In this document: piece after piece, positions 1 through 64,000 of the stretch
Layout of the letters: the number at the start of each line of letters is the position of its first letter
How positions within the stretch are numbered: position 1 is the first letter of the stretch
From: Sphingobacteriaceae bacterium
Lineage (GTDB): Bacteria > Bacteroidota > Bacteroidia > Sphingobacteriales > Sphingobacteriaceae
Direction: 5' to 3'
Assembly: GCA_947460875.1 (NCBI GenBank)
Contig: CANHGR010000006.1
Location: forward strand, 1 to 64,000
Length of the DNA: 64,000 nucleotides
Position numbers and translations under genes: made by a program
Notes under the pieces: model-generated
Seen by the model: the letters and a program-made list of their open reading frames with translations, nothing else
Database searches by the model: none
What the model was told of the DNA's origin: nothing

Positions 1-300
1 CAAATGAAGTATATAGGCTATATTACTCCTGTAATATTTCTTGGTGTTCTAAACAGCTACCCTTCAGGATTAAATTATTATTATTTTCTGGCAAACATGT
101 TAACTTTCGCGCAGCAATTTGCGATCAGACAGTTTGTTAATGATGACAAAATACATGCTCAGATTCAGGCAAACAAAAAGAAATCAGCATCGCAGAAGAA
201 GTCTAAATTTCAAGAGCGAATGGATAACTATATGCGAAGCAAGCAGCTACCTGCAAAAGACGCGGCTGCAGTAACGAAGCCTGCCAAAAAGAAAAAATAA
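1..300 (+). CDS. yidC: Membrane protein insertase YidC, C-terminal part
   Basis: This is the 3' end of a YidC/Oxa1-family insertase, which inserts and folds proteins in the inner membrane. The frame is open from the first base, so the gene begins before the window. Visible are a transmembrane stretch beginning TPVIFLGVLNSYPSGLNYYY, the Ser/Pro-Gly-Leu-Asn-Tyr-Tyr signature typical of the last YidC helices, and then a Lys-rich cytoplasmic tail ending PAKKKK. Such basic tails are common in YidC and are thought to contact the ribosome. The identification is by family recall of the C-terminal helix pattern. The catalytic groove is not in the window. Confidence 0.85.
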   Translation, partial: QMKYIGYITPVIFLGVLNSYPSGLNYYYFLANMLTFAQQFAIRQFVNDDKIHAQIQANKKKSASQKKSKFQERMDNYMRSKQLPAKDAAAVTKPAKKKK

Positions 301-431
301 ATAAGAATTCAATTTAAACGCTTGTATCTCATTAGCGCTCTTTTTGAACAGAAGATTAGTAAACGGCGTGGGGAAGCGATATAGTTTTAAATTAAAAAGC
401 TCTAAATTGACTGCATCTTATTAAAGCAAAT

Positions 432-1664
432 ATGGCGCTTAACTACGTTTGGATTGGATTCTTTGTTATCGCATTCGTTGTAGCCCTAGTTAAGCTTATC
501 TTTTTCGGAGATACAAGCATTTTTACGAACGTGATAAGCGGAATGTTTGACAGCGCCAAAACCGGCGCTGAGATTTCACTAAGCCTAATCGGCATCATGA
601 CTTTTTGGTTAGGCATCATGAAAATTGGCGAAAGGGCGGGCATGATCTCAGTATTTGCTCGGGCTGTAAATCCATTCTTTAATAAGCTTTTCCCCGAAGT
701 TCCTAAAAATCACCCCGCCTCGGGCTCGGTCATTATGAATTTTTCTGCTAACATGTTAGGGCTAGATAATGCTGCGACACCATTGGGATTGAAAGCAATG
801 AAAGAGCTGCAGGAAATAAATCCCGAAAAGGAAACGGCAAGTAATGCCCAAATCATGTTTTTGGTGCTTAACACGGCCGGACTAACATTGATCCCAACTT
901 CTGTTATTGCCTTACGACTTGCAAATGGTGCTGTAAACCCTGCTGATATCTTTATTCCTTCACTCATTGGCACTTTTATTTCTTTCCTTTCTGGAATGAT
1001 AGCGGTAGCATTATACCAGCGGATTAATCTTTTTAAGCTACCGGTCTTAATATTCGTAGGAAGTTTCGTTCTGCTAATGGCCGTTCTATATTTTTGGCTC
1101 GGTGGCCTTCCTCCCAATCAAATTCAGCTTTATGCCGGTCTATTGGGCGGAATAATGATTTTCTCGGTGATTTTGCTTTTTATCTGTTACGGCGCGGCAA
1201 AAAAAATCAACGTCTACGAAACTTTCATTGATGGCGCCAAAGAGGGTTTTCAAACTGCTGTGATGATTATCCCATTTCTGATCGCTATCCTGGTTGCTAT
1301 AAGTGCCTTTAGGACAACAGGATGTATGGATTATGTTGTAAATGCTATCGGATTTGTAGTAGCAGCCTGCGGTTTAGACACTGCGTTTGTTCCTGCCCTC
1401 CCCGTAGGACTAATGAAGACCTTGAGTGGCGGCGCCGCCAGAGGATTGATGGTAGATGTAATGACAACTTACGGCGCGGACTCGTTTCAAGGCAGACTAG
1501 CGAGTATCATCCAGGGCTCGACCGAAACAACATTTTATGTGCTTGCCGTTTATTTCGGGTCAGTAAATATCAAGAATACGAGGTATGCGATAATTTGCGG
1601 ATTGATTGCTGATTTAGTCGGACTGATTGCTGCAATTTTACTTGCCTATCTATTCTTTAAGTAA
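432..1664 (+). CDS. Fused SpmA/SpmB-like nucleoside-recognition (Gate) membrane protein
   Basis: A 410-residue polytopic membrane protein joining the two halves that are separate SpmA and SpmB in Bacillus. The first half carries the Gate-type segment with NFSANMLGLDNAATPLGLKA. The second half ends with GGAARGLMVDVMTTYG and RLASIIQGSTETTFYVLAVY, both hallmarks of the SpmB side. In spore formers these proteins affect spore core dehydration; in non-sporulating Bacteroidota the role is unknown and a small-molecule (possibly nucleoside) transport role is only suggested by the domain name. It lies 34 bp before mgsA in the same direction, so the two may be co-transcribed. The start ATG at 432 gives a plausible first helix immediately. 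Confidence 0.85.
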   Translation: MALNYVWIGFFVIAFVVALVKLIFFGDTSIFTNVISGMFDSAKTGAEISLSLIGIMTFWLGIMKIGERAGMISVFARAVNPFFNKLFPEVPKNHPASGSVIMNFSANMLGLDNAATPLGLKAMKELQEINPEKETASNAQIMFLVLNTAGLTLIPTSVIALRLANGAVNPADIFIPSLIGTFISFLSGMIAVALYQRINLFKLPVLIFVGSFVLLMAVLYFWLGGLPPNQIQLYAGLLGGIMIFSVILLFICYGAAKKINVYETFIDGAKEGFQTAVMIIPFLIAILVAISAFRTTGCMDYVVNAIGFVVAACGLDTAFVPALPVGLMKTLSGGAARGLMVDVMTTYGADSFQGRLASIIQGSTETTFYVLAVYFGSVNIKNTRYAIICGLIADLVGLIAAILLAYLFFK

Positions 1665-1698
1665 AGACAAACTATCATAATCTAATTTACAGTCAAAA

Positions 1699-2079
1699 AT
1701 GCTAAAAACAATCGCCTTAATTGCACACGACGGCCGAAAGGCCGAGATGGTAGCTTTTGTAAAAGATCATTACGACATTTTAAATGAAATGAAGTTGATT
1801 GCAACAGGAACAACCGGCAAATACATTCAACAAACTGGTTTGAAGGTCGTTTGCAAATTGAGTGGTCCGAAAGGAGGCGATGCTCAGATTGCGGCAATGG
1901 CAGCTGAGGGAAAATTGTACGGTATTATATTTTTTCGGGATCCACTAGGCATGCACCCGCATGAACCGGATGTACAAATGCTTCTTCGGATTTGCGATGT
2001 GCATAATGTCCCCTTGGCGACAAATCCGGCCACTGCGAAATATCTGTTGATTGGAATGCATGAAGAAAGTGAAAGATAA
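1699..2079 (+). CDS. mgsA: Methylglyoxal synthase
   Basis: Converts dihydroxyacetone phosphate to methylglyoxal plus phosphate in the cytoplasm, a glycolytic overflow bypass. The protein (126 aa) opens with IALIAHDGRK, the start typical of the family. It contains TGTTGKYI (phosphate loop), the GPKGGDAQI motif holding the catalytic Asp, and a second conserved Asp in FFRDPLGMHPHEPD. The C-terminal CDVHNVPLATNPATAKYLL also fits. Compared with E. coli MgsA (about 150 aa) it is compact but carries all core motifs. It follows the SpmA/SpmB-like gene closely on the same strand. Confidence 0.93.
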   Translation: MLKTIALIAHDGRKAEMVAFVKDHYDILNEMKLIATGTTGKYIQQTGLKVVCKLSGPKGGDAQIAAMAAEGKLYGIIFFRDPLGMHPHEPDVQMLLRICDVHNVPLATNPATAKYLLIGMHEESER

Positions 2080-2182
2080 TTTTCTCTGCAAGCTAGAGAT
2101 AAAAACGGTGCACTTCATTGCTTGAAACGTATCAGTTCTATTGATAGAAAACTCGTAAATTGCTTAACTAGTAAATTTCAAA

Positions 2183-2644
2183 ATGAAGACCTATAAATTG
2201 CTTAGTATCGTTATACTATTGTTTGCCGGCTCACAATCTACTGCGCAAGTTAAATCAAGTGATTTGTTGCCACATAAACCTGTTAATTGGACCGAAAAAC
2301 AACTCATACAGCCCTCCGCTTTGGCAGCTATCATGGCAAATAATAAAATCCAAAAACCTGTGATTTTTAATATGGGAGTGGTAGAAGATATTCCCGGTGC
2401 CGTTCGTATCGGCGCAGCGAGCGACGAAAAAAACATTCAGATTTTAAAAGAGAAACTAAAAGCTCTGCCAAAGAATACACAAGTTGTCGTTTATTGCGGA
2501 TGCTGCCCATATGACAAATGTCCCAATATTCGTCCCGCATTTCAAGCTCTAATATCAAGTGGATTCATCAATGGAAAGGTGCTGAACCTCCCAACAAACA
2601 TTAAAACAGATTGGATTAACAAGGGATTTCCCTATACAAAATAA
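2183..2644 (+). CDS. Exported rhodanese-like protein
   Basis: A 153-residue protein with a clear signal peptide (MKTYKLLSIVILLFAGSQSTAQ) followed by a rhodanese-like fold. The putative active loop is VVYCGCCPYDKCPN, whose first Cys sits where rhodaneses hold the persulfide Cys after a beta strand. It is unusually Cys-rich (four Cys within about ten residues), so a metal- or redox-binding role is an alternative to sulfur transfer. Predicted periplasmic or cell-surface. It stands alone, about 100 bp downstream of mgsA. The function is not known for close relatives as far as I can tell. Confidence 0.7.
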   Translation: MKTYKLLSIVILLFAGSQSTAQVKSSDLLPHKPVNWTEKQLIQPSALAAIMANNKIQKPVIFNMGVVEDIPGAVRIGAASDEKNIQILKEKLKALPKNTQVVVYCGCCPYDKCPNIRPAFQALISSGFINGKVLNLPTNIKTDWINKGFPYTK

Positions 2645-2689
2645 TTTATCTTTAAAGTGCGTTTGGCTACAAACCTTGCACACATTATT

Positions 2690-2809
2690 TCATTGACTAA
2701 TGTCATCTCTAAGCTTTCGGACGAGCTTGAGGACTTGGTCATTGCATTTCAGCGCCTCTTTTAAAAGTGCTGTTTCAGGTTGATCAACTTGCTTTTTACT
2801 TTTTCCCAT
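2690..2809 (-). CDS. Small hypothetical ORF, 39 aa
   Basis: A short minus-strand frame starting MGKSKKQVDQPETALL and ending LRDDISQ. It is charged, has no membrane segment, and has a Lys-rich N-terminus. A purine-rich stretch (GGGAAAAAGGG on the minus strand) precedes the ATG, which is the only expression hint. It lies directly downstream of the tRNA-Arg terminator. I do not recognise a family; it could be a chance frame. Confidence 0.3.
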   Translation of the reverse strand: MGKSKKQVDQPETALLKEALKCNDQVLKLVRKLRDDISQ

Positions 2810-2858
2810 TTAACCCTTTTTCCCGATTATCAAATTACAATATCAAAGGGAATAAAAA

Positions 2859-2896
2859 AACCTGACGGAGACCTTGTAATGTGTCTCTATCAGGTT
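2859..2896 (-). terminator. Intrinsic terminator of tRNA-Arg
   Basis: A 14-bp stem (2859-2872 with 2883-2896, two wobble pairs) and a 10-nt loop, followed on the minus strand by seven T (A run at 2852-2858). It lies immediately 3' of the tRNA-Arg gene on the same strand. Confidence 0.85.
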
Positions 2897-2899
2897 TTG

Positions 2900-2973
2900 T
2901 ACACCCAACAGGATTCGAACCTGTGACCGACGGTTTAGAAAACCGTTGCTCTATCCAGCTGAGCTATGGGTGC
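2900..2973 (-). tRNA. tRNA-Arg (anticodon TCT)
   Basis: Read on the minus strand, the 74-nt sequence folds as a cloverleaf. The acceptor stem is GCACCCA/TGGGTGT with a G-U end pair and an A discriminator. The D arm contains AGCTCAGCTGGATAGAGC. The anticodon stem is ACGGT/ACCGT around loop TTTCTAA (anticodon TCT, reading AGA/AGG). The T arm contains GGTTCGAATCC. The CCA end is not encoded. A strong intrinsic terminator follows. Confidence 0.95.
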
Positions 2974-3385
2974 CTAAGCAGATTGCTTTAGACAGACACG
3001 CAAACTGCGTATATCTGAACCGCAAATTTAAGTATTTCCTGCTAATGCAAAAGATAAATATATGTTTATATCGTATATCTTGTTTCTAAATGTAGAGTGC
3101 GTGGAAAAATTTCTACAATTACTGGGTAATTAGGAAAATTTATAATCATTTTAAACGTTTTTTAATTAACCAAGAAGGAGCTCGATTCGGATAAAAAAAC
3201 GATTTTAGAGTGTAATGGCAGTTTTTTTCTAACGTTATTATTGTTATTTTGGGGAAGTATTTTGACGAATTTCGTGCTCTTGAATTCAATGTCTCATTAT
3301 TTTAAAAGACCAGCTTTTTTTAGAAAATATAAGCTGCAAATTTGAAACGAAATATTAGAAGCTTGCATAGTTTTTGTACATCCAT
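2974..3385. other. Non-coding A+T-rich interval
   Basis: About 410 bp between tRNA-Arg (leftward) and the small gene at 3386 (rightward). It must hold both promoters. It is rich in A and T runs, but I see no convincing ORF, repeat or stable hairpin. Confidence 0.5.
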
Positions 3386-3598
3386 ATGAAAAAACAAATC
3401 CTTATTGTTGATGCATTCGCAAAAGCTGATGGAATAATGAGTCGTTCACGCTCTTCGGGAAGCATCTATGTAAAAATAGCATACATGGGCAACCAAATCG
3501 CTCTATCTACTGCAAATTCAGCTAAAATATCAGCTAAGACAGGCTTTCTGATTGCGAAATCTACCCTCGAAGAACTACTGACAAAAAAGATTGAATAG
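3386..3598 (+). CDS. Small hypothetical protein, about 70 aa
   Basis: A short protein beginning MKKQILIVDAFAKADGIMSR. An upstream in-frame ATG at 3374 exists, but the MKKQ start looks more natural. There is no signal peptide or membrane helix; Ser-rich in the middle (RSRSSGS), with an acidic and Lys-rich end (LEELLTKKIE). It ends only 9 bp before the Wzc-like gene, which suggests translational coupling and a shared operon. I do not recognise the family. Confidence 0.5.
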   Translation: MKKQILIVDAFAKADGIMSRSRSSGSIYVKIAYMGNQIALSTANSAKISAKTGFLIAKSTLEELLTKKIE

Positions 3599-3607
3599 AT
3601 ACTGTAA

Positions 3608-5815
3608 ATGGAAGAGCTAAGGAAATTTATTGGTCTGCTTTGGAGAAACCGTTTGGCGATGATCATCGTGCCTTTAATTACGATGATGATTACCTTTTAC
3701 ATAGTGCGCAATTTACCAGACGTATATGACGCTCCTACTCAAATTGCGACAGGCATTGTGGATGAAACTCAACACATAGCTTTTGCTGATGTAAGTGGTG
3801 TCCTTCAGGATTCAAGAATTAATCAGAAATTTACAAACCTTATTGAAACGATTAAATCAAGAAATTTACTTAATCAAGTTTCCTATCAACTCATTCTACA
3901 TGATCTAACATCGCCAAGCCCATTTAAGGAATATAGCCCGTTATTAAAAGAGGTGGCCTTAAGTAAACATGACATAAATCATTTAGTTGAGGTATATACA
4001 AAGAACTATCAAAAAGCAGAAGGTCTCGATTTAAGAGATCCGGATCAAGAAAGGTTGGCGAGAGTTTTAGCCTCTATGGGATATGACGCTGAATCGATAT
4101 TGTATAATCTTTCCGTGTTTAGAATTGGCTCCAGCGATTTTATTTTTGTTGATTTTGAATCTGATGGGGCTGAGCTTTCAGCATTTGTTGTTAATCAGAT
4201 TTGCAAAGAATTTATAAAAGATTATACCCGCCTGATCAGGCAAAATCAAGTTGCTTCTGTTACTTTTCTGCAACGAACAATGCAGGAAAAACTGGACACT
4301 TTGAACCATAGAGTTAGACGATTAAGCGACTATAAGATCAAAAACAGAATTCTCGACTTAACCGAACAGTCCTCACAATTGCTGAACGAGACTGCAACAT
4401 ATAGCGCTCAGGAACAAGACTTAGAAAGACAGGTTGCTTCACTTGAAGGAGCGATAAGCAGCATAGACCGCAAGTTGGATCCGCAAGAAAGACGTTATGC
4501 CGAATCAGCAATGACATCGAGCAATCTCGAGGCCCCTAGGATAAGAAACGACATTCAATCTTTATATGATAAATATATCCAGAGTAATTTTGATGCGCAA
4601 TATAAAAAGTCGATTGATTCGTTGCAGGATACTCTAAGAACCGAAATAAATGAACTGAGCGGCAAAGAAACCATTAGTCCACTTAGCACGCAGCGAGACC
4701 TAATTCAACAAAAATTAAACCTTCAGATGCAGCGGGATCTTGCCACATATGGACTTGGCTCAGTAAAACGACATCTAACTAATATCGGTAAAAATTACGA
4801 AAAACTAGTACAGCACGACGCTGTTATTTCATCTCTCGACCGAGATATTGATATCGTTCAGCAAGAGTATCAAGATTTATTAAGCCAGTTTAATCAAGTT
4901 AATATGGAATCGCAGTTTCCTATTAACCTAAGACAGGTTCAACTAGCAATGCCGGGTGCACCTTTGCCTTCTAAAAAAATGCCTTTGGTAATACTCAGCG
5001 GTATGGCGAGCGGCGCTATTTACATAATGTTGTTTTTTATAATTTTCTTCTTTGACGATACGATCAGGAAACCTGCAGAATTAGCTTTAAAGACAAGAAT
5101 GCCGGTTCTCGGATACTTGAATTTGGTTGATAAATCAACGCTTGACCTAAAAGAAATTTGGAAAAACCTGCACGAGACTCCAGAGATAATGGAATTTAAA
5201 AAGCAGCTCAGATCAACACGTTTTGAAGTAACGAGAGAGCTAGCACGAAGCTCAAATTTATGTCAAACATTAAGCATTACGAGCCTAAGTGAACGTGAGG
5301 GAAAAACTCTGATCTCAGCCTGTATCGCCTATACCTATGCGATGATCAATAAGAAAGTCCTCTTGATAGATGGCAATTTCGACAATCCATCGATTACCAA
5401 GAACTCAAATACCCAAATTTTTATAGAAGATTATTTTGAAACCGGTGAAATTGAGGGCTTAAATTTCAACTCAGGTATTATAGTAATGGGAAATCATGGC
5501 GGTGATAAATCATTACTTGAAATTTGCGACGAAAATCTAATTCATACAAGACTTAATAACCTAAAAAAGCAATTTGATATTATTCTTGTCGAAACCCCTT
5601 CTTTAAATTCTCTAAACAAAGCAAAAGAATGGATTTTATTTACAGACAAAACGTTAAGCGTATTCGAAGCCAATCAATCTCTTAATGAAGTTAAGAAACA
5701 ACATATAAACTATTTTTCAAGTATTAACGGACAATTTATTGGTTGGATATTGAATAAAGTGAAATCAGATAGCAAAACGACAGAAAAAGTTGCCCATACA
5801 ACTGTCTTAGAATAA
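3608..5815 (+). CDS. Wzc-like polysaccharide chain-length protein with degenerate tyrosine-kinase domain
   Basis: A 735-residue inner-membrane protein of the Wzz/Wzc class, which controls export chain length of surface polysaccharide. One transmembrane helix lies near residues 15-35 and another near 460-480. Between them is a long periplasmic coiled-coil region, and a proline-containing segment (LPSKKMP) precedes the second helix, as in Wzc. The cytoplasmic part resembles a BY-kinase, but key motifs are altered. Walker A is SEREGKT rather than GEGKS/T, Walker A' is LLIDGNFDNP rather than the usual DxDxR pattern, and the Walker B-like strand is ILVETPS. The C-terminal tail (ending TEKVAHTTVLE) has no tyrosine cluster. 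It is therefore probably not an autophosphorylating kinase. Gene 5816 begins on the base after its stop. Confidence 0.8.
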   Translation: MEELRKFIGLLWRNRLAMIIVPLITMMITFYIVRNLPDVYDAPTQIATGIVDETQHIAFADVSGVLQDSRINQKFTNLIETIKSRNLLNQVSYQLILHDLTSPSPFKEYSPLLKEVALSKHDINHLVEVYTKNYQKAEGLDLRDPDQERLARVLASMGYDAESILYNLSVFRIGSSDFIFVDFESDGAELSAFVVNQICKEFIKDYTRLIRQNQVASVTFLQRTMQEKLDTLNHRVRRLSDYKIKNRILDLTEQSSQLLNETATYSAQEQDLERQVASLEGAISSIDRKLDPQERRYAESAMTSSNLEAPRIRNDIQSLYDKYIQSNFDAQYKKSIDSLQDTLRTEINELSGKETISPLSTQRDLIQQKLNLQMQRDLATYGLGSVKRHLTNIGKNYEKLVQHDAVISSLDRDIDIVQQEYQDLLSQFNQVNMESQFPINLRQVQLAMPGAPLPSKKMPLVILSGMASGAIYIMLFFIIFFFDDTIRKPAELALKTRMPVLGYLNLVDKSTLDLKEIWKNLHETPEIMEFKKQLRSTRFEVTRELARSSNLCQTLSITSLSEREGKTLISACIAYTYAMINKKVLLIDGNFDNPSITKNSNTQIFIEDYFETGEIEGLNFNSGIIVMGNHGGDKSLLEICDENLIHTRLNNLKKQFDIILVETPSLNSLNKAKEWILFTDKTLSVFEANQSLNEVKKQHINYFSSINGQFIGWILNKVKSDSKTTEKVAHTTVLE

Positions 5816-6037
5816 ATGTTCTACGAAGTCATCAACTATCTATGGATAGGTATCCAAATAATTATCTGCTATAACCTCTTTGTACCAATAGTTTTATTTT
5901 TCTTATTTCTGATTTTAACGCAAGTCGTCCAGAAAAACAAACGGATACAGGCAAAGCGAACTCTACGAAAGGCGCGTTTTATGATGTGCTTAATAAATCA
6001 AATCACGATCAGGATTTTGAATCCTTTCTTACCTTAA
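5816..6037 (+). pseudogene. Probable truncated glycosyltransferase N-terminus
   Basis: This frame starts directly after the stop of the Wzc-like gene (TAAATG), which implies coupling. The first about 45 residues form one hydrophobic membrane segment (MFYEVINYLWIGIQIIICYN onward). Bacteroidota family-2 glycosyltransferases beside Wzc genes often begin this way, by recall. After residue 45 the frame turns basic and uninformative and stops. An overlapping +1 frame (RPEKQTDTGKANSTKG...) instead stays protein-like down to about 6090. I infer a deletion or frameshift that removed the catalytic domain. A genuine small membrane protein is the alternative. Confidence 0.45.
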
Positions 6038-6117
6038 TTCCTAATCCCAACAAGAATATTTCAGAAGCAATCGGGTACGGCATTTTTTAGTCCAAACCTT
6101 TTATTTTAACAAAATTT

Positions 6118-6136
6118 AATTGTTAATTTGACAATT
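6118..6136. promoter_or_regulatory. Inverted repeat just before araB start
   Basis: AATTGT and ACAATT (6 bp each) flank TAATTTG, ending one base before the araB ATG. The central TTAATTTG resembles the Bacteroidota -7 box (TAnnTTTG), but it lies too close to the start to be a normal promoter. It could be an operator or a translation-control hairpin for the arabinose operon. No regulator gene is nearby. Confidence 0.35.
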
Positions 6137-6137
6137 C

Positions 6138-7853
6138 ATGAAACAAAAATTGTTCGTCATCGGGGTAGACTATGGCTCAGATTCTGTTCGCTCTGTACTA
6201 GTTAACGCACGTAACGGCGAGGAAGTAGCTTCTTCAGTTCATCACTACTCGCGATGGCGAGACGGACTTTTTTGCCTACCATCAAAAAATCAATTTAGGC
6301 AACACCCTTTAGATTATATCGAAGGCCTCGAAAAGACAATTAAACAGTGCATTGAGCAGGCAGGCGGTGCATCTATCGCAAAACTAATTAAAGGCATTTC
6401 TGTTGATACCACCGGTTCTACGCCCGTTGCTGTAAATAAGACCGGCACTCCCCTATCTTTGCTTCCCGGTTTTGAAAATAATCCTAACGGGATGTTTGTG
6501 CTCTGGAAAGATCACACCTCAATCAAAGAAGCTGCAGAAATTAATGAACATGCAACTAAATTTGAAACCAATTACCTCAAATATGTAGGTGGAATCTATT
6601 CTACAGAATGGTTCTGGGCCAAGTTGCTTCATGTACTAAGGGAAGATCAACAAGTATTTAATGCCTGCTACTCTTGGGTAGAACATTGTGATTGGATTCC
6701 TTTTCTCCTAACGGGAGGAAACGATATTACAAAAATGAAACGCGGACGATGCTCGGCCGGTCACAAAGCCTTATGGGCTGAAGAATTTGGCGGCCTACCG
6801 CCTGAGGAATTTTTCTCTTCTCTAGATCCATTGCTGAAAGGCTTCCGTGAACGCTTATTTACAGAAACTTACACTGCAGACGAGGCTGCCGGCAAACTAA
6901 GCAAAGAGTGGGCAGAACGCCTTGGCCTGTCGGAAGATGTGATGGTTGGTGTGGGCGCCTTTGACGCGCATATGGGCGCTGTTGGCGGACAAATAGAACC
7001 ATACCATTTAAGTAAAGTAATGGGCACCTCTACCTGTGATATTCTCGTTGCACCAACAGAAGATATTCAGGGCAAATTGATTAAAGGCATTTGCGGACAA
7101 GTGAACGGTTCCGTAATTCCCGGCATGATGGGTCTGGAAGCGGGCCAATCAGCCTTTGGCGATACCTATGCTTGGTTTAGAAATGTTTTGGCATGGCCAC
7201 TAACTTCGCTTTTGCATAAATCTTCAATAATCGATCAAGAAACTGCCATCGCCCTAAAGGAGGAAATGATTGATCTAATTATTCCCGAATTAAGCTTGGA
7301 AGCAGCAAAGCTTCCGTTGGATGAACACAGCGAGCTTGCTATCGACTGGTTAAACGGTAGGCGTACGCCGGATGCAAATCAAGAGCTTAAAGCTGCCATT
7401 TCTGGCCTTGGACTCGGAAGCGATGCTCCTAGAATTTTTCAATCTCTTGCAGAAGCTACTTGTTTTGGCGCTAAAAATATCGTGGATCGTTTTATAGAAG
7501 AAGGCATCCCCGTAAAGGGAATAATTGGAATCGGTGGTGTTGCAAAAAAATCGCCCTACGTCATGCAAATGATGTCTGATATCCTTGGCATGCCAATCCG
7601 TATTCATCAGTTCAAACATACTTGTGCCTTGGGCGCAGCAATGTTTGCAGCCGTGGTAGCGGGGATCTACCCCACTGTAGAAGAAGCCATGGCAGCGATG
7701 GGTAGAGGCTTTGATGTAGCGTATTACCCTGAAAATAGAAACGCGGATCTTTATGCTAAACGCTTCAGGCAATACCGCGAACTTGGAAATTTTGTTGAAC
7801 AACAAATTAATACAAAATCACATCCTGTAAAGAAAGAAGAACGAGTATCATGA
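6138..7853 (+). CDS. araB: Ribulokinase
   Basis: Phosphorylates L-ribulose to L-ribulose 5-phosphate, the second step of L-arabinose use. The 571-aa length fits the ribulokinase branch of FGGY kinases. The N-terminal ATPase-fold phosphate loop VIGVDYGSDSVRSVLV is present. Further signatures are GISVDTTGSTPV, the substrate region LWKDHTS, and GVGAFDAHMGAVGGQI. The C-terminal half has GIIGIGGVAKKSPYVMQMMSD, matching the AraB nucleotide-binding loop. The gene overlaps araD by 4 bp (ATGA). It opens a four-gene operon with araD, araA and a sodium/sugar symporter; no AraR or AraC regulator lies beside it. Confidence 0.95.
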   Translation: MKQKLFVIGVDYGSDSVRSVLVNARNGEEVASSVHHYSRWRDGLFCLPSKNQFRQHPLDYIEGLEKTIKQCIEQAGGASIAKLIKGISVDTTGSTPVAVNKTGTPLSLLPGFENNPNGMFVLWKDHTSIKEAAEINEHATKFETNYLKYVGGIYSTEWFWAKLLHVLREDQQVFNACYSWVEHCDWIPFLLTGGNDITKMKRGRCSAGHKALWAEEFGGLPPEEFFSSLDPLLKGFRERLFTETYTADEAAGKLSKEWAERLGLSEDVMVGVGAFDAHMGAVGGQIEPYHLSKVMGTSTCDILVAPTEDIQGKLIKGICGQVNGSVIPGMMGLEAGQSAFGDTYAWFRNVLAWPLTSLLHKSSIIDQETAIALKEEMIDLIIPELSLEAAKLPLDEHSELAIDWLNGRRTPDANQELKAAISGLGLGSDAPRIFQSLAEATCFGAKNIVDRFIEEGIPVKGIIGIGGVAKKSPYVMQMMSDILGMPIRIHQFKHTCALGAAMFAAVVAGIYPTVEEAMAAMGRGFDVAYYPENRNADLYAKRFRQYRELGNFVEQQINTKSHPVKKEERVS

Positions 7854-8548
7854 GCCAATATCAATTCATCAAACAAAGTGCTTATGAAGCAAACATGCAA
7901 CTCCCAAAACTTGGCCTGGTAGTATTCACTTTCGGCAACGTAAGTGCAGCAGACCGCGCACTCGGAGTTTTTGCGATTAAGCCCAGCGGAGTGCCCTATG
8001 AAGAGCTTACGCCGGATAAAATGGTGATCGTCGATTTTGAAGGGAAAACTGTTGAAGGTACTCTCCGCCCCTCTTCTGACACGCTAACACACGCCGTATT
8101 ATACAAGCATTGGGAAAAGATTAACGGCATCGTGCATACCCATTCTACCTACGCTACGGCCTGGGCGCAAAGTCAGCGCGATATCCCTATTTACGGAACT
8201 ACACATGCAGATCATTTAACGGTTGATATCCCCTGCGCAGCGCCGATGGAAGATGCCATGATTCGCGGAAATTATGAGCATGAAACCGGCTTTCAGATTA
8301 TGAATGCCTTTACAGACAAGGGATTGAGATACGAAGACGTAGAAATGATTCTGGTAGGAAATCATGCCCCCTTTACTTGGGGCAAAACAGCAGAAAAAGC
8401 AGTTTACAATAGCGCTGTACTTGAATCTGTTGCACAGATGGCTTACCTTACAGAACGGATTAATCCATCGGCGCCTAGACTGCAAGAATCACTCATCAAA
8501 AAACATTTTGAAAGAAAACACGGACCCGATTCTTATTACGGTCAGTAA
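7850..8548 (+). CDS. araD: L-ribulose-5-phosphate 4-epimerase
   Basis: Converts L-ribulose 5-phosphate to D-xylulose 5-phosphate, delivering arabinose carbon to the pentose phosphate pathway. The 232-aa protein is a class II aldolase/epimerase. It shows the substrate loop AIKPSGVPYEEL, the zinc ligands in GIVHTHSTYATAWAQ (His-x-His), TTHADH, and the downstream conserved NHAPFTWGK. Its start overlaps the araB stop (ATGA), and araA follows after 24 bp, so all three are expected on one mRNA. Confidence 0.95.
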   Translation: MSQYQFIKQSAYEANMQLPKLGLVVFTFGNVSAADRALGVFAIKPSGVPYEELTPDKMVIVDFEGKTVEGTLRPSSDTLTHAVLYKHWEKINGIVHTHSTYATAWAQSQRDIPIYGTTHADHLTVDIPCAAPMEDAMIRGNYEHETGFQIMNAFTDKGLRYEDVEMILVGNHAPFTWGKTAEKAVYNSAVLESVAQMAYLTERINPSAPRLQESLIKKHFERKHGPDSYYGQ

Positions 8549-8572
8549 CGCAATTATAACCACAAAAACATA

Positions 8573-10075
8573 ATGATTGATCTAAAACAATTCGAAGTAT
8601 GGTTTATAACGGGCAGTCAGCATTTATATGGCGAAGAAACCTTAAGACAAGTTGCTGAACACTCTCAACAACTAGCGAAATCGCTGGATACCGCATCGCA
8701 AATTCCGGTACGCGTAGTTTTTAAGCCTACCGTAAAGACACCGGATGAAATTTATGAAACCATCCGCGAAGCGAATAACTCAGCAAACTGCATCGGCTTA
8801 ATTACCTGGATGCATACCTTCTCGCCTGCTAAAATGTGGATCAGAGGCCTGAGTATCCTTCAAAAACCCCTGCTTCATCTTCATACCCAATTCAATAGAG
8901 ACATTCCATGGAATGCTATCGATATGGATTTCATGAACCTCAACCAAAGTGCTCATGGCGACCGCGAGTTTGGCTTTATGGTTTCGCGCATGCGCCTAAA
9001 CCGTAAAGTAGTGGTGGGGCATTGGCAAGACGAAGAAGTGCTCGAACAAATCAACGCATGGACAAGGGCTGCCGCAGGATGGCATGATTGGCAAGGAGCA
9101 AAATTTGCCCGTTTTGGCGATAACATGCGCTATGTAGCTGTAACAGAAGGGGATAAAGTTGAAGCGGAACTTAAATTTGGCTTTTCTGTCAACACCTATG
9201 GCATCGGCGACCTGGTAGCAGTTATCAATAACATAACTGAATCAGACATAGATGAACTGATTCAAGAATATAAAAGTTCTTACACGGTTGCTTCCTCCCT
9301 TTTAAAAGGGGGCGATAAGCATACTTCCTTGCGCGAAGCAGCAAAAATTGAGCTTGGCTTGCGCAAATTCTTACAAGATGGTGGCTTTAAAGGATTTACA
9401 GATACCTTCGAAGACCTTCATGGGATGATTCAGCTACCTGGCATTGCCGCACAAAGGCTTATGAATCAAGGATATGGGTTTGCCGGTGAAGGCGACTGGA
9501 AAACAGCGGCACTAGTGCGTGCCTTCAAGGTTATGGGCGCGGGACTGAAAGGCGGAAACGCTTTTATGGAAGATTACACCTATCATTTTGATCCCGAAAA
9601 TTCTTTAGTACTCGGTTCACATATGTTAGAAATTGATGAATCGATTGCCAGTGGAAAACCATCCGTGGAAGTTCATCCCCTGGGTATTGGTGGCAAAGCG
9701 GATCCCGTCAGGCTGATATTTAACGTGGCCGGAGGCGCAGCGCTCAATGCTTCAATGATCGATATGGGTAACCGTTTCCGTATGCTGGTTAACGAAGTAG
9801 AGGCAATAGAACCTACCAATGAACTACCTAAGCTGCCTGTAGCCCGCGTGTTATGGAAGCCCCTACCCGACATGAAAACAGCATGTGCCGCATGGATTTA
9901 TGCAGGTGGCGCACATCATACCGCCTACAGCCAGAACCTAAGTGTAGAGCATGTGCAAGATTTTGCAACTATTGCGGGTATTGAATGTGTACATATTGGC
10001 AAAGACACTAAACTTGGTCAGCTGCGTAATGAGCTAAAATGGAGCGAAATGTATTATCAGATAAATAAATCCTAA
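8573..10075 (+). CDS. araA: L-arabinose isomerase
   Basis: Interconverts L-arabinose and L-ribulose, the first intracellular step. The 500-aa length matches AraA (E. coli is also 500). Family landmarks include [20 protein letters not shown] at the start, [29 protein letters not shown] and [10 protein letters not shown]. The Mn-site region [17 protein letters not shown] and the late His in [10 protein letters not shown] are also present. It lies between araD and the symporter, completing the catabolic trio. No truncation or odd residues were seen. Confidence 0.96.
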
Positions 10076-10105
10076 CCGAAATCAAAACCAATTAAACCAA
10101 ACATT

Positions 10106-11791
10106 ATGAATCAACTTAGCGGAATTGACTACGTCATTTTCATCATCTACTTCCTTATCGTAGCGGGCTACGGTATCTGGGTGTATCGTCGCGACAGGCT
10201 CGCCTCAAAAGACACGCAAGACTTCTTCTTGGCAAAAGGATCCCTTACCTGGTGGGCAATCGGCGCCTCGCTAATCGCGTCGAATATCTCTGCAGAGCAG
10301 TTTATTGGCATGAGCGGAGAAGGATATTTTGTGGGTATTGCCATTGCAGCATATGAGTGGGTAGCGGCAATCGCCCTGATCATTATGGCTGTTTGGTTCA
10401 TGCCGATCTACCTAAAAAATAAGATTTATACTATGCCTCAGTTTCTAAAAACGAGGTACAATGAAAGCGTAGCCCTAATCATGGCTGTCTTTTGGCTGTT
10501 TCTATATGTGTTTGTCAACCTAACTTCTATTTTATATTTAGGCGCTATCGCGATAAACGGAATGCTAGGCGGCGAATACTTGCATGTGATTATGATCTGC
10601 CTTGCCTTGTTTGCGCTCATTATTACCCTTGGCGGGATGGAAGTTATCGGTTATACCGACGTAATTCAAGTGGGCGTTTTGATTATTGGCGGGTTGGCAA
10701 CGACTTACTTAGCATTGACCATCGTCAGCGAACGTTTCGGATTGGGTAGCGATGCCATTGCTGGATTTAACGTCTTGATGAAAGATGCGCCCGAACATTT
10801 CCATATGATTTTGGATAAGCCAACGGCCGAATCATCTCCACTTGAGGTACAACGCTACCTTATTGTGCCGGGTATTGCCATGTATTTTGCAGGACAGTGG
10901 ATTGTGAATCTAAACTATTGGGGATGTAATCAGTACATCACCCAACGCGCATTAGGTGCTGATCTGAACACTGCCCGTACCGGTATTTTATTTGCCGGTT
11001 TATTAAAATTATTAATGCCTGTCATTGTAATGCTTCCTGGTATTGCGGCTTTTGTTCTTTATAAGAACGGACACTTGCCACAGCTCGAAGGTGGAAGTAA
11101 AGATGGGGCTTATTCTGCTATCCTTGGCTTTTTGCCGAATGGACTAAAAGGACTATCCATTGCGGCGCTCACCGCGGCAATCGTGGCTTCGTTGGCAGGA
11201 AAAGCAAATAGTATCTCTACAATTTTCACACTTGATATCTACAAAAAATATTTCAACACCGGAGCTGATGAAGGCAAATTGGTTTGGGTTGGTCGGCTTA
11301 CCGTGATTTTTGCCATGGTCATCGCGATGTTTTTTACATGGGGAGATATTCTAGGTATCGGCGGCGAAGGCGGTTTCACCTTCATCCAGAAATATACCGG
11401 CTTTATCAGTCCGGGTGTGTTTGCCATGTTCATTTTGGGCATGTTCTGGAAACGAACTACAGCTACGGCAGCCATGGCGGGTATCATTACCGGCTTTGTG
11501 CTATCGGTTTTCTTTAACAACTATGCCCCTGCCGTAATGGGTAATGAAAATATCTTGTTCACTGCATTTTTGAACGCTGATGGCAATTACGAAATTCCAT
11601 TCTTGATCTGTATGGGCTGGTCTTTCGTCTTTACCATGATCGTGATGATTGGTCTGAGCATGTTCGGACCGAAAGAAAATCCAAAAGCATTTGTGTTGGA
11701 AAAAGGAATGTTCAGTGTTCCGCCTGCAACAATGGTGTTGATCGTTATTACTGTGATGATTATTGCTGCGTTGTATATTAAGTTTTGGTAA
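10106..11791 (+). CDS. Sodium/sugar symporter, SSS family (arabinose uptake)
   Basis: A 561-aa inner-membrane transporter of the SGLT type with about 14 hydrophobic segments. It begins with GIDYVIFIIYFLIVAGYGIW. It carries SSS signatures such as TQDFFLAKGSLTWWAIGASL, the sodium-site-like SNISAEQFIGMSGEGY, and GKANSISTIFTLDIYK. Position 30 bp after araA strongly suggests it imports L-arabinose with sodium, although SSS members also carry galactose, xylose and other sugars. A strong terminator follows, so it is the last gene of the operon. Confidence 0.9.
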   Translation: MNQLSGIDYVIFIIYFLIVAGYGIWVYRRDRLASKDTQDFFLAKGSLTWWAIGASLIASNISAEQFIGMSGEGYFVGIAIAAYEWVAAIALIIMAVWFMPIYLKNKIYTMPQFLKTRYNESVALIMAVFWLFLYVFVNLTSILYLGAIAINGMLGGEYLHVIMICLALFALIITLGGMEVIGYTDVIQVGVLIIGGLATTYLALTIVSERFGLGSDAIAGFNVLMKDAPEHFHMILDKPTAESSPLEVQRYLIVPGIAMYFAGQWIVNLNYWGCNQYITQRALGADLNTARTGILFAGLLKLLMPVIVMLPGIAAFVLYKNGHLPQLEGGSKDGAYSAILGFLPNGLKGLSIAALTAAIVASLAGKANSISTIFTLDIYKKYFNTGADEGKLVWVGRLTVIFAMVIAMFFTWGDILGIGGEGGFTFIQKYTGFISPGVFAMFILGMFWKRTTATAAMAGIITGFVLSVFFNNYAPAVMGNENILFTAFLNADGNYEIPFLICMGWSFVFTMIVMIGLSMFGPKENPKAFVLEKGMFSVPPATMVLIVITVMIIAALYIKFW

Positions 11792-11848
11792 ACGTGCATA
11801 GCGCATAGCGACTGGTGCAAGGCCTAAGTATCAGTGAATGGCCATTTT

Positions 11849-11879
11849 GTGATCCGATGAACAACGTTCATCGGATCAC
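11849..11879 (+). terminator. Intrinsic terminator of the ara operon
   Basis: A perfect 14-bp stem (GTGATCCGATGAAC with its complement) around a 3-nt loop, followed by TTTATTT. It sits 57 bp after the symporter stop and is the strongest hairpin in this part of the window. Confidence 0.9.
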
Positions 11880-11911
11880 TTTATTTACGACCATTTTCAT
11901 TACTCCTCTAG

Positions 11912-12310
11912 GTGGGCTTTTTAGGGCCTTATTTCCTTTACTCAATTAAGTCATTGCTCCGTGCTCCTTCCATTTTACTCCCTATATTGCATGAGCGTCT
12001 CTCAATAATTCTAAATGGAATTAAACCAAATAAATATCTTTTCGAAGGGCAATACGGGGGACAATACAGCGGCCGAAGTTTAGCCCAAGTATTTGACAGA
12101 TGTTTAAAAGCCACCGGAATTAAGAAAGACGTCTCCTTGCATTCATTGAGGCATAGCTTCGCGACGCATTTATTAGAGAGCGGCACAGAAATTCGTTATA
12201 TACAAGAGCTCCTTGGCCATAGCAGTCCGAAAACTACCATGATCTATACCCACGTTAGCACTAAAGCCATCTCAACTATTAGCAGTCCGTTTGATGACCT
12301 CGAAACCTAA
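11912..12310 (+). pseudogene. Tyrosine recombinase, C-terminal catalytic remnant
   Basis: Only the C-terminal part of a XerC/D-like integrase remains. From about residue 33 it reads as a recombinase, with [18 protein letters not shown], the Arg-containing box [15 protein letters not shown], the [16 protein letters not shown] box with His and the nucleophile Tyr, and a tail ending SPFDDLET. The first about 32 residues look unrelated and the core-binding domain and first catalytic Arg are missing, so it cannot be a full enzyme. A 36-codon frame overlaps its end (12294-12404), with no recognisable product. It marks the left edge of the accessory island. Confidence 0.8.
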
Positions 12311-12411
12311 AAAAATAAAGAGCGTAAGCTATTGCAGTATTTACGCCACAACCCAATTTGAAACCGAAGAATTAGAGCGTATATTAGAGGGGGATACGCT
12401 TTAATAAACAA

Positions 12412-12424
12412 GTCGGGCGTAATT
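12412..12424 (+). other. Cassette-boundary-like core site
   Basis: GTCGGGCGTAATT closely matches GTTAAGCATAATT at 15598 (pattern GTYRRGCRTAATT). It resembles the 3' core (GTTRRRY) of integron cassettes, with one departure at the third base. It lies upstream of the VIT1-like gene. The relation is inferred. Confidence 0.35.
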
Positions 12425-12575
12425 TGATAAAACATTGCGATCTATATTTTTATGACCACGGTCATTTATTTCTAAACACGTAATGCTCACCTTTAAAAAA
12501 TATTCATCAGATTCAAATTCAATTATTATAGGTTCCGTTAATCGTTATTTTACGACAACTAACAGCTACAAGACA

Positions 12576-13277
12576 ATGATAACAATTGACAACTATTTAG
12601 ACAGCCATTATATACACCGAAGCAACTGGTTGAGAGCTGCTGTTCTTGGAGCAAATGACGGAATAATTTCAATTTCAAGTCTTGCTATTGGAGTTGCTGC
12701 GGCAAGTTCGACAAGAGAGCCGATTGTTTTAGCAACAGTCGCAGGACTTGTTGCGGGTGCTTTATCTATGGCAGCAGGCGAATATGTTTCGGTAAGTTCG
12801 CAAACGGACACCGAAAAAGCCGACATTGAAAGAGAGATGAAGGAGCTTAAAGAAATGCCCAAAGAAGAGCTAAATATATTAGCTCAAATCTATGAGAGAC
12901 GTGGACTAAAAAAAGAGACAGCTATGCAAGTAGCCATTGAATTGACAGAGAAAGACGCTTTGGGCACACACATAAGAGATGAATTAGGTATTAACGAAAT
13001 TAGTCAAGCAAATCCTATACAAGCAGCGATAGCATCGGGAGCATCTTTTACAGTTGGCGGTGTTATGCCATTATTGACAGTTCTTTTTGCACCAGTAGGA
13101 GGAATGGAATATTGGCTATATGGTTTTACTATAATATTTCTTGTGATTTTGGGAGCAACATCAGCAAAAACAGGCGGTTCAAGCATTAAAAAAGCTATTA
13201 GTCGCATTACTATTTGGGGGACAATTGCAATGGGTTTATCAGCACTTGTAGGTTATCTCTTTGGAGTAAATGTTTAA
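12576..13277 (+). CDS. VIT1/CCC1-family membrane transporter
   Basis: A protein of about 233 aa of the VIT family (Fe2+/Mn2+ transport in plants and yeast; mostly uncharacterised in bacteria). The family start SHYIHRSNWLRAAVLGANDG is visible, followed by a membrane helix (IISISSLAIGVAAAS), SMAAGEYVSVSSQTDTEKAD, a charged cytosolic metal-binding-type segment, and C-terminal helices ending GYLFGVNV. I chose the ATG at 12576 (MITIDNYLDSHYIH) because the 31 residues encoded before it, from 12483, are unlike the family. It is followed after 18 bp by a small membrane protein gene. Base composition is lower in G+C than the ara operon, consistent with transfer. Confidence 0.85.
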   Translation: MITIDNYLDSHYIHRSNWLRAAVLGANDGIISISSLAIGVAAASSTREPIVLATVAGLVAGALSMAAGEYVSVSSQTDTEKADIEREMKELKEMPKEELNILAQIYERRGLKKETAMQVAIELTEKDALGTHIRDELGINEISQANPIQAAIASGASFTVGGVMPLLTVLFAPVGGMEYWLYGFTIIFLVILGATSAKTGGSSIKKAISRITIWGTIAMGLSALVGYLFGVNV

Positions 13278-13295
13278 TTTTTAAAATACAATAAT

Positions 13296-13790
13296 ATGAA
13301 CGGAGCACATTGGCATTTAGTGGTAAATCATCTACCAATCATTTTCCCCATTGTGGGAGTAATCGTAATGATTACAGGACTTATTTCAAAATCAGAAGTT
13401 GTTAAACGAACGGCATTTATGATTTTTATTTTAGGTACGTTGGCTGCAATTGCAGCAATGACAACAGGCGAAGGAGCAGAAGATGTGGTAGAAAAAATAA
13501 GCGGAGTTACTGAGGATTATATTAAAAGCCACGAGGAAACGGCTGAAAAATTCGCTTTACTTTCCTATATTTTAGGAGGTATTTCTTTACTTGGGCTTTG
13601 GACAAGTTTTAAACAGAAACCCTTTTCTTTAATTGTAGCAATTGTCACATTGGTGTTTGCAATAGTGGCACTATTCTTTGCCAAACAAACAGGTACAACA
13701 GGCGGAGAAATTAGACATACAGAAATTAGAAGTGGGAATAATATTCCTGCGACAGAAAACGGTAACAGCGAAAAAAGCAATGACGACTAA
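13296..13790 (+). CDS. DUF2231-like small membrane protein
   Basis: A 164-aa membrane protein with four hydrophobic segments and a conserved N-terminus (MNGAHWHLVVNHLPIIFPIV) in which HWHLVVNHLP resembles DUF2231-type proteins, some of which are thought to bind heme. The middle has a charged loop (EDVVEKISGVTEDYIKSHEE) and the tail is hydrophilic. It lies 18 bp after the VIT1-like gene and probably shares its transcript. A role in metal or redox handling is inference from that neighbour only. Confidence 0.65.
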   Translation: MNGAHWHLVVNHLPIIFPIVGVIVMITGLISKSEVVKRTAFMIFILGTLAAIAAMTTGEGAEDVVEKISGVTEDYIKSHEETAEKFALLSYILGGISLLGLWTSFKQKPFSLIVAIVTLVFAIVALFFAKQTGTTGGEIRHTEIRSGNNIPATENGNSEKSNDD

Positions 13791-13791
13791 A

Positions 13792-13804
13792 AACTACGCC
13801 TAAC
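13792..13804 (+). other. attC-like 5' arm after the VIT1/DUF2231 pair
   Basis: AACTACGCCTAAC begins one base after the stop codon. GCCTAAC fits the RYYYAAC core of attC sites, and the stretch is nearly the same as AACTACGCACAAC after the stop at 16189. The matching 3' arm is absent, because a gene fragment follows directly. Confidence 0.4.
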
Positions 13805-13811
13805 ATGGGCT

Positions 13812-13994
13812 AAAAAGACAGCGGAAGCATTAAAGAAATTATATTCTAATCTCCCGACGCAGAAGCTTTTGGAAATTGTTGACAACAAGTTTGACTATAC
13901 CGACCTTGCTGTACAAATTGCGTTGTCAGCGCTCTCAACGCGACAAGTGAATACGAAAGCGTTCGTATACTCAATAGTTGTGACATTCACTTAG
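13812..13994 (+). pseudogene. Gene fragment, hypothetical protein
   Basis: A frame without a start codon that reads as real protein: EALKKLYSNLPTQKLLEIV, then DNKFDYTDLAVQIALSALS, ending in a less convincing tail. The pattern (LLEIV-N--DY--LAV-IA---L) resembles the N-terminal part of widespread small Bacteroidota proteins of unknown function. It starts right after the attC-like arm, so it may be the disrupted target or a remnant of another cassette. Confidence 0.4.
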
Positions 13995-14017
13995 CGTATC
14001 AAATAATATCAGAACAA

Positions 14018-14046
14018 AAAAGCCGCCCATGATATGGGCGGCTTTT
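14018..14046 (-). terminator. Intrinsic terminator (bidirectional) for the esterase at 14066
   Basis: A 13-bp stem (AAAAGCCGCCCAT with its complement) around a 3-nt loop, with A/T runs on both sides. It lies just past the stop of the minus-strand esterase and could also stop plus-strand transcripts from the island. Confidence 0.85.
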
Positions 14047-14065
14047 GTTATAAATAATCAATTGC

Positions 14066-15649
<1,584 letters not shown>

Positions 15650-15883
15650 ATGTCAATTTATAATCAGATAAAAAAGAAAAAAACGACAAGCGAAATTTTG
15701 AAAATTAAACGATTTCTCTCGATGACAGTCTTACTATTAGGCTCGTTACTGATAACTTATATGGTTATCGTTGAAAACGAACTTGGTGCAATACCATTAT
15801 TTCTGATTATTACTGGAATAATATGGTTCGTGATCAATGAAATACAAATTAACAACTATATTCAGAAAGCAAAAGTTGATTGA
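15650..15883 (+). CDS. Small membrane protein, unknown
   Basis: A 77-aa protein with a Lys-rich N-terminus (MSIYNQIKKKKTTSEILKIK), then two hydrophobic segments (MTVLLLGSLLITYMVIV and IPLFLIITGIIWFVI) separated by a short NELGA turn, ending hydrophilic. It resembles a two-helix hairpin with both ends in the cytoplasm. It lies 21 bp before another small membrane gene, so the pair is probably one transcript, and both sit between two attC-like boundaries. Family not recognised; very A+T rich. Confidence 0.55.
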   Translation: MSIYNQIKKKKTTSEILKIKRFLSMTVLLLGSLLITYMVIVENELGAIPLFLIITGIIWFVINEIQINNYIQKAKVD

Positions 15884-15904
15884 TTTAGTCAATAAGTGTA
15901 TCTT

Positions 15905-16189
15905 ATGAAAGATAAAAGATTAATTGCTATACTATTGTCAGTATTAATGATTTTGCTTATTCCGTTTGTTGCGATGCAATTCACGAATCAGGTAAATTGG
16001 AATATTGCTGATTTTATAGTAATGGGTGTTTTGTTACTAGTAACTGGATTATTATGTGAACTTGTGTTTAGACGAGTTAAAAGCGTGACAAATAGAATAA
16101 TTATTTGTGGAATCATCTTATTTGCTTTATTTCTTGTTTGGGCAGAATTTGCAGTTGGAATATTTGGGACACCATTTGCTGGTGATTAA
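15905..16189 (+). CDS. Small membrane protein, unknown
   Basis: A 94-aa protein with three predicted transmembrane helices (ILLSVLMILLIPFVAMQF, FIVMGVLLLVTGLLCELVF, IIICGIILFALFLVWAEFAV) and a short tail ending GTPFAGD. I prefer the ATG at 15905 (MKDKRLIAILL) over an in-frame ATG nine bases earlier. Similar short proteins occur across Bacteroidota with no known function. An attC-like folded element follows the stop within 15 bp. Confidence 0.55.
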   Translation: MKDKRLIAILLSVLMILLIPFVAMQFTNQVNWNIADFIVMGVLLLVTGLLCELVFRRVKSVTNRIIICGIILFALFLVWAEFAVGIFGTPFAGD

Positions 16190-16200
16190 AATAAATAACT

Positions 16201-16336
16201 ACGCACAACATCATGCATAGTACATTTGGCGGATAGTACTAATTACGAGGGTGTAACCTAAAATAAACTTCGTAGCGGTTTGATAGGTTCGTGCTTCGAA
16301 TCGCCAAACGTCACCATACACGAAAACGTTAAAAGC
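16201..16336 (+). other. attC-like imperfect inverted repeat
   Basis: The element begins ACGCACAAC and ends GTTAAAAGC. The outer AAC/GTT and inner TTTGGCG (16235 onward) and CGCCAAA (about 16303-16309) pair, with weaker complementarity between them, giving two arms of about 35 nt around a spacer. Size (about 135 nt), position just after a stop codon and the AAC...GTT ends resemble an integron attC site, but the core boxes are not canonical. Whether it recombines is not known. Confidence 0.45.
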
Positions 16337-16378
16337 AAGCCTAAACGAAAACAATAAACATTCAAACCAATAAACAAA

Positions 16379-17146
16379 ATGACACTAATACCAATTATCG
16401 GAATCATTATCGCAATACTACTATCAGGACTTCGTATTGCACAAGAATATCAGCGTGGAGTTGTATTCAGACTTGGACGTTTTCAATCAATTAAAGGACC
16501 TGGACTTTATTGGATTATACCGCTAATTGACCGACAACAAAAGGTTGACATTAGAACTAAAACCGTTGACCTTGAACAACAAGAGACAATTACCAAAGAC
16601 AGCGTAACAATTAAAGTAAATGCAGTTCTTTGGTTTAAGATTACAAATCCTGAATATGCCATCATTAAAATAGCAGACTACAACAAAGCTGTTTATCAGT
16701 TTTCTGTGACCGCTTTACGGAACATTATTGGGCAACATTCTCTTGACGAAGTTTTGAGAGAGAGGGAACAGATAAACGGAACACTTCAAAAAATCGTGGA
16801 CGCTACAACTGAACCTTGGGGAATTAAAATTGAAATGGTAGAGATGAAGGATGTTGAAATTCCAGAAGCGATGCAACGAGCGATGGCAAGAGAGGCGGAA
16901 GCCATTAGAGAGAAAAGAGCAAGAATTGTCAAAGCCGAAGCTGAATTAGAAGCATCTATAAAGTTGACACAAGGAGCAAAAGAAATGGAAGGAAGTCCAA
17001 TTGCACTTGAACTTAGACGAATGCAAATGCTTTCCGAAATTGGTATTGACAACAACACGACGACCATTGTTCTAGTGCCATCAGACTTTACAAACGCTGC
17101 AAAAAGTTTTACTGAATTAGTTAATAAAAAGAAACTTGACGAATAA
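16379..17146 (+). CDS. Slipin (SPFH/band 7, stomatin-like protein)
   Basis: A 255-aa protein with one N-terminal membrane anchor (LIPIIGIIIAILLSGLRIAQ) and an SPFH domain. Stomatin-type signatures are EYQRGVVFRLGRF, GPGLYWIIPLID, DSVTIKVNAVLWFKI, VTALRNIIGQHSLDEVL and WGIKIEMVEMKDVEIPEAMQ. The C-terminal region is a coiled coil (EAEAIREKRARIVKAEAELE). Stomatins scaffold membrane microdomains and often pair with NfeD proteases, but no nfeD is adjacent. It lies between attC-like elements in the accessory island, and its low G+C fits acquisition. Confidence 0.9.
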   Translation: MTLIPIIGIIIAILLSGLRIAQEYQRGVVFRLGRFQSIKGPGLYWIIPLIDRQQKVDIRTKTVDLEQQETITKDSVTIKVNAVLWFKITNPEYAIIKIADYNKAVYQFSVTALRNIIGQHSLDEVLREREQINGTLQKIVDATTEPWGIKIEMVEMKDVEIPEAMQRAMAREAEAIREKRARIVKAEAELEASIKLTQGAKEMEGSPIALELRRMQMLSEIGIDNNTTTIVLVPSDFTNAAKSFTELVNKKKLDE

Positions 17147-17154
17147 GCGACATA

Positions 17155-17182
17155 CTGCTAACAGCACCTATGCAATAGGCGG
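17155..17182 (+). other. attC-like 5' arm after slipin gene
   Basis: CTGCTAACAGCACC followed by TATGCAATAGGCGGG, starting 9 bp after the slipin stop. It parallels the arm after 16189 (CGCACAAC...TGCATA...TTTGGCGG). No 3' arm is seen before the converging gene at 17223. Confidence 0.35.
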
Positions 17183-17222
17183 GATTTCGTTCTCAGCAGA
17201 TAGTTTTGTGGTTGCCGAAAGT

Positions 17223-18047
17223 TCAGTTCTCCGCATCAACCTTTGTGCTGAAAATTGCCGCCTTCGCCAAGCCCGAAACCGGTAAACGCATTTTTCTGAT
17301 CCCGATTAAAACAAAAATAAATAAACTGTACATGATAAAAAACGGAACGATATATTCCACCAGGTTTAGGGGCAGCATAATGGCTATAATCAGCAGCTGA
17401 AAGCCCAGTCCGTAGATAGAAAGCATGGTCATAAACCAGTTTGGAAACGTTCTGACTTTATAGGCCCCCCGATCTAAAAAGTGAATTATTTTATCAAAAG
17501 GGCCATAAACTATCGAATAAATAGTAAACAACATAGCTACTGATTTTTGACTTTCGCCGGGGAAAGCTTTGGGTGCTTTGTATTCAAAAACCTTGCTGGT
17601 CGAATCGGCACCCACAGATTTATTTCTCAAAATCACATAGTAGTAATTATACAAAGTGCCTTGTAATTGAATAGAAATAAACGCAACGATAGTTAACAAC
17701 AGCGTAGTTTCAGACACATAACAAATAGCCATGAAAAGCAAAAAGTTCAGGATGATATCAAAAATACTATCCAGATATCTTCCCGTATAAGATGGTGAGT
17801 TTTTCGCTCTTGCCAGTTCGCCATCGGCGGCATCAATAACTGATTTCAGAATAATAAAAAACCCGGCTAACCAATACTTGCCTTCTAAAATGCAATAGAT
17901 AGCCGTTAATCCCACCATACCAAAAAGCAAGGTTACATGGATGGAAGTTAGCCGCGTATTTTTAAATTGGTTGGCAAATACTTTCGCAAACGGCCTTCCG
18001 TAATCAGATAAATCAAAAAAACCATCAGGAGTAGCAAGTTTAGACAT
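17223..18047 (-). CDS. CDP-alcohol phosphatidyltransferase family enzyme
   Basis: An integral membrane enzyme that joins a CDP-linked lipid or alcohol to an acceptor alcohol in phospholipid synthesis. The full signature D-x2-D-G-x2-A-R-x8-G-x3-D-x3-D is present: DAADGELAR followed by G, D and D at the right spacing (TGRYLDSIFD). About six hydrophobic helices surround it. I use the ATG at 18047 (MSKLATPDGFFDLS); nine further codons upstream look spurious. The specific acceptor (inositol, glycerol phosphate, serine or other) cannot be told. Its 3' end abuts the attC-like arm of the island, so the last residues may have been altered by the insertion. Confidence 0.85.
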   Translation of the reverse strand: MSKLATPDGFFDLSDYGRPFAKVFANQFKNTRLTSIHVTLLFGMVGLTAIYCILEGKYWLAGFFIILKSVIDAADGELARAKNSPSYTGRYLDSIFDIILNFLLFMAICYVSETTLLLTIVAFISIQLQGTLYNYYYVILRNKSVGADSTSKVFEYKAPKAFPGESQKSVAMLFTIYSIVYGPFDKIIHFLDRGAYKVRTFPNWFMTMLSIYGLGFQLLIIAIMLPLNLVEYIVPFFIMYSLFIFVLIGIRKMRLPVSGLAKAAIFSTKVDAEN

Positions 18048-18476
18048 GTAGCAAAAAGTATAAGAGCCGGGCACTATAGCTGGCTTGTAAAAGTACTACA
18101 TCTGCCAACCTTGCGCAAGCATGTTTTACTTGTTCGGAAAAGCATGGTGAATTTAACTACAAAGTCCACAAACAACTAATTGGTTGAGAAAGCACACGAA
18201 CGCTCGGAGTAACTTGTTTAGGTTGCAGTTCTGGGCAGCCGGACGAAGAATGAAAAAAGACTGTGCTTTTCAACCGCGTTTAAAGCAGTCTAATCACTAA
18301 TTTTCTCCAGTTTTAACTTCAGCCCAGGAACCTAAACTTTTCTGAGATAAAGAAAACGCAACCTATCGATGTATACAAAAAATAGGCCTGCGGGTGGTTT
18401 AACAAAATGCTGTATCGTACTTGAAAATATAGGGATTTATGACTAGGTCATTCAGTCTAGATCGCCCATTTTTTAA

Positions 18477-18500
18477 ATACTGACCGTTATCGGTCAGTAT
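18477..18500. promoter_or_regulatory. Perfect inverted repeat, TetR-operator-like
   Basis: ATACTGACCG and its complement around TTAT (10-bp arms). TGACCG-N-CGGTCA palindromes are typical of TetR/AcrR-family operators, by recall. It lies 177 bp upstream of the DUF2975 gene in a gap of about 600 bp with no TetR gene in sight. Confidence 0.5.
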
Positions 18501-18600
18501 AAGGATGAGCCAACTAATCCTAACCGTCGAACAATTCAAATTCAGAAAGTTTAAATTAGTTTATTAAGATAAAGATGTGTGTTTTCCAAACTTTCTATTA

Positions 18601-18622
18601 AAACAATAAATATTTATTGTTT
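18601..18622. promoter_or_regulatory. 22-bp perfect palindrome upstream of DUF2975-XRE pair
   Basis: AAACAATAAATATTTATTGTTT, 55 bp before the DUF2975 start. A plausible -7 element (CATTTTTG) lies about 20 bp after a TTG within it. The likely role is an operator for the XRE regulator encoded two genes down; this is inference from position and symmetry. Confidence 0.5.
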
Positions 18623-18676
18623 ATCAAAAATATTTACTCATTTTTGTGAGCATATTTTAACATTCTAAAAATAATT

Positions 18677-19156
18677 ATGAAAAGAGGTTCAATACTATTT
18701 CTTCAGGGATTTATTGTGCTTATTGGCATTGTGACACTAGCTATCATGATTCGGCTTCCCTTGACCGAGGGAAGAGCCGTAAACTTAGATCTGTTCAGCA
18801 TTTACTCTGATCCGTTTATCTTGTATGGATATGCAGCGTCTATCCCATTTTTTATTGCGCTGTATAAGGCGTTCAAATTACTCGGATATATCGGACAAAA
18901 TATAGCATTTTCACTAAACTCGGTGAGGACTTTAAGGAGTATAAAACATTGCGCAATCGTACTAAGCATCTTTATTGTGATGGCAGGACTATATATAAGG
19001 ATATTTCATGATAAAGATGACGACCCTGCGGGGTTTCTTGCCATGTGTATTGTAACTACTCTTGTTTCTCTAGTAGTTGCTACTACCGCGGCTGTGTTTG
19101 AAAAAATCTTACAAAATGCCGTAGATATGAAATCTGAAAATGACTTAACAATTTAA
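18677..19156 (+). CDS. DUF2975 membrane protein
   Basis: A 159-aa protein with four hydrophobic segments: an N-terminal anchor, one around DPFILYGYAASIPFFIALYK, one around HCAIVLSIFIVMAGLYI, and one around AMCIVTTLVSLVVATTAAVF. The spacing and the short XRE-type gene starting 3 bp after its stop match the widespread DUF2975-XRE pair. The function of these pairs is unknown; control of the membrane protein by the small regulator is inferred. A 22-bp palindrome lies upstream. Confidence 0.8.
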   Translation: MKRGSILFLQGFIVLIGIVTLAIMIRLPLTEGRAVNLDLFSIYSDPFILYGYAASIPFFIALYKAFKLLGYIGQNIAFSLNSVRTLRSIKHCAIVLSIFIVMAGLYIRIFHDKDDDPAGFLAMCIVTTLVSLVVATTAAVFEKILQNAVDMKSENDLTI

Positions 19157-19159
19157 GAT

Positions 19160-19387
19160 ATGTCGATTATTGTAAACCTAGACGTGATGATGGCAAAGCG
19201 AAAAATTTCCCTGAATGAACTTTCTGAACGAGTTGAATTGACATTATCTAATGTTTCCATTTTAAAAACGGGAAAAGCCAAAGCAATTCGTTTTAGCACT
19301 TTAGACTCAATTTGTAAAGCTTTAGACTGCCAACCCGGTGACATTTTGGAATATGCAAATGACAACAAACGACCAACGAAACGCTAG
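19160..19387 (+). CDS. Small XRE-family transcription regulator
   Basis: A 75-aa YozG-like helix-turn-helix protein consisting of little more than the HTH: LDVMMAKRKISLNELSERVE, then LTLSNVSILKTGKAKAIRFS, then LDSICKALDCQPGDILEY. This is the standard partner of DUF2975 genes. It probably binds near its own promoter, where the 18601 palindrome lies. Closely coupled (3 bp) to the upstream gene. Confidence 0.88.
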   Translation: MSIIVNLDVMMAKRKISLNELSERVELTLSNVSILKTGKAKAIRFSTLDSICKALDCQPGDILEYANDNKRPTKR

Positions 19388-19496
19388 GGCTTTGTGTGAG
19401 CAGAAATACTATCGGAATCTGATACTTATAATCAATTTTGATCAAAAAAAGACAGGCTTAGAAAGTAAGTTGTTGACATAACATAAAATATTAAAA

Positions 19497-20165
19497 ATGA
19501 AAAGAGCAATCCTTTTTGGGGCAAGCGGTTTTGTAGGTTCAAATCTCCTTGACGAATTATTGAACAATTCTGATTATGAAAAAGTAACTATTGTTGTTCG
19601 GAAAAAGTTGACTATCAGTCATCCTAAATTGATAACTTTAATAGGCGATTACCATTCTTTGCTCGAATTAAAACTAAATATAGTTGCAGATGAAATTTTC
19701 ATTGTACTTGGAACGACAAAAAAAAATACACCGAATAAGGCTGAATACTACCAAATAGATCACGATTATCCTGTTCTAGCAGCAAAAATCGCAAAAGAAA
19801 ATGGAGTAAAATCCATATTCATTGTTACTGCCGTTGGAGCACATGCACATTCAATGATTTCTTATACGAAAACTAAAGGCCAAGTTGAAAGAGATATTAT
19901 TGCTCTTGAATTTCAGCATACTCATATTTTCCGACCATCTATGATTATGGGAATACGAAAGGAAAAGCGTCAAATGGAAAAACTAATAGTAAAACTTTGG
20001 TCTGTAATTAATCCAATTTTAATTGGCAAGTATTTAAACAAATACAAAGGAATTGATGGAAAAAATATTGCGAAGGCAATGAATAATTCAGCGAAAAATC
20101 AATTTGAGAAAGTTAAAATTTATCAATGGAAAGAAATGAATAATCTTTTGCATTGGCTTGGTTAG
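19497..20165 (+). CDS. NAD(P)H-binding Rossmann-fold protein (HTATIP2-like atypical SDR)
   Basis: A 222-aa cytosolic protein starting with a dinucleotide-binding motif, AILFGASGFVGSNLLDELL. Further landmarks are EIFIVLGTTKKNTPNKAEYY, the strand SIFIVTAVGA, a possible Tyr-x3-Lys region (SYTKTKGQVERD), and HIFRPSMIMG. These match the HTATIP2/oxidoreductase-like atypical SDRs of Bacteroidota. The substrate is unknown. It is convergent with kdgA (14 bp between stops) and has the low G+C of the island, so it may mark the island's right edge. Confidence 0.75.
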   Translation: MKRAILFGASGFVGSNLLDELLNNSDYEKVTIVVRKKLTISHPKLITLIGDYHSLLELKLNIVADEIFIVLGTTKKNTPNKAEYYQIDHDYPVLAAKIAKENGVKSIFIVTAVGAHAHSMISYTKTKGQVERDIIALEFQHTHIFRPSMIMGIRKEKRQMEKLIVKLWSVINPILIGKYLNKYKGIDGKNIAKAMNNSAKNQFEKVKIYQWKEMNNLLHWLG

Positions 20166-20179
20166 TTTAAATTTGCAAT

Positions 20180-20845
20180 TTAATGACTTTTGCACGACTT
20201 AATAAGTTGCAATACTTGTACAGTAAGTTTGGTCAAATGATCATAATGCTTATTTTCAATAATTTCTTTGCTGATTAGTTTGCTCCCCATCCCTACCGCG
20301 CAAACGCCTGAATTAAACCAGCCTGTCAGATTATCCATGTCTATTTCTACTCCACCGGTTGGCATGAATAATTGTCCGGGAAATAGTTCCTTTATCGAAG
20401 ACACAAAAGCAGGCCCAAGAATGTTAGCCGGAAAAATCTTAATCAGCAGGGCATTATTATCCTGCGCCAGTTGAATTTCCGTTGGTGTCATACAGCCCGG
20501 AATCCATAATAAACCAGCATGATTACACGCTTCTGCAACGCTGGGTGTTACAACGGGTGCCACAATAAAATCGGCACCTGCATTAATAAAAGCATTAGCA
20601 TCGGAAAGCGTCCTTACAGTGCCAATACCGAGCCGAAGATCAGGCATTTCCGTATCTCGAACGTCTAACAGGTATTTGAAATTTTCTAAAGCTGCACTAC
20701 CGCGATTGGTGTATTCAAAAACTCTAATCCCAGCTTGATACAAGGCTCTTGAAATACTAATGCTTTCTTCAATGCTATCGCGATAAAACAAAGGCAACAA
20801 ACCTTGATCAATTAATGCAGTTAAAACTTCTCTTTTGTCGCTCAT
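20180..20845 (-). CDS. kdgA: 2-keto-3-deoxy-6-phosphogluconate aldolase
   Basis: Cleaves KDPG to pyruvate and glyceraldehyde 3-phosphate, the last step of hexuronate breakdown. The 221-aa protein is a class I (Schiff-base) aldolase. It shows the Glu of RVFEYTNRGS, LRLGIGTVRTLSDANAFI, and the catalytic Lys in NNALLIKIFPANILGP, with PTGGVEIDNL-like end motifs (MPTGGVEIDMDN). Its start overlaps the kdgK stop by 4 bp. It is the last gene of the uronate operon running from kduD. Confidence 0.92.
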   Translation of the reverse strand: MSDKREVLTALIDQGLLPLFYRDSIEESISISRALYQAGIRVFEYTNRGSAALENFKYLLDVRDTEMPDLRLGIGTVRTLSDANAFINAGADFIVAPVVTPSVAEACNHAGLLWIPGCMTPTEIQLAQDNNALLIKIFPANILGPAFVSSIKELFPGQLFMPTGGVEIDMDNLTGWFNSGVCAVGMGSKLISKEIIENKHYDHLTKLTVQVLQLIKSCKSH

Positions 20846-21888
20846 TTTTTAATCGTTTTTAAGACTTCTTCAATAGATGTGTCTGTTGCGTCGCCCTCAA
20901 TAAAAAGCTTTTTGAATGCGGCAGCTGTTGCAAATTCGACAATTTCTTGAGGCTCCATACCCTTATAAAATCCATAAATCAAGCCGGCCATGAAACAGTC
21001 GCCACTGCCGACTTTATCCACTATGTTGTCCGCGCGATATTCTTGCGAAGCGTGAAGCTGACCATTAATAAAAAGTGTGGTATAATAGTTTATCCCCGCC
21101 TCGCCCTCATCAAACCGGAAGGTATTTGCAACAGCCTTGCAAAAGGGAAATTCCTCAAGAATCTGCTCAGAAGTTATTTTGGCTTGATCCAGATAGCTCT
21201 CTTTTCTTCCGTTAGATCGTACATCTCCTAGCGAGATGTTGAGCATCTTTTCAGCCGCCCATATGTTGCCCATAATCAAGGTGCAGTACTTTGCCAATGA
21301 AGGCATTACTTCTGAAGGCGCATGGCCGTATTTCCACAATTTAGCCCGGTAGTTAAGATCGATTGAAATGCAGATATTATTTTGCGATGCGAATTGCAAA
21401 GCCTCTTTGCAGACTTCTGCAGCATCCTGATTAATGGCCGGGCATATCGCACTGAAATGAAACCAGGAAATCCCTTTAAAGACTTCTTCCCAATTAATAG
21501 TTCCGGCTTTCAATTCTGAAAAAGATGAACCTGCACGATCATAAATAACTCCAGTATTTTTTAGATCCTTACCCTTGTGGAGATAGTAAATTCCGATCCG
21601 ATTGCCCTGCTTTAGAATTGGCGAAGTATCAATTTTTCTTCCTTGCAAATGCTCCAAAATCTGCTCGCTAACAGAGTTTTCCGGCAGAGCTGTTAGATAT
21701 GATGTCGATAAGCCCCAAAGAGCTAATGCCGTGGCAACATTGGCTTCAGCGCCACCTACATAGAAGGGTAGCTTGTTCTCCTTCAGCCAAGTGCCATCAA
21801 GGTCGGGGCACATCCGCAGCAGCAGTTCGCCATAGCATAATACCCTGCCGGATTTTTTAAATAGACTGTCGGTAGATTGCACACCCAT
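20842..21888 (-). CDS. kdgK: 2-keto-3-deoxygluconate kinase (PfkB family)
   Basis: Phosphorylates KDG to KDPG with ATP. The 348-aa protein is a ribokinase-type sugar kinase. Motifs are GRVLCYGELLLRM at the start, FYVGGAEANVATALALWGL (PfkB signature 1), the substrate region ISIDLNYRAKLW, and the catalytic Asp in DKVGSGDCFMAGLIYGF (signature 2 and anion hole). It overlaps kdgA by 4 bp and lies 5 bp after uxaC. Position in a uronate operon favours KDG over fructose or ribose as substrate. Confidence 0.9.
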   Translation of the reverse strand: MGVQSTDSLFKKSGRVLCYGELLLRMCPDLDGTWLKENKLPFYVGGAEANVATALALWGLSTSYLTALPENSVSEQILEHLQGRKIDTSPILKQGNRIGIYYLHKGKDLKNTGVIYDRAGSSFSELKAGTINWEEVFKGISWFHFSAICPAINQDAAEVCKEALQFASQNNICISIDLNYRAKLWKYGHAPSEVMPSLAKYCTLIMGNIWAAEKMLNISLGDVRSNGRKESYLDQAKITSEQILEEFPFCKAVANTFRFDEGEAGINYYTTLFINGQLHASQEYRADNIVDKVGSGDCFMAGLIYGFYKGMEPQEIVEFATAAAFKKLFIEGDATDTSIEEVLKTIKK

Positions 21889-21893
21889 CTATT

Positions 21894-23303
21894 TTAAAGC
21901 GTTTTAAAATTAAAATAATCTTTCGCGTTTTTGAAGCAGATATCTTGGATAATCCCTCCAATGTGATTGATGTCGTTTGGCAATTCCCCTCTTTCGATGT
22001 CCTCTGCAAAAAGATTACAGAGGATTCTTCTGAAATACTCGTGTCTCGGAAAAGAAAGAAAACTCCGGGAGTCGGTCAGCATACCTATAAAGCGACTAAT
22101 TAAACCCATGTTCGACAGTGTATTTAGCTGTTTACGCATTCCGTCTTTCTGATCGAGAAACCACCAACCCGATCCCCATTGAATTTTCCCCGCTACCGAA
22201 CCATCATTGAAATTGCCTATCATGGTGGCCATCAACTCATTGTCTGCGGGGTTTAAGTTGTACAGAATTGTTTTTGTGAGGCGGTTTTCCAAATCTAACC
22301 TACATAGAAATTTTGAAAGCGCTCTCGCCTGACTAAAATCGCCAATCGAATCCCATCCGGTATCGGGTCCCAACTTTTTCAGCAAACGCGAATTATTATT
22401 TCTTAAAGCACCCAAATGAAACTGCTGTACCCAGCCTTTTTCATGATCCCATAAGGCAAAATTAAACAGCATTGCCGACTTGAACTTCAAAACTTCTTCG
22501 GGGTTTAGCCATTGCTTCGCTCTCATCTTTTTGTAGATCAAACTAATCTCCTGGTCAGTATATTCTTCTGCGTAAATTCTTTCGAGACCATGATCTGAAA
22601 CTGAACACCCGTTTGCTGCAAAATAATCGTGACGCTTTTTTAAGGCCTTTAAGTACGATTCAAAATCAGCCGCAGAGCTGTCTGTAATTCGTTCAAGCTT
22701 ATCAATGTAATTATTTAGTGCATTACAATCATCCGCGTTCATTGCCTTGTCTGGCCGAAATGCCGGAAGCACCAATATATCGAAACCATCTTTTTTTAGT
22801 TGCTGGTGATATTCTAAAGAATCAAGCGGATCGTCGGTAGTGCATACCACTTTTACGTTCATCTTCCGTACAAGGTTTCGTACCGAATATTCTTTGCTCT
22901 GGAGTTTCTCAGTGCATTCGCTATAGATATGTTGCGCAGTGTTCGAATCAAGTAATTCGTTTATTTCAAAATACCGTTGGAGTTCGAGGTGGGTCCAATG
23001 GTATAGCGGATTTCGCACGGTGTATGGAACAGTTGTTGCCCATTTTTCAAACTTCTCAAAATCGCTTTTATTACCCGTGCAATAGGCTTCATCAATACCG
23101 TTTGTGCGCATAGCCCTCCATTTATAATGGTCGCCATAGAGCCATGCCTGGGTGATATTTTCGAAATTAATATCCTTCGACATTTGATCGGGAATCAAAT
23201 GATTATGATAATCAATAATAGGCATACCCTTAGCAAAATCGTGAAAAAGCCGTTCGGCTGTCTTGCTTTGCAATAAGAAATTCTCGTCTAAAAATGGTTT
23301 CAT
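21894..23303 (-). CDS. uxaC: Uronate isomerase
   Basis: Isomerises D-glucuronate to D-fructuronate and D-galacturonate to D-tagaturonate. The protein (469 aa from the chosen start) is an amidohydrolase-superfamily TIM barrel. It begins MKPFLDENFLLQSKTAERLF and shows the metal site PIIDYHNHL, VVCTTDDPLDSLEYH, HFLGA-like QQFHLGALRNNN, and FLSFPRHEYFRR near the end. A longer frame upstream (to 23369) would overlap uxaA; I reject it because family members start at MKPFL and a GGGAAGA-type purine stretch precedes this ATG. It feeds both uronate branches. Confidence 0.93.
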   Translation of the reverse strand: MKPFLDENFLLQSKTAERLFHDFAKGMPIIDYHNHLIPDQMSKDINFENITQAWLYGDHYKWRAMRTNGIDEAYCTGNKSDFEKFEKWATTVPYTVRNPLYHWTHLELQRYFEINELLDSNTAQHIYSECTEKLQSKEYSVRNLVRKMNVKVVCTTDDPLDSLEYHQQLKKDGFDILVLPAFRPDKAMNADDCNALNNYIDKLERITDSSAADFESYLKALKKRHDYFAANGCSVSDHGLERIYAEEYTDQEISLIYKKMRAKQWLNPEEVLKFKSAMLFNFALWDHEKGWVQQFHLGALRNNNSRLLKKLGPDTGWDSIGDFSQARALSKFLCRLDLENRLTKTILYNLNPADNELMATMIGNFNDGSVAGKIQWGSGWWFLDQKDGMRKQLNTLSNMGLISRFIGMLTDSRSFLSFPRHEYFRRILCNLFAEDIERGELPNDINHIGGIIQDICFKNAKDYFNFKTL

Positions 23304-23344
23304 TGGCTGCAATTCTTCCCTGCGTTTATGTGCAGGACGATAAA

Positions 23345-24997
23345 TTATAAAGATACTCCCCTTTTCCAAGGGATAAAATCATCCTGTCCGTGCCGAACGG
23401 CACTCACTTCAATATCGCCGCTGGCAACCTGAATAATATAGTCCAGAATTCGTTCACCGGCCTGTTCAATTGTTTCCTCCCCCTCAATAATCGATCCTGT
23501 ATCGATGTCTATAATGTCATTCATTTTACGGAAGAGAGTAGAATTACTCGCAATCTTTACAACTGGCGCGATCGGATTCCCGGTCGGTGTTCCGAGGCCA
23601 GTGGTAAATAAAACAATGTTTGCACCGGAGCCCACTTCCGCAGTGGTTGATTCAACGTCGTTTCCCGGAGTACAAAGTAGGTTTAAGCCCGGCTTTTCTA
23701 CCCTTTCGGGATAATCCAGAATGGCTGTAACAGGTGATGTTCCACCTTTTTTTGCTGCTCCTGCAGATTTAATTGCGTCCGTAATTAATCCGTCTTTGAT
23801 ATTCCCCGGCGAAGGATTCATATCGAAGCCTGAGCCTGCTTCCTTTGCACGTTCCCCGTAGGTGTGCATTAGCAACGAAAACCGCTCTGCGTCTTCGCGC
23901 GTAGTACAGCGGTCACTAATATTTTGTTCGGCACCACAAAGCTCGGGAAATTCGGATAAGATGACTGAACCTCCCATCGCTACGATCAGATCTGAAGTGT
24001 AACCGATTGCGGGATTGGCAGAAATCCCTGAAAATCCATCAGAACCCCCGCATTCAAGTCCGATACATAATCTATTTAAGCTTGCAGGCTTTCTTTCCAG
24101 CTTGTTAGCTTCAACGAGGCCAATAAAAGTCTGCCTGATTGCTAACGATAATAGCTCATCTTCTGTTCCTGTTATTTGCTGATCAAGAACATACATCGGC
24201 TTGCTAAAATTTGCATCCCGCTTACGGATTTCTTCATCAAGCATCGAAAGTTGGGCGTTCTGGCAACCGAGGCTTAAAACCGTTGCGCCTGCAACGTTCG
24301 GATGAGTAATATATCCTGCCAGCAACCCGCAAAGAGCTTGTGCATCCTGCCTAGTGCCTCCGCATCCTCCCGTATGATTTAAAAACTTAATACCATCCAC
24401 GTTAGGAAACAATCGTTCATTTACTGCTGAAGAATCGGGCGCTTCCAATTCCGTCTGAATTATTTCTTCAATAGAATTTCCTGCCTGATAAAGACTGATA
24501 AGCTTCTGTGTTTGTTTTCCGTATTTTTTATTCCGGCCGTATCCCAATGGGGCGACGAGTGCCTCTTGGATAACATCTAAATTTCTATTTTCGCAAAACA
24601 CCATTGGAACTACTATCCAGTAGTTTGCTGTGCCTACCCGGCCATCTGCCCGGTGATAACCATTAAACGTTTTGCCTTGCCAAGATGTAGTATTAGGAAC
24701 GTTCCAATCAAGGTTACGCTCCTTGACAACAAAGTCTTTAGCTGCATGCTTCACGTTAGCGGTAGAGAGTAATCCGCCTACCGGGATATCCACCTGCGCT
24801 TTGCCCACCAAAACCCCATACATAATTATTTCTCCGCCTGCCGGAATAAATTCCTCGGCAAATTTATGCTTGGCTTTTATATCCTCATTTAAAACTATAG
24901 TCTTAGTTTGACTGGTCAAACTTTCGCCCCGTTTAAGGTCAGACAATGCAACAATCACATTATCAGCAGGATGGACTTTCAATGTTCTTTGCTTCAT
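23345..24997 (-). CDS. uxaA: Altronate dehydratase
   Basis: Dehydrates D-altronate to 2-keto-3-deoxygluconate, the galacturonate branch. The 550-aa protein carries the N-terminal SAF domain (NVIVALSDLKRGESL) and the C-terminal UxaA/GarD domain fused, as usual. Landmarks are YHRADGRVGTANYW, LNHTGGCGGTRQDA, LSLGCQNAQ, and ECGGSDGFSGISANPA, whose cysteines likely serve the Fe2+ site. Its start overlaps uxaB by 4 bp. The pairing with uxaB rather than uxuA/uxuB shows the operon is wired for tagaturonate. Confidence 0.93.
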   Translation of the reverse strand: MKQRTLKVHPADNVIVALSDLKRGESLTSQTKTIVLNEDIKAKHKFAEEFIPAGGEIIMYGVLVGKAQVDIPVGGLLSTANVKHAAKDFVVKERNLDWNVPNTTSWQGKTFNGYHRADGRVGTANYWIVVPMVFCENRNLDVIQEALVAPLGYGRNKKYGKQTQKLISLYQAGNSIEEIIQTELEAPDSSAVNERLFPNVDGIKFLNHTGGCGGTRQDAQALCGLLAGYITHPNVAGATVLSLGCQNAQLSMLDEEIRKRDANFSKPMYVLDQQITGTEDELLSLAIRQTFIGLVEANKLERKPASLNRLCIGLECGGSDGFSGISANPAIGYTSDLIVAMGGSVILSEFPELCGAEQNISDRCTTREDAERFSLLMHTYGERAKEAGSGFDMNPSPGNIKDGLITDAIKSAGAAKKGGTSPVTAILDYPERVEKPGLNLLCTPGNDVESTTAEVGSGANIVLFTTGLGTPTGNPIAPVVKIASNSTLFRKMNDIIDIDTGSIIEGEETIEQAGERILDYIIQVASGDIEVSAVRHGQDDFIPWKRGVSL

Positions 24998-26505
24998 GTG
25001 TTTACCGTCGATCTTCGTTTCAAAACTTCTAACATCCCGAACTCGTTGATTGCATTCAAATCCCTAATAATCTCATCGGCGAACCCGGGCAATTCGCTCA
25101 AATCTCTATCCCATAACCTAATTTCCTTCAACACGGCATGGACTAATCGCGAAGCTGATAAATTAGAAAATTCATCGTGAAACAATGCTGCCTGCGCATC
25201 ATTCAGCTCGTAGCTTTTCCCATTACTCTCTCCAAAATATTTTTCATTTTCTTTACGGGATACCTGCATAAAACGAATATAAGCTGCAAAGCCCAGTGCT
25301 ATATTTTTAGGTGCCGTCTTAAATAAATCATAATGAAGAAGCAAAACGGGCAAAACACGCATTTTTAATTTGGCCGAGTAGCTAAGCGTGATACTAAGCC
25401 ATAAATGTTCCAACTGAGGGTTTTTAAATCGATCTAACACCTTTTGAGCAAAATCTTTAAAACCGCCTTCCTCTACATGATAGGGAATTGATGGCCCGAT
25501 CTCATCAATCATCAAATCAGCAATATAATTAGACATTTTCTCATCCGCCATTGCTGCCTTAACTGTCTCAAATCCGGCAAGATGAGCGATTCCGCAACTA
25601 AGCGAATGTGTGCCATTAAGCAGTCGCAGTTTTAATTCGCGGTAGGTCTCAATATCATCAGCAATTATTACCCCTTCATCCGCTTTGCTGAAGGAAAGGA
25701 TTTCTGCCACCTTCGTATCGCCCTGTATAGCCCAAAGTCGATAAAATTCTGAAATAATGCGTAGATCATCCCCATAACCTGATTCTATTTCAAGATGCCT
25801 CATCATACTTTCATCCGGCTTGCCCGGAACTATTCTATCCACCAGCGAATTGCAAAAAGTATTGTGCTGGTCGAGCCACCTTTTGAACGAGACCTTAAAA
25901 TTATTCCGCATAGCAAGTTCCATCACAATCTCTTTCAGCTTGTTTCCATTATCGACGATCAACTCTGTTGGAACAATTACCAGCCCGCTATCTTCGCTAC
26001 CGCCAAATGCTTTATAGCGTTCATAAAGAAAAGCTAAAAGCTTTCCCGGAAAAGAAACAGGTGTACCTTCTCTGACATAATCGGCCATCAAAGTGATTCC
26101 AACTTCGGTAGTATTTGAAATAACAATCTGTAAATCAGGATTGTGGGCACATTTTAAAACCTCGTCCCACTCATGTGAGGCCGATAATACGCGACTGATA
26201 GCAGAACAAACGATGTCTTCTTCGAGACTTTTTCCCTTGTCAATCCCCCGAACATGAAGGGTATACATATTGTCTTGTTCATCAAATGCAGATGTTGAGC
26301 CTGAAGATGTCGATTTTACGACAACGATCCTTCCATTAAAGATCCCTTGTCGGTTTGCCTTATCTATGAAATAGTTGGGAAGACCCCGAAGCAAGACGCC
26401 AGTTCCGAATTGAAGTACCTTTTCAGGAAGGTCGAACATATCCGCTGATGGCAGAACGTATTTCGCGTTATTTATCTTCTTAAGATTCTGTTTTGATAGT
26501 TTCAT
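24994..26505 (-). CDS. uxaB: Tagaturonate reductase (altronate oxidoreductase)
   Basis: Reduces D-tagaturonate to D-altronate with NADH. The 503-aa protein is a long-chain mannitol-dehydrogenase-family member: N-terminal Rossmann part EKVLQFGTGVLLRGLPNYFI and GRIVVVKSTSSGST, then QIVISNTTEVGI. The catalytic region is NTFCNSLVDRIVPG, and the active Lys/His segment is KLRLLNGTHSLSCGIAHLAG. Similarity to fructuronate reductase (UxuB) is high within the family, so activity on fructuronate is possible. Overlaps uxaA by 4 bp and starts 2 bp after the kduI stop. Confidence 0.87.
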   Translation of the reverse strand: MKLSKQNLKKINNAKYVLPSADMFDLPEKVLQFGTGVLLRGLPNYFIDKANRQGIFNGRIVVVKSTSSGSTSAFDEQDNMYTLHVRGIDKGKSLEEDIVCSAISRVLSASHEWDEVLKCAHNPDLQIVISNTTEVGITLMADYVREGTPVSFPGKLLAFLYERYKAFGGSEDSGLVIVPTELIVDNGNKLKEIVMELAMRNNFKVSFKRWLDQHNTFCNSLVDRIVPGKPDESMMRHLEIESGYGDDLRIISEFYRLWAIQGDTKVAEILSFSKADEGVIIADDIETYRELKLRLLNGTHSLSCGIAHLAGFETVKAAMADEKMSNYIADLMIDEIGPSIPYHVEEGGFKDFAQKVLDRFKNPQLEHLWLSITLSYSAKLKMRVLPVLLLHYDLFKTAPKNIALGFAAYIRFMQVSRKENEKYFGESNGKSYELNDAQAALFHDEFSNLSASRLVHAVLKEIRLWDRDLSELPGFADEIIRDLNAINEFGMLEVLKRRSTVNT

Positions 26506-26507
26506 TG

Positions 26508-27344
26508 TTAACGTAGATCTTTAATCGCCACCGCGTCCATGTCTGAATACACGAGATTCTCGCCAGCCATCGCCCAAATAAAACCATAATTCGAGGTTCC
26601 CGCGCCTGCGTGAATGGACCATGGCGGAGAAATTACTGCTTGGCAATTTGATACAATCAGATGCCTGGTTTCTTGGGGCTGCCCCATTAAATGAAGTACC
26701 ATTTGCCCTTCAGGAACATCGAAATAGAAATAAGCTTCAGAGCGACGATCATGCGTATGGGAGGGCATGGTATTCCAAACACTACCGATATTTAGCAGGG
26801 TTAAGCCCATCACCATTTGACAGCTTTTTATGCCTTCCAAGTGAATATACTTATAAATCGTCCTTTCATTGGCAGTGTCTTTGCTGCCAATTGTAACCGG
26901 AGATGCATCTTCCTTTTTCATCGATGTTGCCGGAAAAATATGATGCGCCGGTACCGAATACAAATAGAACATAGCAGGATGATTCGAGCTTGAACTGCTG
27001 AACATCACCGATTTACTTCCTTTTCCGGCATACACGGCATCCAGTTTGTTAAGTTCAAATATTGTTCCATCGATAGATACTGCCCCGGGACCGCCAACGT
27101 TGATGATTCCCATTTCGCGTCTTTCAAGAAAATACTCAGCCCGCAAATTGTCGTAAACAGGCAGACCGAGCGATTTTTGAACGGGCATAACACTTCCTAC
27201 AATCGCCCGGTCAAAATGAGAATAGGTAAAGTTAAATTGATCGGCCTGCATCAGATCTTCGATCAGGAAATTAGCTCGCAAGCCATCAGTATTCAGTTCG
27301 CTTACTTCTTTCGGACTTTGAGCATACCGCTGGTTCATAAACAT
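26508..27344 (-). CDS. kduI: 5-keto-4-deoxyuronate isomerase (DKI isomerase)
   Basis: Converts 5-keto-4-deoxyuronate, the spontaneous product of unsaturated uronates, to 2,5-diketo-3-deoxygluconate. The 278-aa double-cupin protein shows the N-terminal RYAQSPKEVSELNTDGLR, YDNLRAEYFLERREMGI, and the zinc ligands in MPSHTHDRRSEAYFYF with a later His in PPWSIHAGAG. Followed 2 bp later by uxaB and preceded by kduD. Its presence implies the cell also meets lyase products from pectin or glycosaminoglycans, or uses KduI as a bypass for uronates. Confidence 0.94.
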   Translation of the reverse strand: MFMNQRYAQSPKEVSELNTDGLRANFLIEDLMQADQFNFTYSHFDRAIVGSVMPVQKSLGLPVYDNLRAEYFLERREMGIINVGGPGAVSIDGTIFELNKLDAVYAGKGSKSVMFSSSSSNHPAMFYLYSVPAHHIFPATSMKKEDASPVTIGSKDTANERTIYKYIHLEGIKSCQMVMGLTLLNIGSVWNTMPSHTHDRRSEAYFYFDVPEGQMVLHLMGQPQETRHLIVSNCQAVISPPWSIHAGAGTSNYGFIWAMAGENLVYSDMDAVAIKDLR

Positions 27345-27401
27345 ATCGAAAAATTAATTATTTGAAATCTTATAGCATGCTGCGCCATCCTGAAAAGCTG
27401 C

Positions 27402-28202
27402 CTAACGACCCATCCAACCACCATCAACGGTAATAATAGTACCGTTTACATAGTCGGAAGCCCTTGACGCCAGAAATACTGCCACACCCTTAAAATCTTC
27501 AGGATCACCCCATCGTCCTGCAGGTATACGGTCTAAAATAGATTTACTCCGCAGAGGATCTTTGCGCAGCGCAGCAGTATTATCGGTAGCGATATATCCC
27601 GGCGCAATTCCGTTCACATGAACTCCCTTCGATGCCCATTCATTAGAAAGGGCTTTTATCAAACTTCCAATGGCGCCCTTGCTTGCTGCGTATCCCGGGA
27701 CGGTTATGCCGCCCTGAAATGTTAGCAGAGAAGCGGTGAAAATTATTTTGCCCGAGCCTTGCTCAATCATTCTTCTGCCAATTTCGCGGCTGGCAATAAA
27801 CTGGCTATTTAGGTTGACATTGATGACCTCATCCCAAAATTCATCCGGATGTTCTGCAGCGGGCTGACGAATAATTGTCCCAGCATTATTAAAAAGAATA
27901 TCGATTCGTGGATTTTCTTCGAGAACGTTGTTTAAAAAATTCTTCAACGAATTGCGATCTGCGAAATCACATTGATAGCCTTTAAACTTTCTTCCAAGTG
28001 CCTTAATTGCATGTTCGGTTTCGCCGCCACTCATTTGCATAGATGCAGATACACCGATAATGTCTGCACCAGCTTCTGCCAATGCGATTGCTATAGCTCT
28101 GCCAATACCACGACTACTGCCTGTAACGAGCGCAATTTTCCCGGAAAGGTCAAATAATGAAATAGCTGCCAATAGTTTAGGCTCTCGCGGCGTGTCTAGC
28201 AA
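27402..28202 (-). CDS. kduD: 2-deoxy-D-gluconate 3-dehydrogenase (KduD), SDR family
   Basis: Reduces 2,5-diketo-3-deoxygluconate to KDG with NAD(P)H. The 266-aa short-chain dehydrogenase has GKIALVTGSSRGIGRAIAI (cofactor loop), ILFNNAGTIIRQPA (NNAG), catalytic Ser in IIFTASLLTFQGG and YAASKG (Tyr-x3-Lys), and NGIAPGYIATDNT. Its ATG overlaps the end of the NTF2-like gene by 26 bp, which suggests coupling; the family usually starts near SLFDLSGK, so the first 13 residues are extra. First catabolic gene of the uronate operon. Confidence 0.9.
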   Translation of the reverse strand: MLDTPREPKLLAAISLFDLSGKIALVTGSSRGIGRAIAIALAEAGADIIGVSASMQMSGGETEHAIKALGRKFKGYQCDFADRNSLKNFLNNVLEENPRIDILFNNAGTIIRQPAAEHPDEFWDEVINVNLNSQFIASREIGRRMIEQGSGKIIFTASLLTFQGGITVPGYAASKGAIGSLIKALSNEWASKGVHVNGIAPGYIATDNTAALRKDPLRSKSILDRIPAGRWGDPEDFKGVAVFLASRASDYVNGTIITVDGGWMGR

Positions 28203-28602
28203 TTAACGTCCAGTCCCCCTTAACTTTTTGCCATACCAACAGTACATTCAGGCTGACATTCGCAGGTGTGCCGGTATCAACTGTTACACCAGCCAGTTTA
28301 TGTCTAACAATTGCCGTTTCGCCGAAAATTTGAATCGTCTGACCAGTGATCGTAATTGATGAGAAATCAGATTTCTTATTTACAAGTGCACTGATAAATG
28401 ATGTCTTAGTATCTAACAGTCCGCTTGAATGACTGTAGCTTAGGTCTGCGGAAACAAGATTATTTAAAACTCCCTCATCTGCATCAACCATTGCTTTGCG
28501 AAGTGCTTCCACTTGGGACGTTAACTGCATTTCGTCTTTAGATTGTGCTGTTGCCATTAAAGTGCTCGTTGATAGTAAAATTAGAATAAATAGCTTTTTC
28601 AT
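28177..28602 (-). CDS. Secreted NTF2-like (DUF4440) protein
   Basis: A 141-aa protein with signal peptide (ILILLSTSTLMATAQ) and one NTF2-like domain: QVEALRKAMVDADEGVLNNL, LSYSHSSGLLDTK, TIQIFGETAIVRHKL, and the last strand VLLVWQKVKGDWTLIARHA. Such cone-shaped domains bind or turn over small molecules; no catalytic residues can be assigned. Its 3' end overlaps kduD, so it heads the uronate operon. A role in handling an exported uronate product is speculation. Confidence 0.75.
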   Translation of the reverse strand: MKKLFILILLSTSTLMATAQSKDEMQLTSQVEALRKAMVDADEGVLNNLVSADLSYSHSSGLLDTKTSFISALVNKKSDFSSITITGQTIQIFGETAIVRHKLAGVTVDTGTPANVSLNVLLVWQKVKGDWTLIARHAARA

Positions 28603-28961
28603 ATGATTTTAATTGGTGCGCTAATTTAGCTGAAATGATTATTTATTTTACAATAAATTTAAGCTTGAAAAGATATTAATAATGATATTTTTAGATCAAC
28701 AGCCAACTTAGGCCTTCCTCGCCGAAAAGTATCGTTAGAAACGATATACAAAATTTTAACTTCCATGGAACACTTGTATAGCAATTAACCCCTTTTAGCT
28801 GAATATCAGTCATCTAGCCGTATCAAAATGATTGATTGACGGCTCGTGCGAGCTAGATTCGCTGTCGACATTGTCGTGTCGACAGTTTTTTTTACAAGTA
28901 ATCATTCCTGCAAGACGTTCTATTACCGCTCCTTTAGAAAATTTGATTTTTTTCTCTCCTC
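28603..28961. other. Intergenic region, promoter of uronate operon and possible small RNA
   Basis: 358 bp between the MBL-fold gene and the NTF2-like gene, both leftward. The right part holds an orphan plus-strand terminator (28862-28893) and, before it, short stems such as GCTCGTGCGAGC and AGCCGT/ACGGCT. No ORF of note. The leftward promoter for the uronate operon should lie near 28610-28680. Confidence 0.45.
28862..28893 (+). terminator. Orphan rho-independent terminator on plus strand
   Basis: CTGTCGACA and TGTCGACAG around TTGTCG (perfect 9-bp stem, 6-nt loop), then eight T. No plus-strand gene lies upstream within several kilobases. It would fit the 3' end of a short plus-strand RNA starting near 28660-28800. 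Confidence 0.6.
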
Positions 28962-29840
28962 TTAATTTTTAGCAGCCAGTCTACGCCTGTATTCTTTGAG
29001 CATTTGATCAATTATCATATCGTAACCCTTTCTATCAACGAAAGCCGGAGGGTTATACGAATCCGCGGGTTTGCGCTTTTGATGAAGCCCGAATTGCCCT
29101 GCGTGTGATGCGAGAAAAATATCAAACTCAATCTTTTTCATCGCTTCAAACGTGTATTCGTAATCTTCAACAATTCCAGCATAACCAGGCACACTCGATA
29201 AATTTGCAGCAACCACGGTAGGAATATTCGCAATCAACACCTTATATGAACGCTGCTCGTCTGCTATACTGATTAGAAAACTGTTTGCGCCTTTTGAATG
29301 GCCCGGATGAGGAAGGGATACAATATCCATTCCGCCGAAGCGAATTGTATCGCCACCTCGATAGAGCGCATCAGCGCTAAATGCTTCAAAAGTACTTCCT
29401 TTACCGCCGAAGGCATAATCAGAATTACCACCATCTTCCAACACCGATGCATCTCTTTCGTTGATTAGCATTCTAGCGCCGGTTAACTTCATCACCTCGG
29501 CGGTTCCGCCAACGTGATCATAATGCGCGTGCGTAGTCAGCAATAATTTAATGTCTTGAAACCTAAAGCCAAGAGCTTCTACGCTTGTGCGGATCATCGA
29601 TGCCGAACCAGGCAAACCGGTATTTATTAGCACATGGCCTTCGGGTGTTGCAATCAGATAACAGGCAAGATCGTTGGTGCCCACATAGTATAGGTTACCT
29701 ACAATCTTAAAACCGGGGTATGGTTGCGACCAACTATCGGCTAAAATAGGCGGCTTGACCAACGTTTGGGCACTAGAATTTAAGGAGACCAAGCACAATA
29801 GCGTTGACAAAAAACAAATTGGCACTAATCTTTGACGCAT
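28962..29840 (-). CDS. Exported metallo-beta-lactamase-fold hydrolase, subclass B3-like
   Basis: A 292-aa protein with signal peptide (cut near SLNSSAQ, residue 25) and an MBL fold. All six B3-type zinc ligands appear: HAHYDH at residues 104-109 (His, His, Asp, His), His181 in LPHPGHSKG, and His246 in ASHAGQFGL. The LINTGLPGSA strand and the SHAGQFGL ending are typical of B3 beta-lactamases rather than glyoxalase II. The Cys of B1 enzymes is absent. It lies 37 bp after the GH10 xylanase gene in the same operon, so a role on a sugar ester or lactone cannot be excluded; carbapenem hydrolysis is a prediction from family motifs only. Confidence 0.8.
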   Translation of the reverse strand: MRQRLVPICFLSTLLCLVSLNSSAQTLVKPPILADSWSQPYPGFKIVGNLYYVGTNDLACYLIATPEGHVLINTGLPGSASMIRTSVEALGFRFQDIKLLLTTHAHYDHVGGTAEVMKLTGARMLINERDASVLEDGGNSDYAFGGKGSTFEAFSADALYRGGDTIRFGGMDIVSLPHPGHSKGANSFLISIADEQRSYKVLIANIPTVVAANLSSVPGYAGIVEDYEYTFEAMKKIEFDIFLASHAGQFGLHQKRKPADSYNPPAFVDRKGYDMIIDQMLKEYRRRLAAKN

Positions 29841-29877
29841 TGCGATTTATCTAAAAATGGCTCTGTTTAAAAACATT

Positions 29878-30960
29878 TTAAAACTTAACTACTTCCCAAT
29901 ACGCCTTTTTAGGCTGGAGATTAGCATCGAACAATAAAGGGAAATTCTTTCTGCCTCTGCCGTTTAACCAGGTACTTCGATCAGAAATATTCCAGAAAGT
30001 GACGCCGGTTATATGTTTCTTGTATTTACGAAACAGCTCGAAAGCCATTTTGTATTTTTCAAGCTGTTGCTGCTCCATTTCAGGGGTAAATGTAGCCTCA
30101 GCTTGTGCCTGTCCTCTGATGATTTGACCGCCTTGATTACCGCCGTAAACAGATATGTCTACTTCCGTAAATTGTACTTGAAGACCCAAGGAAGAATACT
30201 GCTGTAATGATTTTTCAAGCTCTTCGCGACTCGGATTAGTTACCGACCAATGACCTTGAAGCCCGATGCCATGAATAGGCACTTTCTTCGCGATTAAGCT
30301 CTTTAGTAATCTCATTATTTTTTCTCTTTTCCTCGGATTCTCTGTACTATAATCATTATAAAATAAAACTGCTTTCGGATCTGCCGCGTGCGCATATTCA
30401 AAAGCTTTTGCAATGAAATCTTCGCCGGTAATCTGATAAAACTTAGTGTTGCGCATATACGTTGTATCATCGGCAATTGCTTCATTTACAACATCCCATG
30501 CATATACCTTTCCTTTATACCTTGAAACCACCGTTGTAATGTGGTCTTTGAGGCGCTGCAGAAGCACTTCTTTGCTAACATCTTTGCCAGCAGCATCAGT
30601 AAAAAACCAACTCGGTGCTTGGCTATGCCAGCACAGCGTATGCCCTCTAACCTTAATTTTATTTCGAACGGCAAAGGCAACAATTGAATCCGCGTCAGAC
30701 CAGAAATAGCGATTTTCCTCAGGATGGATCGGCCCCATCTTCATCGCATTTTCCGGAGTAATGCTATTAAACTCCTTTAAGATAAGTCCCTTCTCATCTG
30801 ACAGTAGATTCCTCGGCGTAACAGCAACCCCCATCGCGAAATATTTCTTGTAATAGTCTTTAAGTCCTTTAGTTTCTTGTTCTGCTTTAAATTTTGTGAT
30901 GAAAGAAACGGATAAAAGTCCGGCGATAATCAGCACAGTTGGGATAATTAGCTTTTTCAT
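29878..30960 (-). CDS. Endo-1,4-beta-xylanase, GH10
   Basis: Cleaves beta-1,4-xylan internally with retention. The protein (360 aa from MKKLIIPTVL) has a signal or lipoprotein-like hydrophobic N-terminus and one GH10 barrel. Landmarks are FNSITPENAMKMGPIHPEEN, VRGHTLCWHSQAPSWF, the acid/base Glu in AWDVVNEAIADD (about residue 159), YNDYSTENPRKR, GIGLQGHW, the nucleophile Glu in VQFTEVDISVY (about residue 265), and GVTFWNISDRSTWL. No binding module. An in-frame ATG 33 bp upstream is less likely as it precedes the signal peptide. It stands between an acetylesterase and the MBL-fold gene. Confidence 0.95.
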   Translation of the reverse strand: MKKLIIPTVLIIAGLLSVSFITKFKAEQETKGLKDYYKKYFAMGVAVTPRNLLSDEKGLILKEFNSITPENAMKMGPIHPEENRYFWSDADSIVAFAVRNKIKVRGHTLCWHSQAPSWFFTDAAGKDVSKEVLLQRLKDHITTVVSRYKGKVYAWDVVNEAIADDTTYMRNTKFYQITGEDFIAKAFEYAHAADPKAVLFYNDYSTENPRKREKIMRLLKSLIAKKVPIHGIGLQGHWSVTNPSREELEKSLQQYSSLGLQVQFTEVDISVYGGNQGGQIIRGQAQAEATFTPEMEQQQLEKYKMAFELFRKYKKHITGVTFWNISDRSTWLNGRGRKNFPLLFDANLQPKKAYWEVVKF

Positions 30961-31009
30961 TGTGGTTAGTTTTAAAGGGTAGTTTAGAGGCATTATGGTT
31001 GGTTAGTTT

Positions 31010-31921
31010 CTATTTGGGTAAAAAATCGTTTGTTTTAAGCCAGTTGATGCAACGCTCAAACCAGGGATCTGTCGTCGTTTTGTTATTCATTCCGAATCCA
31101 TGTCCTCCGGCTTGATAAAGATGCATTTCTGCCTTTACTCCTGCTTTAACCAAGGCCTGATACATTATAAGTGGATTTTGAATTGATACCACATTATCAT
31201 TTTGAGCATGAACCATAAAAGTTGGAGGGGTATTAGCATCTACCTGAAGTTGATTTGAATACAAATTCATCTGCTCAGCAGTAGCATCGCTGCCAATTAG
31301 ATTTTTTTTCGATCCGCCGTGAGTAAACTCTCCCATCGTGATAACTGGGTAAATTAAGGCCATAAAATCTGGACGTAACTTTGTATTTAACTTATTGTCT
31401 ATCAAAGCTTTGCTATAATGAGTCCCAAGGGTAGAAGCAAGATGACCTCCTGCAGAAAATCCTAGCACACCGATTTTGTTAGTGTCTACTTTCCATTCAG
31501 ACGCTCGCTCTCTAACCATTTGTATAGCACGCTGTGCATCTTGCAATGGGCCAATCGAACGATCATTCATTATTAAATCGCTCGGGAGACGATACTTCAA
31601 CAAAAACGCCGCTACTCCATTTTCGGCAAACCTCTTTGCTACGTCTATCCCTTCATGGCCATTGGCTATTCCTGAATAGCCCCCGCCCGGTATGATGACA
31701 ATCGCGCTTCCGCTCGCACGTCCCGCGGGCAAGTAAGCGGTCAAAGTCGGTTCAGTTACTCTCGAAATAGAATTATTATTATTTCGCTCAACATAGTCGA
31801 CAGGCGCTGGTTTGCTGTTTGGAACACCATTGGGATATAAATTGAAAACTTTAGGCTCAGTCTGTGCGAAACAACTACTAGCGAGAATGAAAAGGGCAAA
31901 AACTAGTTTTAATGATTTCAT
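31010..31921 (-). CDS. Secreted alpha/beta hydrolase, acetylxylan-esterase-like
   Basis: A 303-aa exported protein (signal MKSLKLVFALFILASSCFAQ) of the BD-FAE/prolyl-oligopeptidase-like esterase group. The oxyanion motif AIVIIPGGGYSGIANGHEG, the nucleophile elbow GVLGFSAGGHLASTLG, the Asp region FMVHAQNDNVVS, and the His in YQAGGHGFGM form a complete triad. Genes of this type next to GH10 and GH67 usually remove acetyl groups from xylan fragments. Spacing to GH67 (25 bp) and GH10 (49 bp) supports one operon. Confidence 0.85.
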   Translation of the reverse strand: MKSLKLVFALFILASSCFAQTEPKVFNLYPNGVPNSKPAPVDYVERNNNNSISRVTEPTLTAYLPAGRASGSAIVIIPGGGYSGIANGHEGIDVAKRFAENGVAAFLLKYRLPSDLIMNDRSIGPLQDAQRAIQMVRERASEWKVDTNKIGVLGFSAGGHLASTLGTHYSKALIDNKLNTKLRPDFMALIYPVITMGEFTHGGSKKNLIGSDATAEQMNLYSNQLQVDANTPPTFMVHAQNDNVVSIQNPLIMYQALVKAGVKAEMHLYQAGGHGFGMNNKTTTDPWFERCINWLKTNDFLPK

Positions 31922-31946
31922 TTTTTAGTTAAGATTAATTTACTTG

Positions 31947-34019
31947 TTACCATTCGCCAATTGCAAGTGGCTTGATTTTTTGCAAATAATTCAAGTCATG
32001 TACCGGCCGTTCAAGTTCAACCGGAATCTCAAGTTTGCTAAATTGTTGAAAATAAAGCAAACATCCATCCTTCCAAATCTGAGCGTCTCGCGTCTGCCGA
32101 CGTAATCTCCTTTGTGTATCCGCAAATCGCTGTTCATCTACAAAAGGTCTTACTTTATCCCAAACGACCTGAAAGTTGCGAACTTGTTTTACCCCGCTAT
32201 CATAACGGAAGCAAAGTTCATCCCACAATAGTCTACCACTCTTAGTTTTATAATCCCATGGGAGATGATGAAACCATAATAGGTAATCTTCTGAAACATT
32301 AGCAAGATCGGAAAACTGTGATGCAAGTGGTTCTTTATACTGACTAACTGTGTTGCTGCCGGTTTTTGTTCTATTAAAGCCAACGCCCTCTGCACTCGCT
32401 TGATGATAGTATGGCGGCGTCCAATCAGGCCTTTGGTTACGAGGTGCATACCAGGGTCCGGGACCATAATGATCGTTAGCTGCAAAAATATGATGTAATC
32501 CTAGAGGCATCGAATAGTTTACAGCGACTTCCCGGCTTTCTAGCATCATTTGCTTGACCGGCTTTAAGAAGTTGGTTTCCCAAGAAGCATTCTGAGCTGC
32601 CTCAGGCGACTTCCCATCCAAGGCTGAGAATGTCAATCGCAACCATTCATCGGCAATTTGTTCGCTTTTTAGTTGATTGTTCCAAGCCAATCGTCCGAAT
32701 GCATACCAATTAGCTTGTGCGAAATGATGTCCAGTCCAGTTAGAATCCAAACCCGCGTTGGCCACACCCGCAATAGCGCTATATTTTTGATTGAAAATGC
32801 TACCATCAGTCGTTCGGGCAACGGTACTACCGGGTCCTTCTTGGTACGTGTCGCTCATCAACACCTCTTCCCACATCGGCGATAAAAATACCAGCTGAAA
32901 TGAATGACCGAGATATTCTTGTGTGATCTGAAACTCAGGCATGACTGCGGTCTTTTTCATCGCTCCAAACAGCGCACTAAATGGCTCGCGCGGCTGAAAA
33001 TCTATAGGGCCATTTTTAACTTGAATAATGACATTATCTCTAAATTGCCCATCTAAAGGCATAAACTCAACATAAGACTGTCCTGCACGATCTTTATCTG
33101 TTGGGCTGTAAACAAACGCCCTCCACATCAGAATACCTCCATAAGGTTTAAGTATATCCGCCAGCATATTCGCACCGTCGGCATGCGTGCGCCCAAAGTC
33201 CTGCGGACCTGGCTGACCTTCACTATTCGCTTTAATTAGAAAACCACCAAAATCAGGGATAATTGAATAAATTTCCTTGGTCTTTCTCGCCCACCAATCT
33301 TTCACTTCGGGATCCAGTGGATCCGATGTTTTTAGTCCCCCGAGACGAACAGGCGATGAAAAATTAGCTGATAAATAAGTCTTAATTCCGTAAAGTCTAA
33401 GGATGTCTGCAATTTCCTTTGCACGTTGCAGATTCTTGATATCCAGGATCCTGGGAGAAGCATTAACATTATTTACAACGCTGCCATTAATACCTATTGA
33501 CGCATTGGCCCGCGCATATTCATGCCATAATTTTCTATCCGTTTCTGTAACAGCAAGATCAGATTCTCCACGCCAAAACAAGGACTTCCCGGCATAACCA
33601 CGTTCAACCGAGCCATCAAGGTTATCCCAATGATTAAGAATTCTTAATTGATAGGATGGATTTGAAATTATCTTTGGAAGGCCCTTGCCCAAATGTTGCG
33701 CTCGAAGTAATTCATAAACACCATATAACAACCCATGATCGTTAACCGCTTGAATATTGTTGCCGTCTATTTTAAAACCATCAATCTTTAGCTGCTTGTC
33801 GGCCTTTAGAATGAGCGAAATTGTAGCCTCGGCTTCGCCTTGCCAGTTTTGTTTTAACTCGGCGATAGCAGCTTCGAGCACAGCGGAGCTTTTTCTTGGC
33901 GAAACTACTTTTACTGGCTTAGGTGTAGCTCGACGTAGCCAAAGATTATGTCCATCGTCCGCATAGGAAATCTGAATTAAAAAGACAAGTACTAATGTTA
34001 AAATGAAGTTTATTTTCAT
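31947..34019 (-). CDS. Alpha-glucuronidase, GH67
   Basis: Releases (4-O-methyl-)D-glucuronic acid from the non-reducing end of xylo-oligosaccharides. The 690-aa length fits the family. A signal peptide (ILTLVLVFLIQISYA) places it in the periplasm or outside. Landmarks are the N-terminal domain DGHNLWLRR, SYQLRILNHWDNLDGSVERGY, FGGFLIKANSEGQPGPQDFG with the likely acid Glu, NGPIDFQPREPFSALFG with the Asp/Glu pair, and PMWEEVLMSDT. It leads the xylan operon (GH67, esterase, GH10, MBL-fold) and supplies uronate for the downstream operon. A dyad motif lies upstream at 34281. Confidence 0.95.
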   Translation of the reverse strand: MKINFILTLVLVFLIQISYADDGHNLWLRRATPKPVKVVSPRKSSAVLEAAIAELKQNWQGEAEATISLILKADKQLKIDGFKIDGNNIQAVNDHGLLYGVYELLRAQHLGKGLPKIISNPSYQLRILNHWDNLDGSVERGYAGKSLFWRGESDLAVTETDRKLWHEYARANASIGINGSVVNNVNASPRILDIKNLQRAKEIADILRLYGIKTYLSANFSSPVRLGGLKTSDPLDPEVKDWWARKTKEIYSIIPDFGGFLIKANSEGQPGPQDFGRTHADGANMLADILKPYGGILMWRAFVYSPTDKDRAGQSYVEFMPLDGQFRDNVIIQVKNGPIDFQPREPFSALFGAMKKTAVMPEFQITQEYLGHSFQLVFLSPMWEEVLMSDTYQEGPGSTVARTTDGSIFNQKYSAIAGVANAGLDSNWTGHHFAQANWYAFGRLAWNNQLKSEQIADEWLRLTFSALDGKSPEAAQNASWETNFLKPVKQMMLESREVAVNYSMPLGLHHIFAANDHYGPGPWYAPRNQRPDWTPPYYHQASAEGVGFNRTKTGSNTVSQYKEPLASQFSDLANVSEDYLLWFHHLPWDYKTKSGRLLWDELCFRYDSGVKQVRNFQVVWDKVRPFVDEQRFADTQRRLRRQTRDAQIWKDGCLLYFQQFSKLEIPVELERPVHDLNYLQKIKPLAIGEW

Positions 34020-34456
34020 CTATTCAAAAAGAAAGGTCGGTTATTGATCAATATATTTTGCCACGCCTTTCTTGCGATTTAAAGTCCAAGCAGCGCATCT
34101 ATAAACCATTTTTTTGGGTTCCAAGCCTTAATCTATCCCAATCGCATAAAAAATCTGGTATATGAGATTATTAGAAGGAAACTACACAGTCGGTTTTAAA
34201 CCAGCCGGCAATTCAAATCAGAACTTATAAATATAATTAGTTTATATTGGATTGTTACAATTTTACTTGTAGCGCCCGGGCTTTTAATGCAAGTTCTATC
34301 ACTGAGGAATTTTAAATAGCATAGTTTTGCCTACTCGGTAGATTTGATTTTCGCATTGAAAATTGTCTCCTTAGTCTAGGGCAAGTTACATACCAACAAA
34401 AGCAAATTATTAGCCATTCTTGCCGTAGCGTATATCAATCAATCCTAATCTACATA
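34020..34456. promoter_or_regulatory. Divergent promoter region between GH67 and GH97
   Basis: 437 bp between divergent glycosidase genes. It contains GGTTTTAAACC (an 11-bp palindrome at about 34192-34202) and the conserved dyad motif at 34281-34316. No ORF is seen. Confidence 0.5.
34281..34316. promoter_or_regulatory. Conserved dyad motif, copy A
   Basis: CTTTTAATGCAAGTTCT followed by ATCACTGAGGAATTTTAAA. It aligns with copies at 46951 and 58199. The centre TCACTGA is symmetric, and the flanks TTCAA/TTGAA-like mirror one another, though this copy is the most diverged. Lies about 260 bp before the GH67 start and 140 bp before the GH97 start. Confidence 0.5.
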
Positions 34457-36400
34457 ATGAAAACACTTTGTTCCTTTTTCGCTACATATCTAGTCTTCAT
34501 ATCATTATCAAGTTATTCGCAAGAGGCATCGGTTTCCAGCCCGGACAAACAATTGACGGTAAGCATCAGCGTAATTGAAGGAATACCTTACTATTCTGTT
34601 CGCTATAAAGGCAAAATCAGTCTGGATAATTCGCCGCTTGGACTTAAAACCAATGAAGGAGATTTTAGCGTAGCGATGAAATATCTAAGCCAGTCGGAAG
34701 AAGTTATCAATAAAAGTTATACGCAGGATCGGATAAAAAAATCCAGCATTCAATATCAAGCGAACAAACTCAGTTGCTCATTTGAAAATGCGCAGCAAAA
34801 GAAAATCAGTGTGGTTTTCCAGGTAAGCAATAATGATGTTGCATTCAGATATGAATTACCGATATGGGGACCAAGAATGGCGACCGTAATCGACAAGGAA
34901 ACGACCGGCTTTAAGTTTCCTACAACAACCACTACTTACCTTTCGGCAATGATGCCGCCAATGAGTGGCTTTGCCAGAACCACGCCCAGCTATGAGAGCG
35001 CTTATGAAGCAAATGCACCTTTAGTAAAAGTAAATCCTCGTAGCGGTGGTTACGTATTTCCAGGATTATTCAAAATTGGCGAAAACGGATGGGTTTTGCT
35101 CTCAGAAACCGGTGTCGGAAGCCAATACTGTGGCTCGCATTTAAGCGAATATTCTGCAGAAGGCATTTATACCATTGAGTACCCTGATCAACGGCAGAAT
35201 AATGGCTTTGGCAGTACAAGCGCCGCAATTGCCCTTCCCGGTGCAACGCCCTGGAGAACCATCACAGTGAGTGATAATCTTAAACATATTGTTGAGACTA
35301 CCATCTCATATGATTTGGTAGATCCACTTTACGAGGCATCGCAGAAATACAAGTACGGGCGTGCCGCTTGGAGCTGGATTGTTTGGCAAGATAACAGCAT
35401 GAATTATGACGATCAGGTAAAATATGTCGACATGGCTTCTGCACTTTCTTTTGAATATATCTTAATCGATGCCCTATGGGATAGTCGGATCGGAAAAGAA
35501 AAAATGCAAGAACTGATTAAATATGCAGGCTCAAAAAACGTGGAAGTATTTCTATGGTATAATTCAAACGGACCTTTTAATGATGCCCCACAGGGCCCAA
35601 GGAATAGAATGCATTCTGCGATTGAACGCAAAAAAGAAATGAAATGGCTGCAGAGCGTCGGCGTGAAAGGGCTAAAAGTAGACTTTTTCGGCGGAGATAA
35701 ACAGGAAAGTATGCGCCTGTACGAAGACATCCTTTCAGATGCAAACGATTATGGTCTAATGGTTGATTTTCATGGCGCAACCCTTCCCAGAGGCTGGGAA
35801 CGCATGTATCCCAATTATGTGGGCAGCGAAGCCGTAGTAGCCTCTGAAATGCTGGTTTTTACTCAAGGTGTACGAGACAATGAGGCATTTAATGCTACTA
35901 TACATCCTTATGTTCGAAATGCAGTAGCAAGCATGGAATTTGGCGGAGTATTTTTAAACAAATTCCTCACCAAAAGCAATCAGGGAAGAAATAAGCGCCT
36001 AACTACAGATGCTTTTCAATTAGCTACCGCGATCCTATTCCAAAACCCTGTGCAAATGTTTGCCCTTACACCAAATAACCTGACAGATGCTCCCGCTTTC
36101 GCGATAGATTTTATGAAAACGGTACCGACAATATGGGATGAAACACTTCATATCGACGGTTATCCGGGAAAGTATAGCGTGTTGGCACGCCGACACGGCG
36201 ACCAATGGTTTATCGCAGGTGTAAATGGCGGAAAAGAAGTTTTAAAACTAACCCTAAAACTACCGATGTTAGCTGGCAAAAAAGTAAGTCTGTACAATGA
36301 TGATAGCACTTTAACAACATATCTGAAGGATACAGAAGTAAGGAGGAGTGGCGAGTTCGACGTAGAAATTCAGCCTGGCGGCGGATTTATCTTGAAATAA
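34457..36400 (+). CDS. GH97 glycoside hydrolase (alpha-galactosidase or alpha-glucosidase)
   Basis: A 647-aa secreted enzyme (signal FATYLVFISLSSYSQ). It has the N-terminal beta-sandwich of GH97 (ASVSSPDKQLTVSISV, SPLGLKTNEGDF), the catalytic barrel (YGRAAWSWIVWQDNSMNYDD, YILIDALWDSRIG, LWYNSNGPFNDAP), and a C-terminal sandwich. The segment GVKGLKVDFFGGDKQ carries an Asp where retaining members of the family hold their nucleophile, and GSEAVVASE follows. This favours a retaining alpha-galactosidase over the inverting SusB alpha-glucosidase type. It starts a plus-strand group with GH95; both could strip alpha-linked side sugars from hemicellulose. Confidence 0.88.
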   Translation: MKTLCSFFATYLVFISLSSYSQEASVSSPDKQLTVSISVIEGIPYYSVRYKGKISLDNSPLGLKTNEGDFSVAMKYLSQSEEVINKSYTQDRIKKSSIQYQANKLSCSFENAQQKKISVVFQVSNNDVAFRYELPIWGPRMATVIDKETTGFKFPTTTTTYLSAMMPPMSGFARTTPSYESAYEANAPLVKVNPRSGGYVFPGLFKIGENGWVLLSETGVGSQYCGSHLSEYSAEGIYTIEYPDQRQNNGFGSTSAAIALPGATPWRTITVSDNLKHIVETTISYDLVDPLYEASQKYKYGRAAWSWIVWQDNSMNYDDQVKYVDMASALSFEYILIDALWDSRIGKEKMQELIKYAGSKNVEVFLWYNSNGPFNDAPQGPRNRMHSAIERKKEMKWLQSVGVKGLKVDFFGGDKQESMRLYEDILSDANDYGLMVDFHGATLPRGWERMYPNYVGSEAVVASEMLVFTQGVRDNEAFNATIHPYVRNAVASMEFGGVFLNKFLTKSNQGRNKRLTTDAFQLATAILFQNPVQMFALTPNNLTDAPAFAIDFMKTVPTIWDETLHIDGYPGKYSVLARRHGDQWFIAGVNGGKEVLKLTLKLPMLAGKKVSLYNDDSTLTTYLKDTEVRRSGEFDVEIQPGGGFILK

Positions 36401-36449
36401 ATCCTAAAGCTAACCGGACAAATATAAACCCAAGGTCAAACCCTTAATT

Positions 36450-38921
36450 ATGAAGAAATTTACACTCATTCTATTCCTTTTCTTATCCTTTGCAGGGTAT
36501 TCACAAGATAAAACCGGACTAAAATTATGGTATGAACAACCAGCCGGCAATACCTGGGAAAATGCCTTACCCATTGGCAATGGCAGATTAGGCGCCATGG
36601 TCTATGGAAATGTCGCCATAGAAAATATTCAACTAAATGAGCATACTCTTTGGAGCGGGAGCCCGAATAGAAATGACAACCTACTGGCTATCGACTCGCT
36701 AGAAGCGATACGCAAACTAATTTTTGAAGGCAAGCAAAAACAGGCTGAACGGCTGGCAAATCAAGTTATCATTAGTAAAAAATCACAAGGTCAAATGTTC
36801 CAGCCGGTGGGTGAACTACGCCTAGCATTTGAAGGCCATGATACTTACACCGATTACTATCGTGATCTTGATATCGAGCGTGCGGTCTCTAAGACTTCTT
36901 ACCGCGTGGGTGAGGTAACTTATACCAGAGAAATACTGGCTTCCCTTGCAGATCAGGTGCTAGTTATTCGTCTCACAGCAAGCAAACCCCAAAGTATCTC
37001 CTTTAAAGCTTATTATTCAGCAATCATCCCAAAAGCGCTGATGGGCGTAACAGCCGACAAACAGCTCACGATTGCAGGCATAGCTGCCGACCATGAAGGA
37101 GTAAAAGGAATGATCAGATATAAAGGTATTGCCAAATTTCAGACCGAAGGCGGATCATTAACATCGACTGATTCTACGGGGGTCATCATAAAAAACGCTG
37201 ATGCAGTTACTATTTACATCGCCATCGCAACAAATTTTAACAATTATCAGGATATAAGCGGAAATGAAAATGAACGAGCTTCAAGCTACCTTTCAAAGGC
37301 ATCCGGAAAGTCATATTCTACGATCGCGAAAGATCATATAACTGCCTATCAAAAGTACTTTAACAGAGTGAAACTTGACTTGGGCAGCAGTAATAGCGCT
37401 GCCTCACAACTTCCTACAGACAAGCGACTGAAAAATTTTAACAAAACTTCCGACCCGGAATTTGTTACGCTATACTATCAATTTGGTCGGTATCTGCTCA
37501 TTTCATCTTCGCAACCGGGCGGACAGCCTGCAAATCTCCAAGGCATATGGAACAACAAGATTAGACCACCATGGGACAGCAAATACACGATCAACATTAA
37601 TGCAGAAATGAACTACTGGCCGGCAGAAAAGACTAATCTTTCTGAGTTACATGAGCCTTTCTTAAGAATGGTCAAAGAAATGGCCGAGACCGGCAAGCAG
37701 ACTGCAAAAGACATGTATGGTGCACGCGGCTGGGTTGCACATCATAATACCGATATATGGCGAGCAACTGGCGCAATTGACGGTGCGTTCTGGGGTGCCT
37801 GGCCAAATGGCGGCGGCTGGACCAGTCAGCACTTATGGGAGCACTATCTCTATAATGGTGATAAAAAGTTCCTCGCTTCAGCATACCCTGTTTTAAGAGA
37901 TGCGGCATTGTTCTATGTCGATTTTTTAGTTGAGCATCCGAAAAATAAGTGGCTGGTTCTCAACCCTGATATGTCGCCAGAAAATGCGCCGAAGGCGCAC
38001 GAAGGTTCTTCTTTAGATGCTGGTGTTACCATGAGCAATCAAATCGTTTTCGACGTATTTAGCACTGCGATACGTACTGCTCAAATTCTAAAAAAGGATA
38101 AAGCTTTCGCGGATACGCTAAAAGCGATGCGTGCGCGCCTTGCACCCATGCATGTAGGCCAGCACGGTCAGCTACAAGAATGGCTGGATGATATCGATGA
38201 TCCTAATGATAAACACAGACACATATCACATCTTTACGGCCTATTTCCATCGAACCAAATATCACCTTATCGCACACCTGAATTATACAATGCAGCAAAG
38301 AATACGCTGATTCAGCGTGGTGACATCTCTACTGGTTGGAGCATGGGATGGAAAGTAAACTGGTGGGCAAAGATGCTCGACGGCGATCACGCGTACAAAC
38401 TGATACAAAATCAACTGACTCCGGTCGGAACAATTGCAGGTGGCGGTGGCACCTACAATAACCTTTTTGATGCGCATCCTCCTTTCCAAATTGATGGAAA
38501 TTTTGGCTGTACATCAGGTATCACAGAGATGTTGATGCAAAGCGCAGACGGAACGATTCATCTGCTACCTGCTCTACCTAAATCATGGGAAGGCCAGGGC
38601 CGCATTAGCGGACTGCGAGCGATTGGCGGATTTGAATTGGTTAGCCTTGAATGGAAAGACGATAAAGTTGTAAAAGCTATATTCCGGTCAACATTAGGAG
38701 GCAACATGCGTCTAAGGATGCCAAACAAAATGAAGATGAGTAATGGAAAATCACTCTCAATAGCAACTGGTGAAAACGCGAATTCTTTCTATCAAGTCGA
38801 AAAAACTGCAGATCCGATTGTTTCGACTAAAGCTTCCATCGCTGCACCGCTGCTGAAGGAAACATTTATATACGATATCAGTACTCGAAAAGGAGCATTG
38901 TATGAGCTGATTTCAAATTAG
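36450..38921 (+). CDS. GH95 glycoside hydrolase (alpha-L-fucosidase or alpha-L-galactosidase)
   Basis: An 823-aa secreted enzyme (signal [13 protein letters not shown]). The N-terminal domain [20 protein letters not shown] then [18 protein letters not shown] is diagnostic. The (alpha/alpha)6 barrel carries the Asn pair in [15 protein letters not shown], the Trp-rich [11 protein letters not shown], the likely acid Glu in [10 protein letters not shown], and Asp in [13 protein letters not shown]; in Bifidobacterium AfcA equivalents of these are catalytic. Inverting mechanism by family. Starts 49 bp after GH97, likely co-transcribed. Substrate among fucose and L-galactose cannot be decided from sequence. 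Confidence 0.92.
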
Positions 38922-39056
38922 ATAAACAATCTGGCTAATTTCAACAATTGATCCTATACGTTTCACTGTAAATTTCTAAACTTGCGGACGAAAGGCGCGA
39001 TGTTTTATTGTTGCTCCTGAACGTATACATACACACAAAAAAATATAACATTCAAA

Positions 39057-40070
39057 ATGAAGGCAATTGGATTTAAAACGTCATTAGCAATTACAGAAGC
39101 AGAAAGTTTTATAGAATTTGAAACTCCAATCCCTGTTCCTACAGGCAGGGATATCCTCGTAAAAATTGAGGCAATTGCTGTAAACCCTGTTGATTATAAA
39201 ATACGTCAGAATAGTTTAAAAGATAAAGTTCAGGATAGTCCGAAAATTATCGGCTGGGATGCCATCGGCACTGTAGAGTCTGTTGGATCAGAAGTCGGGT
39301 TTTTTAAACCCGGCGACAAAGTTTTTTATGCGGGTGATATTATGAAACCAGGCTCAAACCAGGAGTATCAGTTGGTTGATGAACGCATTGTTGGGAAAGC
39401 ACCTAAAAAGATTTCTATCGCGCAAGCTGCAGCCATGCCCCTCACCTCGCTGACCGCCTGGGAGCTCCTTTTCGACCGGATGAGATTATCACAAGAACGC
39501 GACAAAGGTAAAAGCATTCTTATAATTGCCGGTGCAGGCGGAATGGGTTCTATTGCAATTCAAATGGCCAAAAAGCTGCTCGGACTAACTGTAATTGCAA
39601 CTGCTTCCAGGCCGGATACAATTGAATGGTGTAAAAAAATGGGTGCCGATTATGTCGTCGACCATCGTGAGCTTTTACCAGAAATGGAGAAAATTGGCTT
39701 TCCACAAGTTGATTTTATCTTAGACTTTTTTAATGTTAATCAATACTGGGATGCATTCGTACAGTTGATTAAACCTCAAGGTCAGATAGGGTCGATCAGT
39801 GATCCTGCAGAACCCGTAAACCTTAGACAATTGAAAAGTAAGAGTGTTAGCTTTCACTGGGAGCTCATGTTTACAAGGTCAATGTTCCAAACCGATGATA
39901 TGGGAGAACAGCACAAAATCCTTTCGAATGTAGCAGATCTTTTAGACGAAGGCACGCTTGAATCGACATTGCAAACCACATTAAAAGGTTGTACGGTTGA
40001 AAACCTTAAAGAAGCGCACCGTCTGTTAGAATCGAACAAAACAATCGGAAAATTAGTCATTCAATTTTAA
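39057..40070 (+). CDS. MDR-superfamily oxidoreductase, zinc-free alcohol dehydrogenase/quinone reductase type
   Basis: A 337-aa cytosolic NAD(P)H-dependent enzyme. N-terminal GroES-like part: DILVKIEAIAVNPVDYKIR, GWDAIGTVESVGSEV, FKPGDKVFYAGD. Rossmann part: LIIAGAGGMGSIAIQMAKKL. The zinc-ligand Cys/His of classical ADHs are absent, which fits the zinc-binding-ADH-like/zeta-crystallin group. Isolated spacing (135 bp after GH95, 131 bp before the esterase) gives no functional hint; it may be a stress-type quinone or enal reductase. Confidence 0.85.
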   Translation: MKAIGFKTSLAITEAESFIEFETPIPVPTGRDILVKIEAIAVNPVDYKIRQNSLKDKVQDSPKIIGWDAIGTVESVGSEVGFFKPGDKVFYAGDIMKPGSNQEYQLVDERIVGKAPKKISIAQAAAMPLTSLTAWELLFDRMRLSQERDKGKSILIIAGAGGMGSIAIQMAKKLLGLTVIATASRPDTIEWCKKMGADYVVDHRELLPEMEKIGFPQVDFILDFFNVNQYWDAFVQLIKPQGQIGSISDPAEPVNLRQLKSKSVSFHWELMFTRSMFQTDDMGEQHKILSNVADLLDEGTLESTLQTTLKGCTVENLKEAHRLLESNKTIGKLVIQF

Positions 40071-40141
40071 ATCTAATTGAGCTAGTTCGAAGCATCGACA
40101 ACGGAAAATAAAATTCAAAAAATTGAAATTAATAGTTGTAA

Positions 40142-42370
<2,229 letters not shown>

Positions 42371-42388
42371 CGTGGGGCATGGGGCAGA

Positions 42389-42416
42389 GAGCAAGGAGTA
42401 AAGAGCAAGGAGTAAA
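42389..42416. repeat. Two tandem 14-bp units
   Basis: GAGCAAGGAGTAAA occurs twice in tandem 19 bp after an esterase stop. A related pair (GATTTAAGGGA) occurs just after the next gene at about 43539-43567. No known role. Confidence 0.5.
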
Positions 42417-42674
42417 GAACAATAAAATATTTAAAGCCTAAACCAAAAACTATAGAAAAATGCACAACGTGTAAATGTAAAAGCGTGATGTATAAAACAG
42501 AAAGGTAAAATTCTTCGCCCCATACCGGATAAACGACCTTACTCTTTGCGCCGTCTGCCATGTACTATGTCCCTTTCCAGTATCCGGCCAAACTCTTTGC
42601 TTCACGCTCCATGCTGTTTGCCAATTTCACTACCTCAATCACAACACAAAACCCAAACCTATAAACCAACCAAT

Positions 42675-43526
42675 ATGAAAACTAAATTAATCTTATTATT
42701 GATCACCGGATTTCTGCTTTTTAACAACAATGCCTCCGCACAGGACCCCAATTTCTTTGTCTTTCTGAGTTTCGGACAGTCTAATATGGAAGGTCCCGCA
42801 ACAATAGAGGAGCAGGACAAAATAGTGGATGAACGCTTTCGTCTGCTCTCTTCCGTCGATTGCCCTAATTTAACCCGGGTGATGGGAACCTGGTATTCTG
42901 CAGTTCCTCCACTCTGCCGCTGTAATACCAAACTATCTCCCGCCGATTATTTCGGAAGAACAATGGTTGAAAATCTACCCAGTAATGTTCGCGTCGGAAT
43001 TATAAATGTTTCTGTCGCAGGTTCAAAAATCGAACTGTTCGATAAGGCAAGCTATCAAACCTATATGACCACCGTAGCACCATGGATGCTTAATATAATC
43101 AAAGAATATGGCGGAAGCCCGTACGACAGATTAGTAGAAATGGCCAAAATTGCACAAAAGCAAGGTGTTATTAAAGGAATTCTATTGCATCAAGGCGAAT
43201 CGAATACGGGCGATACTGCATGGCCTGCAAAAACAAAGAAGGTCTATGATGATTTGCTCAGAGATCTGAACCTACCCCCAAACTCACTACCCCTATTAGC
43301 CGGTGAAACAGTAAATGCTGATCAGCAGGGCAGAACTGCAAGCATGAACCAAATTATCGCCACACTTCCTCAAACCATCCCGACCGCCGTTGTAGTACCG
43401 TCAGATGGCTGCACAGCAGCTGGCGATCATCTGCACTTTAACTCAGCCGGTATCCGCAAATTCGGCAAACGCTATGCCGCTAAAATGCTGGCTGCTTTGG
43501 GGTATAAGGCGCCGGTGGTGGAGTAG
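42675..43526 (+). CDS. Secreted SGNH/SASA-type acetylesterase (CE6-like)
   Basis: A 283-aa exported esterase (signal MKTKLILLLITGFLLFNNN ending ASAQ). The nucleophile Ser lies in FLSFGQSNMEGPA, the oxyanion Gly/Asn blocks in VGIINVSVAGSKIE and GILLHQGESNTGD, and the catalytic Asp/His in AAGDHLHFNSAG. This pattern is the sialate O-acetylesterase-like domain shared with CE6 acetylxylan esterases. Genomic context favours xylan over sialate. An in-frame ATG at 42546 is rejected because it places 43 unrelated residues before the signal peptide. Confidence 0.88.
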   Translation: MKTKLILLLITGFLLFNNNASAQDPNFFVFLSFGQSNMEGPATIEEQDKIVDERFRLLSSVDCPNLTRVMGTWYSAVPPLCRCNTKLSPADYFGRTMVENLPSNVRVGIINVSVAGSKIELFDKASYQTYMTTVAPWMLNIIKEYGGSPYDRLVEMAKIAQKQGVIKGILLHQGESNTGDTAWPAKTKKVYDDLLRDLNLPPNSLPLLAGETVNADQQGRTASMNQIIATLPQTIPTAVVVPSDGCTAAGDHLHFNSAGIRKFGKRYAAKMLAALGYKAPVVE

Positions 43527-43635
43527 CTGGGAATAGAGATTTAAGGGAGTAAAGATTTAAGGGACCCGAAAATTTGCGACATGGATTTGAAATTAATCCT
43601 TTTCAGAAACCTTTACACTTCGAAGAAAACGTATA

Positions 43636-43932
43636 ATGTGGAATTACAACTATTATGTATACATAATAACTAATCCGCTAAAGACTGTATTATATACGGG
43701 CGTGACAAACAATTTAAAGAATCGACTTTGGGAACACCAACAAAATCAAGGTAATCCTTCAACTTTTGCCGGCAAATATCATTGTCATCATTGAATTTGG
43801 TTTGAGCATTTTGATGATATTGATCATGCAATTGCTAGGGGAAAAGAACTAAAGGGTTGGCGGCGAGAAAAGAAAGAGATATTGATCAATTCTATAAATC
43901 CAAACTGGCATTTTTATGAGATCGAAGATTAA
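43636..43932 (+). pseudogene. GIY-YIG endonuclease-superfamily gene broken by a nonsense codon
   Basis: A 98-codon frame starting MWNYNYYVYIITNPLKTVLY, with TGVTNNLKNRLWEH, the classic GIY-YIG layout of short UPF0213-like proteins. An in-frame TGA at 43792-43794 (codon 53) interrupts it. The frame continues with full family-like sequence (IWFEHFDDIDHAIARGKELK, then GWRREKKEILINSINPNWHF) to its normal end EIED. One base change (for example TTA or TTG to TGA) would explain the break. Either a recent pseudogene or a sequencing error. Confidence 0.8.
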
Positions 43933-43948
43933 ATATATTCATGCCATT

Positions 43949-44103
43949 TGTCATCCTCCGAAGTAGTCCTATGGACCGACTAGGCAAGAAGAGGGACTTG
44001 GGCGTTTTGTCATCCCGATGAGGCACGAAGAGGGAACTTGGTAAATTGGAAAGAACAGTCGATTAAGCCAAGGTCCTTGACCCTTAGGGGGTTCAAGATG
44101 ACA
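43949..44103. repeat. Degenerate palindromic intergenic repeat
   Basis: TGTCATCC begins two related units (43949 and 44008), each followed by AAGAGGGA-CTTGG-like sequence, and the element closes with GATGACA at 44097, the complement of TGTCATC. Such TGTCATCC...GATGACA intergenic elements are widespread in Bacteroidota by recall. Confidence 0.55.
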
Positions 44104-44128
44104 ACAACAATTTGGCGAGTATGCTCCA

Positions 44129-44164
44129 AACAAAAGCCCCAACCGAATAAACGGCTAGGGCTTT
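44129..44164 (-). terminator. Intrinsic terminator of the 44-58 kb cluster
   Basis: A 13-bp stem (44133-44145 with 44152-44164, two wobble pairs), 6-nt loop, then TTTTGTTT on the minus strand. Lies 22 bp beyond the BASS transporter stop. Confidence 0.82.
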
Positions 44165-44185
44165 GTTGTTTAACCAAATAAAATC

Positions 44186-45289
44186 TTACGCTTCTTTTGG
44201 AGGGGCAGCCTCAAGAGGTTTGCGTTTCCAGTAGGTTGCGAGTAGTGAGCCGGTGATATTCATAAAGGAAGAGAAAATTACCGGAGCCAAGCCCACGGTA
44301 GCCATTTTACCCATTCCTTTAGCAAGACCCGAGGCGAGTCCACCATTTTGCATACCAACTTCAATAGCGATTGTACGGCAGTCGCGCTCTTCCATTTTAA
44401 ATAGACGTGCCGACCAGTAGCCGAGCGTATAACCAAAAATATTGTGCACCAATACTAAGAACATCAGTGCCAAACCAACAGTCAATAAACTATCACGTCC
44501 GGCTGCGGTGATGATCACAATGATACCAGCTATCCCGAACATGGAAATTGACGGCATAATTTTATCAAACAATCCCGCATGGTTCTTTAGTATTTTGTTA
44601 ACGATAAGTCCGGCACCAATTGGAAGAATCACCATTTTAAAGATATCCCACATCATAGCAACTACGCTTATCTCAACGAATTCTCCTGCAAGCAACTTCA
44701 TCAGCAATGGTGTTACGATGGGCGCTAGCAAGGTAGAAACTGCTGTAATAGTAATAGATAGAGCCAGATTAGCTTTAGCGAGATAAGAAATTACATTGGA
44801 AGCCAGGCCATTTGGTGAGCAGCCTATTAAAATAATTCCAGCAGCTATTTCGGGACTAAAACCAAAAGCTGCCATACCCACATTTGCAAGGCTAAAACCC
44901 AGCAGAGGCATGATAATAAAGTGACTTACCACCCCCAGCAATACTCCCTTGGGCGTTTTAACCACACCCTTGAAATCCTGCAGGCTCATGGAAGTACCCA
45001 TCCCAAACATAATTAGCTGGATGAGGGGTACAATCGCTACAGACAATTTAAAATCACCCCACTGAACAAAATACTGAGGGTAGAACATTGCTGTAACCGC
45101 CGAAGCAAATATAATCGCGGTATAGGTATAGCCCTTTAATGACTCAAAGCCTTTGAAGCCAACGGCTATGGCAATAAAAGCAACAATAAAAAACGGTCCC
45201 GAATTTTCAACACCCGAAAAAACAGATACACCGATAGCTGCTATAAAGCACAACGCGGCAAGACCAAGTATTAACTTGAAGATATTCAT
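44186..45289 (-). CDS. BASS-family (bile acid:sodium symporter-like) transporter
   Basis: A 367-aa inner-membrane protein with about ten helices. The family core is clear: GMGTSMSLQDFK, the PNG motif IILIGCSPNGLASNVISYLA followed by LALSITITAVSTLLAPIVTP, and RTIAIEVGMQNGGLASGLA. Bacterial members carry bile acids, pantoate, pyruvate or other organic anions with sodium. As the last gene of the cluster it is the best candidate for importing an acid made outside the membrane. The cargo is inferred, not shown. Confidence 0.88.
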   Translation of the reverse strand: MNIFKLILGLAALCFIAAIGVSVFSGVENSGPFFIVAFIAIAVGFKGFESLKGYTYTAIIFASAVTAMFYPQYFVQWGDFKLSVAIVPLIQLIMFGMGTSMSLQDFKGVVKTPKGVLLGVVSHFIIMPLLGFSLANVGMAAFGFSPEIAAGIILIGCSPNGLASNVISYLAKANLALSITITAVSTLLAPIVTPLLMKLLAGEFVEISVVAMMWDIFKMVILPIGAGLIVNKILKNHAGLFDKIMPSISMFGIAGIIVIITAAGRDSLLTVGLALMFLVLVHNIFGYTLGYWSARLFKMEERDCRTIAIEVGMQNGGLASGLAKGMGKMATVGLAPVIFSSFMNITGSLLATYWKRKPLEAAPPKEA

Positions 45290-45351
45290 ATGTTCAACTT
45301 TTAGTAATTAATGGTCTAAACAGAAATTTTTAATTTCACTTTAATTACCAG

Positions 45352-46647
45352 TTAAGCGAAGAACGGAATGCCCGGCGTTGCATATTTTTTCAGACCCTCC
45401 TCGTTGATATCAACACCGATTCCTGGTTTGTTTAATACCGGCAAAAATCCCTTTTCATCGATAAAAGGCTTATCATGCCCTTCATACTTAACGATTTCTT
45501 TCCATTTAGGTAATGTATCGAATTGGCTTTGCCATTCTAGAATATGGAAATTTGGAACCGCTGCACACACATGAGCTGAAGCCATGGCACCAAGGAATGA
45601 TCCAACCATATGCGGTGAGAATGGTGTATAATAAGAGTTCGCCAAGCTAGCTATGCGCAGTCCCTCTCCAAGTCCGCCGCATTTTTGAAGATCAGGCATC
45701 ACATAATCGACCGCACCTTCTGCTAATAAACGCGTAAACCCATAAGTAAGGTATATGTTTTCGCCCGCACAAATTGGAGTACTCGTTTCCTGCGAGATCG
45801 TTTTATAGACCTCCACGTTCTCTGCAGGAACTGGTTCTTCCAGCCACATTAGGTTTAATGGCTCCATCATCTTTGCTACCTTTCTTCCTGTCGGTGCATC
45901 GTACCGTGCATGCATGTCGCAGCAAATATCGAGATGTGGCCCTATTTCTTTCCGAACAGCTTCCATTGAATTATACATTCTTTCCATTTCACCAAGGCTT
46001 GCAGTCCAGTTCACCCGATCATACCTGGCAGGATCGTTTGCTTCATCAAGATCAAATTTAACCGCGGTATATCCTTTATCTATGGCAACTCTTGCTACTT
46101 TCGCAAACTCTTCAGGTTTAGGGTTGCGTACAGAGTATAATTGAGTATCGCAATAAACTCTTACTTTATCGCGGAATTTTCCACCTAATAATTGGTAAAC
46201 CGGCACACCTAATGCCTTTCCCATAAGATCCCATAGAGCCGTATCAAAAGCACTCATTACAGCCACCGCTACACCCGATTGCGTTCCTCCAAAAGGATTG
46301 GAACGGAATTGTTGAAAAATGGCATTAGGATTTAGGGGACTTACTCCTCTAGCTGCTAATTGATTACCCATGCGTTGAACCATATGGTAAGTTCCACCAA
46401 TGGCATCCACTGCTTCTCCCCAGCCGACAAGACCTTGGTTAGTAGAAATTTTTACAAATAATCCGCCTCCGGAGTATGCGCACTTAACATCGGTTATCTT
46501 TAAATCCGATGGAGCAGAAAGTTGTGATGTACGCTCTTTTGCATCGACTAATCCTTGACCCCATGAAAGTGAAGGAGCCGCTAACAATCCTGCTCCGGCC
46601 AAAGCAGATTTGGATAAAAATGAACGCCGGTCTTTGTTAAATGACAT
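45352..46647 (-). CDS. Tat-exported enolase-superfamily sugar-acid dehydratase
   Basis: A 431-aa mandelate racemase/muconate lactonizing-type enzyme. N-terminal capping domain includes VDAIGGTYHMVQRMG; the barrel shows TAVKFDLDEAND, metal ligands Asp in DICCDMHARYD, Glu in LMWLEEPVPAENV and Glu in PICAGENIYL, and the His base in TPFSPHMVGSFLG. This layout is that of aldonate dehydratases (mannonate/galactonate-like), making 2-keto-3-deoxy acids. Unusually it begins with a twin-arginine-like leader, NKDRRSFLSKSALAGAGLL ending LSWGQ, so it is probably folded and exported. Exact substrate unknown. Confidence 0.82.
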   Translation of the reverse strand: MSFNKDRRSFLSKSALAGAGLLAAPSLSWGQGLVDAKERTSQLSAPSDLKITDVKCAYSGGGLFVKISTNQGLVGWGEAVDAIGGTYHMVQRMGNQLAARGVSPLNPNAIFQQFRSNPFGGTQSGVAVAVMSAFDTALWDLMGKALGVPVYQLLGGKFRDKVRVYCDTQLYSVRNPKPEEFAKVARVAIDKGYTAVKFDLDEANDPARYDRVNWTASLGEMERMYNSMEAVRKEIGPHLDICCDMHARYDAPTGRKVAKMMEPLNLMWLEEPVPAENVEVYKTISQETSTPICAGENIYLTYGFTRLLAEGAVDYVMPDLQKCGGLGEGLRIASLANSYYTPFSPHMVGSFLGAMASAHVCAAVPNFHILEWQSQFDTLPKWKEIVKYEGHDKPFIDEKGFLPVLNKPGIGVDINEEGLKKYATPGIPFFA

Positions 46648-46701
46648 ATAGTTTGAGTTTATATAGTGAATGATAGGTTCTAAATTTTCTATTATAGTTG
46701 T

Positions 46702-46803
46702 CTAGGTGCTTGTGGCTTTTGAAATTTGCTGTGCGAAGCTAACATTAGGCAGCGTGGTTAACGCGGCAAAACCTAGCAAAATTGAGGTAATAATTCGTTT
46801 CAT
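46702..46803 (-). pseudogene. Orphan signal peptide ORF, 33 aa
   Basis: MKRIITSILLGFAALTTLPN then VSFAQ is a convincing signal peptide, but only nine residues follow (QISKATST) before a stop. It looks like the 5' stub of a deleted secreted-protein gene, or an expressed leader. It lies 54 bp before the dehydratase gene on the same strand. Confidence 0.4.
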
Positions 46804-46940
46804 ATGATCTAAAATTGCTATAGTTTAGGTTAGGCGTATTGGTTCGGTTATTTTTTTCCTGTTATAAAATATCACAGGTATTTAAAAAATATTTTAAAAA
46901 TGAATCGGTTTAAAATTGGCAGCGAATACAATACTACTCC

Positions 46941-46999
46941 TCAATCGCTCGTTTTTAATTCAAGTTCTTTCACTGAGCAAATTTGAATATAGCGATTGA
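46941..46999. promoter_or_regulatory. Conserved dyad motif, copy B, inside a 9-bp inverted repeat
   Basis: TTTTTAATTCAAGTTCTTTC then ACTGAGCAAATTTGAA (46951-46986) matches the copies at 34281 and 58199. Here it is also flanked by TCAATCGCT (46941-46949) and its exact complement AGCGATTGA (46991-46999). Lies between the CBM9 gene and the dehydratase gene, consistent with an internal promoter. Confidence 0.5.
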
Positions 47000-47018
47000 A
47001 TTCGCGACTTAACGCTTA

Positions 47019-47813
47019 TCATTCAGCAAATTCCATTATTCCGAACCGGTGTGGCTGATGTACATCCAAAGCGAAAACATAGACTGGAAACAGGGTTGAA
47101 GTTGAACGGCCGCGGTCTTCTACCAGATTCCTGTCTTGTCTTACAGCCTGGAATGCCCATTTTACACCGGCAGCGGGACGAGCAGCACCTGAAAAATTGC
47201 TAAGGGCATCAAGTGGAATTGCAAACTCCATTGTCCATCCTTTATCCTTATCAGTTAGATTATTGATCGTACCATCATACGTTGACTCCACTTGGTAGGC
47301 AGGGTTATAATCTTTAACGAAGAAACTTCTGTTATTGTGATATCTATAAAGCATCACGTAATCATATCTTGCTTTCGTGATGTTTACTTCAAAGCCAAAG
47401 TGAAAACTTAGACTGTCTGGTATAGGCAAAACAAAGAATTCAGCACAATCGTCCAGATATGGCCGACCGTCAAAAGCTGTCTCACGGGAGGTTAAAGACG
47501 TATCCTGTGCCTCATAGAAAAGATATATATTGGTCGCATCCCACATCATTCTAAAGGTAGAGGCTTGCTTATCAACGGGTTTATCGCGTCTAAAAAAATT
47601 GTCGATAGATACGACCTGAGCGTTCTTCCAGGCTGCTTCATCCATTTTGCCATCTACTTTCATAGGCTCTGCGGTCTTGGCAACTTTGTAAATTGGCTGC
47701 TCACCAATCACCAATTGCTTTTCTTGAGCAAAAAGATTGAGGCTAAAAGCTGATAAAAATAAAAAGGGCATGCTTAGTTTGCTAATCATGCCAAGGTTAA
47801 GTGTTGGTTTCAT
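47019..47813 (-). CDS. Secreted CBM9-like carbohydrate-binding protein
   Basis: A 264-aa exported protein (signal MISKLSMPFLFLSAFSLNLF then AQ) that is a single CBM9-like beta-sandwich: VDGKMDEAAWKNAQVV, TFRMMWDATNIYLFYEAQD, LDDCAEFFVLP, FHFGFEVNITKARYDYV, and KGWTMEFAIPLDAL. It has no catalytic domain. CBM9 modules bind sugar reducing ends; stand-alone versions may hold substrate at the surface. It lies 57 bp after the TonB receptor gene, suggesting joint work in capture. Confidence 0.85.
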   Translation of the reverse strand: MKPTLNLGMISKLSMPFLFLSAFSLNLFAQEKQLVIGEQPIYKVAKTAEPMKVDGKMDEAAWKNAQVVSIDNFFRRDKPVDKQASTFRMMWDATNIYLFYEAQDTSLTSRETAFDGRPYLDDCAEFFVLPIPDSLSFHFGFEVNITKARYDYVMLYRYHNNRSFFVKDYNPAYQVESTYDGTINNLTDKDKGWTMEFAIPLDALSNFSGAARPAAGVKWAFQAVRQDRNLVEDRGRSTSTLFPVYVFALDVHQPHRFGIMEFAE

Positions 47814-47870
47814 ATGATTTCGGTTAGTTTTATAAATTTCAAAAATTCCGCAGCGTTAATTCGAGCTTTC

Positions 47871-49922
47871 TTATCCAATCAATTTTATCCCCACAAAAAA
47901 GTTTCTAGGCGCTGCCGTATTAAAAAATCGGTTCCCAAAGGCATTGATATCATTGCCAAGGCTGTATTGTTTGTCTAATAGGTTATCCCCTCCGGCATTG
48001 ATCTCAAACTTGAATCGCTTGCCCACCCTTGATCTCCAAGCAATTTTTCCAGCCAGCAAATGATACGCATCAGCAAAAGTGGTATTGGCATCGTTCAAAG
48101 GGATATCAGAAGTATATTGATATTGGCCGAATAACGATAAGCCCTTTGCAAAATCAAATGAAATGCTGTTTACAAAGTTTCTCTCAGGCACACCGGTAAG
48201 CCTTTTACCGGTAAATACGGTACTGGCAATCTGATAATTATCAAACGTAAAATCATTGAGGGTAATGGCCGAACTCAAGGTCAGATCGCGAAGCAAGCCC
48301 GCATCTTTTGCTATAAGTTTATAGTTAGCCTGTAACTCTATCCCATTCTGTTTTGTGCCACCGGCATTCACAAAATAATCACGATCCGAAGCATTTACTC
48401 TTCTAACAATCGCATTCTGGAGCTTATAGTAAAACACCGAGGCATCTGCATAAAAGCGTTCAGATTTATCTTTTACCCTCAAGCCCATTTCATAATTCCA
48501 GCCAGTTTCTGCTTCGATATCAGCATTGATCTTAGCGTCTGATGCCCGCACTTCCGCAATCGTTGGCGGAGAATAGCCCCTGCTGATGGTGCCTCTCAAA
48601 GCAACATTGCCATTAAACAAATAAGATAACGCCAATCGCGGCATCAATTGCTCTGCAAATGTTCTGGATCCGGTTACGAAAGATTTTGACTGTGGCAGAC
48701 TTTCAAAATCATAGTTAAAGAAGTTGACACTCACGGCAGCTTCAGCCTTAAAATGCTCACCTGCTTGTAAGGATACCCTAGTGAATACAAATTGCTGTTC
48801 AGCTTTTATCCGATCGGCAGCTTGCACAGTGTCTCTAACCCCCGCTTTATTACCGTAATTGATAATGTCTGAGTTGCTGCGCTGATACTCCCAACCCAAG
48901 TAAGCCTGCGTATTGACTGCTTTAGTCTCAATATTCTTCAACTCAAAAAAACTACGCAAAGCGATAGAGTTTTCTAACCTCGTTTCATAATTGGTGATGA
49001 AGGGATTTTCATAGTCGGTACGCATGCCCGAAAGACTGGTCACGTTTGCGATTCGATCTGAAAGCGCGATACGATTACTGGCCCCTCCGAAAAGAGTTTT
49101 ATTATAAATGCCTGCTTTTTGCGCCGCCGCACTTGGCGCAACCGGAGAAGCCGGTCTGGATCCTCTTGGATTAGCAGTCAATTGTGCAAGAGTCAGTCCG
49201 CCGGGAGTTTCATATCCCAGATCACTGTAAAAGCCCGAAATCTTTAATTCATTTCCTTTGCTATACGAATATTTGGTCTGCGCCTGGAAATATTTCCGCG
49301 ACATCGAGCTATGATCTCTGTATCCATCTGCTTCCTGATACTCCTGATTGATCGCATATTGCCATTTGCCGGATGTCTGTTGCAGACTTGCGTTCTGATT
49401 GATCAGGCCATAAGTCCCGGTTTTGAAGCCGACATTAGAACCGTTCGCGGTACCCATCGTTTCGATAAGCACCACCCCACCGGAGTTTGCGCCGAAAATA
49501 CTTCCATCCGGACCTTTCAATATTTCCATGCGTTTTATCCCGGTTGGAGCAATTAAGTTCAGGTATGAGTTACCGCCTGCATCCGTAAAGGGCATCCCAT
49601 CAAAATAAATTTTGATGTTTCTAACGCCAAAGGGCGACCGTAACAAACTACCCCTGATAGACAGGCGATAACTCCCCGGCGAGCGCTCTTCCATCCGTAC
49701 ACCACTCACCGCATTCAACACAGGCACCAATGAAGCAATTGCCTTTTGGTCAATTTGATACTCTGCTATCGCGATAGCTGAAGATGGCGCACTTAATAAT
49801 GGCTGATTAGATAGATATCCATTAATCGTTACCAATTCTAATCGTTGCAGGCTGTCTGTTTGCTGTGCATAACCCTCTGTAATCCCACAACAAAATAAAA
49901 TCCCAAAAAATATCTTCCTCAT
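47871..49922 (-). CDS. TonB-dependent outer-membrane receptor
   Basis: A 683-aa outer-membrane barrel with signal peptide (ILFCCGITEGYAQ). The plug domain has LVTINGYLSNQ, PVLNAVSGVRMEERSPGSYRL, IYFDGMPFTDAGGNSYLN and MEILKGPDGSIFGANSGG. The end of the barrel has NAGGDNLLDKQYSLGNDIN and a terminal strand RNFFVGIKLIG. It lacks the N-terminal extension and about 1000-aa length of SusC proteins and has no SusD neighbour, so it is of the FecA/vitamin-like class. In this cluster it may import a lactone or aldonate, or supply metal for the PQQ enzyme; neither is proven. Confidence 0.9.
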   Translation of the reverse strand: MRKIFFGILFCCGITEGYAQQTDSLQRLELVTINGYLSNQPLLSAPSSAIAIAEYQIDQKAIASLVPVLNAVSGVRMEERSPGSYRLSIRGSLLRSPFGVRNIKIYFDGMPFTDAGGNSYLNLIAPTGIKRMEILKGPDGSIFGANSGGVVLIETMGTANGSNVGFKTGTYGLINQNASLQQTSGKWQYAINQEYQEADGYRDHSSMSRKYFQAQTKYSYSKGNELKISGFYSDLGYETPGGLTLAQLTANPRGSRPASPVAPSAAAQKAGIYNKTLFGGASNRIALSDRIANVTSLSGMRTDYENPFITNYETRLENSIALRSFFELKNIETKAVNTQAYLGWEYQRSNSDIINYGNKAGVRDTVQAADRIKAEQQFVFTRVSLQAGEHFKAEAAVSVNFFNYDFESLPQSKSFVTGSRTFAEQLMPRLALSYLFNGNVALRGTISRGYSPPTIAEVRASDAKINADIEAETGWNYEMGLRVKDKSERFYADASVFYYKLQNAIVRRVNASDRDYFVNAGGTKQNGIELQANYKLIAKDAGLLRDLTLSSAITLNDFTFDNYQIASTVFTGKRLTGVPERNFVNSISFDFAKGLSLFGQYQYTSDIPLNDANTTFADAYHLLAGKIAWRSRVGKRFKFEINAGGDNLLDKQYSLGNDINAFGNRFFNTAAPRNFFVGIKLIG

Positions 49923-49972
49923 CTTTTCAATTCCGATCCGCTCAATCGATCTGTATAATTACAATCAGCCAA

Positions 49973-51910
49973 TTACAAATACTGCATAAAGCCTTCCATA
50001 TTGGTTTTGATCTTGAATACCTTGCTATAGCTAACGATATACAAGGTTTTCATATCCTTATCACCAAAACATAAGCTCACCGGGAATGATGGCAAATTGA
50101 TCATCCCTACAAATACGCCTTTATTGTTAAATATTTGCACGCCATAATAAGTTGCAACATAAAGATTGCCTGCCTTATCGATCGCCATACCATCCGCGCT
50201 CGACGACTTTCCTTTTCTGTCCATCACACTGCCAATTAAGAACAATTTTGCAAACTGTCTTCCATTTTTAATCGTTCCATCCGGGTTTATATCATATGCC
50301 CAAACATAGTTTTCTTTCTGACTGTTAACAGGGTACCATGACTCATCATCATAGCAGTTGTTGATATACAGTGTTTTGCCATCCGGCGATATAATGATCC
50401 CATTAGGCATTGCAAACTCATTAGGCTCAACAATTCGGCTAATTTTTCCTTGCGGATTAACATAATAAACCCCCCTGCCCGGCTGGAATTTAACAGCCTC
50501 CATTGTAAACTGAGGATCCGTAAAGTAAAAACCACCTTTAGAATCAACGATTACGTCATTTGGACCGTCGATTGATTTTCCATCGAATTTATCAGCAACT
50601 ACTCTTACCACTTCGCCCTTGGTTGTCATTTCAACCACGCGATGTCCCATCATATCGCAAACCAACAGATTGCCGTTTTTGTATGGATACAAGCCGTTGG
50701 TCTGCATCTTTCCTTGCGTGATGTTGCGGTAAGTTCCGTTTGGATCTAACTCAACAGTCGAGCTCTTTTTAGGGTCTGCATTGAAATCCTTATCGAAGTA
50801 CATGTTTGAGAAATAAACTTTACCGTTCATCCACTTCGGACCTTCAGTAAAAGTTAATTCCGGTTTAGTTTTCTTTCCGTCTACAACTAATTCAACTTTC
50901 GAAGTAGCAGGGATAATCGCGGTATAGGCTGCTTTTTTTGCTTTTTCTTTCTCTAAATAATCGGGACGAGCAGGCCAAAAGATGTCTAAGGCATCACAAC
51001 CTAAATCGCCGATCTTAGCTCCATGAACCATGTTGCTCGGTATCAACACCGCATCGTCTACCTTCATTTTTTGCTCGGTATCCAACAATATCTCATCGCA
51101 CTCGCCGCGTAACACAAACATCATTTGCTCTTCCGGGTGAATATGGTGTGGGAAAGTCGACAATGGATCCATCGAAATGAAACTTAACTGAGTATTTCTA
51201 CCGGAAATTAATCTTGTATGTGCTCCGGCAGCTATTTCAGTTAGCTGGATCTCATACAAATCATAGATTTTATTCGCCTCAATATTAGGCTCTAGAGCAG
51301 CTGATTCTACATCCTCGATTTCTGCCGGAAGGCTATCTACACCTGCTTTTTGAAGGTAATCGAGACGTAAAGGGCTGTAAATCTCCAATACCTTAGCGCC
51401 TTGTGCACCTGCAGTTAAGCTGCTTTTAGTACCTTTTTGAAGATAAACGAAATCAGTTTTTGGCGTGCCGCTGGCCGTCCCGGTAGGATCTTCTCTCTTA
51501 ACCGAAACCATTGTAGCCATTGCGCCATTTACCAGCTGATTAACAGAACCCTCAACTACAAATAGAAAACGATCTGCAGGTAAAGTTTCTTCTGGAATGC
51601 TTGCATTCGCTGCCAACTGCAATACATTCACCATAGTGCCTGCACCCCAGAACATCTTGGCTTTTACACCCGGATAAAGTTCTGCGCTATCCAATTTAGC
51701 TATCGGCGTTACTTTAGCCGCTTCTAAATTAGAAGGAATGCCAGAAGTTGGCAGACCATCAATTTCTCTAACCGTTAACTTATGTTCTTCAATCAGCGCT
51801 TCGTTAGTTTTCTGCCATGCTGGTCCGGAACCGGTGCTGCACTGAGTTAAATTAACAATGCCTGCTAGGATTAGCACCTTGAAAAGAAATTTACCTAATG
51901 TTGTTTTCAT
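49973..51910 (-). CDS. Lipoprotein with two cupin domains and an SMP-30/gluconolactonase domain
   Basis: A 645-aa protein with a lipobox (IVNLTQCSTG), so lipid-anchored outside the inner membrane. Residues about 55-200 form a first cupin (VNVLQLAANASIPEETLPAD), about 210-310 a second with metal-type His/Glu (STFPHHIHPEEQMMFVLRGE, SNMVHGAKIGD). From about 345 an SMP-30 beta-propeller follows: LTFTEGPKWMNGKVYFSN, LLVCDMMGHRVVEM, SIDGPNDVIVDSKGGFYFTD, FAMPNGIIISPDGKTLYINN, SSADGMAIDKAGNLYVATYY. SMP-30 proteins hydrolyse sugar lactones. The triple fusion is uncommon and would place lactonase beside a sugar-sensing or epimerase-like cupin. Confidence 0.83.
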   Translation of the reverse strand: MKTTLGKFLFKVLILAGIVNLTQCSTGSGPAWQKTNEALIEEHKLTVREIDGLPTSGIPSNLEAAKVTPIAKLDSAELYPGVKAKMFWGAGTMVNVLQLAANASIPEETLPADRFLFVVEGSVNQLVNGAMATMVSVKREDPTGTASGTPKTDFVYLQKGTKSSLTAGAQGAKVLEIYSPLRLDYLQKAGVDSLPAEIEDVESAALEPNIEANKIYDLYEIQLTEIAAGAHTRLISGRNTQLSFISMDPLSTFPHHIHPEEQMMFVLRGECDEILLDTEQKMKVDDAVLIPSNMVHGAKIGDLGCDALDIFWPARPDYLEKEKAKKAAYTAIIPATSKVELVVDGKKTKPELTFTEGPKWMNGKVYFSNMYFDKDFNADPKKSSTVELDPNGTYRNITQGKMQTNGLYPYKNGNLLVCDMMGHRVVEMTTKGEVVRVVADKFDGKSIDGPNDVIVDSKGGFYFTDPQFTMEAVKFQPGRGVYYVNPQGKISRIVEPNEFAMPNGIIISPDGKTLYINNCYDDESWYPVNSQKENYVWAYDINPDGTIKNGRQFAKLFLIGSVMDRKGKSSSADGMAIDKAGNLYVATYYGVQIFNNKGVFVGMINLPSFPVSLCFGDKDMKTLYIVSYSKVFKIKTNMEGFMQYL

Positions 51911-51942
51911 AATTGCTTAAGATTGTTGGGCCTGAGTATATA

Positions 51943-52782
51943 TTACTGACTAACTGTGTTCGTTAATGTTCCAATTCCTTCGATGGTAATGCTCACCACA
52001 TCGCCTACATGAAGCGTAAAATCATCTGTCGGAACAATGCCCGTGCCTGTCATCAAAAATACTCCGGCATGGAAACTCATTTCTCGGAAAAGGTAGCTTG
52101 CCAATTCGGTTAGCTGACGTTTAATTCTGCTGATCATGATGCTATCCGCAAAAAGTTCAACCCCACCTCGTTTGATCGAAATGCTAATCGTTGTATCGGT
52201 ATTGATCGGCTGCGCCGGAACATAGATACAAGGACCAACAGCCGCCGCACCATCGTAGCTTTTCGCTTGCGGTAAGTATAATGGGTTTTCACCTTCAATG
52301 TCTCTAGACGACATATCGTTACCAATGGTATAGCCTTCAATAGTACCTTTTGAGCACATAAACAGGGTCAACTCCGGTTCAGGTACATTCCACTTTGAAT
52401 CGCGACGGATACGAACGTTATCTCCATCTCCAACCACTCTGTAAGGAGCAGATTTGAAGAATAACTCCGGACGTTCAGCATCATATACTTTCGAATAAAA
52501 ATCGCCACCACCGGCATCTTTAGATTCTTCCATTCTTGCTTCCCTGCTGCGCATATAGGTTACGCCTGAAGCCCAAACTTCCTGACTTTTTACTGGAGCA
52601 AGAGATTTTGAAGGTGCTTTCAAATCTGAAATCTGATCCGCAGAACAAGCCTTTAAATCGGCTAATACAGCAGTATGTAAGCCGGAACGGTTGATAAACT
52701 CATCCCAATCACGTCCCTGAAATTGATAAGACTTCCCTGAAAAATTAACTAAAATACCTTCGGCGGTACGATAAATATGCAT
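51943..52782 (-). CDS. FAH-family enzyme (2-keto-3-deoxy sugar acid dehydratase/hydrolase-like)
   Basis: A 279-aa cytosolic fumarylacetoacetate-hydrolase-fold protein. Landmarks are VWASGVTYMRSREARMEES, AERPELFFKSAPYRVVG, the metal ligands in NVPEPELTLFM (Glu-x-Glu) and IGNDMSSRDIEGENPLYLP then QAKSYDGAAAVGP. By recall, the VWA-GVTYMRSR and GENPLYLPQAK signature occurs in 2-keto-3-deoxy-xylonate/arabinonate dehydratases (XylX type) and related hydrolases of non-phosphorylative pentose pathways. Lies 32 bp upstream of the lactonase gene start. Substrate inferred. Confidence 0.82.
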   Translation of the reverse strand: MHIYRTAEGILVNFSGKSYQFQGRDWDEFINRSGLHTAVLADLKACSADQISDLKAPSKSLAPVKSQEVWASGVTYMRSREARMEESKDAGGGDFYSKVYDAERPELFFKSAPYRVVGDGDNVRIRRDSKWNVPEPELTLFMCSKGTIEGYTIGNDMSSRDIEGENPLYLPQAKSYDGAAAVGPCIYVPAQPINTDTTISISIKRGGVELFADSIMISRIKRQLTELASYLFREMSFHAGVFLMTGTGIVPTDDFTLHVGDVVSITIEGIGTLTNTVSQ

Positions 52783-52819
52783 ATAGATCCTTTTTTATTT
52801 TTATTTAAATGATTTGATT

Positions 52820-54463
52820 TTATTCTACCAAGCCCGCACCTTTAGCGATGTTGTTCACTGCCTGAGCGCCTAAGCGTTCTTTTAATTGTGTCAGGTACAG
52901 GCTCTTCGGAGCCACATGCCTGTCGACAGATTCTACATAACCATTTGGCTTGCTTAACTCCTGTAATGCCCGGTTAAAAATAACGGAAGCCACACCAACA
53001 TGTCCGAAGGAATAGTTCTGCGCTGTAGGCGGTCTTTGAATCAGGAAATCGCCCTCACAGTTCCAGAAAACGATGTTAGCACCAGCCCAACCAATCGTAA
53101 TATCTTTCCAAAATCTCGCTGTAAGCGGCGCCTTTACATTATCATAAAGCGCTCCGTTTACCCAGTTGGCATGCGGCTCGCTCGAAGAGAATGGCGCTAC
53201 AGCTTCCGAATTAAAGAAGACATTGCCACTGGAAGAGGATGTTTGCATCACGAATGAATGTCTTCCCTTTTGCGAAAAACACCGTTGAACTAATGATAAC
53301 TGTCCGTTTAGTTGATACGTAAAGCGCCTTGCCCCTGCCCGAACCGAAACCGGCTCCCATGATTCGCAATCCTGAACCGTGATCCATTTGGTGCTCGCCA
53401 TAGTCTGCACAACGCTGCTCCCAAAATGCAGGGCAGTCATGTTGCGCACCCAGCAGTTCTTCGCGTTCGAAATATTGATAAAATTAAAATAGTGGTTCTC
53501 ATCAGAATAATACTCATCACTTTCGTACTGCTGCGCTCCTCCGCCTACAGATCCTCTATCCATGTTTCCATAGTTCCGGGTACGCACGGTTGGGTTATAA
53601 TCTGAAATCCCTCTCAGGTTTTCTACCGCCACTTGTTCTATCCGTCCGGGATCATCATATTTAACGATTTCGCCTCCACCCCAACGCGTTTCAACAGCGC
53701 AGAAAATAGGGGCATCAACCGTAATTGAATTTCCTTTAACTTCTACAATCACTCGGTCATAAGTGATCGTAAAGGGACGCCATCTGTATCTTCCAACACT
53801 TAAAGTGTCCTGACCCAATTCTTTAATCCATGCTTCGTTTCCGTGACGACGGAACAAAATCTTATCCCCTACTTTAAAACCTTTTCCAACAGCAACGTTA
53901 AACGTCTTCGCCCCTACCGGGACGTATTTATCTGTAATTGCTTGTTTAGTTTCTTCTTGCGCCACCCAACCCCCTGCACCTTCAATATTAATCAAGGCAG
54001 ATCTTCTGGCCGCCGCCGGCGGATTAGGCGTCTTACCAAAAAGTTGAGTACCCAGCTCGCTCATGCCCGAACCGCGCAAAACAACACCCGAAGCTTTGAT
54101 ATAGATCGGCTTTTCGAGAGTAAACATTCCATGCATTAGCAGCACCGCACCTCTAAAGCCTGCAGCATCGCGAGGCATCGCAGACACCTTATCGATTGCG
54201 GCTTGGACATTGTCAGAATTATCGCCGGCAACAGGCCAAACGGTAACTTTAACAGGAACTGTTGGGATGATCACGCCAGCGGCTTTATAACCTGCATTTG
54301 AAAAATCGGGAATAACATTACCCAGACTATCGGCAGCATAGACCAATTTGCCATCCGTACCGGGATAAACAAGGGACGTAGTGTTCGGGAAATCCTGAGC
54401 CTTGACAGTCAACAAACTGATCAAGAGCATCATTGCAAAAATAGGATACGATTTAATTTTCAT
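52820..54463 (-). CDS. Secreted right-handed beta-helix protein, unknown activity
   Basis: A protein of about 547 aa starting MKIKSYPIFAMMLLISLLTV (signal ending KAQ); an ATG nine codons upstream is rejected. It has pectate-lyase-type features: NVQAAIDKVSAMP, GFRGAVLLMHGMFTLEKPIY then IKASGVVLRGSGMSE, and later short helical-rung segments (FINISNAKNCWVRNMTALHF, WITVQDCESWEP, SFVMQTSSSSGNVFFNSEAV). No lyase catalytic residues can be assigned. It may be a polysaccharide lyase, a glycoside hydrolase of a helix family or a binding scaffold. Sits 37 bp before the FAH gene in the cluster. Confidence 0.72.
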   Translation of the reverse strand: MKIKSYPIFAMMLLISLLTVKAQDFPNTTSLVYPGTDGKLVYAADSLGNVIPDFSNAGYKAAGVIIPTVPVKVTVWPVAGDNSDNVQAAIDKVSAMPRDAAGFRGAVLLMHGMFTLEKPIYIKASGVVLRGSGMSELGTQLFGKTPNPPAAARRSALINIEGAGGWVAQEETKQAITDKYVPVGAKTFNVAVGKGFKVGDKILFRRHGNEAWIKELGQDTLSVGRYRWRPFTITYDRVIVEVKGNSITVDAPIFCAVETRWGGGEIVKYDDPGRIEQVAVENLRGISDYNPTVRTRNYGNMDRGSVGGGAQQYESDEYYSDENHYFNFINISNAKNCWVRNMTALHFGSSVVQTMASTKWITVQDCESWEPVSVRAGARRFTYQLNGQLSLVQRCFSQKGRHSFVMQTSSSSGNVFFNSEAVAPFSSSEPHANWVNGALYDNVKAPLTARFWKDITIGWAGANIVFWNCEGDFLIQRPPTAQNYSFGHVGVASVIFNRALQELSKPNGYVESVDRHVAPKSLYLTQLKERLGAQAVNNIAKGAGLVE

Positions 54464-54540
54464 GGAGTAATTTGGTTTATAAATTGGCACTCACCGAAAT
54501 CCGAATTCCCTGTTTAAAAATCAATAGTTGTATCAACACA

Positions 54541-54562
54541 AATCGCAGCTGATGCTGCGATT
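54541..54562 (-). promoter_or_regulatory. Intercistronic hairpin
   Basis: AATCGCAGC and its exact complement around TGAT (9-bp stem, 4-nt loop), between the cupin gene and the beta-helix gene. There is no clear T run on the minus strand, so mRNA stabilisation or partial termination within the operon is more likely than a full stop. Confidence 0.45.
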
Positions 54563-54600
54563 GTACCTCGGTTTTCTAGTTTGTTATTTCTTTTAATCAA

Positions 54601-55833
54601 TTAGCGCTGACTATCCTCAGCCGCCAAATCATAGCCGCGCCATTTGAATTCCTTGGCTAGCGCTGTTGCAGCAGGCCATGCAATGTCATGCTCTTTGCTG
54701 GCCACCCATTTCTGCCGATTCGCTTCAGTATCAAAATAGAGCTGCATCTGATAGTTGAAAGCAGTGCCTTCTGCAGAAATACTTTTCGCAACAGTCTCGG
54801 GGAAAATTTTAATCAGCTTAGAAGCAATGTAGCCCGCTTGAACTTTCAATGCTGGAACATAAATTGTAGTATACATTCTCTCAAATGCCGCGGCGTTCTC
54901 TGGCGTAACCACAAAGTCCATTTGCAAAGTCATTTGCCTCGCAGCCTGCGGAGCGCCCGAAACTGGCTGACCGCCGGGTACCGGCTTAGACTTAGCTATG
55001 CCAATCACCAATAATTCTAAATCGTCTGCGCCGTTGTTGGCTATAGAAAGTTTCTCGCCCAACAATCCGTAGAAAGCATCATCAGCCTTAATCGCTACCG
55101 TTTCGCCATCTTTTGTAATGGTACCAGAACCTTTAACAACATAGTAAACTTCCTCAAATCCGTCTAAAGCATGCGGGCCAGCAGTTACTCCTTTTGGTAC
55201 AACAACATTATCTACATGGTTCCAATTGGTAGTAAACACGTCAGGACCCAACACACGGCGATAAAGCAAACCGGTTCCAGGATAAGCAGCGTTATTCGGT
55301 CTTAACATTGCCTTATCCAAACGACCCGATACAAAAGTTGGAATCACGTCTAATGCAGCACCAACACGGGTATCGCCAAGGTCGAAATTATCAGACTTGC
55401 CTTTTACAGCGCTTACCGCAAAATTCATCCATTTAACAGGTTGGTCAGTTGCATTGTAAATACCATGCGAGTTCCCCATTTTACATGGAACCATCGCCGG
55501 AGCTTTGATAGTTGAAGTACGTCCATTAATGGTAAATTGTGCTTCACCGCTCAAAAGCACAAACATTTCTTCAATATTATGATGAAAATGATGACCAATG
55601 CCAGATTTAGCTTCGATCACGCCGGTATGCAGGTATAAGAAGTTAGTGTTCAACTCCGTTCTGCCAATCAGTTGCGTAAAGCCCATTTTGCCCGCACCTG
55701 CATGCACGGCAGTTAATGCGCGGTACTTAGCAGGATCATTCGGAACTACACGTTTTGCTAAAGTCTGTGCAGTCGTCGAAATTGTCGTTGTAAGCGTAAC
55801 TAAAAACAGCGCGAATGCTAATAATCTATTCAT
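54601..55833 (-). CDS. Secreted double-cupin protein with C-terminal ABM-like domain
   Basis: A 410-aa exported protein (signal FALFLVTLTTTISTTAQ). First cupin, about residues 55-150: GIGHHFHHNIEEMFVLLSGE with a His-x3-His-x-x-Glu-like metal site. Second, about 200-270: GPHALDGFEEVYYVVKGSGT. The last about 105 residues (MTLQMDFVVTPENAAAFERM onward, ending DIAWPAATALAKEF) look like a dimeric alpha/beta-barrel (ABM) domain. Enzyme activity unknown; possibly a sugar isomerase, dioxygenase or sensor. Lies 50 bp after the PQQ dehydrogenase gene, so probably co-transcribed. Confidence 0.78.
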   Translation of the reverse strand: MNRLLAFALFLVTLTTTISTTAQTLAKRVVPNDPAKYRALTAVHAGAGKMGFTQLIGRTELNTNFLYLHTGVIEAKSGIGHHFHHNIEEMFVLLSGEAQFTINGRTSTIKAPAMVPCKMGNSHGIYNATDQPVKWMNFAVSAVKGKSDNFDLGDTRVGAALDVIPTFVSGRLDKAMLRPNNAAYPGTGLLYRRVLGPDVFTTNWNHVDNVVVPKGVTAGPHALDGFEEVYYVVKGSGTITKDGETVAIKADDAFYGLLGEKLSIANNGADDLELLVIGIAKSKPVPGGQPVSGAPQAARQMTLQMDFVVTPENAAAFERMYTTIYVPALKVQAGYIASKLIKIFPETVAKSISAEGTAFNYQMQLYFDTEANRQKWVASKEHDIAWPAATALAKEFKWRGYDLAAEDSQR

Positions 55834-55883
55834 GGTTTTACTGGTTTGGTTTTACTGTGAATCAATAATATCCTGGTATAGCT

Positions 55884-58151
55884 TTACTTCTTTTTAGTGG
55901 ATGGCAATGCATAAACTACATAACCCCTTGGCAATGCACCCGGTTTCTTAGAGTGGTTAAAGGTATCTCTGGAAAAATTCGCGGTCGCATTTACAACCAG
56001 GTACTGACGGCCATTAGCTTCATACATCGTTGGCTGTGCATTAGACTCGTAGCTTAAAGTAGTTTCCCATAATTGCTTACCGGTTTGCGAATCAAGTGCA
56101 TAAAGCTTTCCGCCTTTCGCAGTAGCAAACAATATCCCCGAAGAAGTAACAATCATTCCTTTTCTAAGCGATCCAGCGGGAGTACCTACTTTCAATCCTT
56201 TTTCCATGCTAAGCAAATCCTCGCCTACAGGGCTCTCCCATTTGATAATCCCTTTATTTAAATCGTAAGCAACAACTCTAGACCAAACTGGGTTCAACAA
56301 GTTAGGCCAGTTAGTGCCGTAATCTGTTGTGTAACGGTCTTTCGGATGCGCAACCCCATCAGGATAATCGGCCATGGGCAATGCCACCTTTGTATCAGCT
56401 GCAACCGTTGCACCGCCAGATGCTACAACCGGTCCGGCAGGCATTACCGGTCCGGCACCTCTTCTGCCACCGGCAAGTGCAGGCCCGCCCCTACCGCCTG
56501 TGCTTCCACCTAAGTAACGGTAGATTGCTGCAACACGCTGCTCATCAATATGCGCAAATCCGGGCATCTGACCCTTACCTACACTTAATACTGTTTTAAA
56601 ATCATCAAAACTTACACGCTGTCCGGCATTAACCAACGAAGGTGCAATACCAACACCCCTCATGTCTTCGCCATGGCAACCCTGACAAGACGAGGTATAC
56701 AGTGCCTTTGCTCTATCCACATCATCTGCCGACATTAATTCTACAGGCGGCTTGATTCGTTCTAGTTTATAAATAGATGGGTGCTCTTGCGTAATCACAT
56801 AGAACATTCCCTTACTTGGATCTGAAGCGCTATTACCAAAGTTGGCGCCACCTAAAGCTCCGGGCACAGTGAACGTTTCATACTGATCTGAAAGCGGAAC
56901 GTATAAGCCCGACTTTGCAGCATCAATCCTCTTGCCCCATGTTGCTTTTTCAGCGTCACTGAGGTAAGGGTTTAAGTTTTCTTTAGTTAATTGATTCCGT
57001 ACAAACTGAGGTAAAGAAGGAATCGGCTGTGTAGGCCATGCTTGCTCGCCCGGCATCGTACTGGCAGGGAAAGGCTTTTCTTCAATCGGAAAAACAGGCT
57101 CGCCGGTTACCCTGTCAAGCACAAACACCATCCCATTTTTGGTTGCCACAGCAACCGCATCAATAGTTTTGCCCTTACGTTTTACGGTGATTAATTGTGG
57201 TGCAGAAGTTAAATCTACATCCCAAATATCATGATGCACCGTTTGATAATGCCATAGGCGCTTTCCGGTGCGCGCATCTACCGCAACTAAACAATTACCA
57301 AATAGGTTAGCGCCCAGACGGTCACCACCATAAAAGTCGAACGTTGGCGAACCTAAAGGCAGGTATGCAATACCCCTCTTAGCATCAATAGAAATCTCGC
57401 CCCAAACATTAGCACCACCCACATATTTATAAGCATCTTTCGGCCAGGTTTCATAACCAAACTCACCCGGACGTGGCACCGTGTGGAACGTCCACTCCAG
57501 CTTACCCGTAATCACGCTGTAAGCTCGTACATATCCCGGAGGCGAAAAATACCCTTCGCCCGGCGCATTACCCATTACAATTAAATCATCATAAATAACC
57601 CCCGGCATCATCGACTGCATTCTGCGTATCGATGTTACCTCCCTACCCAAGCCCTCTCTCATATCTGTATAACCGTTAGTACCAAAACTGGTAATCGTTT
57701 TACCGGTCTGAGCATCTATCGCCTGCAATGTATTGTTCAATGTAAAAATCAATCGGCGGTCTGTCCTGTCTTTGCTCTCCCAATAGTTAATACCCCTACG
57801 GGTTAACCCCTGCAAATTAGCATGAATCCAAATCTCCTTGCCGGATGTAGCACCAATAGCCACTATAGATGAATTCTTTGCCATCACATACATGACGGTA
57901 TCCACCACAATCGGACTAAAGAAGTTAGGCAGCGAATCGACCGTAGGGTAGACAAAGGCTACCTCCAACTTGCTTACATTAGATTTGTTGATCTGGTTGC
58001 CATCAAAATACTTCGACTGATCGGGCCCACCGGCGTACTGACGCCATGTTTTATAATTGCCTATCGGGAATGTATCAGCGACAAAACTGAGATAAAGAAT
58101 AACAGAAAAAAGGGCCACAAGGCCAACGGTGATTTTAACTTTAGGTTTCAT
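55884..58151 (-). CDS. PQQ-dependent dehydrogenase with inserted cytochrome c domain
   Basis: A 755-aa exported or membrane-anchored quinoprotein (N-terminal helix VGLVALFSVILYLSFVAD). The beta-propeller shows repeats of the PQQ type, e.g. IVAIGATSGKEIWIHANLQG, LQAIDAQTGKTI, CLVAVDARTGKRLWHYQTVH then HDIWDVDLTSAP, and LYALDSQTGKQLWET. A single heme-c site CQGCH lies near residue 490 in ALYTSSCQGCHGEDMRG, with Met in GQMPGFAH as likely axial ligand. After the heme domain is a Gly/Arg/Ala-rich run (about 545-580) before the propeller resumes. It resembles membrane glucose-type or sugar/polyol dehydrogenases that pass electrons to the respiratory chain. First gene of the cluster. Confidence 0.87.
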   Translation of the reverse strand: MKPKVKITVGLVALFSVILYLSFVADTFPIGNYKTWRQYAGGPDQSKYFDGNQINKSNVSKLEVAFVYPTVDSLPNFFSPIVVDTVMYVMAKNSSIVAIGATSGKEIWIHANLQGLTRRGINYWESKDRTDRRLIFTLNNTLQAIDAQTGKTITSFGTNGYTDMREGLGREVTSIRRMQSMMPGVIYDDLIVMGNAPGEGYFSPPGYVRAYSVITGKLEWTFHTVPRPGEFGYETWPKDAYKYVGGANVWGEISIDAKRGIAYLPLGSPTFDFYGGDRLGANLFGNCLVAVDARTGKRLWHYQTVHHDIWDVDLTSAPQLITVKRKGKTIDAVAVATKNGMVFVLDRVTGEPVFPIEEKPFPASTMPGEQAWPTQPIPSLPQFVRNQLTKENLNPYLSDAEKATWGKRIDAAKSGLYVPLSDQYETFTVPGALGGANFGNSASDPSKGMFYVITQEHPSIYKLERIKPPVELMSADDVDRAKALYTSSCQGCHGEDMRGVGIAPSLVNAGQRVSFDDFKTVLSVGKGQMPGFAHIDEQRVAAIYRYLGGSTGGRGGPALAGGRRGAGPVMPAGPVVASGGATVAADTKVALPMADYPDGVAHPKDRYTTDYGTNWPNLLNPVWSRVVAYDLNKGIIKWESPVGEDLLSMEKGLKVGTPAGSLRKGMIVTSSGILFATAKGGKLYALDSQTGKQLWETTLSYESNAQPTMYEANGRQYLVVNATANFSRDTFNHSKKPGALPRGYVVYALPSTKKK

Positions 58152-58198
58152 AAAAGGTCTAGCAAAATGCTGAAGACAATTCTACTCATCAGCATAGG

Positions 58199-58235
58199 CT
58201 TTTTAATTCAAGTTCTTTCAGTGAGGAAATTTGAA
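58199..58235. promoter_or_regulatory. Conserved dyad motif, copy C
   Basis: CTTTTTAATTCAAGTTCTTT then CAGTGAGGAAATTTGAA, about 50-85 bp upstream of the PQQ gene start, a normal operator distance. Copies at 34281 and 46951. Confidence 0.55.
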
Positions 58236-58700
58236 GGTAGGAAGTGTTGGTTTTGGTGTTTGTGACGCGCGGACATTGCGCGCGCTTCGTAATGCCGGGC
58301 TTGAGAGGTATCGTAAAGCACCTTTTCGATTTGTTAGCGCGCTGCGCTGAACGCTTAAACCAGAGAGGGTAAATTGATATAGGCGCTACCCCATACCGGA
58401 GTGCGCAGGCTGTGCGCGGGGCCAGGCTCCCAAGGAGAGCTTACAGGACAATCTTTTTTCGGCTGGGGCGCCAAGGCCGAGCAAAAAAAGGATTTTTGCT
58501 TCTCCAAAGCGCCCCTATTGCGCAATCCTTAACTCGGGGTTCCTGGCTGGGGTGGGGGTTATTAAGGAGTACCCACCGGACGTGTGAAATGCAATCAATC
58601 TTACCTTTGGTCGGTGTTTGCACCGTACCACCAACTGTGTAAATAGCTAAAAAAAGCAGCATGGTTAAAACACCAACCGCAGTTCCAGAAACAAAAACGC
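58236..58700. repeat. GC-rich intergenic element, no credible gene
   Basis: A stretch clearly richer in G+C than its surroundings. It contains runs such as GCGCGCGCTTCG and an imperfect inverted repeat (AATCTTTTTTCGGC ... GCCGAGCAAAAAAAGGATT around 58450-58496). A 73-codon minus frame (58441-58662) and a plus frame cross it, but neither looks like protein. It may be a dispersed chromosomal repeat; copies elsewhere cannot be checked here. Confidence 0.4.
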
Positions 58701-58706
58701 CCCCTT

Positions 58707-58930
58707 TTATTTCTGCACTTCCTCCATCGGACCAATCAACTCAATAAAATTACCATCCGGATCTTGAACCAAAGCAAAGTGGCTACGCGCGTTTAGCGGC
58801 GTCGGTGAACTGCCCAACAAAAGTGTGTTTAGTTTCGCAAGCCTTTCTAACACCACTCTTAATGATTTTACGTTGATCGTGATGTATTGCGGACCGACGT
58901 CGTCGTGAATGAATTTCTGTTGAGGGTGAC
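58707..58930 (-). pseudogene. VOC-family (glyoxalase-like) gene, C-terminal remnant
   Basis: The minus strand reads KFIHDDVGPQYITINVKSLR, VVLERLAKLN, RSHFALVQDPDGNFIELIGP, then MEEVQK and stop, a good match to the last half of a VOC/glyoxalase-bleomycin-resistance domain (DPDGN-IEL is a hallmark). Upstream the frame runs into the direct repeat at 58931, where similarity ends, so the N-terminal half has been lost. Not expected to be active. Confidence 0.65.
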
Positions 58931-59117
58931 TGGCTTTGTTGTTTTCTGTCGCCCCTTCAAGCCTACGGCGTCGATCGACAGGATTAGCTGCGCTGATCCT
59001 GTTTGGCGGGGTGATTCATACATAAGCCTTACGCACCTCCTGCCTCGGTGCTGGCTTTGTTGTTTTCTCTCGCCCCTTCAAGCCTAGGGCTTGGGGGTTC
59101 GATAAAACAACAAAGCC
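58931..59117. repeat. Direct repeat of 38 bp plus inverted partner
   Basis: TGGCTTTGTTGTTTTCTNTC then GCCCCTTCAAGCCTANGG occurs at 58931-58968 and 59052-59089 with two differences. GGCTTTGTTGTTTT (59053-59066) is also the exact complement of 59104-59117, beside the tRNA-Pro terminator. This suggests duplication of a terminator-proximal sequence. Confidence 0.65.
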
Positions 59118-59140
59118 CTTCTTGCTTCGCAAGAAAGGCT
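59114..59140 (-). terminator. Intrinsic terminator of tRNA-Pro
   Basis: Stem AGCCTTTCTTG/CAAGAAGGGCT on the minus strand around a 5-nt loop, followed by TTTGTTGTTTT. Starts 9 bp after the tRNA 3' end. Confidence 0.8.
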
Positions 59141-59148
59141 TTTGTATG

Positions 59149-59222
59149 TCGGGATGGCAGGATTCGAACCTGCGACCTCCTGGTCCCAAACCAGGCGCGA
59201 TACCGGGCTACGCTACATCCCG
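59149..59222 (-). tRNA. tRNA-Pro (anticodon TGG)
   Basis: On the minus strand: acceptor CGGGATG/CATCCCG with A discriminator, D arm GTAGCGTAGCCCGGTATCGC, anticodon stem CCTGG/CCAGG around TTTGGGA (anticodon TGG), T arm GGTTCGAATCC. The C1-G72 pair is normal for bacterial tRNA-Pro. No encoded CCA. Confidence 0.95.
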
Positions 59223-59710
59223 TAAAGGTTTGCGAAGGTATGATATCCTTTGCATTTACGCAAAACTATTTTCAAAATATTCAAATCTAGCGTCTAGCAT
59301 ACTGTATAGATGTCTACAAACCACTGCTATTCTTGGAAATCCATTCCCTAATTCGAATCCAAGTACTATCTCTAAATGTCGTTGAACCTATAAAATCTGC
59401 TATTGAAGGCAGGATGCGCTTTTTATGCCATACTAATAATATCCGCCTGCCAGAAACAGGGTGGACTAAACCGAGTGCCTATGGCCGATCAAGCCATGCC
59501 GATTTCTCTGATAGAAAACAAGGTTTTCACCCTCAGATTAACCATTTAGATAGCGCAGCGCGATATGGGTTTGGATGAAAAAATGGCAAAAATAAATACC
59601 AACACGAGCAAAGCCAAAGTTCATGTCAATTTAAATAAACCCATTTTTGTAAATCTTTGATTTAAACGAATAATCTTACTAATTTTGAGCGCTTTCAACC
59701 ATTTTTCGAA
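59223..59710. other. Intergenic region, possible gene remnant
   Basis: 488 bp between tRNA-Pro and the type IX cargo gene. An 81-codon plus frame (59333-59578) contains a stretch (GWTKPSAYGRSSHADFSDRK) that reads somewhat like protein, but I recognise no family and no upstream signal. The last about 130 bp should hold the promoter of the gene at 59711. Confidence 0.35.
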
Positions 59711-61291
59711 ATGAAATATCTATTCATTTTATGCCTGGCAGTGATCTCGTTACAGGCTTTTTCACAAACGGGATCTTTGATACATGTCGGTTCAGCAGAA
59801 GGGATGACGATCTCTACCGGGGGGATATTTCATGCAGATGGAATGACAATTACGCCGACCGAAGACTTCACGTTGAGCAACACGACCCTTTCCCGGGTTT
59901 CCGTTTCAACAGCAAAGTTAGCGAATCAAGCTTCAAGGGTTTATCAATTCAGCAACCCAAGTTCTTCGTTTAGCGGAAGTTTAAATATGAATTATTCTGA
60001 TTCTGAATTAAACGGATTAAGTGAGCAAAATTTGCAACTATTTATTTTCGACGCGAGTAGTTGGCATCGTCAGCTTACTCAAAATGATGTATCAAACAAT
60101 ATCTTATCTTCTAACGCTTTCAAATTATCTTTAAGTGAAATTACAGCGGCAGTATTTTTTCCTAATTTAATTTTCACCACTAGCTCAATCGCAGAGAATA
60201 GTCCCTTAGGCAGTAAAGTGATTGATTTAATTGGAACTGATGAGAACGTAACAGGAGAACAATTCACGTATTCTTTAGTCAGTGGTACAGGGGCTACAGA
60301 CAATGCTTCGTTTAAAATCACAGGTTCAGAACTTCAAACCAATACTGCCCTAAATTTTGAAACCAAAAAGACTTATTCGGTTCGTTTGCGCGTAACGGAT
60401 GCTTATGGTCGTTTTGATGAGAAATCACTTTCGGTCGCTATAGCTGACCTCAACGAATCACCAACTGCACTGGCAATAAGTAAATCTAACTTGTACGAGT
60501 CCAATACCATCAACGAGGTGGTTGGCTTATTAAGTACAACAGATCAAGATGCTGGCGATAGCCATACGTATAGTTTGGTTTCAGGTTCCGGATCAACAGA
60601 CAATGCTGCATTTAACGTGAGCGGCAACCAAATTAGAGCATCGCGGGTATTTAGCTTTTCTAATAAGAGCACGTATAGCATTCGTGTTCGAACCACCGAT
60701 AAAGGTGGGCTGAGTTTTGAGGAAGTGTATACTGTAAGCATCAGCCAACTGCCAACACTTACCGGCACGGGCAATGACTTTGGAACAAAAATACAGGCAA
60801 CCGCGAGTACGACTCCTAAAATCAGTAAGGGGTATACCTCTAATCTGAATGTCAGCGGATCAGATATTGTGTCGTATAATTGGAATCCATCCTCCAGCTT
60901 AAGTTCAACAACAACTTATAATCCAGGAGCAACACCCAACCAAACTGAAACCTTTTCGGTTACGGTAACTAACAGATTTGGAAGTTCAACCACGGTAAGC
61001 ATCACTGTAGAAGTGATGGAGGTTTGGAACCTTATTGCAAACAATATTTTAACGCCAAACGGAGATGGCGAAAACGATAAATTTGTGGCAGAAAACTTAA
61101 GTAGCTACCCCAATAATCAGTTAATAATTCTGGATCGTTCTTCGAGAGTGGTATACAGGAAAACAGGCTATGCCAATGATTGGACGGGACTATTTAATGG
61201 CTCACCACTTCCTACGGATACCTACTACTATATTTTTACTTTTGATTCACATGTAGCGCCAATAAAAGGATTTATTACGATAATAAATTAA
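59711..61291 (+). CDS. Secreted cadherin-like protein with gliding-motility C-terminal domain (T9SS cargo)
   Basis: A 526-aa exported protein (signal FILCLAVISLQAFSQ). After an N-terminal beta-rich part come two cadherin-like repeats with matching text: FTYSLVSGTGATDNASFKIT and HTYSLVSGSGSTDNAAFNVS, each followed by an R-V-D-G-type strand. A PKD-like domain follows (SGSDIVSYNWNPSSSLSSTT). The last about 85 residues are the CHU_C/gliding type-B sorting domain: NNILTPNGDGENDKFVAENL, TGYANDWTGLFNG, LPTDTYYYIFTF. This predicts export by the type IX system. Paired with a PorP/SprF gene 17 bp downstream, the usual partner of type-B cargo. Confidence 0.9.
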   Translation: MKYLFILCLAVISLQAFSQTGSLIHVGSAEGMTISTGGIFHADGMTITPTEDFTLSNTTLSRVSVSTAKLANQASRVYQFSNPSSSFSGSLNMNYSDSELNGLSEQNLQLFIFDASSWHRQLTQNDVSNNILSSNAFKLSLSEITAAVFFPNLIFTTSSIAENSPLGSKVIDLIGTDENVTGEQFTYSLVSGTGATDNASFKITGSELQTNTALNFETKKTYSVRLRVTDAYGRFDEKSLSVAIADLNESPTALAISKSNLYESNTINEVVGLLSTTDQDAGDSHTYSLVSGSGSTDNAAFNVSGNQIRASRVFSFSNKSTYSIRVRTTDKGGLSFEEVYTVSISQLPTLTGTGNDFGTKIQATASTTPKISKGYTSNLNVSGSDIVSYNWNPSSSLSSTTTYNPGATPNQTETFSVTVTNRFGSSTTVSITVEVMEVWNLIANNILTPNGDGENDKFVAENLSSYPNNQLIILDRSSRVVYRKTGYANDWTGLFNGSPLPTDTYYYIFTFDSHVAPIKGFITIIN

Positions 61292-61308
61292 GTTATAGTA
61301 CACAACAA

Positions 61309-62211
61309 ATGAAAATTAATTTCAGTAAATTTTATTTACGATTCAGTGTACTTGCGCTGATTTTTGCATCAAGTAGTTCTAGTTCAAGCGCCCAAATTAA
61401 CCCCTTAGGAGCTCAATATTTCCAAAACCGCTATTTGGTTAATCCGGGCATGGCAGGCTATCAAAGTGGCATGCGCCTAAACTTAGGCTACCGTAGCCAG
61501 TGGAATAATATTCCGGGTTCACCCAAAAATATATCGGTAACCGGAGATTATGGGACAGATAAGGTAGGTGTTGGTGTTAATTTTTACAACGATGACGCAG
61601 GCCTACTCAAGCGTACCCGTATTCGGGGCACCTATGCCTATCACTTGCCCTTGAATTATGACAGCAAGAAACTGCATTTTGGCATTTCATTAGGGCTACA
61701 AATAGATCGTTTAAGTAACCAGGAAATTGTTGGTTCAGCCAATGACCAGATTGCCAACCGTTTTAATGATCAGGAAAGCATCATCGACGGTGATTTTGGC
61801 ATGGCTTATACATCAAGCACCCTCAGTATTGAAGGTTCAATAACTAACTTGAAAAGTCAGCAAAAGGTGGAAGATCAGCAATCAGCAGATTTCGGCACTT
61901 TTTATACCGCTATAGGATATAAAATCAAACTAACAGACTGGCAGATTGAGCCTAAAGTGACTTATCGGGGTGTTCGAAATTTTCATAACATCCTTGATGT
62001 GGGTGCAGAGATTCGGACAGCATCAGATCAATTAGGATTCATTGGAATGTACCACACTAACAACAGCATGAGTTTTGGCCTGAGTTATCAGCAAAAGAAA
62101 GACTGGCAATTGTTACTACTGTACAATAAGCCAACTAAGTCCTTGCAGAAGAGCTTCGCTACCGACACTTTTGAGCTGGGATTGCAATTCAATTTGATTA
62201 AGAATAAATAA
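61309..62211 (+). CDS. PorP/SprF-family outer-membrane protein
   Basis: A 300-aa protein with a Ser-rich signal peptide (ALIFASSSSSSSAQ). The family start INPLGAQYFQNRYLVNPGMA, then GYRSQWNNIPGSPKNISVTG, VGVNFYNDDAGLLKRTRIRG, AYHLPL, and the beta-strand-rich rest ending FELGLQFNLIKNK are typical of PorP/SprF. These proteins work with a cognate cargo for type IX secretion and attachment (SprF with SprB). Seventeen bp after the cargo gene, hence one operon. Confidence 0.92.
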   Translation: MKINFSKFYLRFSVLALIFASSSSSSSAQINPLGAQYFQNRYLVNPGMAGYQSGMRLNLGYRSQWNNIPGSPKNISVTGDYGTDKVGVGVNFYNDDAGLLKRTRIRGTYAYHLPLNYDSKKLHFGISLGLQIDRLSNQEIVGSANDQIANRFNDQESIIDGDFGMAYTSSTLSIEGSITNLKSQQKVEDQQSADFGTFYTAIGYKIKLTDWQIEPKVTYRGVRNFHNILDVGAEIRTASDQLGFIGMYHTNNSMSFGLSYQQKKDWQLLLLYNKPTKSLQKSFATDTFELGLQFNLIKNK

Positions 62212-62348
62212 CTATTTGGGTGCAGCAGCTATTACGTTGTAACGAACATAACGATTTTATGTAAACCGCAACGCTTAACTATGCCAACCCAAATTAAAAT
62301 GAAAACTATCCAAATTAACCATAAAAATTTAATCCAAACTTATTCGCT

Positions 62349-64000
62349 ATGAAGAAATCAATTTTTACGGTTTATTATGTTTTTTCAATGCTGGTCGCAG
62401 TACCGGCATTCGCACAAATTGGTATTGGAACTGCCAATCCTGCTCCTTCTGCAGCCTTAGAAGTAAGCTCAACGGGTAATAATAAAGGGATCTTAGTTCC
62501 ACGAATTAGCGCAGCCCAAAAAAATGCGATTGCTAGTCCAGCCGAGGGTTTATTGATTTATCAAACCACAGCTCCGGTAGGCTTTTATTATTATACCGGT
62601 ACTGCCTGGAAGTTGATGGCTAATACAACAGACATAACGGCAGGATCATTAACTGGAATAATACCTATTGCCAATGGGGGTACTAATTCAACGGCTGTCG
62701 CCACAGCTGGGGGTATTGGATATGGAACAGGTACAGCACATGCCTATACTGGGGCAGGCACCACTGGGCAAATATTAAGTTCAACCGGAGCGGGAGTACC
62801 CACCTGGATTGTTGGACCCGTACCTTATAAAGGTGCAACTGATTCGGTTAATTTAGGCGCATTTGATTTAACGGTTAATAGTTTAAGAGTTGGAAGAGGC
62901 GGTGGTGGGATAGCTACCAATACTGCAATTGGCTCTAGTGCACTTGCTGCTAACACGACTGGATCAAGAAGTACTGCCATTGGTACTAATTCACTTTATA
63001 CTAACACAATAGGCTATAATAATACTGCTATTGGTGCAAATGCACTTTTTGCTAACATAGAGGGATATTATAATACTGCAATTGGGCTATCTGCACTTGA
63101 AGATAACACAGCTGGATTTAGCAATACTGCAACAGGTTTATTTGCACTTGGTGATAACACGAGCGGCTCATCCAATACTGCGATTGGTCACGGAGCACTT
63201 CGTAAAAACACGATTGCCACATATAATACTGCCGTTGGTTTTAATTCACTTACTTCTAACATAGATGGCATTAATAATACTGCAATTGGTACACTGGCAC
63301 TTGCTACTAACACAAGTGGAACTTTAAATACTGCCACTGGAGTAAGTGCACTAACTGCCAATACATCTGGAACTAGTAATACTGCAACAGGTTTATTTGC
63401 GCTTGGTGCTAACATAATTGGGAATCTAAATACGGCGAATGGTCAGGGAGCACTCCGTTTTAATGAAACTGGCAGTTATAATACCGCCATTGGGTATAAT
63501 GCACTTTACAAAACAAATACGACTGCAGCAAGCGGAGGCAATACGGCGATTGGTAATGCTGCAGGTAGTAGCAATACAACAGGAACTAACAATACGTTTA
63601 TTGGTAATGGTGCTACCGCTAGTTCACCAACTTTAACCAATGCTACAGCAATAGGCAATGGGGCGAGTGTTTCTGCTGATAATACGATTCAATTGGGTAA
63701 TACAAGTGTCATTAATTTAAGGGTCAATGCTATAACCGTTGGAAGGGGTAATGGTGGTATAGCTAGTAATACTGCAATTGGTTTTAATACACTTAATGCT
63801 AATACGACTGGAATTGATAATACTGCAATTGGTTCTAGTGCACTTGCTGCTAATATTTCTGCTGGAGGAAATACTGCAACTGGTAAAGATGCACTGCGAT
63901 CAAACACGATTGGAGTTTCCAATAATGCATTTGGTTTGGCTGCACTTTATTATAACACGGAAGGTAATAACAATACTGCAATCGGGAATAGTTCAATTTT
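62349..64000 (+). CDS. Large secreted repeat protein (tail-fibre/YadA-head-like), partial
   Basis: The frame is open from ATG 62349 (signal YYVFSMLVAVPAFAQ) to the window end, more than 550 codons. The N-terminal part is the Bacteroidota surface-protein type: IGIGTANPAPSAALEVSS, GILVPRISAAQKNAIASPAE, YYYTGTAWKLM, GIIPIANGGTNSTAVA. From residue 192 it becomes tandem 17-residue units of pattern TAIGxxALxxNTxGxxN, resembling the beta-roll repeats of trimeric autotransporter heads and phage tail fibres. A chaperone domain (peptidase S74 type) may lie past the window; that is a guess. It follows the T9SS pair by 137 bp. Confidence 0.8.
   Translation, partial: MKKSIFTVYYVFSMLVAVPAFAQIGIGTANPAPSAALEVSSTGNNKGILVPRISAAQKNAIASPAEGLLIYQTTAPVGFYYYTGTAWKLMANTTDITAGSLTGIIPIANGGTNSTAVATAGGIGYGTGTAHAYTGAGTTGQILSSTGAGVPTWIVGPVPYKGATDSVNLGAFDLTVNSLRVGRGGGGIATNTAIGSSALAANTTGSRSTAIGTNSLYTNTIGYNNTAIGANALFANIEGYYNTAIGLSALEDNTAGFSNTATGLFALGDNTSGSSNTAIGHGALRKNTIATYNTAVGFNSLTSNIDGINNTAIGTLALATNTSGTLNTATGVSALTANTSGTSNTATGLFALGANIIGNLNTANGQGALRFNETGSYNTAIGYNALYKTNTTAASGGNTAIGNAAGSSNTTGTNNTFIGNGATASSPTLTNATAIGNGASVSADNTIQLGNTSVINLRVNAITVGRGNGGIASNTAIGFNTLNANTTGIDNTAIGSSALAANISAGGNTATGKDALRSNTIGVSNNAFGLAALYYNTEGNNNTAIGNSSI
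62922..63482 (+). repeat. Tandem array of eleven 51-bp units (block 1)
   Basis: Eleven consecutive units of exactly 51 bp, each encoding TA(I/T/V)G-x2-(A/S)L-x2-N-x2-G-x3. The Asn-Thr-Ala-Ile-Gly codons are most conserved, with varied third bases, so this is selection at the protein level. It is followed by longer, irregular units to about 63680 and preceded by a VGRGGGGIA segment that recurs before block 2. Confidence 0.9.
63771..64000 (+). repeat. Tandem 51-bp units (block 2), continuing past the window
   Basis: Units start at 63771, 63822, 63873, 63924 and 63975 with perfect 51-bp spacing. The opening unit pair and the preceding VGRGNGGIASNTAIG echo block 1, so the protein is built of super-repeats, each an LRV-x-VGRG linker plus an array. 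Confidence 0.9.

Follow-up and report, generated by a model that had tools for sequence, protein, structure and literature searches.

The 64,000-nucleotide stretch of Sphingobacteriaceae DNA analysed here (the window) carries at 11912-17295 what is very probably a decayed integron, of a type that occurs across Bacteroidota. On sequence grounds, it appears to be what is left of a worn-out gene-capture device, one that occurs widely in the phylum and has gone largely unrecognised there. Four observations support this reading, namely the linkage of integrase, attI-like motif and attC-like sites, the uniform orientation of arrays, the self-complementary ends of cassettes, and the recurrence of cassettes with matching borders in other genomes. 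A preliminary description of the window had proposed an island of gene cassettes with no integron integrase. The integrase is in fact represented by a truncated relative of the recombinase shared by such arrays, which lies directly upstream at 11912-12310 and ends some 100 bp short of the first border.

Cassettes and attC-Like Sites of the Window

The structure of the attC-like sites was derived from eight sites read by eye in four arrays, with changes on both sides at 16/18 predicted pairs. A covariance model built from those eight trimmed sites (R1) detected 35 sites in 19 integrase loci, and a second model (R2) was built from these 35 sites of other genomes, with the window sequence excluded. 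R1 missed the window sites, even with its filters off, but R2 recovered them. The attC-like element is mostly about 147 nt in length and begins directly past the stop codon. The complementarity joins a cassette's own ends; a simple inverted-core scan, in which the cores within a single site were paired with each other, had for this reason yielded nothing beyond shuffled levels. The window contains the following features:

11912-12310, plus strand: patchless tyrosine recombinase (integrase), C-terminal remnant matching PF00589 positions 78-170 of 172 (E=3.5e-22)
12398-12424, plus strand: attI-like site, GCTTTAATAAACAAG^TCGGGCGTAATT, 101 nt past the integrase stop, with motif and position as in intact relatives
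12412-13804, plus strand: putative cassette 1, VIT1-family and DUF2231-like genes, ending in left core AACTACGCCTAAC; right half of attC lost
12483-13277, plus strand: VIT1-family membrane protein gene (VIT1 E=5.7e-67; homology begins near 12591)
13296-13790, plus strand: DUF2231-like membrane protein gene (DUF2231 below cut-off only, E=0.0037)
13805-15597, no strand assigned: non-cassette stretch, a short ORF remnant and then the esterase gene, with no R2 site inside
14066-15361, minus strand: esterase gene (PF00756 E=2.4e-15), without any evidence of cassette status
15598-16327, plus strand: putative cassette 2, with genes for two small membrane proteins (15650-15883 and 15905-16189) and most of the attC at 16197-16343
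16197-16343, plus strand: attC-like site of cassette 2 (R2 40.7 bits, E=4.2e-8), left core 16197-16209 and right core from 16328
16328-17162, plus strand: putative cassette 3, slipin/SPFH gene at 16379-17146 (PF01145 E=6.7e-40), ending in left core CTGCTAAC
17150-17295, plus strand: attC-like site of cassette 3 (R2 27.0 bits, E=1.3e-4)
17223-18074, minus strand: chromosomal CDP-alcohol transferase gene, overlapped by the 3′ end of the cassette 3 attC-like site

All border sequences named in the preliminary description are present, with AACTACGCCTAAC at 13792-13804, AACTACGCACAAC at 16197-16209, CTGCTAAC at 17155-17162, GTCGGGCGTAATT starting at 12412, GTTAAGCATAATT starting at 15598, and GTTAAAAGC at 16328-16336. 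R2 finds exactly two matches in the 64 kb, both on the plus strand and both at borders claimed there, and one further site in the rest of the genome (G000:C14:1327-1474). The borders are thus real and more than chance; the isolated half-sites are weaker, and those at 13792 and 15598 were missed by R2. With 806 bp between them, the two R2 sites form a CALIN (clustered attC sites without an integrase), for which two or more attC sites spaced by less than 4 kb suffice. The complementary inner arms described at 16201-16336 (TTTGGCG at 16225-16231 and CGCCAAA at 16302-16308) are present, and the hairpin forms on the bottom strand, but its stability is no better than that of shuffled sequence (z=-0.44; 63/200 shuffles equally good). 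For comparison, a site in array locus L045 has z=-4.9, and the third site of the window's genome has z=-2.2. The folding of the window sites, which shuffled DNA equals, counts against a decayed integron, as does the minus-strand esterase gene that splits the island. The attC after the DUF2231-like gene breaks off past its left core, and the opposite-strand esterase gene is next. Cassette starts still resemble their own ends, with matches at 10/13 positions in cassette 1 and at 9/13 in cassette 2 (GTTAAGCATAATT against AACTACGCACAAC).

Relatives of the slipin, with 81-97% amino-acid identity, are spread over Bacteroidota orders. In five loci (L078, L082, L088, L093, and L095), the slipin has matching cores on both sides and different DNA outside them, and in L082 it lies within an array. 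The slipin borders therefore coincide with homology breakpoints in other genomes. R2 sites occur in only 4/80 loci with close slipins; most other close slipins lie outside such arrays, so that the gene exists in ordinary chromosomal copies as well. A VIT1 gene of 75% identity is flanked by two R2 sites in L261, and no array context was found for relatives of the DUF2231-like gene. The proposal that the VIT1/DUF2231 pair, the two small membrane genes, and the slipin came in as cassettes of an integron-like system is supported by slipin and VIT1 cassettes elsewhere and by the recurrence of the sites behind unrelated genes. In the genome sets drawn, G000 is the sole representative of the window's genus, and no match to the flanking CDP-alcohol transferase gene was found among 40 relatives.

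The Integrase Remnant and the attI-Like Site

The remnant comprises the C-terminal 132 residues of an integrase and keeps the catalytic H, R, H, and Y, having lost the N-terminal half together with the first R and the K; the window thus falls short of the complete integrase that marks an intact integron. A search over 201 genomes of the window's order matched it, at 50-66% identity, to the C-terminal part of array-linked integrases, the matched ORFs being mostly about 350-570 aa in length. The label 'site-specific tyrosine recombinase/integron integrase' is given by NCBI to a 62% relative on a Chryseobacterium plasmid. The window's genome yielded no intact member of the family, and the two other tyrosine recombinases found there both fall within the Xer clade.

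Intact relatives are followed on their 3′ side by an attI-like motif and then by a co-directional cassette array. The motif, roughly TATAWAYRAGTTRGCRGYAAT, is located on the same strand about 60-130 bp past the integrase stop, usually with an imperfect inverted repeat just before it and an unrelated small gene in the same direction immediately after. Its counterpart in the window, AATAAACAAGTCGGGCGTAATT, occupies the same place. With a matrix made from 25 flanks, two or three of them picked automatically and doubtful, 12398-12424 comes third among about 128,000 positions of the window; it scores 11.9 bits, whereas intact sites have a median of 23. The motif is conserved 3′ of most intact relatives, whereas only single chance-like matches occur 3′ of IntI or Xer genes. 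An attI-like site adjoining the integrase gene, as in integrons, is thus present in the family by sequence and degenerate in the window, and the 3′ motif would function as attI.

Array Anatomy and the Probable Signature of Excised Circles

A cassette consists of one or two genes with an attC-like element at the end. The integron layout, a one-orientation array in which an attC ends each cassette, is found in the array loci read, which contain 236 sites. Orientation is single in 31/31 multi-site loci (among the best 150 sites), the longest ORF lies on the strand of the site in 87/95 cassettes, and the stop codon of these 95 is a median of 20 nt ahead of the left-core end. The cassette genes of L045 are mutually unrelated; one encodes a Tpt1/KptA RNA 2′-phosphotransferase, and most have no Pfam family. 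Two sites have a left core split by a group II intron. In known attC sites, the left core is likewise split by group IIC introns.

If cassettes exit as circles through a crossover within G/TT, the start of a cassette is expected to agree with the complement of its own last core, rather than with the complement of a neighbour's core. Among 100 cassettes, the start matches the complement of the cassette's own end at 5.43 of 8 positions, against 3.17±0.12 when ends are shuffled among all cassettes and 3.96±0.14 when they are shuffled within a locus; the two cores of one site match at 3.34 of 8. The same pattern was obtained in a first test on 33 cassettes. An A.C mismatch at position 11 occurs in 98% of cassettes, including cassettes 1 and 2 of the window. 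This own-end complementarity is the signature that excised circles would leave. The window's cassettes 1-3 score 6, 4, and 4 of 8, so the circle argument is not carried by these three alone.

It is proposed that the integrase would excise cassettes as circles, with the crossover at the G/TT point in the right core. The integrase would act on the folded bottom strand by single-strand recombination, and the excised circles would be inserted at attI or at another attC. Recombination itself, the single-strand route, and the crossover point are all putative.

Linkage of Integrase and Sites Across Bacteroidota

R2 sites were found in 101/201 genomes of the window's order. They occur in 43/43 genomes with the integrase family, compared with 58/158 without it (p=4.7e-16), a division that depends on integrase thresholds picked after the score lists had been viewed. 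Five or more sites are present in 37/43 genomes with the integrase and in 13/158 without it, counts per genome being lower bounds for which only the best candidates were scored. The negative control consists of the searched Bacteroidota genomes without hits. The 58 order genomes that have sites and no detected integrase, mostly with few sites each, count against the decayed-integron reading. In a sample of the phylum, R2 sites occur in 143/297 genomes and 83/141 genera, among them 34/34 genomes whose integrase match reaches 225 bits or more. The genome scan that the preliminary description had called for thus recovered the sites after unrelated genes, in arrays, and beside a shared recombinase.

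Relation to IntI, Xer, and Other Systems

IntI integrases contain an additional domain, the patch, between the catalytic K and HxxR. The patch is absent from the alignment of the window's family, and the same gap appears against 2a3v. The K and HxxR motifs are 65-73 residues apart in the 8 patchless proteins in which this could be measured, 107 in 15 IntI, and 69-73 in 11 Xer proteins. Six intact relatives score 178-195 bits and the window remnant 91 bits with TIGR02249 (IntI), below the cut-off of 265 bits, and the relatives match this model in two stretches that skip its middle. Scores also fall below the cut-offs of TIGR02224 and TIGR02225 (XerC and XerD; 152-192 bits against about 330) and of NF040815 (194-218 bits against 220). 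A tree was built from patchless proteins, IntI1, canonical Bacteroidota IntI, XerC/D, and two archaeal XerA, omitting columns filled in less than 30% of rows, the patch among them. It unites the patchless proteins and IntI with a support of 100, places the patchless proteins in one group (99/92), and sets Xer apart as a separate clade. When three long-branch rows are included and XerA is left out, the patchless rows become paraphyletic to IntI. Since the grouping differs between trees, the patchless proteins may be either sister or ancestor of IntI.

The system shares with integrons and CALINs the cassette organisation, the G/TT core with AAC/GTT arms, own-end complementarity, a single orientation, hairpin attC sites, and a tyrosine recombinase within the tree clade of IntI. 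It differs in that the integrase lacks the IntI insertion and falls below 265 bits, in that attI is 3′ of an integrase co-directional with the cassettes, and in that the attC sites, about 147 nt long, fit another model. Judged by their sequences, patchless-integrase systems would function like integrons and yet constitute a variant outside the formal IntI definition. The patch has been described as essential to integron function (PMC8138268; PMC9668308), which counts against the decayed-integron reading. An integron-like subgroup of simple tyrosine recombinases likewise has an insertion that is not fully conserved, but the portion available does not tie its insertion-less members to a cassette system (PMC8138268). 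In the chromosomal integrons of Treponema, compared by description only, the integrase is described as intI, whereas it is patchless here. A 140-bp element 3′ of aph(3′)-IVb in Riemerella anatipestifer resembles the present sites, by description only, as an attC-like folded element past a gene that integrates without homology; it differs in that the accessible part of the report describes no integrase or attI (PMC13148043).

Alternative Explanations

It is very unlikely that the cassettes were moved in trans by a canonical, patch-containing IntI and that the patchless recombinase is a mere neighbour. Canonical IntI above the TIGR02249 cut-off is present in 57/198 sampled genomes of the phylum, and both kinds of integrase occur together in some genomes (G201, G205, and G215). 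However, nearly all of these canonical IntI lie outside the window's class, in which only one sampled genome has one and the sites are abundant. An R2 site lies within 1.5 kb of 0/30 canonical IntI loci, as opposed to many patchless loci, and every genome with a patchless integrase has sites. Still less probable is that the elements are terminator-like or MITE-like hairpins gathering behind genes. The position close behind stop codons, the folding into hairpins, and the existence of slipin relatives without R2 sites favour this, but neither a terminator nor a MITE would be expected to show complementarity between a cassette's start and its own end, tight linkage to one recombinase, one orientation per array, or homology that breaks at the core.

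A further view is that the arrays elsewhere are genuine but that ordinary gene transfer brought in the window genes, which would resemble cassettes partly by chance. The half-sites missed by R2, the intervening esterase gene, and the scarcity of R2 sites at close-slipin loci fit this view. It is nonetheless highly improbable, given that two R2 matches fall precisely where claimed and none elsewhere in 64 kb, that the adjoining remnant belongs to the array-linked integrase family, and that at least five other genomes carry the slipin as a cassette with matching borders. Under the favoured reading, the window copy of the integron is probably decayed, as indicated by the lack of an intact family integrase in the genome, the weak folding, and the non-cassette esterase in the middle of the island. 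Since the N-terminal half of the integrase is lost, the sites are eroded, and no second copy of the integrase was found in the genome, the cassettes are stranded unless some integrase works in trans.

Implications for Gene Capture in Bacteroidota

Almost no integrons are reported by IntegronFinder 2.0 for Bacteroidetes, where Salinibacter ruber provides one complete case (PMC9024848). The literature was found to describe no patchless Bacteroidota integron, with thin coverage of subscription papers and preprints, which agrees with the earlier suggestion that the system is poorly described in this phylum. Two parts were on record already, namely the 'integron integrase' label at NCBI on a relative and the attC-like 3′ element in the 2026 Riemerella paper (PMC13148043). 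On balance, the data lean towards a phylum-wide class of Bacteroidota integrons in which a patchless integrase recombines hairpin attC sites, is sister or ancestral to all known IntI, and serves a cassette pool missed by standard tools because these require the patch and a different attC model.

If the system is active, about half of the sampled Bacteroidota genomes would contain cassettes uncounted by current surveys, and a major phylum would gain a known route of gene flow. The mechanism becomes testable, namely how a folded attC is recognised by an integrase without the domain that reads extrahelical bases, and whether IntI acquired the patch later. The system may also account for the homology-free gene acquisition reported in Riemerella.

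Additional Sequences in the Window and Its Genome

Immediately 3′ of the cut attC of cassette 1, the cassette carrying the VIT1-family and DUF2231-like genes, lies a short open stretch at window positions 13805-13990 (KKTAEALKKLYSNLPTQKLLEIVDNKFDYTDLAVQIAL), which looks like a piece of another gene and is possibly an additional lost cassette. The minus-strand esterase gene, which is not part of a cassette, contains a low-complexity stretch rich in Gly, Ala, and Pro (14540-14660) within the part matching the esterase domain. A third attC-like site of this genome occurs on a contig other than that of the window (L054, 1327-1474; 76.5 bits), where it follows a 204-aa ORF and neighbors metH. The GTT of the right core is missing from this site, which therefore marks a lone, stranded cassette.

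Group II Introns in attC-Like Sites

At two loci, L038 and L056, the left core of attC-like sites is interrupted after TAA by group II introns (Rfam RF02001, RF00029):

L038, about 6530-6873 and 7830-8225, strand opposite to the cassettes: group II introns, two copies
L056, 15719-17580, strand opposite to the cassettes: group II intron

In known integrons, attC sites are targeted by group IIC introns, and the group II introns at these attC-like sites behave much alike.

Integrase Loci and Their Carriers

Canonical, patch-containing IntI genes (L158-L187) are frequent in other lineages of the phylum, where 57 of the 198 genomes sampled encode a protein scoring above the IntI cut-off, and are barely touched on in the integron literature consulted. 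Among the loci of the patchless integrase, L046 and L048 carry, adjoining the integrase and right at the attI-like site or close to it, a second, dissimilar tyrosine recombinase and, after it, the reading frame of an IS91-like transposase; together these are perhaps an element targeting that site. The L045 integrase (3207-4265) reads LGR in the catalytic region, whereas its relatives read LGH, and because of this replacement the enzyme may be impaired, though its array appears intact. A complete copy, comprising the integrase, the attI-like site, and seven clear sites matching the covariance model R2, resides on a 66-kb Chryseobacterium plasmid (L056; NZ_CP041688.1); thus, plasmids can carry the platform.

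Follow-up and report, generated by a model that had tools for sequence, protein, structure and literature searches.

As far as is known, every step of the oxidative pentose routes of Caulobacter crescentus and Sulfolobus takes place in the cytosol. The Weimberg pathway of the former and the pentose oxidation of the latter resemble the locus reported here in their SMP-30 lactonase and KdaD-type FAH enzyme, and the archaeal route also in its enolase-superfamily pentonate dehydratases, but their dehydrogenase, unlike the one encoded here, is a soluble NAD(P) enzyme (PMC9795676). Pseudomonas is already known to carry out both xylose oxidation and the ensuing hydrolysis outside the cytoplasm: P. 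taiwanensis VLB120 runs a compartmented Weimberg pathway that, as is proposed for our locus, pairs a periplasmic PQQ dehydrogenase acting on xylose with periplasmic lactone hydrolysis and a cytosolic finish to alpha-ketoglutarate (PMC11252243).

Here we analyse a nine-gene cluster in a 64,000-nucleotide stretch of DNA from a Sphingobacteriaceae bacterium (the window). We propose, tentatively and at close to an even chance, that it encodes a xylan-induced Weimberg-type route split between compartments. Outside the inner membrane, a quinohemoprotein would turn a xylan-derived aldose, most simply D-xylose, into its lactone and pass the electrons via heme c into respiration; an SMP-30 lipoprotein would hydrolyse the lactone to the aldonate; and a Tat-exported enolase-superfamily enzyme would convert the aldonate to a 2-keto-3-deoxy acid. 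A BASS carrier would bring this acid into the cell, where a cytosolic KdaD-type FAH enzyme would yield alpha-ketoglutarate semialdehyde (aKGSA) and an aldehyde dehydrogenase whose gene lies some 35 kb from the cluster would oxidize it to alpha-ketoglutarate.

Layout of the cluster and its shared upstream element

What can be read directly from the sequence is which genes are present, how they are linked, their export signals and active-site motifs, and a shared cis-element. All nine genes (44186-58151) are intact open reading frames on the minus strand, listed here 5' to 3' together with the associated features.

58171..58235 (-): cis-element copy 1, 5' of the PQQ operon
55884..58151 (-): aldose-type dehydrogenase that depends on PQQ, of the membrane GDH-like family; a heme-c domain is inserted
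54601..55833 (-): exported bicupin protein with a further C-terminal domain (Cupin_2 twice, Pfam)
52820..54490 (-): exported protein with a right-handed beta-helix, similar to polysaccharide lyases/depolymerases
51943..52782 (-): cytosolic FAH-fold enzyme, putative KdaD-type 2-keto-3-deoxy-D-pentonate dehydratase
49973..51910 (-): lipoprotein with an N-terminal bicupin and a C-terminal SMP-30/gluconolactonase propeller
47871..49922 (-): TonB-dependent receptor, nearest characterised relative the PQQ importer PqqU
47019..47813 (-): exported CBM9-like protein (PF06452, E=1.5e-12)
46923..46987 (-): cis-element copy 2, 5' of the relic/dehydratase/BASS unit
46702..46803 (-): relic of an exported RraA/aldolase-like gene (signal peptide and QQISK, then a stop)
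45352..46647 (-): Tat-type enolase-superfamily (MR/MLE) acid-sugar dehydratase (MR_MLE_C, E=9e-58)
44186..45289 (-): BASS-family inner-membrane carrier, PanS-like (SBF, E=3e-43)
about 44128-44165 (-): intrinsic terminator 3' of the BASS gene, stem-loop AAGCCC...GGGCTTTTGTTT followed by a T run
34252..34316 (-): cis-element copy 3, 5' of the GH67 alpha-glucuronidase gene of the glucuronoxylan operon
20180..34019 (-): glucuronoxylan operon (Pfam), with GH67, BD-FAE esterase, GH10, a lactamase-B protein, SDR, KduI, mannitol/uronate dehydrogenase, altronate-type dehydratase, UxaC, a sugar kinase and KDPG aldolase
C6:92787: candidate aKGSA dehydrogenase, top family 2,5-dioxovalerate dehydrogenase, below its cut-off

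Intergenic gaps measure 32-110 nt, except that the CBM9 gene and the dehydratase are 371 nt apart. Because this gap contains both copy 2 of the upstream element and the gene relic, the cluster is probably organised as two co-regulated transcription units. The terminator past the last gene is graded strong (fold z = -5.95); a scan for sigma-70 promoters and terminators gave no excess over shuffled sequences, though Bacteroidota promoters are outside what it covers. Genes for the SGL protein, PQQ dehydrogenase, bicupin, beta-helix protein, dehydratase and BASS carrier co-occur in varying subsets at 39 loci from diverse Bacteroidota, a recurrence that places their association beyond chance.

Much of what the earlier note had described at this locus holds. 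Its five gene types are present, intact and where it placed them, on the strand it gave: the PQQ dehydrogenase has its export segment and heme-c motif, the aldonate-dehydratase-like enzyme a twin-arginine signal conserved in orthologues, and the cytosolic sugar-acid enzyme is of KdaD type by comparison and occurs in aldonate-oxidation operons. The single terminator is confirmed as well. The short gaps it described are interrupted once, by the 371 nt before the dehydratase, and its one long cluster, on one strand as claimed, is probably two co-regulated units. The lipoprotein lactonase does carry a lipobox and an SMP-30 domain but also a bicupin half at its N-terminus, and the inventory had omitted the TonB receptor, the CBM9 protein, the exported bicupin and the exported beta-helix protein.

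The cluster has its cis-element in common with the neighbouring genes for xylan digestion. Aligned without gaps, copy 2 matches copy 1 at 51/65 positions and copy 3 at 44/65, and in the 2.2 Mb examined this 60-bp element has no copy beyond the three and no chance matches. Since the element is common to the cluster and the GH67 glucuronoxylan operon, a xylan sugar, most simply D-xylose, is implicated, and we infer induction by xylan.

Two of the additional exported proteins can be described further. The bicupin gene adjoins that of the PQQ dehydrogenase in most comparison loci holding both. The beta-helix protein has no Pfam match, although its family is conserved at 63-77% identity; large parts of its AF2 model (mean pLDDT 63) have low confidence, and the top Foldseek matches are capsule lyases and tailspikes (E about 1e-10) with low TM-scores, so that the model indicates a fold resembling that of polysaccharide lyases and nothing more.

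Oxidation, lactone hydrolysis and PQQ supply

By sequence, the dehydrogenase is a membrane GDH-like quinoprotein with its catalytic motifs in place (HHDIWD 306-311, TKNG 337-340) and a single heme-c motif, CQGCH 489-493, behind an N-terminal hydrophobic export or anchor segment. It matches Pfam PQQ (E=1e-156) and Cytochrome_CBB3, and its top family, TIGR03074 (glucose/quinate), scores 323 bits against a cut-off of 833. The putative lactonase (SGL E=6e-37, Cupin_2; lipobox LTQC 21-24) carries the SGL domain and the metal-site motif positions (E356, N451, N503, D573) of the SMP-30-type lactonase that a Weimberg-type pathway calls for.

PQQ synthesis genes, PqqD included, were not found in the genome, which means that PQQ must be scavenged. 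A search for PqqC also returned no match, yet the control gave none either, making that search uninformative. One possible source is the cluster's TonB receptor. We consider it a possibility somewhat short of even that this receptor supplies the dehydrogenase with imported PQQ, in which case the operon would combine cofactor scavenging with oxidation, an arrangement compatible with the other explanations. PqqU is its nearest characterised relative, both in the PDB (top match, E=4e-26) and among plasmid-borne TonB receptors; the genome lacks PqqD; and the pqqU of Rahnella adjoins a PQQ dehydrogenase gene. Of the three PqqU signature residues, which include R365 (PMC12124388), the receptor retains an aromatic residue at Y99 (F98) and R304 (R301). 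Against this, R365 is replaced by I351 in the multiple alignment (T338 in the pairwise one), and K274 is likewise not conserved. The receptor scores 152 bits against the NF041535 cut-off of 1200, and with R365 missing we did not adopt membership of PqqU.

The site of dehydration and the partners of the exported dehydratase

The dehydratase retains the acid-sugar-dehydratase motif positions D244-x-H246, E270/E271, E296, D319 and H346. Its family matches lean towards hexonates (galactonate/gluconate), every one below cut-off; the best, galactonate dehydratase NF010624, reaches 237.6 bits where the curated cut-off is 311. A twin-arginine motif (RRxF) is present in 30/30 orthologues and the genome encodes TatC (E=3.5e-62), as export by Tat demands. 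A pentonate would be its presumed substrate. The BASS carrier falls below the cut-offs of both TIGR00841 and the PanS pantoate transporter NF047939 (227.6 bits, curated cut-off 400), and a BASS gene lies near the exported dehydratase at 19/29 loci. In one relative (L110), a single strand carries a dehydratase homologue, RraA, SnoaL, BASS, KdgK and KdpgA in that order; BASS ahead of KDG kinase and KDPG aldolase fits a carrier that imports keto-deoxy acids, the cargo and direction of flow presumed for BASS in our cluster.

For the cytosolic end, the FAH enzyme, assigned to that family by Pfam, is predicted to be a 2-keto-3-deoxy-pentonate dehydratase as a Weimberg-type pathway requires: its top PDB match is KdaD (2q18, E=5e-53; runner-up 1e-20), with which it shares E135, E137, D156 and K174. 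In relatives its neighbours are an aKGSA dehydrogenase, an IlvD-type aldonate dehydratase and GntP, with a GH10 xylanase in Confluentibacter, and together with the likeness to KdaD these point to D-pentonate oxidation. Of the 31 genomes carrying the lactonase, most also have an orthologue with 50% identity or more. The genome has only two aldehyde dehydrogenases; one, encoded about 35 kb from the cluster, resembles 2,5-dioxovalerate dehydrogenases, and its homologues in relatives are FAH-linked, giving the pathway its candidate aKGSA dehydrogenase.

The same genome offers other ways to use these sugars. At C6 123-128 kb lie an IlvD-type aldonate dehydratase, a GntP permease, a KDPG-type aldolase and a kinase-like gene, and a xylose isomerase is also present; the bacterium need not depend on the outside route. 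That the exported dehydratase has no competitor in the genome, and that xylose isomerase is absent, were both rejected when these genes were found. Given the IlvD/GntP locus, uptake of the aldonate might come before its dehydration. It is accordingly conceivable, if rather unlikely, that only oxidation and lactone hydrolysis occur outside, as in Pseudomonas (PMC11252243), with GntP importing the aldonate, the IlvD-type enzyme dehydrating it in the cytosol and FAH finishing; some different sugar acid would then be handled by the exported dehydratase and BASS. FAH keeps company with IlvD/GntP in most genomes, which amounts to a cytosolic route, relatives have FAH-IlvD-GntP-aKGSADH operons, and in one genome (G130) IlvD-GntP and the lactonase gene are divergently oriented. 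However, the shared cis-element and the position in the cluster belong to the dehydratase-BASS unit rather than to IlvD-GntP, and five Sphingobacteriaceae operons combine FAH with the exported dehydratase and BASS on one strand, most of them also including aKGSADH or IlvD.

In other genomes the steadiest partner of the dehydratase is not FAH but an exported RraA. An intact signal-peptide RraA (G-x-x-RD motif, PF03737 match) lies directly beside the dehydratase at 28/29 comparison loci as scored, among them 9/9 of an unselected class sample; elsewhere it precedes the dehydratase, and our cluster keeps only the relic. It is unlikely, though worth stating, that across Bacteroidota a fully extracytoplasmic non-phosphorylative sugar-acid pathway is made up of the Tat-exported dehydratase and an RraA-type aldolase that is exported too, its pyruvate and aldehyde being imported by BASS-type carriers; here the aldolase would have decayed, and the KdaD enzyme would receive the 2-keto-3-deoxy acid imported whole. 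Quite unlikely is a related reading in which the ancestral module was Dahms-like, releasing pyruvate and aldehyde outside with BASS importing pyruvate, and FAH took over here once RraA was lost. The RraA pairing, its motif, the relic and the 19/29 loci with BASS favour such a module; yet several dehydratase-RraA pairs have no BASS within the flanks examined, RraA-family activity on keto-deoxy sugar acids does not appear in the papers found, and the kinase and aldolase after BASS in L110 point to import of the uncut acid. That the cluster instead acts on a hexose or uronate, for example galactose via galactonate, with FAH promiscuous or a bystander, is very unlikely: the dehydratase's best families are galactonate/gluconate dehydratases and another part of the contig encodes an IlvD-type dehydratase together with a KDPG/KDPGal-type aldolase, but FAH is specifically KdaD-like and the cluster shares its cis-element with glucuronoxylan genes.

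Comparison with known pathways

For the route sketched in the earlier note, the KdaD-type FAH enzyme, the Tat signal, the cis-element and the BASS linkage lend comparative support, whereas its exclusivity gives way to the GntP/IlvD route and the xylose isomerase. Its statement that no described pathway is laid out this way needs narrowing, because outside oxidation and hydrolysis of xylose are known in Pseudomonas (PMC11252243); the dehydration and import part is new. Searches of open-licence papers turned up no account of an exported RraA, an exported enolase-superfamily dehydratase or extracytoplasmic 2-keto-3-deoxy acid import. If true, the split-compartment route would mean that Bacteroidota can couple xylan digestion to a direct oxidation of sugars outside the cytoplasm, reliant on scavenged PQQ, and the exported dehydratase-RraA pair is a conserved, so far uncharacterised module. 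Judged from the encoded proteins, the system looks like a modified Weimberg pathway whose dehydration step has probably shifted outside. P. taiwanensis VLB120 takes up the aldonate (GntP/MFS) and dehydrates it in the cell (PMC11252243), where the cluster here has an exported dehydratase and a BASS carrier; what would be new relative to Pseudomonas is only the extracytoplasmic dehydration and the import of the keto-deoxy acid.

Gene content and predicted enzymes of the cluster

The earlier note described a PQQ dehydrogenase with heme c, a lactonase, a dehydratase, a BASS transporter and an FAH-fold enzyme on one strand, and all are present among the nine minus-strand ORFs that occupy 44186-58151 in this 2.2 Mb, 26-contig genome. 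In order of transcription, these are:

PQQ dehydrogenase with inserted heme c, minus strand
Exported bicupin, minus strand
Exported beta-helix protein, minus strand
51943-52782, minus strand, FAH-fold enzyme without signal peptide
49973-51910, minus strand, bicupin-SMP30 lipoprotein (lactonase)
TonB receptor, minus strand
CBM9 protein, minus strand
45352-46647, minus strand, twin-arginine enolase-superfamily enzyme (dehydratase)
BASS carrier, minus strand

The single terminator also stands, a strong one directly 3' of the BASS gene, and the short gaps (32-110 nt) hold with one exception of 371 nt. Upstream lies a tRNA-Pro (TGG) gene (59148-59222); the Bacteroidota markers PorP/SprF and CHU_C are encoded at 59.7-62.2 kb, and a stop-interrupted plus-strand frame at 43560-43960 resembles by eye a GIY-YIG nuclease.

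For the FAH-fold enzyme, the Sulfolobus protein KdaD (E=5e-53) outscores other FAH proteins by far, and E135, E137, D156 and K174 are retained; KdaD converts 2-keto-3-deoxy-D-pentonate to alpha-ketoglutarate semialdehyde (aKGSA) (PMC9795676). Metal-site motif positions are retained in the SMP-30 half of the lipoprotein, and the PQQ enzyme is nearest to the membrane glucose dehydrogenase family, at a score under the family cut-off. The enolase-superfamily enzyme carries acid-sugar-dehydratase motifs and has galactonate/gluconate dehydratases as its top families, every score falling under cut-off; we regard it as a putative acid-sugar dehydratase whose substrate family scores do not settle.

The nearest characterised relatives of the TonB receptor are PqqU, which has a three-residue signature including R365 (PMC12124388). 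F98 and R301 conform to this signature and R365 is replaced by I351; the receptor may import PQQ in a divergent manner, or other cargo. PqqD found no match in the genome in a search that detected its positive controls; PqqC found none either, but its controls were also silent and that search is uninformative. A second quinoprotein dehydrogenase, at 59% to the one in the window, is encoded at L046:2637-7907 together with two unassigned exported proteins, one of them Tat-type; D-threonate kinase and PdxA-like genes run divergently from this group.

Predicted exported dehydration and its partner genes

Because an N-terminal twin-arginine motif is found in 30/30 dehydratases (the window's and 29 orthologues) and the genome encodes TatC, dehydration would, judged by this signal, take place outside the inner membrane. 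An unselected sample of 395 genomes from the class, ten of which (the window's included) carry the dehydratase, supplied nine of the 29 loci. A signal-peptide RraA-family gene adjoins it on the same strand in 28 of the 29 comparison loci as scored; the remaining locus, L067, has RraA too, missed because a mis-set start makes both genes overlap. The window holds no intact dehydratase-linked RraA gene beside its dehydratase, and the 371-nt gap contains a relic, MKRIITSILLGFAALTTLPNVSFAQQISKATST*, with the signal peptide and QQISK start typical of that type. The one intact RraA in the genome, on contig C16, belongs to a different subtype (identity is 78-82% with the copies close to beta-helix genes and about 40% with the dehydratase-linked type). 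The beta-helix-associated subtype is represented by an intact, exported RraA-like gene that stands alone on another contig (L050:9199-10158).

In 19 of 29 loci, the dehydratase has a same-strand BASS gene no more than 10 kb away. Since BASS precedes KdgK-KdpgA in the homologous set of locus L110 (dehydratase homologue (35%)-RraA-SnoaL-BASS-KdgK-KdpgA), its neighbours fit import of a 2-keto-3-deoxy acid. L104 and L110 both hold a dehydratase homologue, exported RraA and SnoaL-type genes, then KDG kinase and KDPG aldolase, with BASS between in L110; these sets are possibly a hexonate version of the exported-dehydratase module.

Five operons in the window's family tie FAH to the exported dehydratase, placing it on the same strand with exported RraA, exported dehydratase and BASS. 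FAH neighbours in relatives include aKGSA dehydrogenase, IlvD-type aldonate dehydratase and GntP, and in Confluentibacter a GH10 xylanase lies upstream of this group. The lactonase has relatives at 39 close loci; across comparison loci, lactonase, bicupin, PQQ dehydrogenase, beta-helix, dehydratase and BASS reappear together in varying subsets, frequently accompanied by esterases, GH43, GH51 or SusC/D genes. Within the window's family the lactonase is scarce (2/301 genomes). A close FAH occurs in most of 31 lactonase-bearing genomes, and FAH in 59/301 genomes of the family, a contrast that is suggestive only because the sets are unmatched for taxonomy.

Shared upstream element and other sugar routes

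Three copies of a 65-bp element align ungapped, with 39 positions identical across all three:

58171-58235, upstream of the PQQ gene
46923-46987, upstream of the relic/dehydratase/BASS unit
34252-34316, upstream of GH67

The core had 0 matches in 100 shuffles, and the composite had 0 in 3 Mb of simulated sequence and no further match when 2.16 Mb of loci was scanned, about 150 kb of it from the window's genome. The operon headed by GH67 includes GH10 and glucuronate catabolism genes. On the simplest reading, a putative common regulator sensing glucuronoxylan or its sugars would control the three units. The window's glucuronoxylan operon looks complete (20180-34019; GH67, GH10, esterase, and glucuronate catabolism via KDPG aldolase).

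The cell also has alternative means of using pentoses and aldonates, since it encodes a xylose isomerase, a group made up of GntP, an IlvD-type aldonate dehydratase, a KDPG-type aldolase and an unassigned kinase-like gene (123-128 kb of C6, the window's contig), and a third oxidative set (C6 85-94 kb) of rhamnonate/arabinonate-like dehydratase, SDR, AraD1-type FAH, MFS carrier and aKGSA dehydrogenase. These weaken the claim of a route outside the inner membrane. The 85-94 kb set (L045:1598-10334) is cytosolic and separate from the cluster; it includes a GH3 xylosidase, and its dehydratase is of the enolase superfamily.

Relation to known pathways

In Pseudomonas, xylose is oxidised with PQQ and the lactone hydrolysed in the periplasm, after which the aldonate is imported (PMC11252243). 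The earlier note's view that no described pathway is so arranged must be narrowed accordingly: oxidation and hydrolysis outside are already described there, and what stands is the cluster of exported dehydratase, BASS and KdaD-type enzyme, of which we found no description in the open-licence literature searched. The window departs from the Pseudomonas pathway in that its dehydratase is conserved and exported, and shares a cluster with a BASS carrier and a KdaD-type enzyme.
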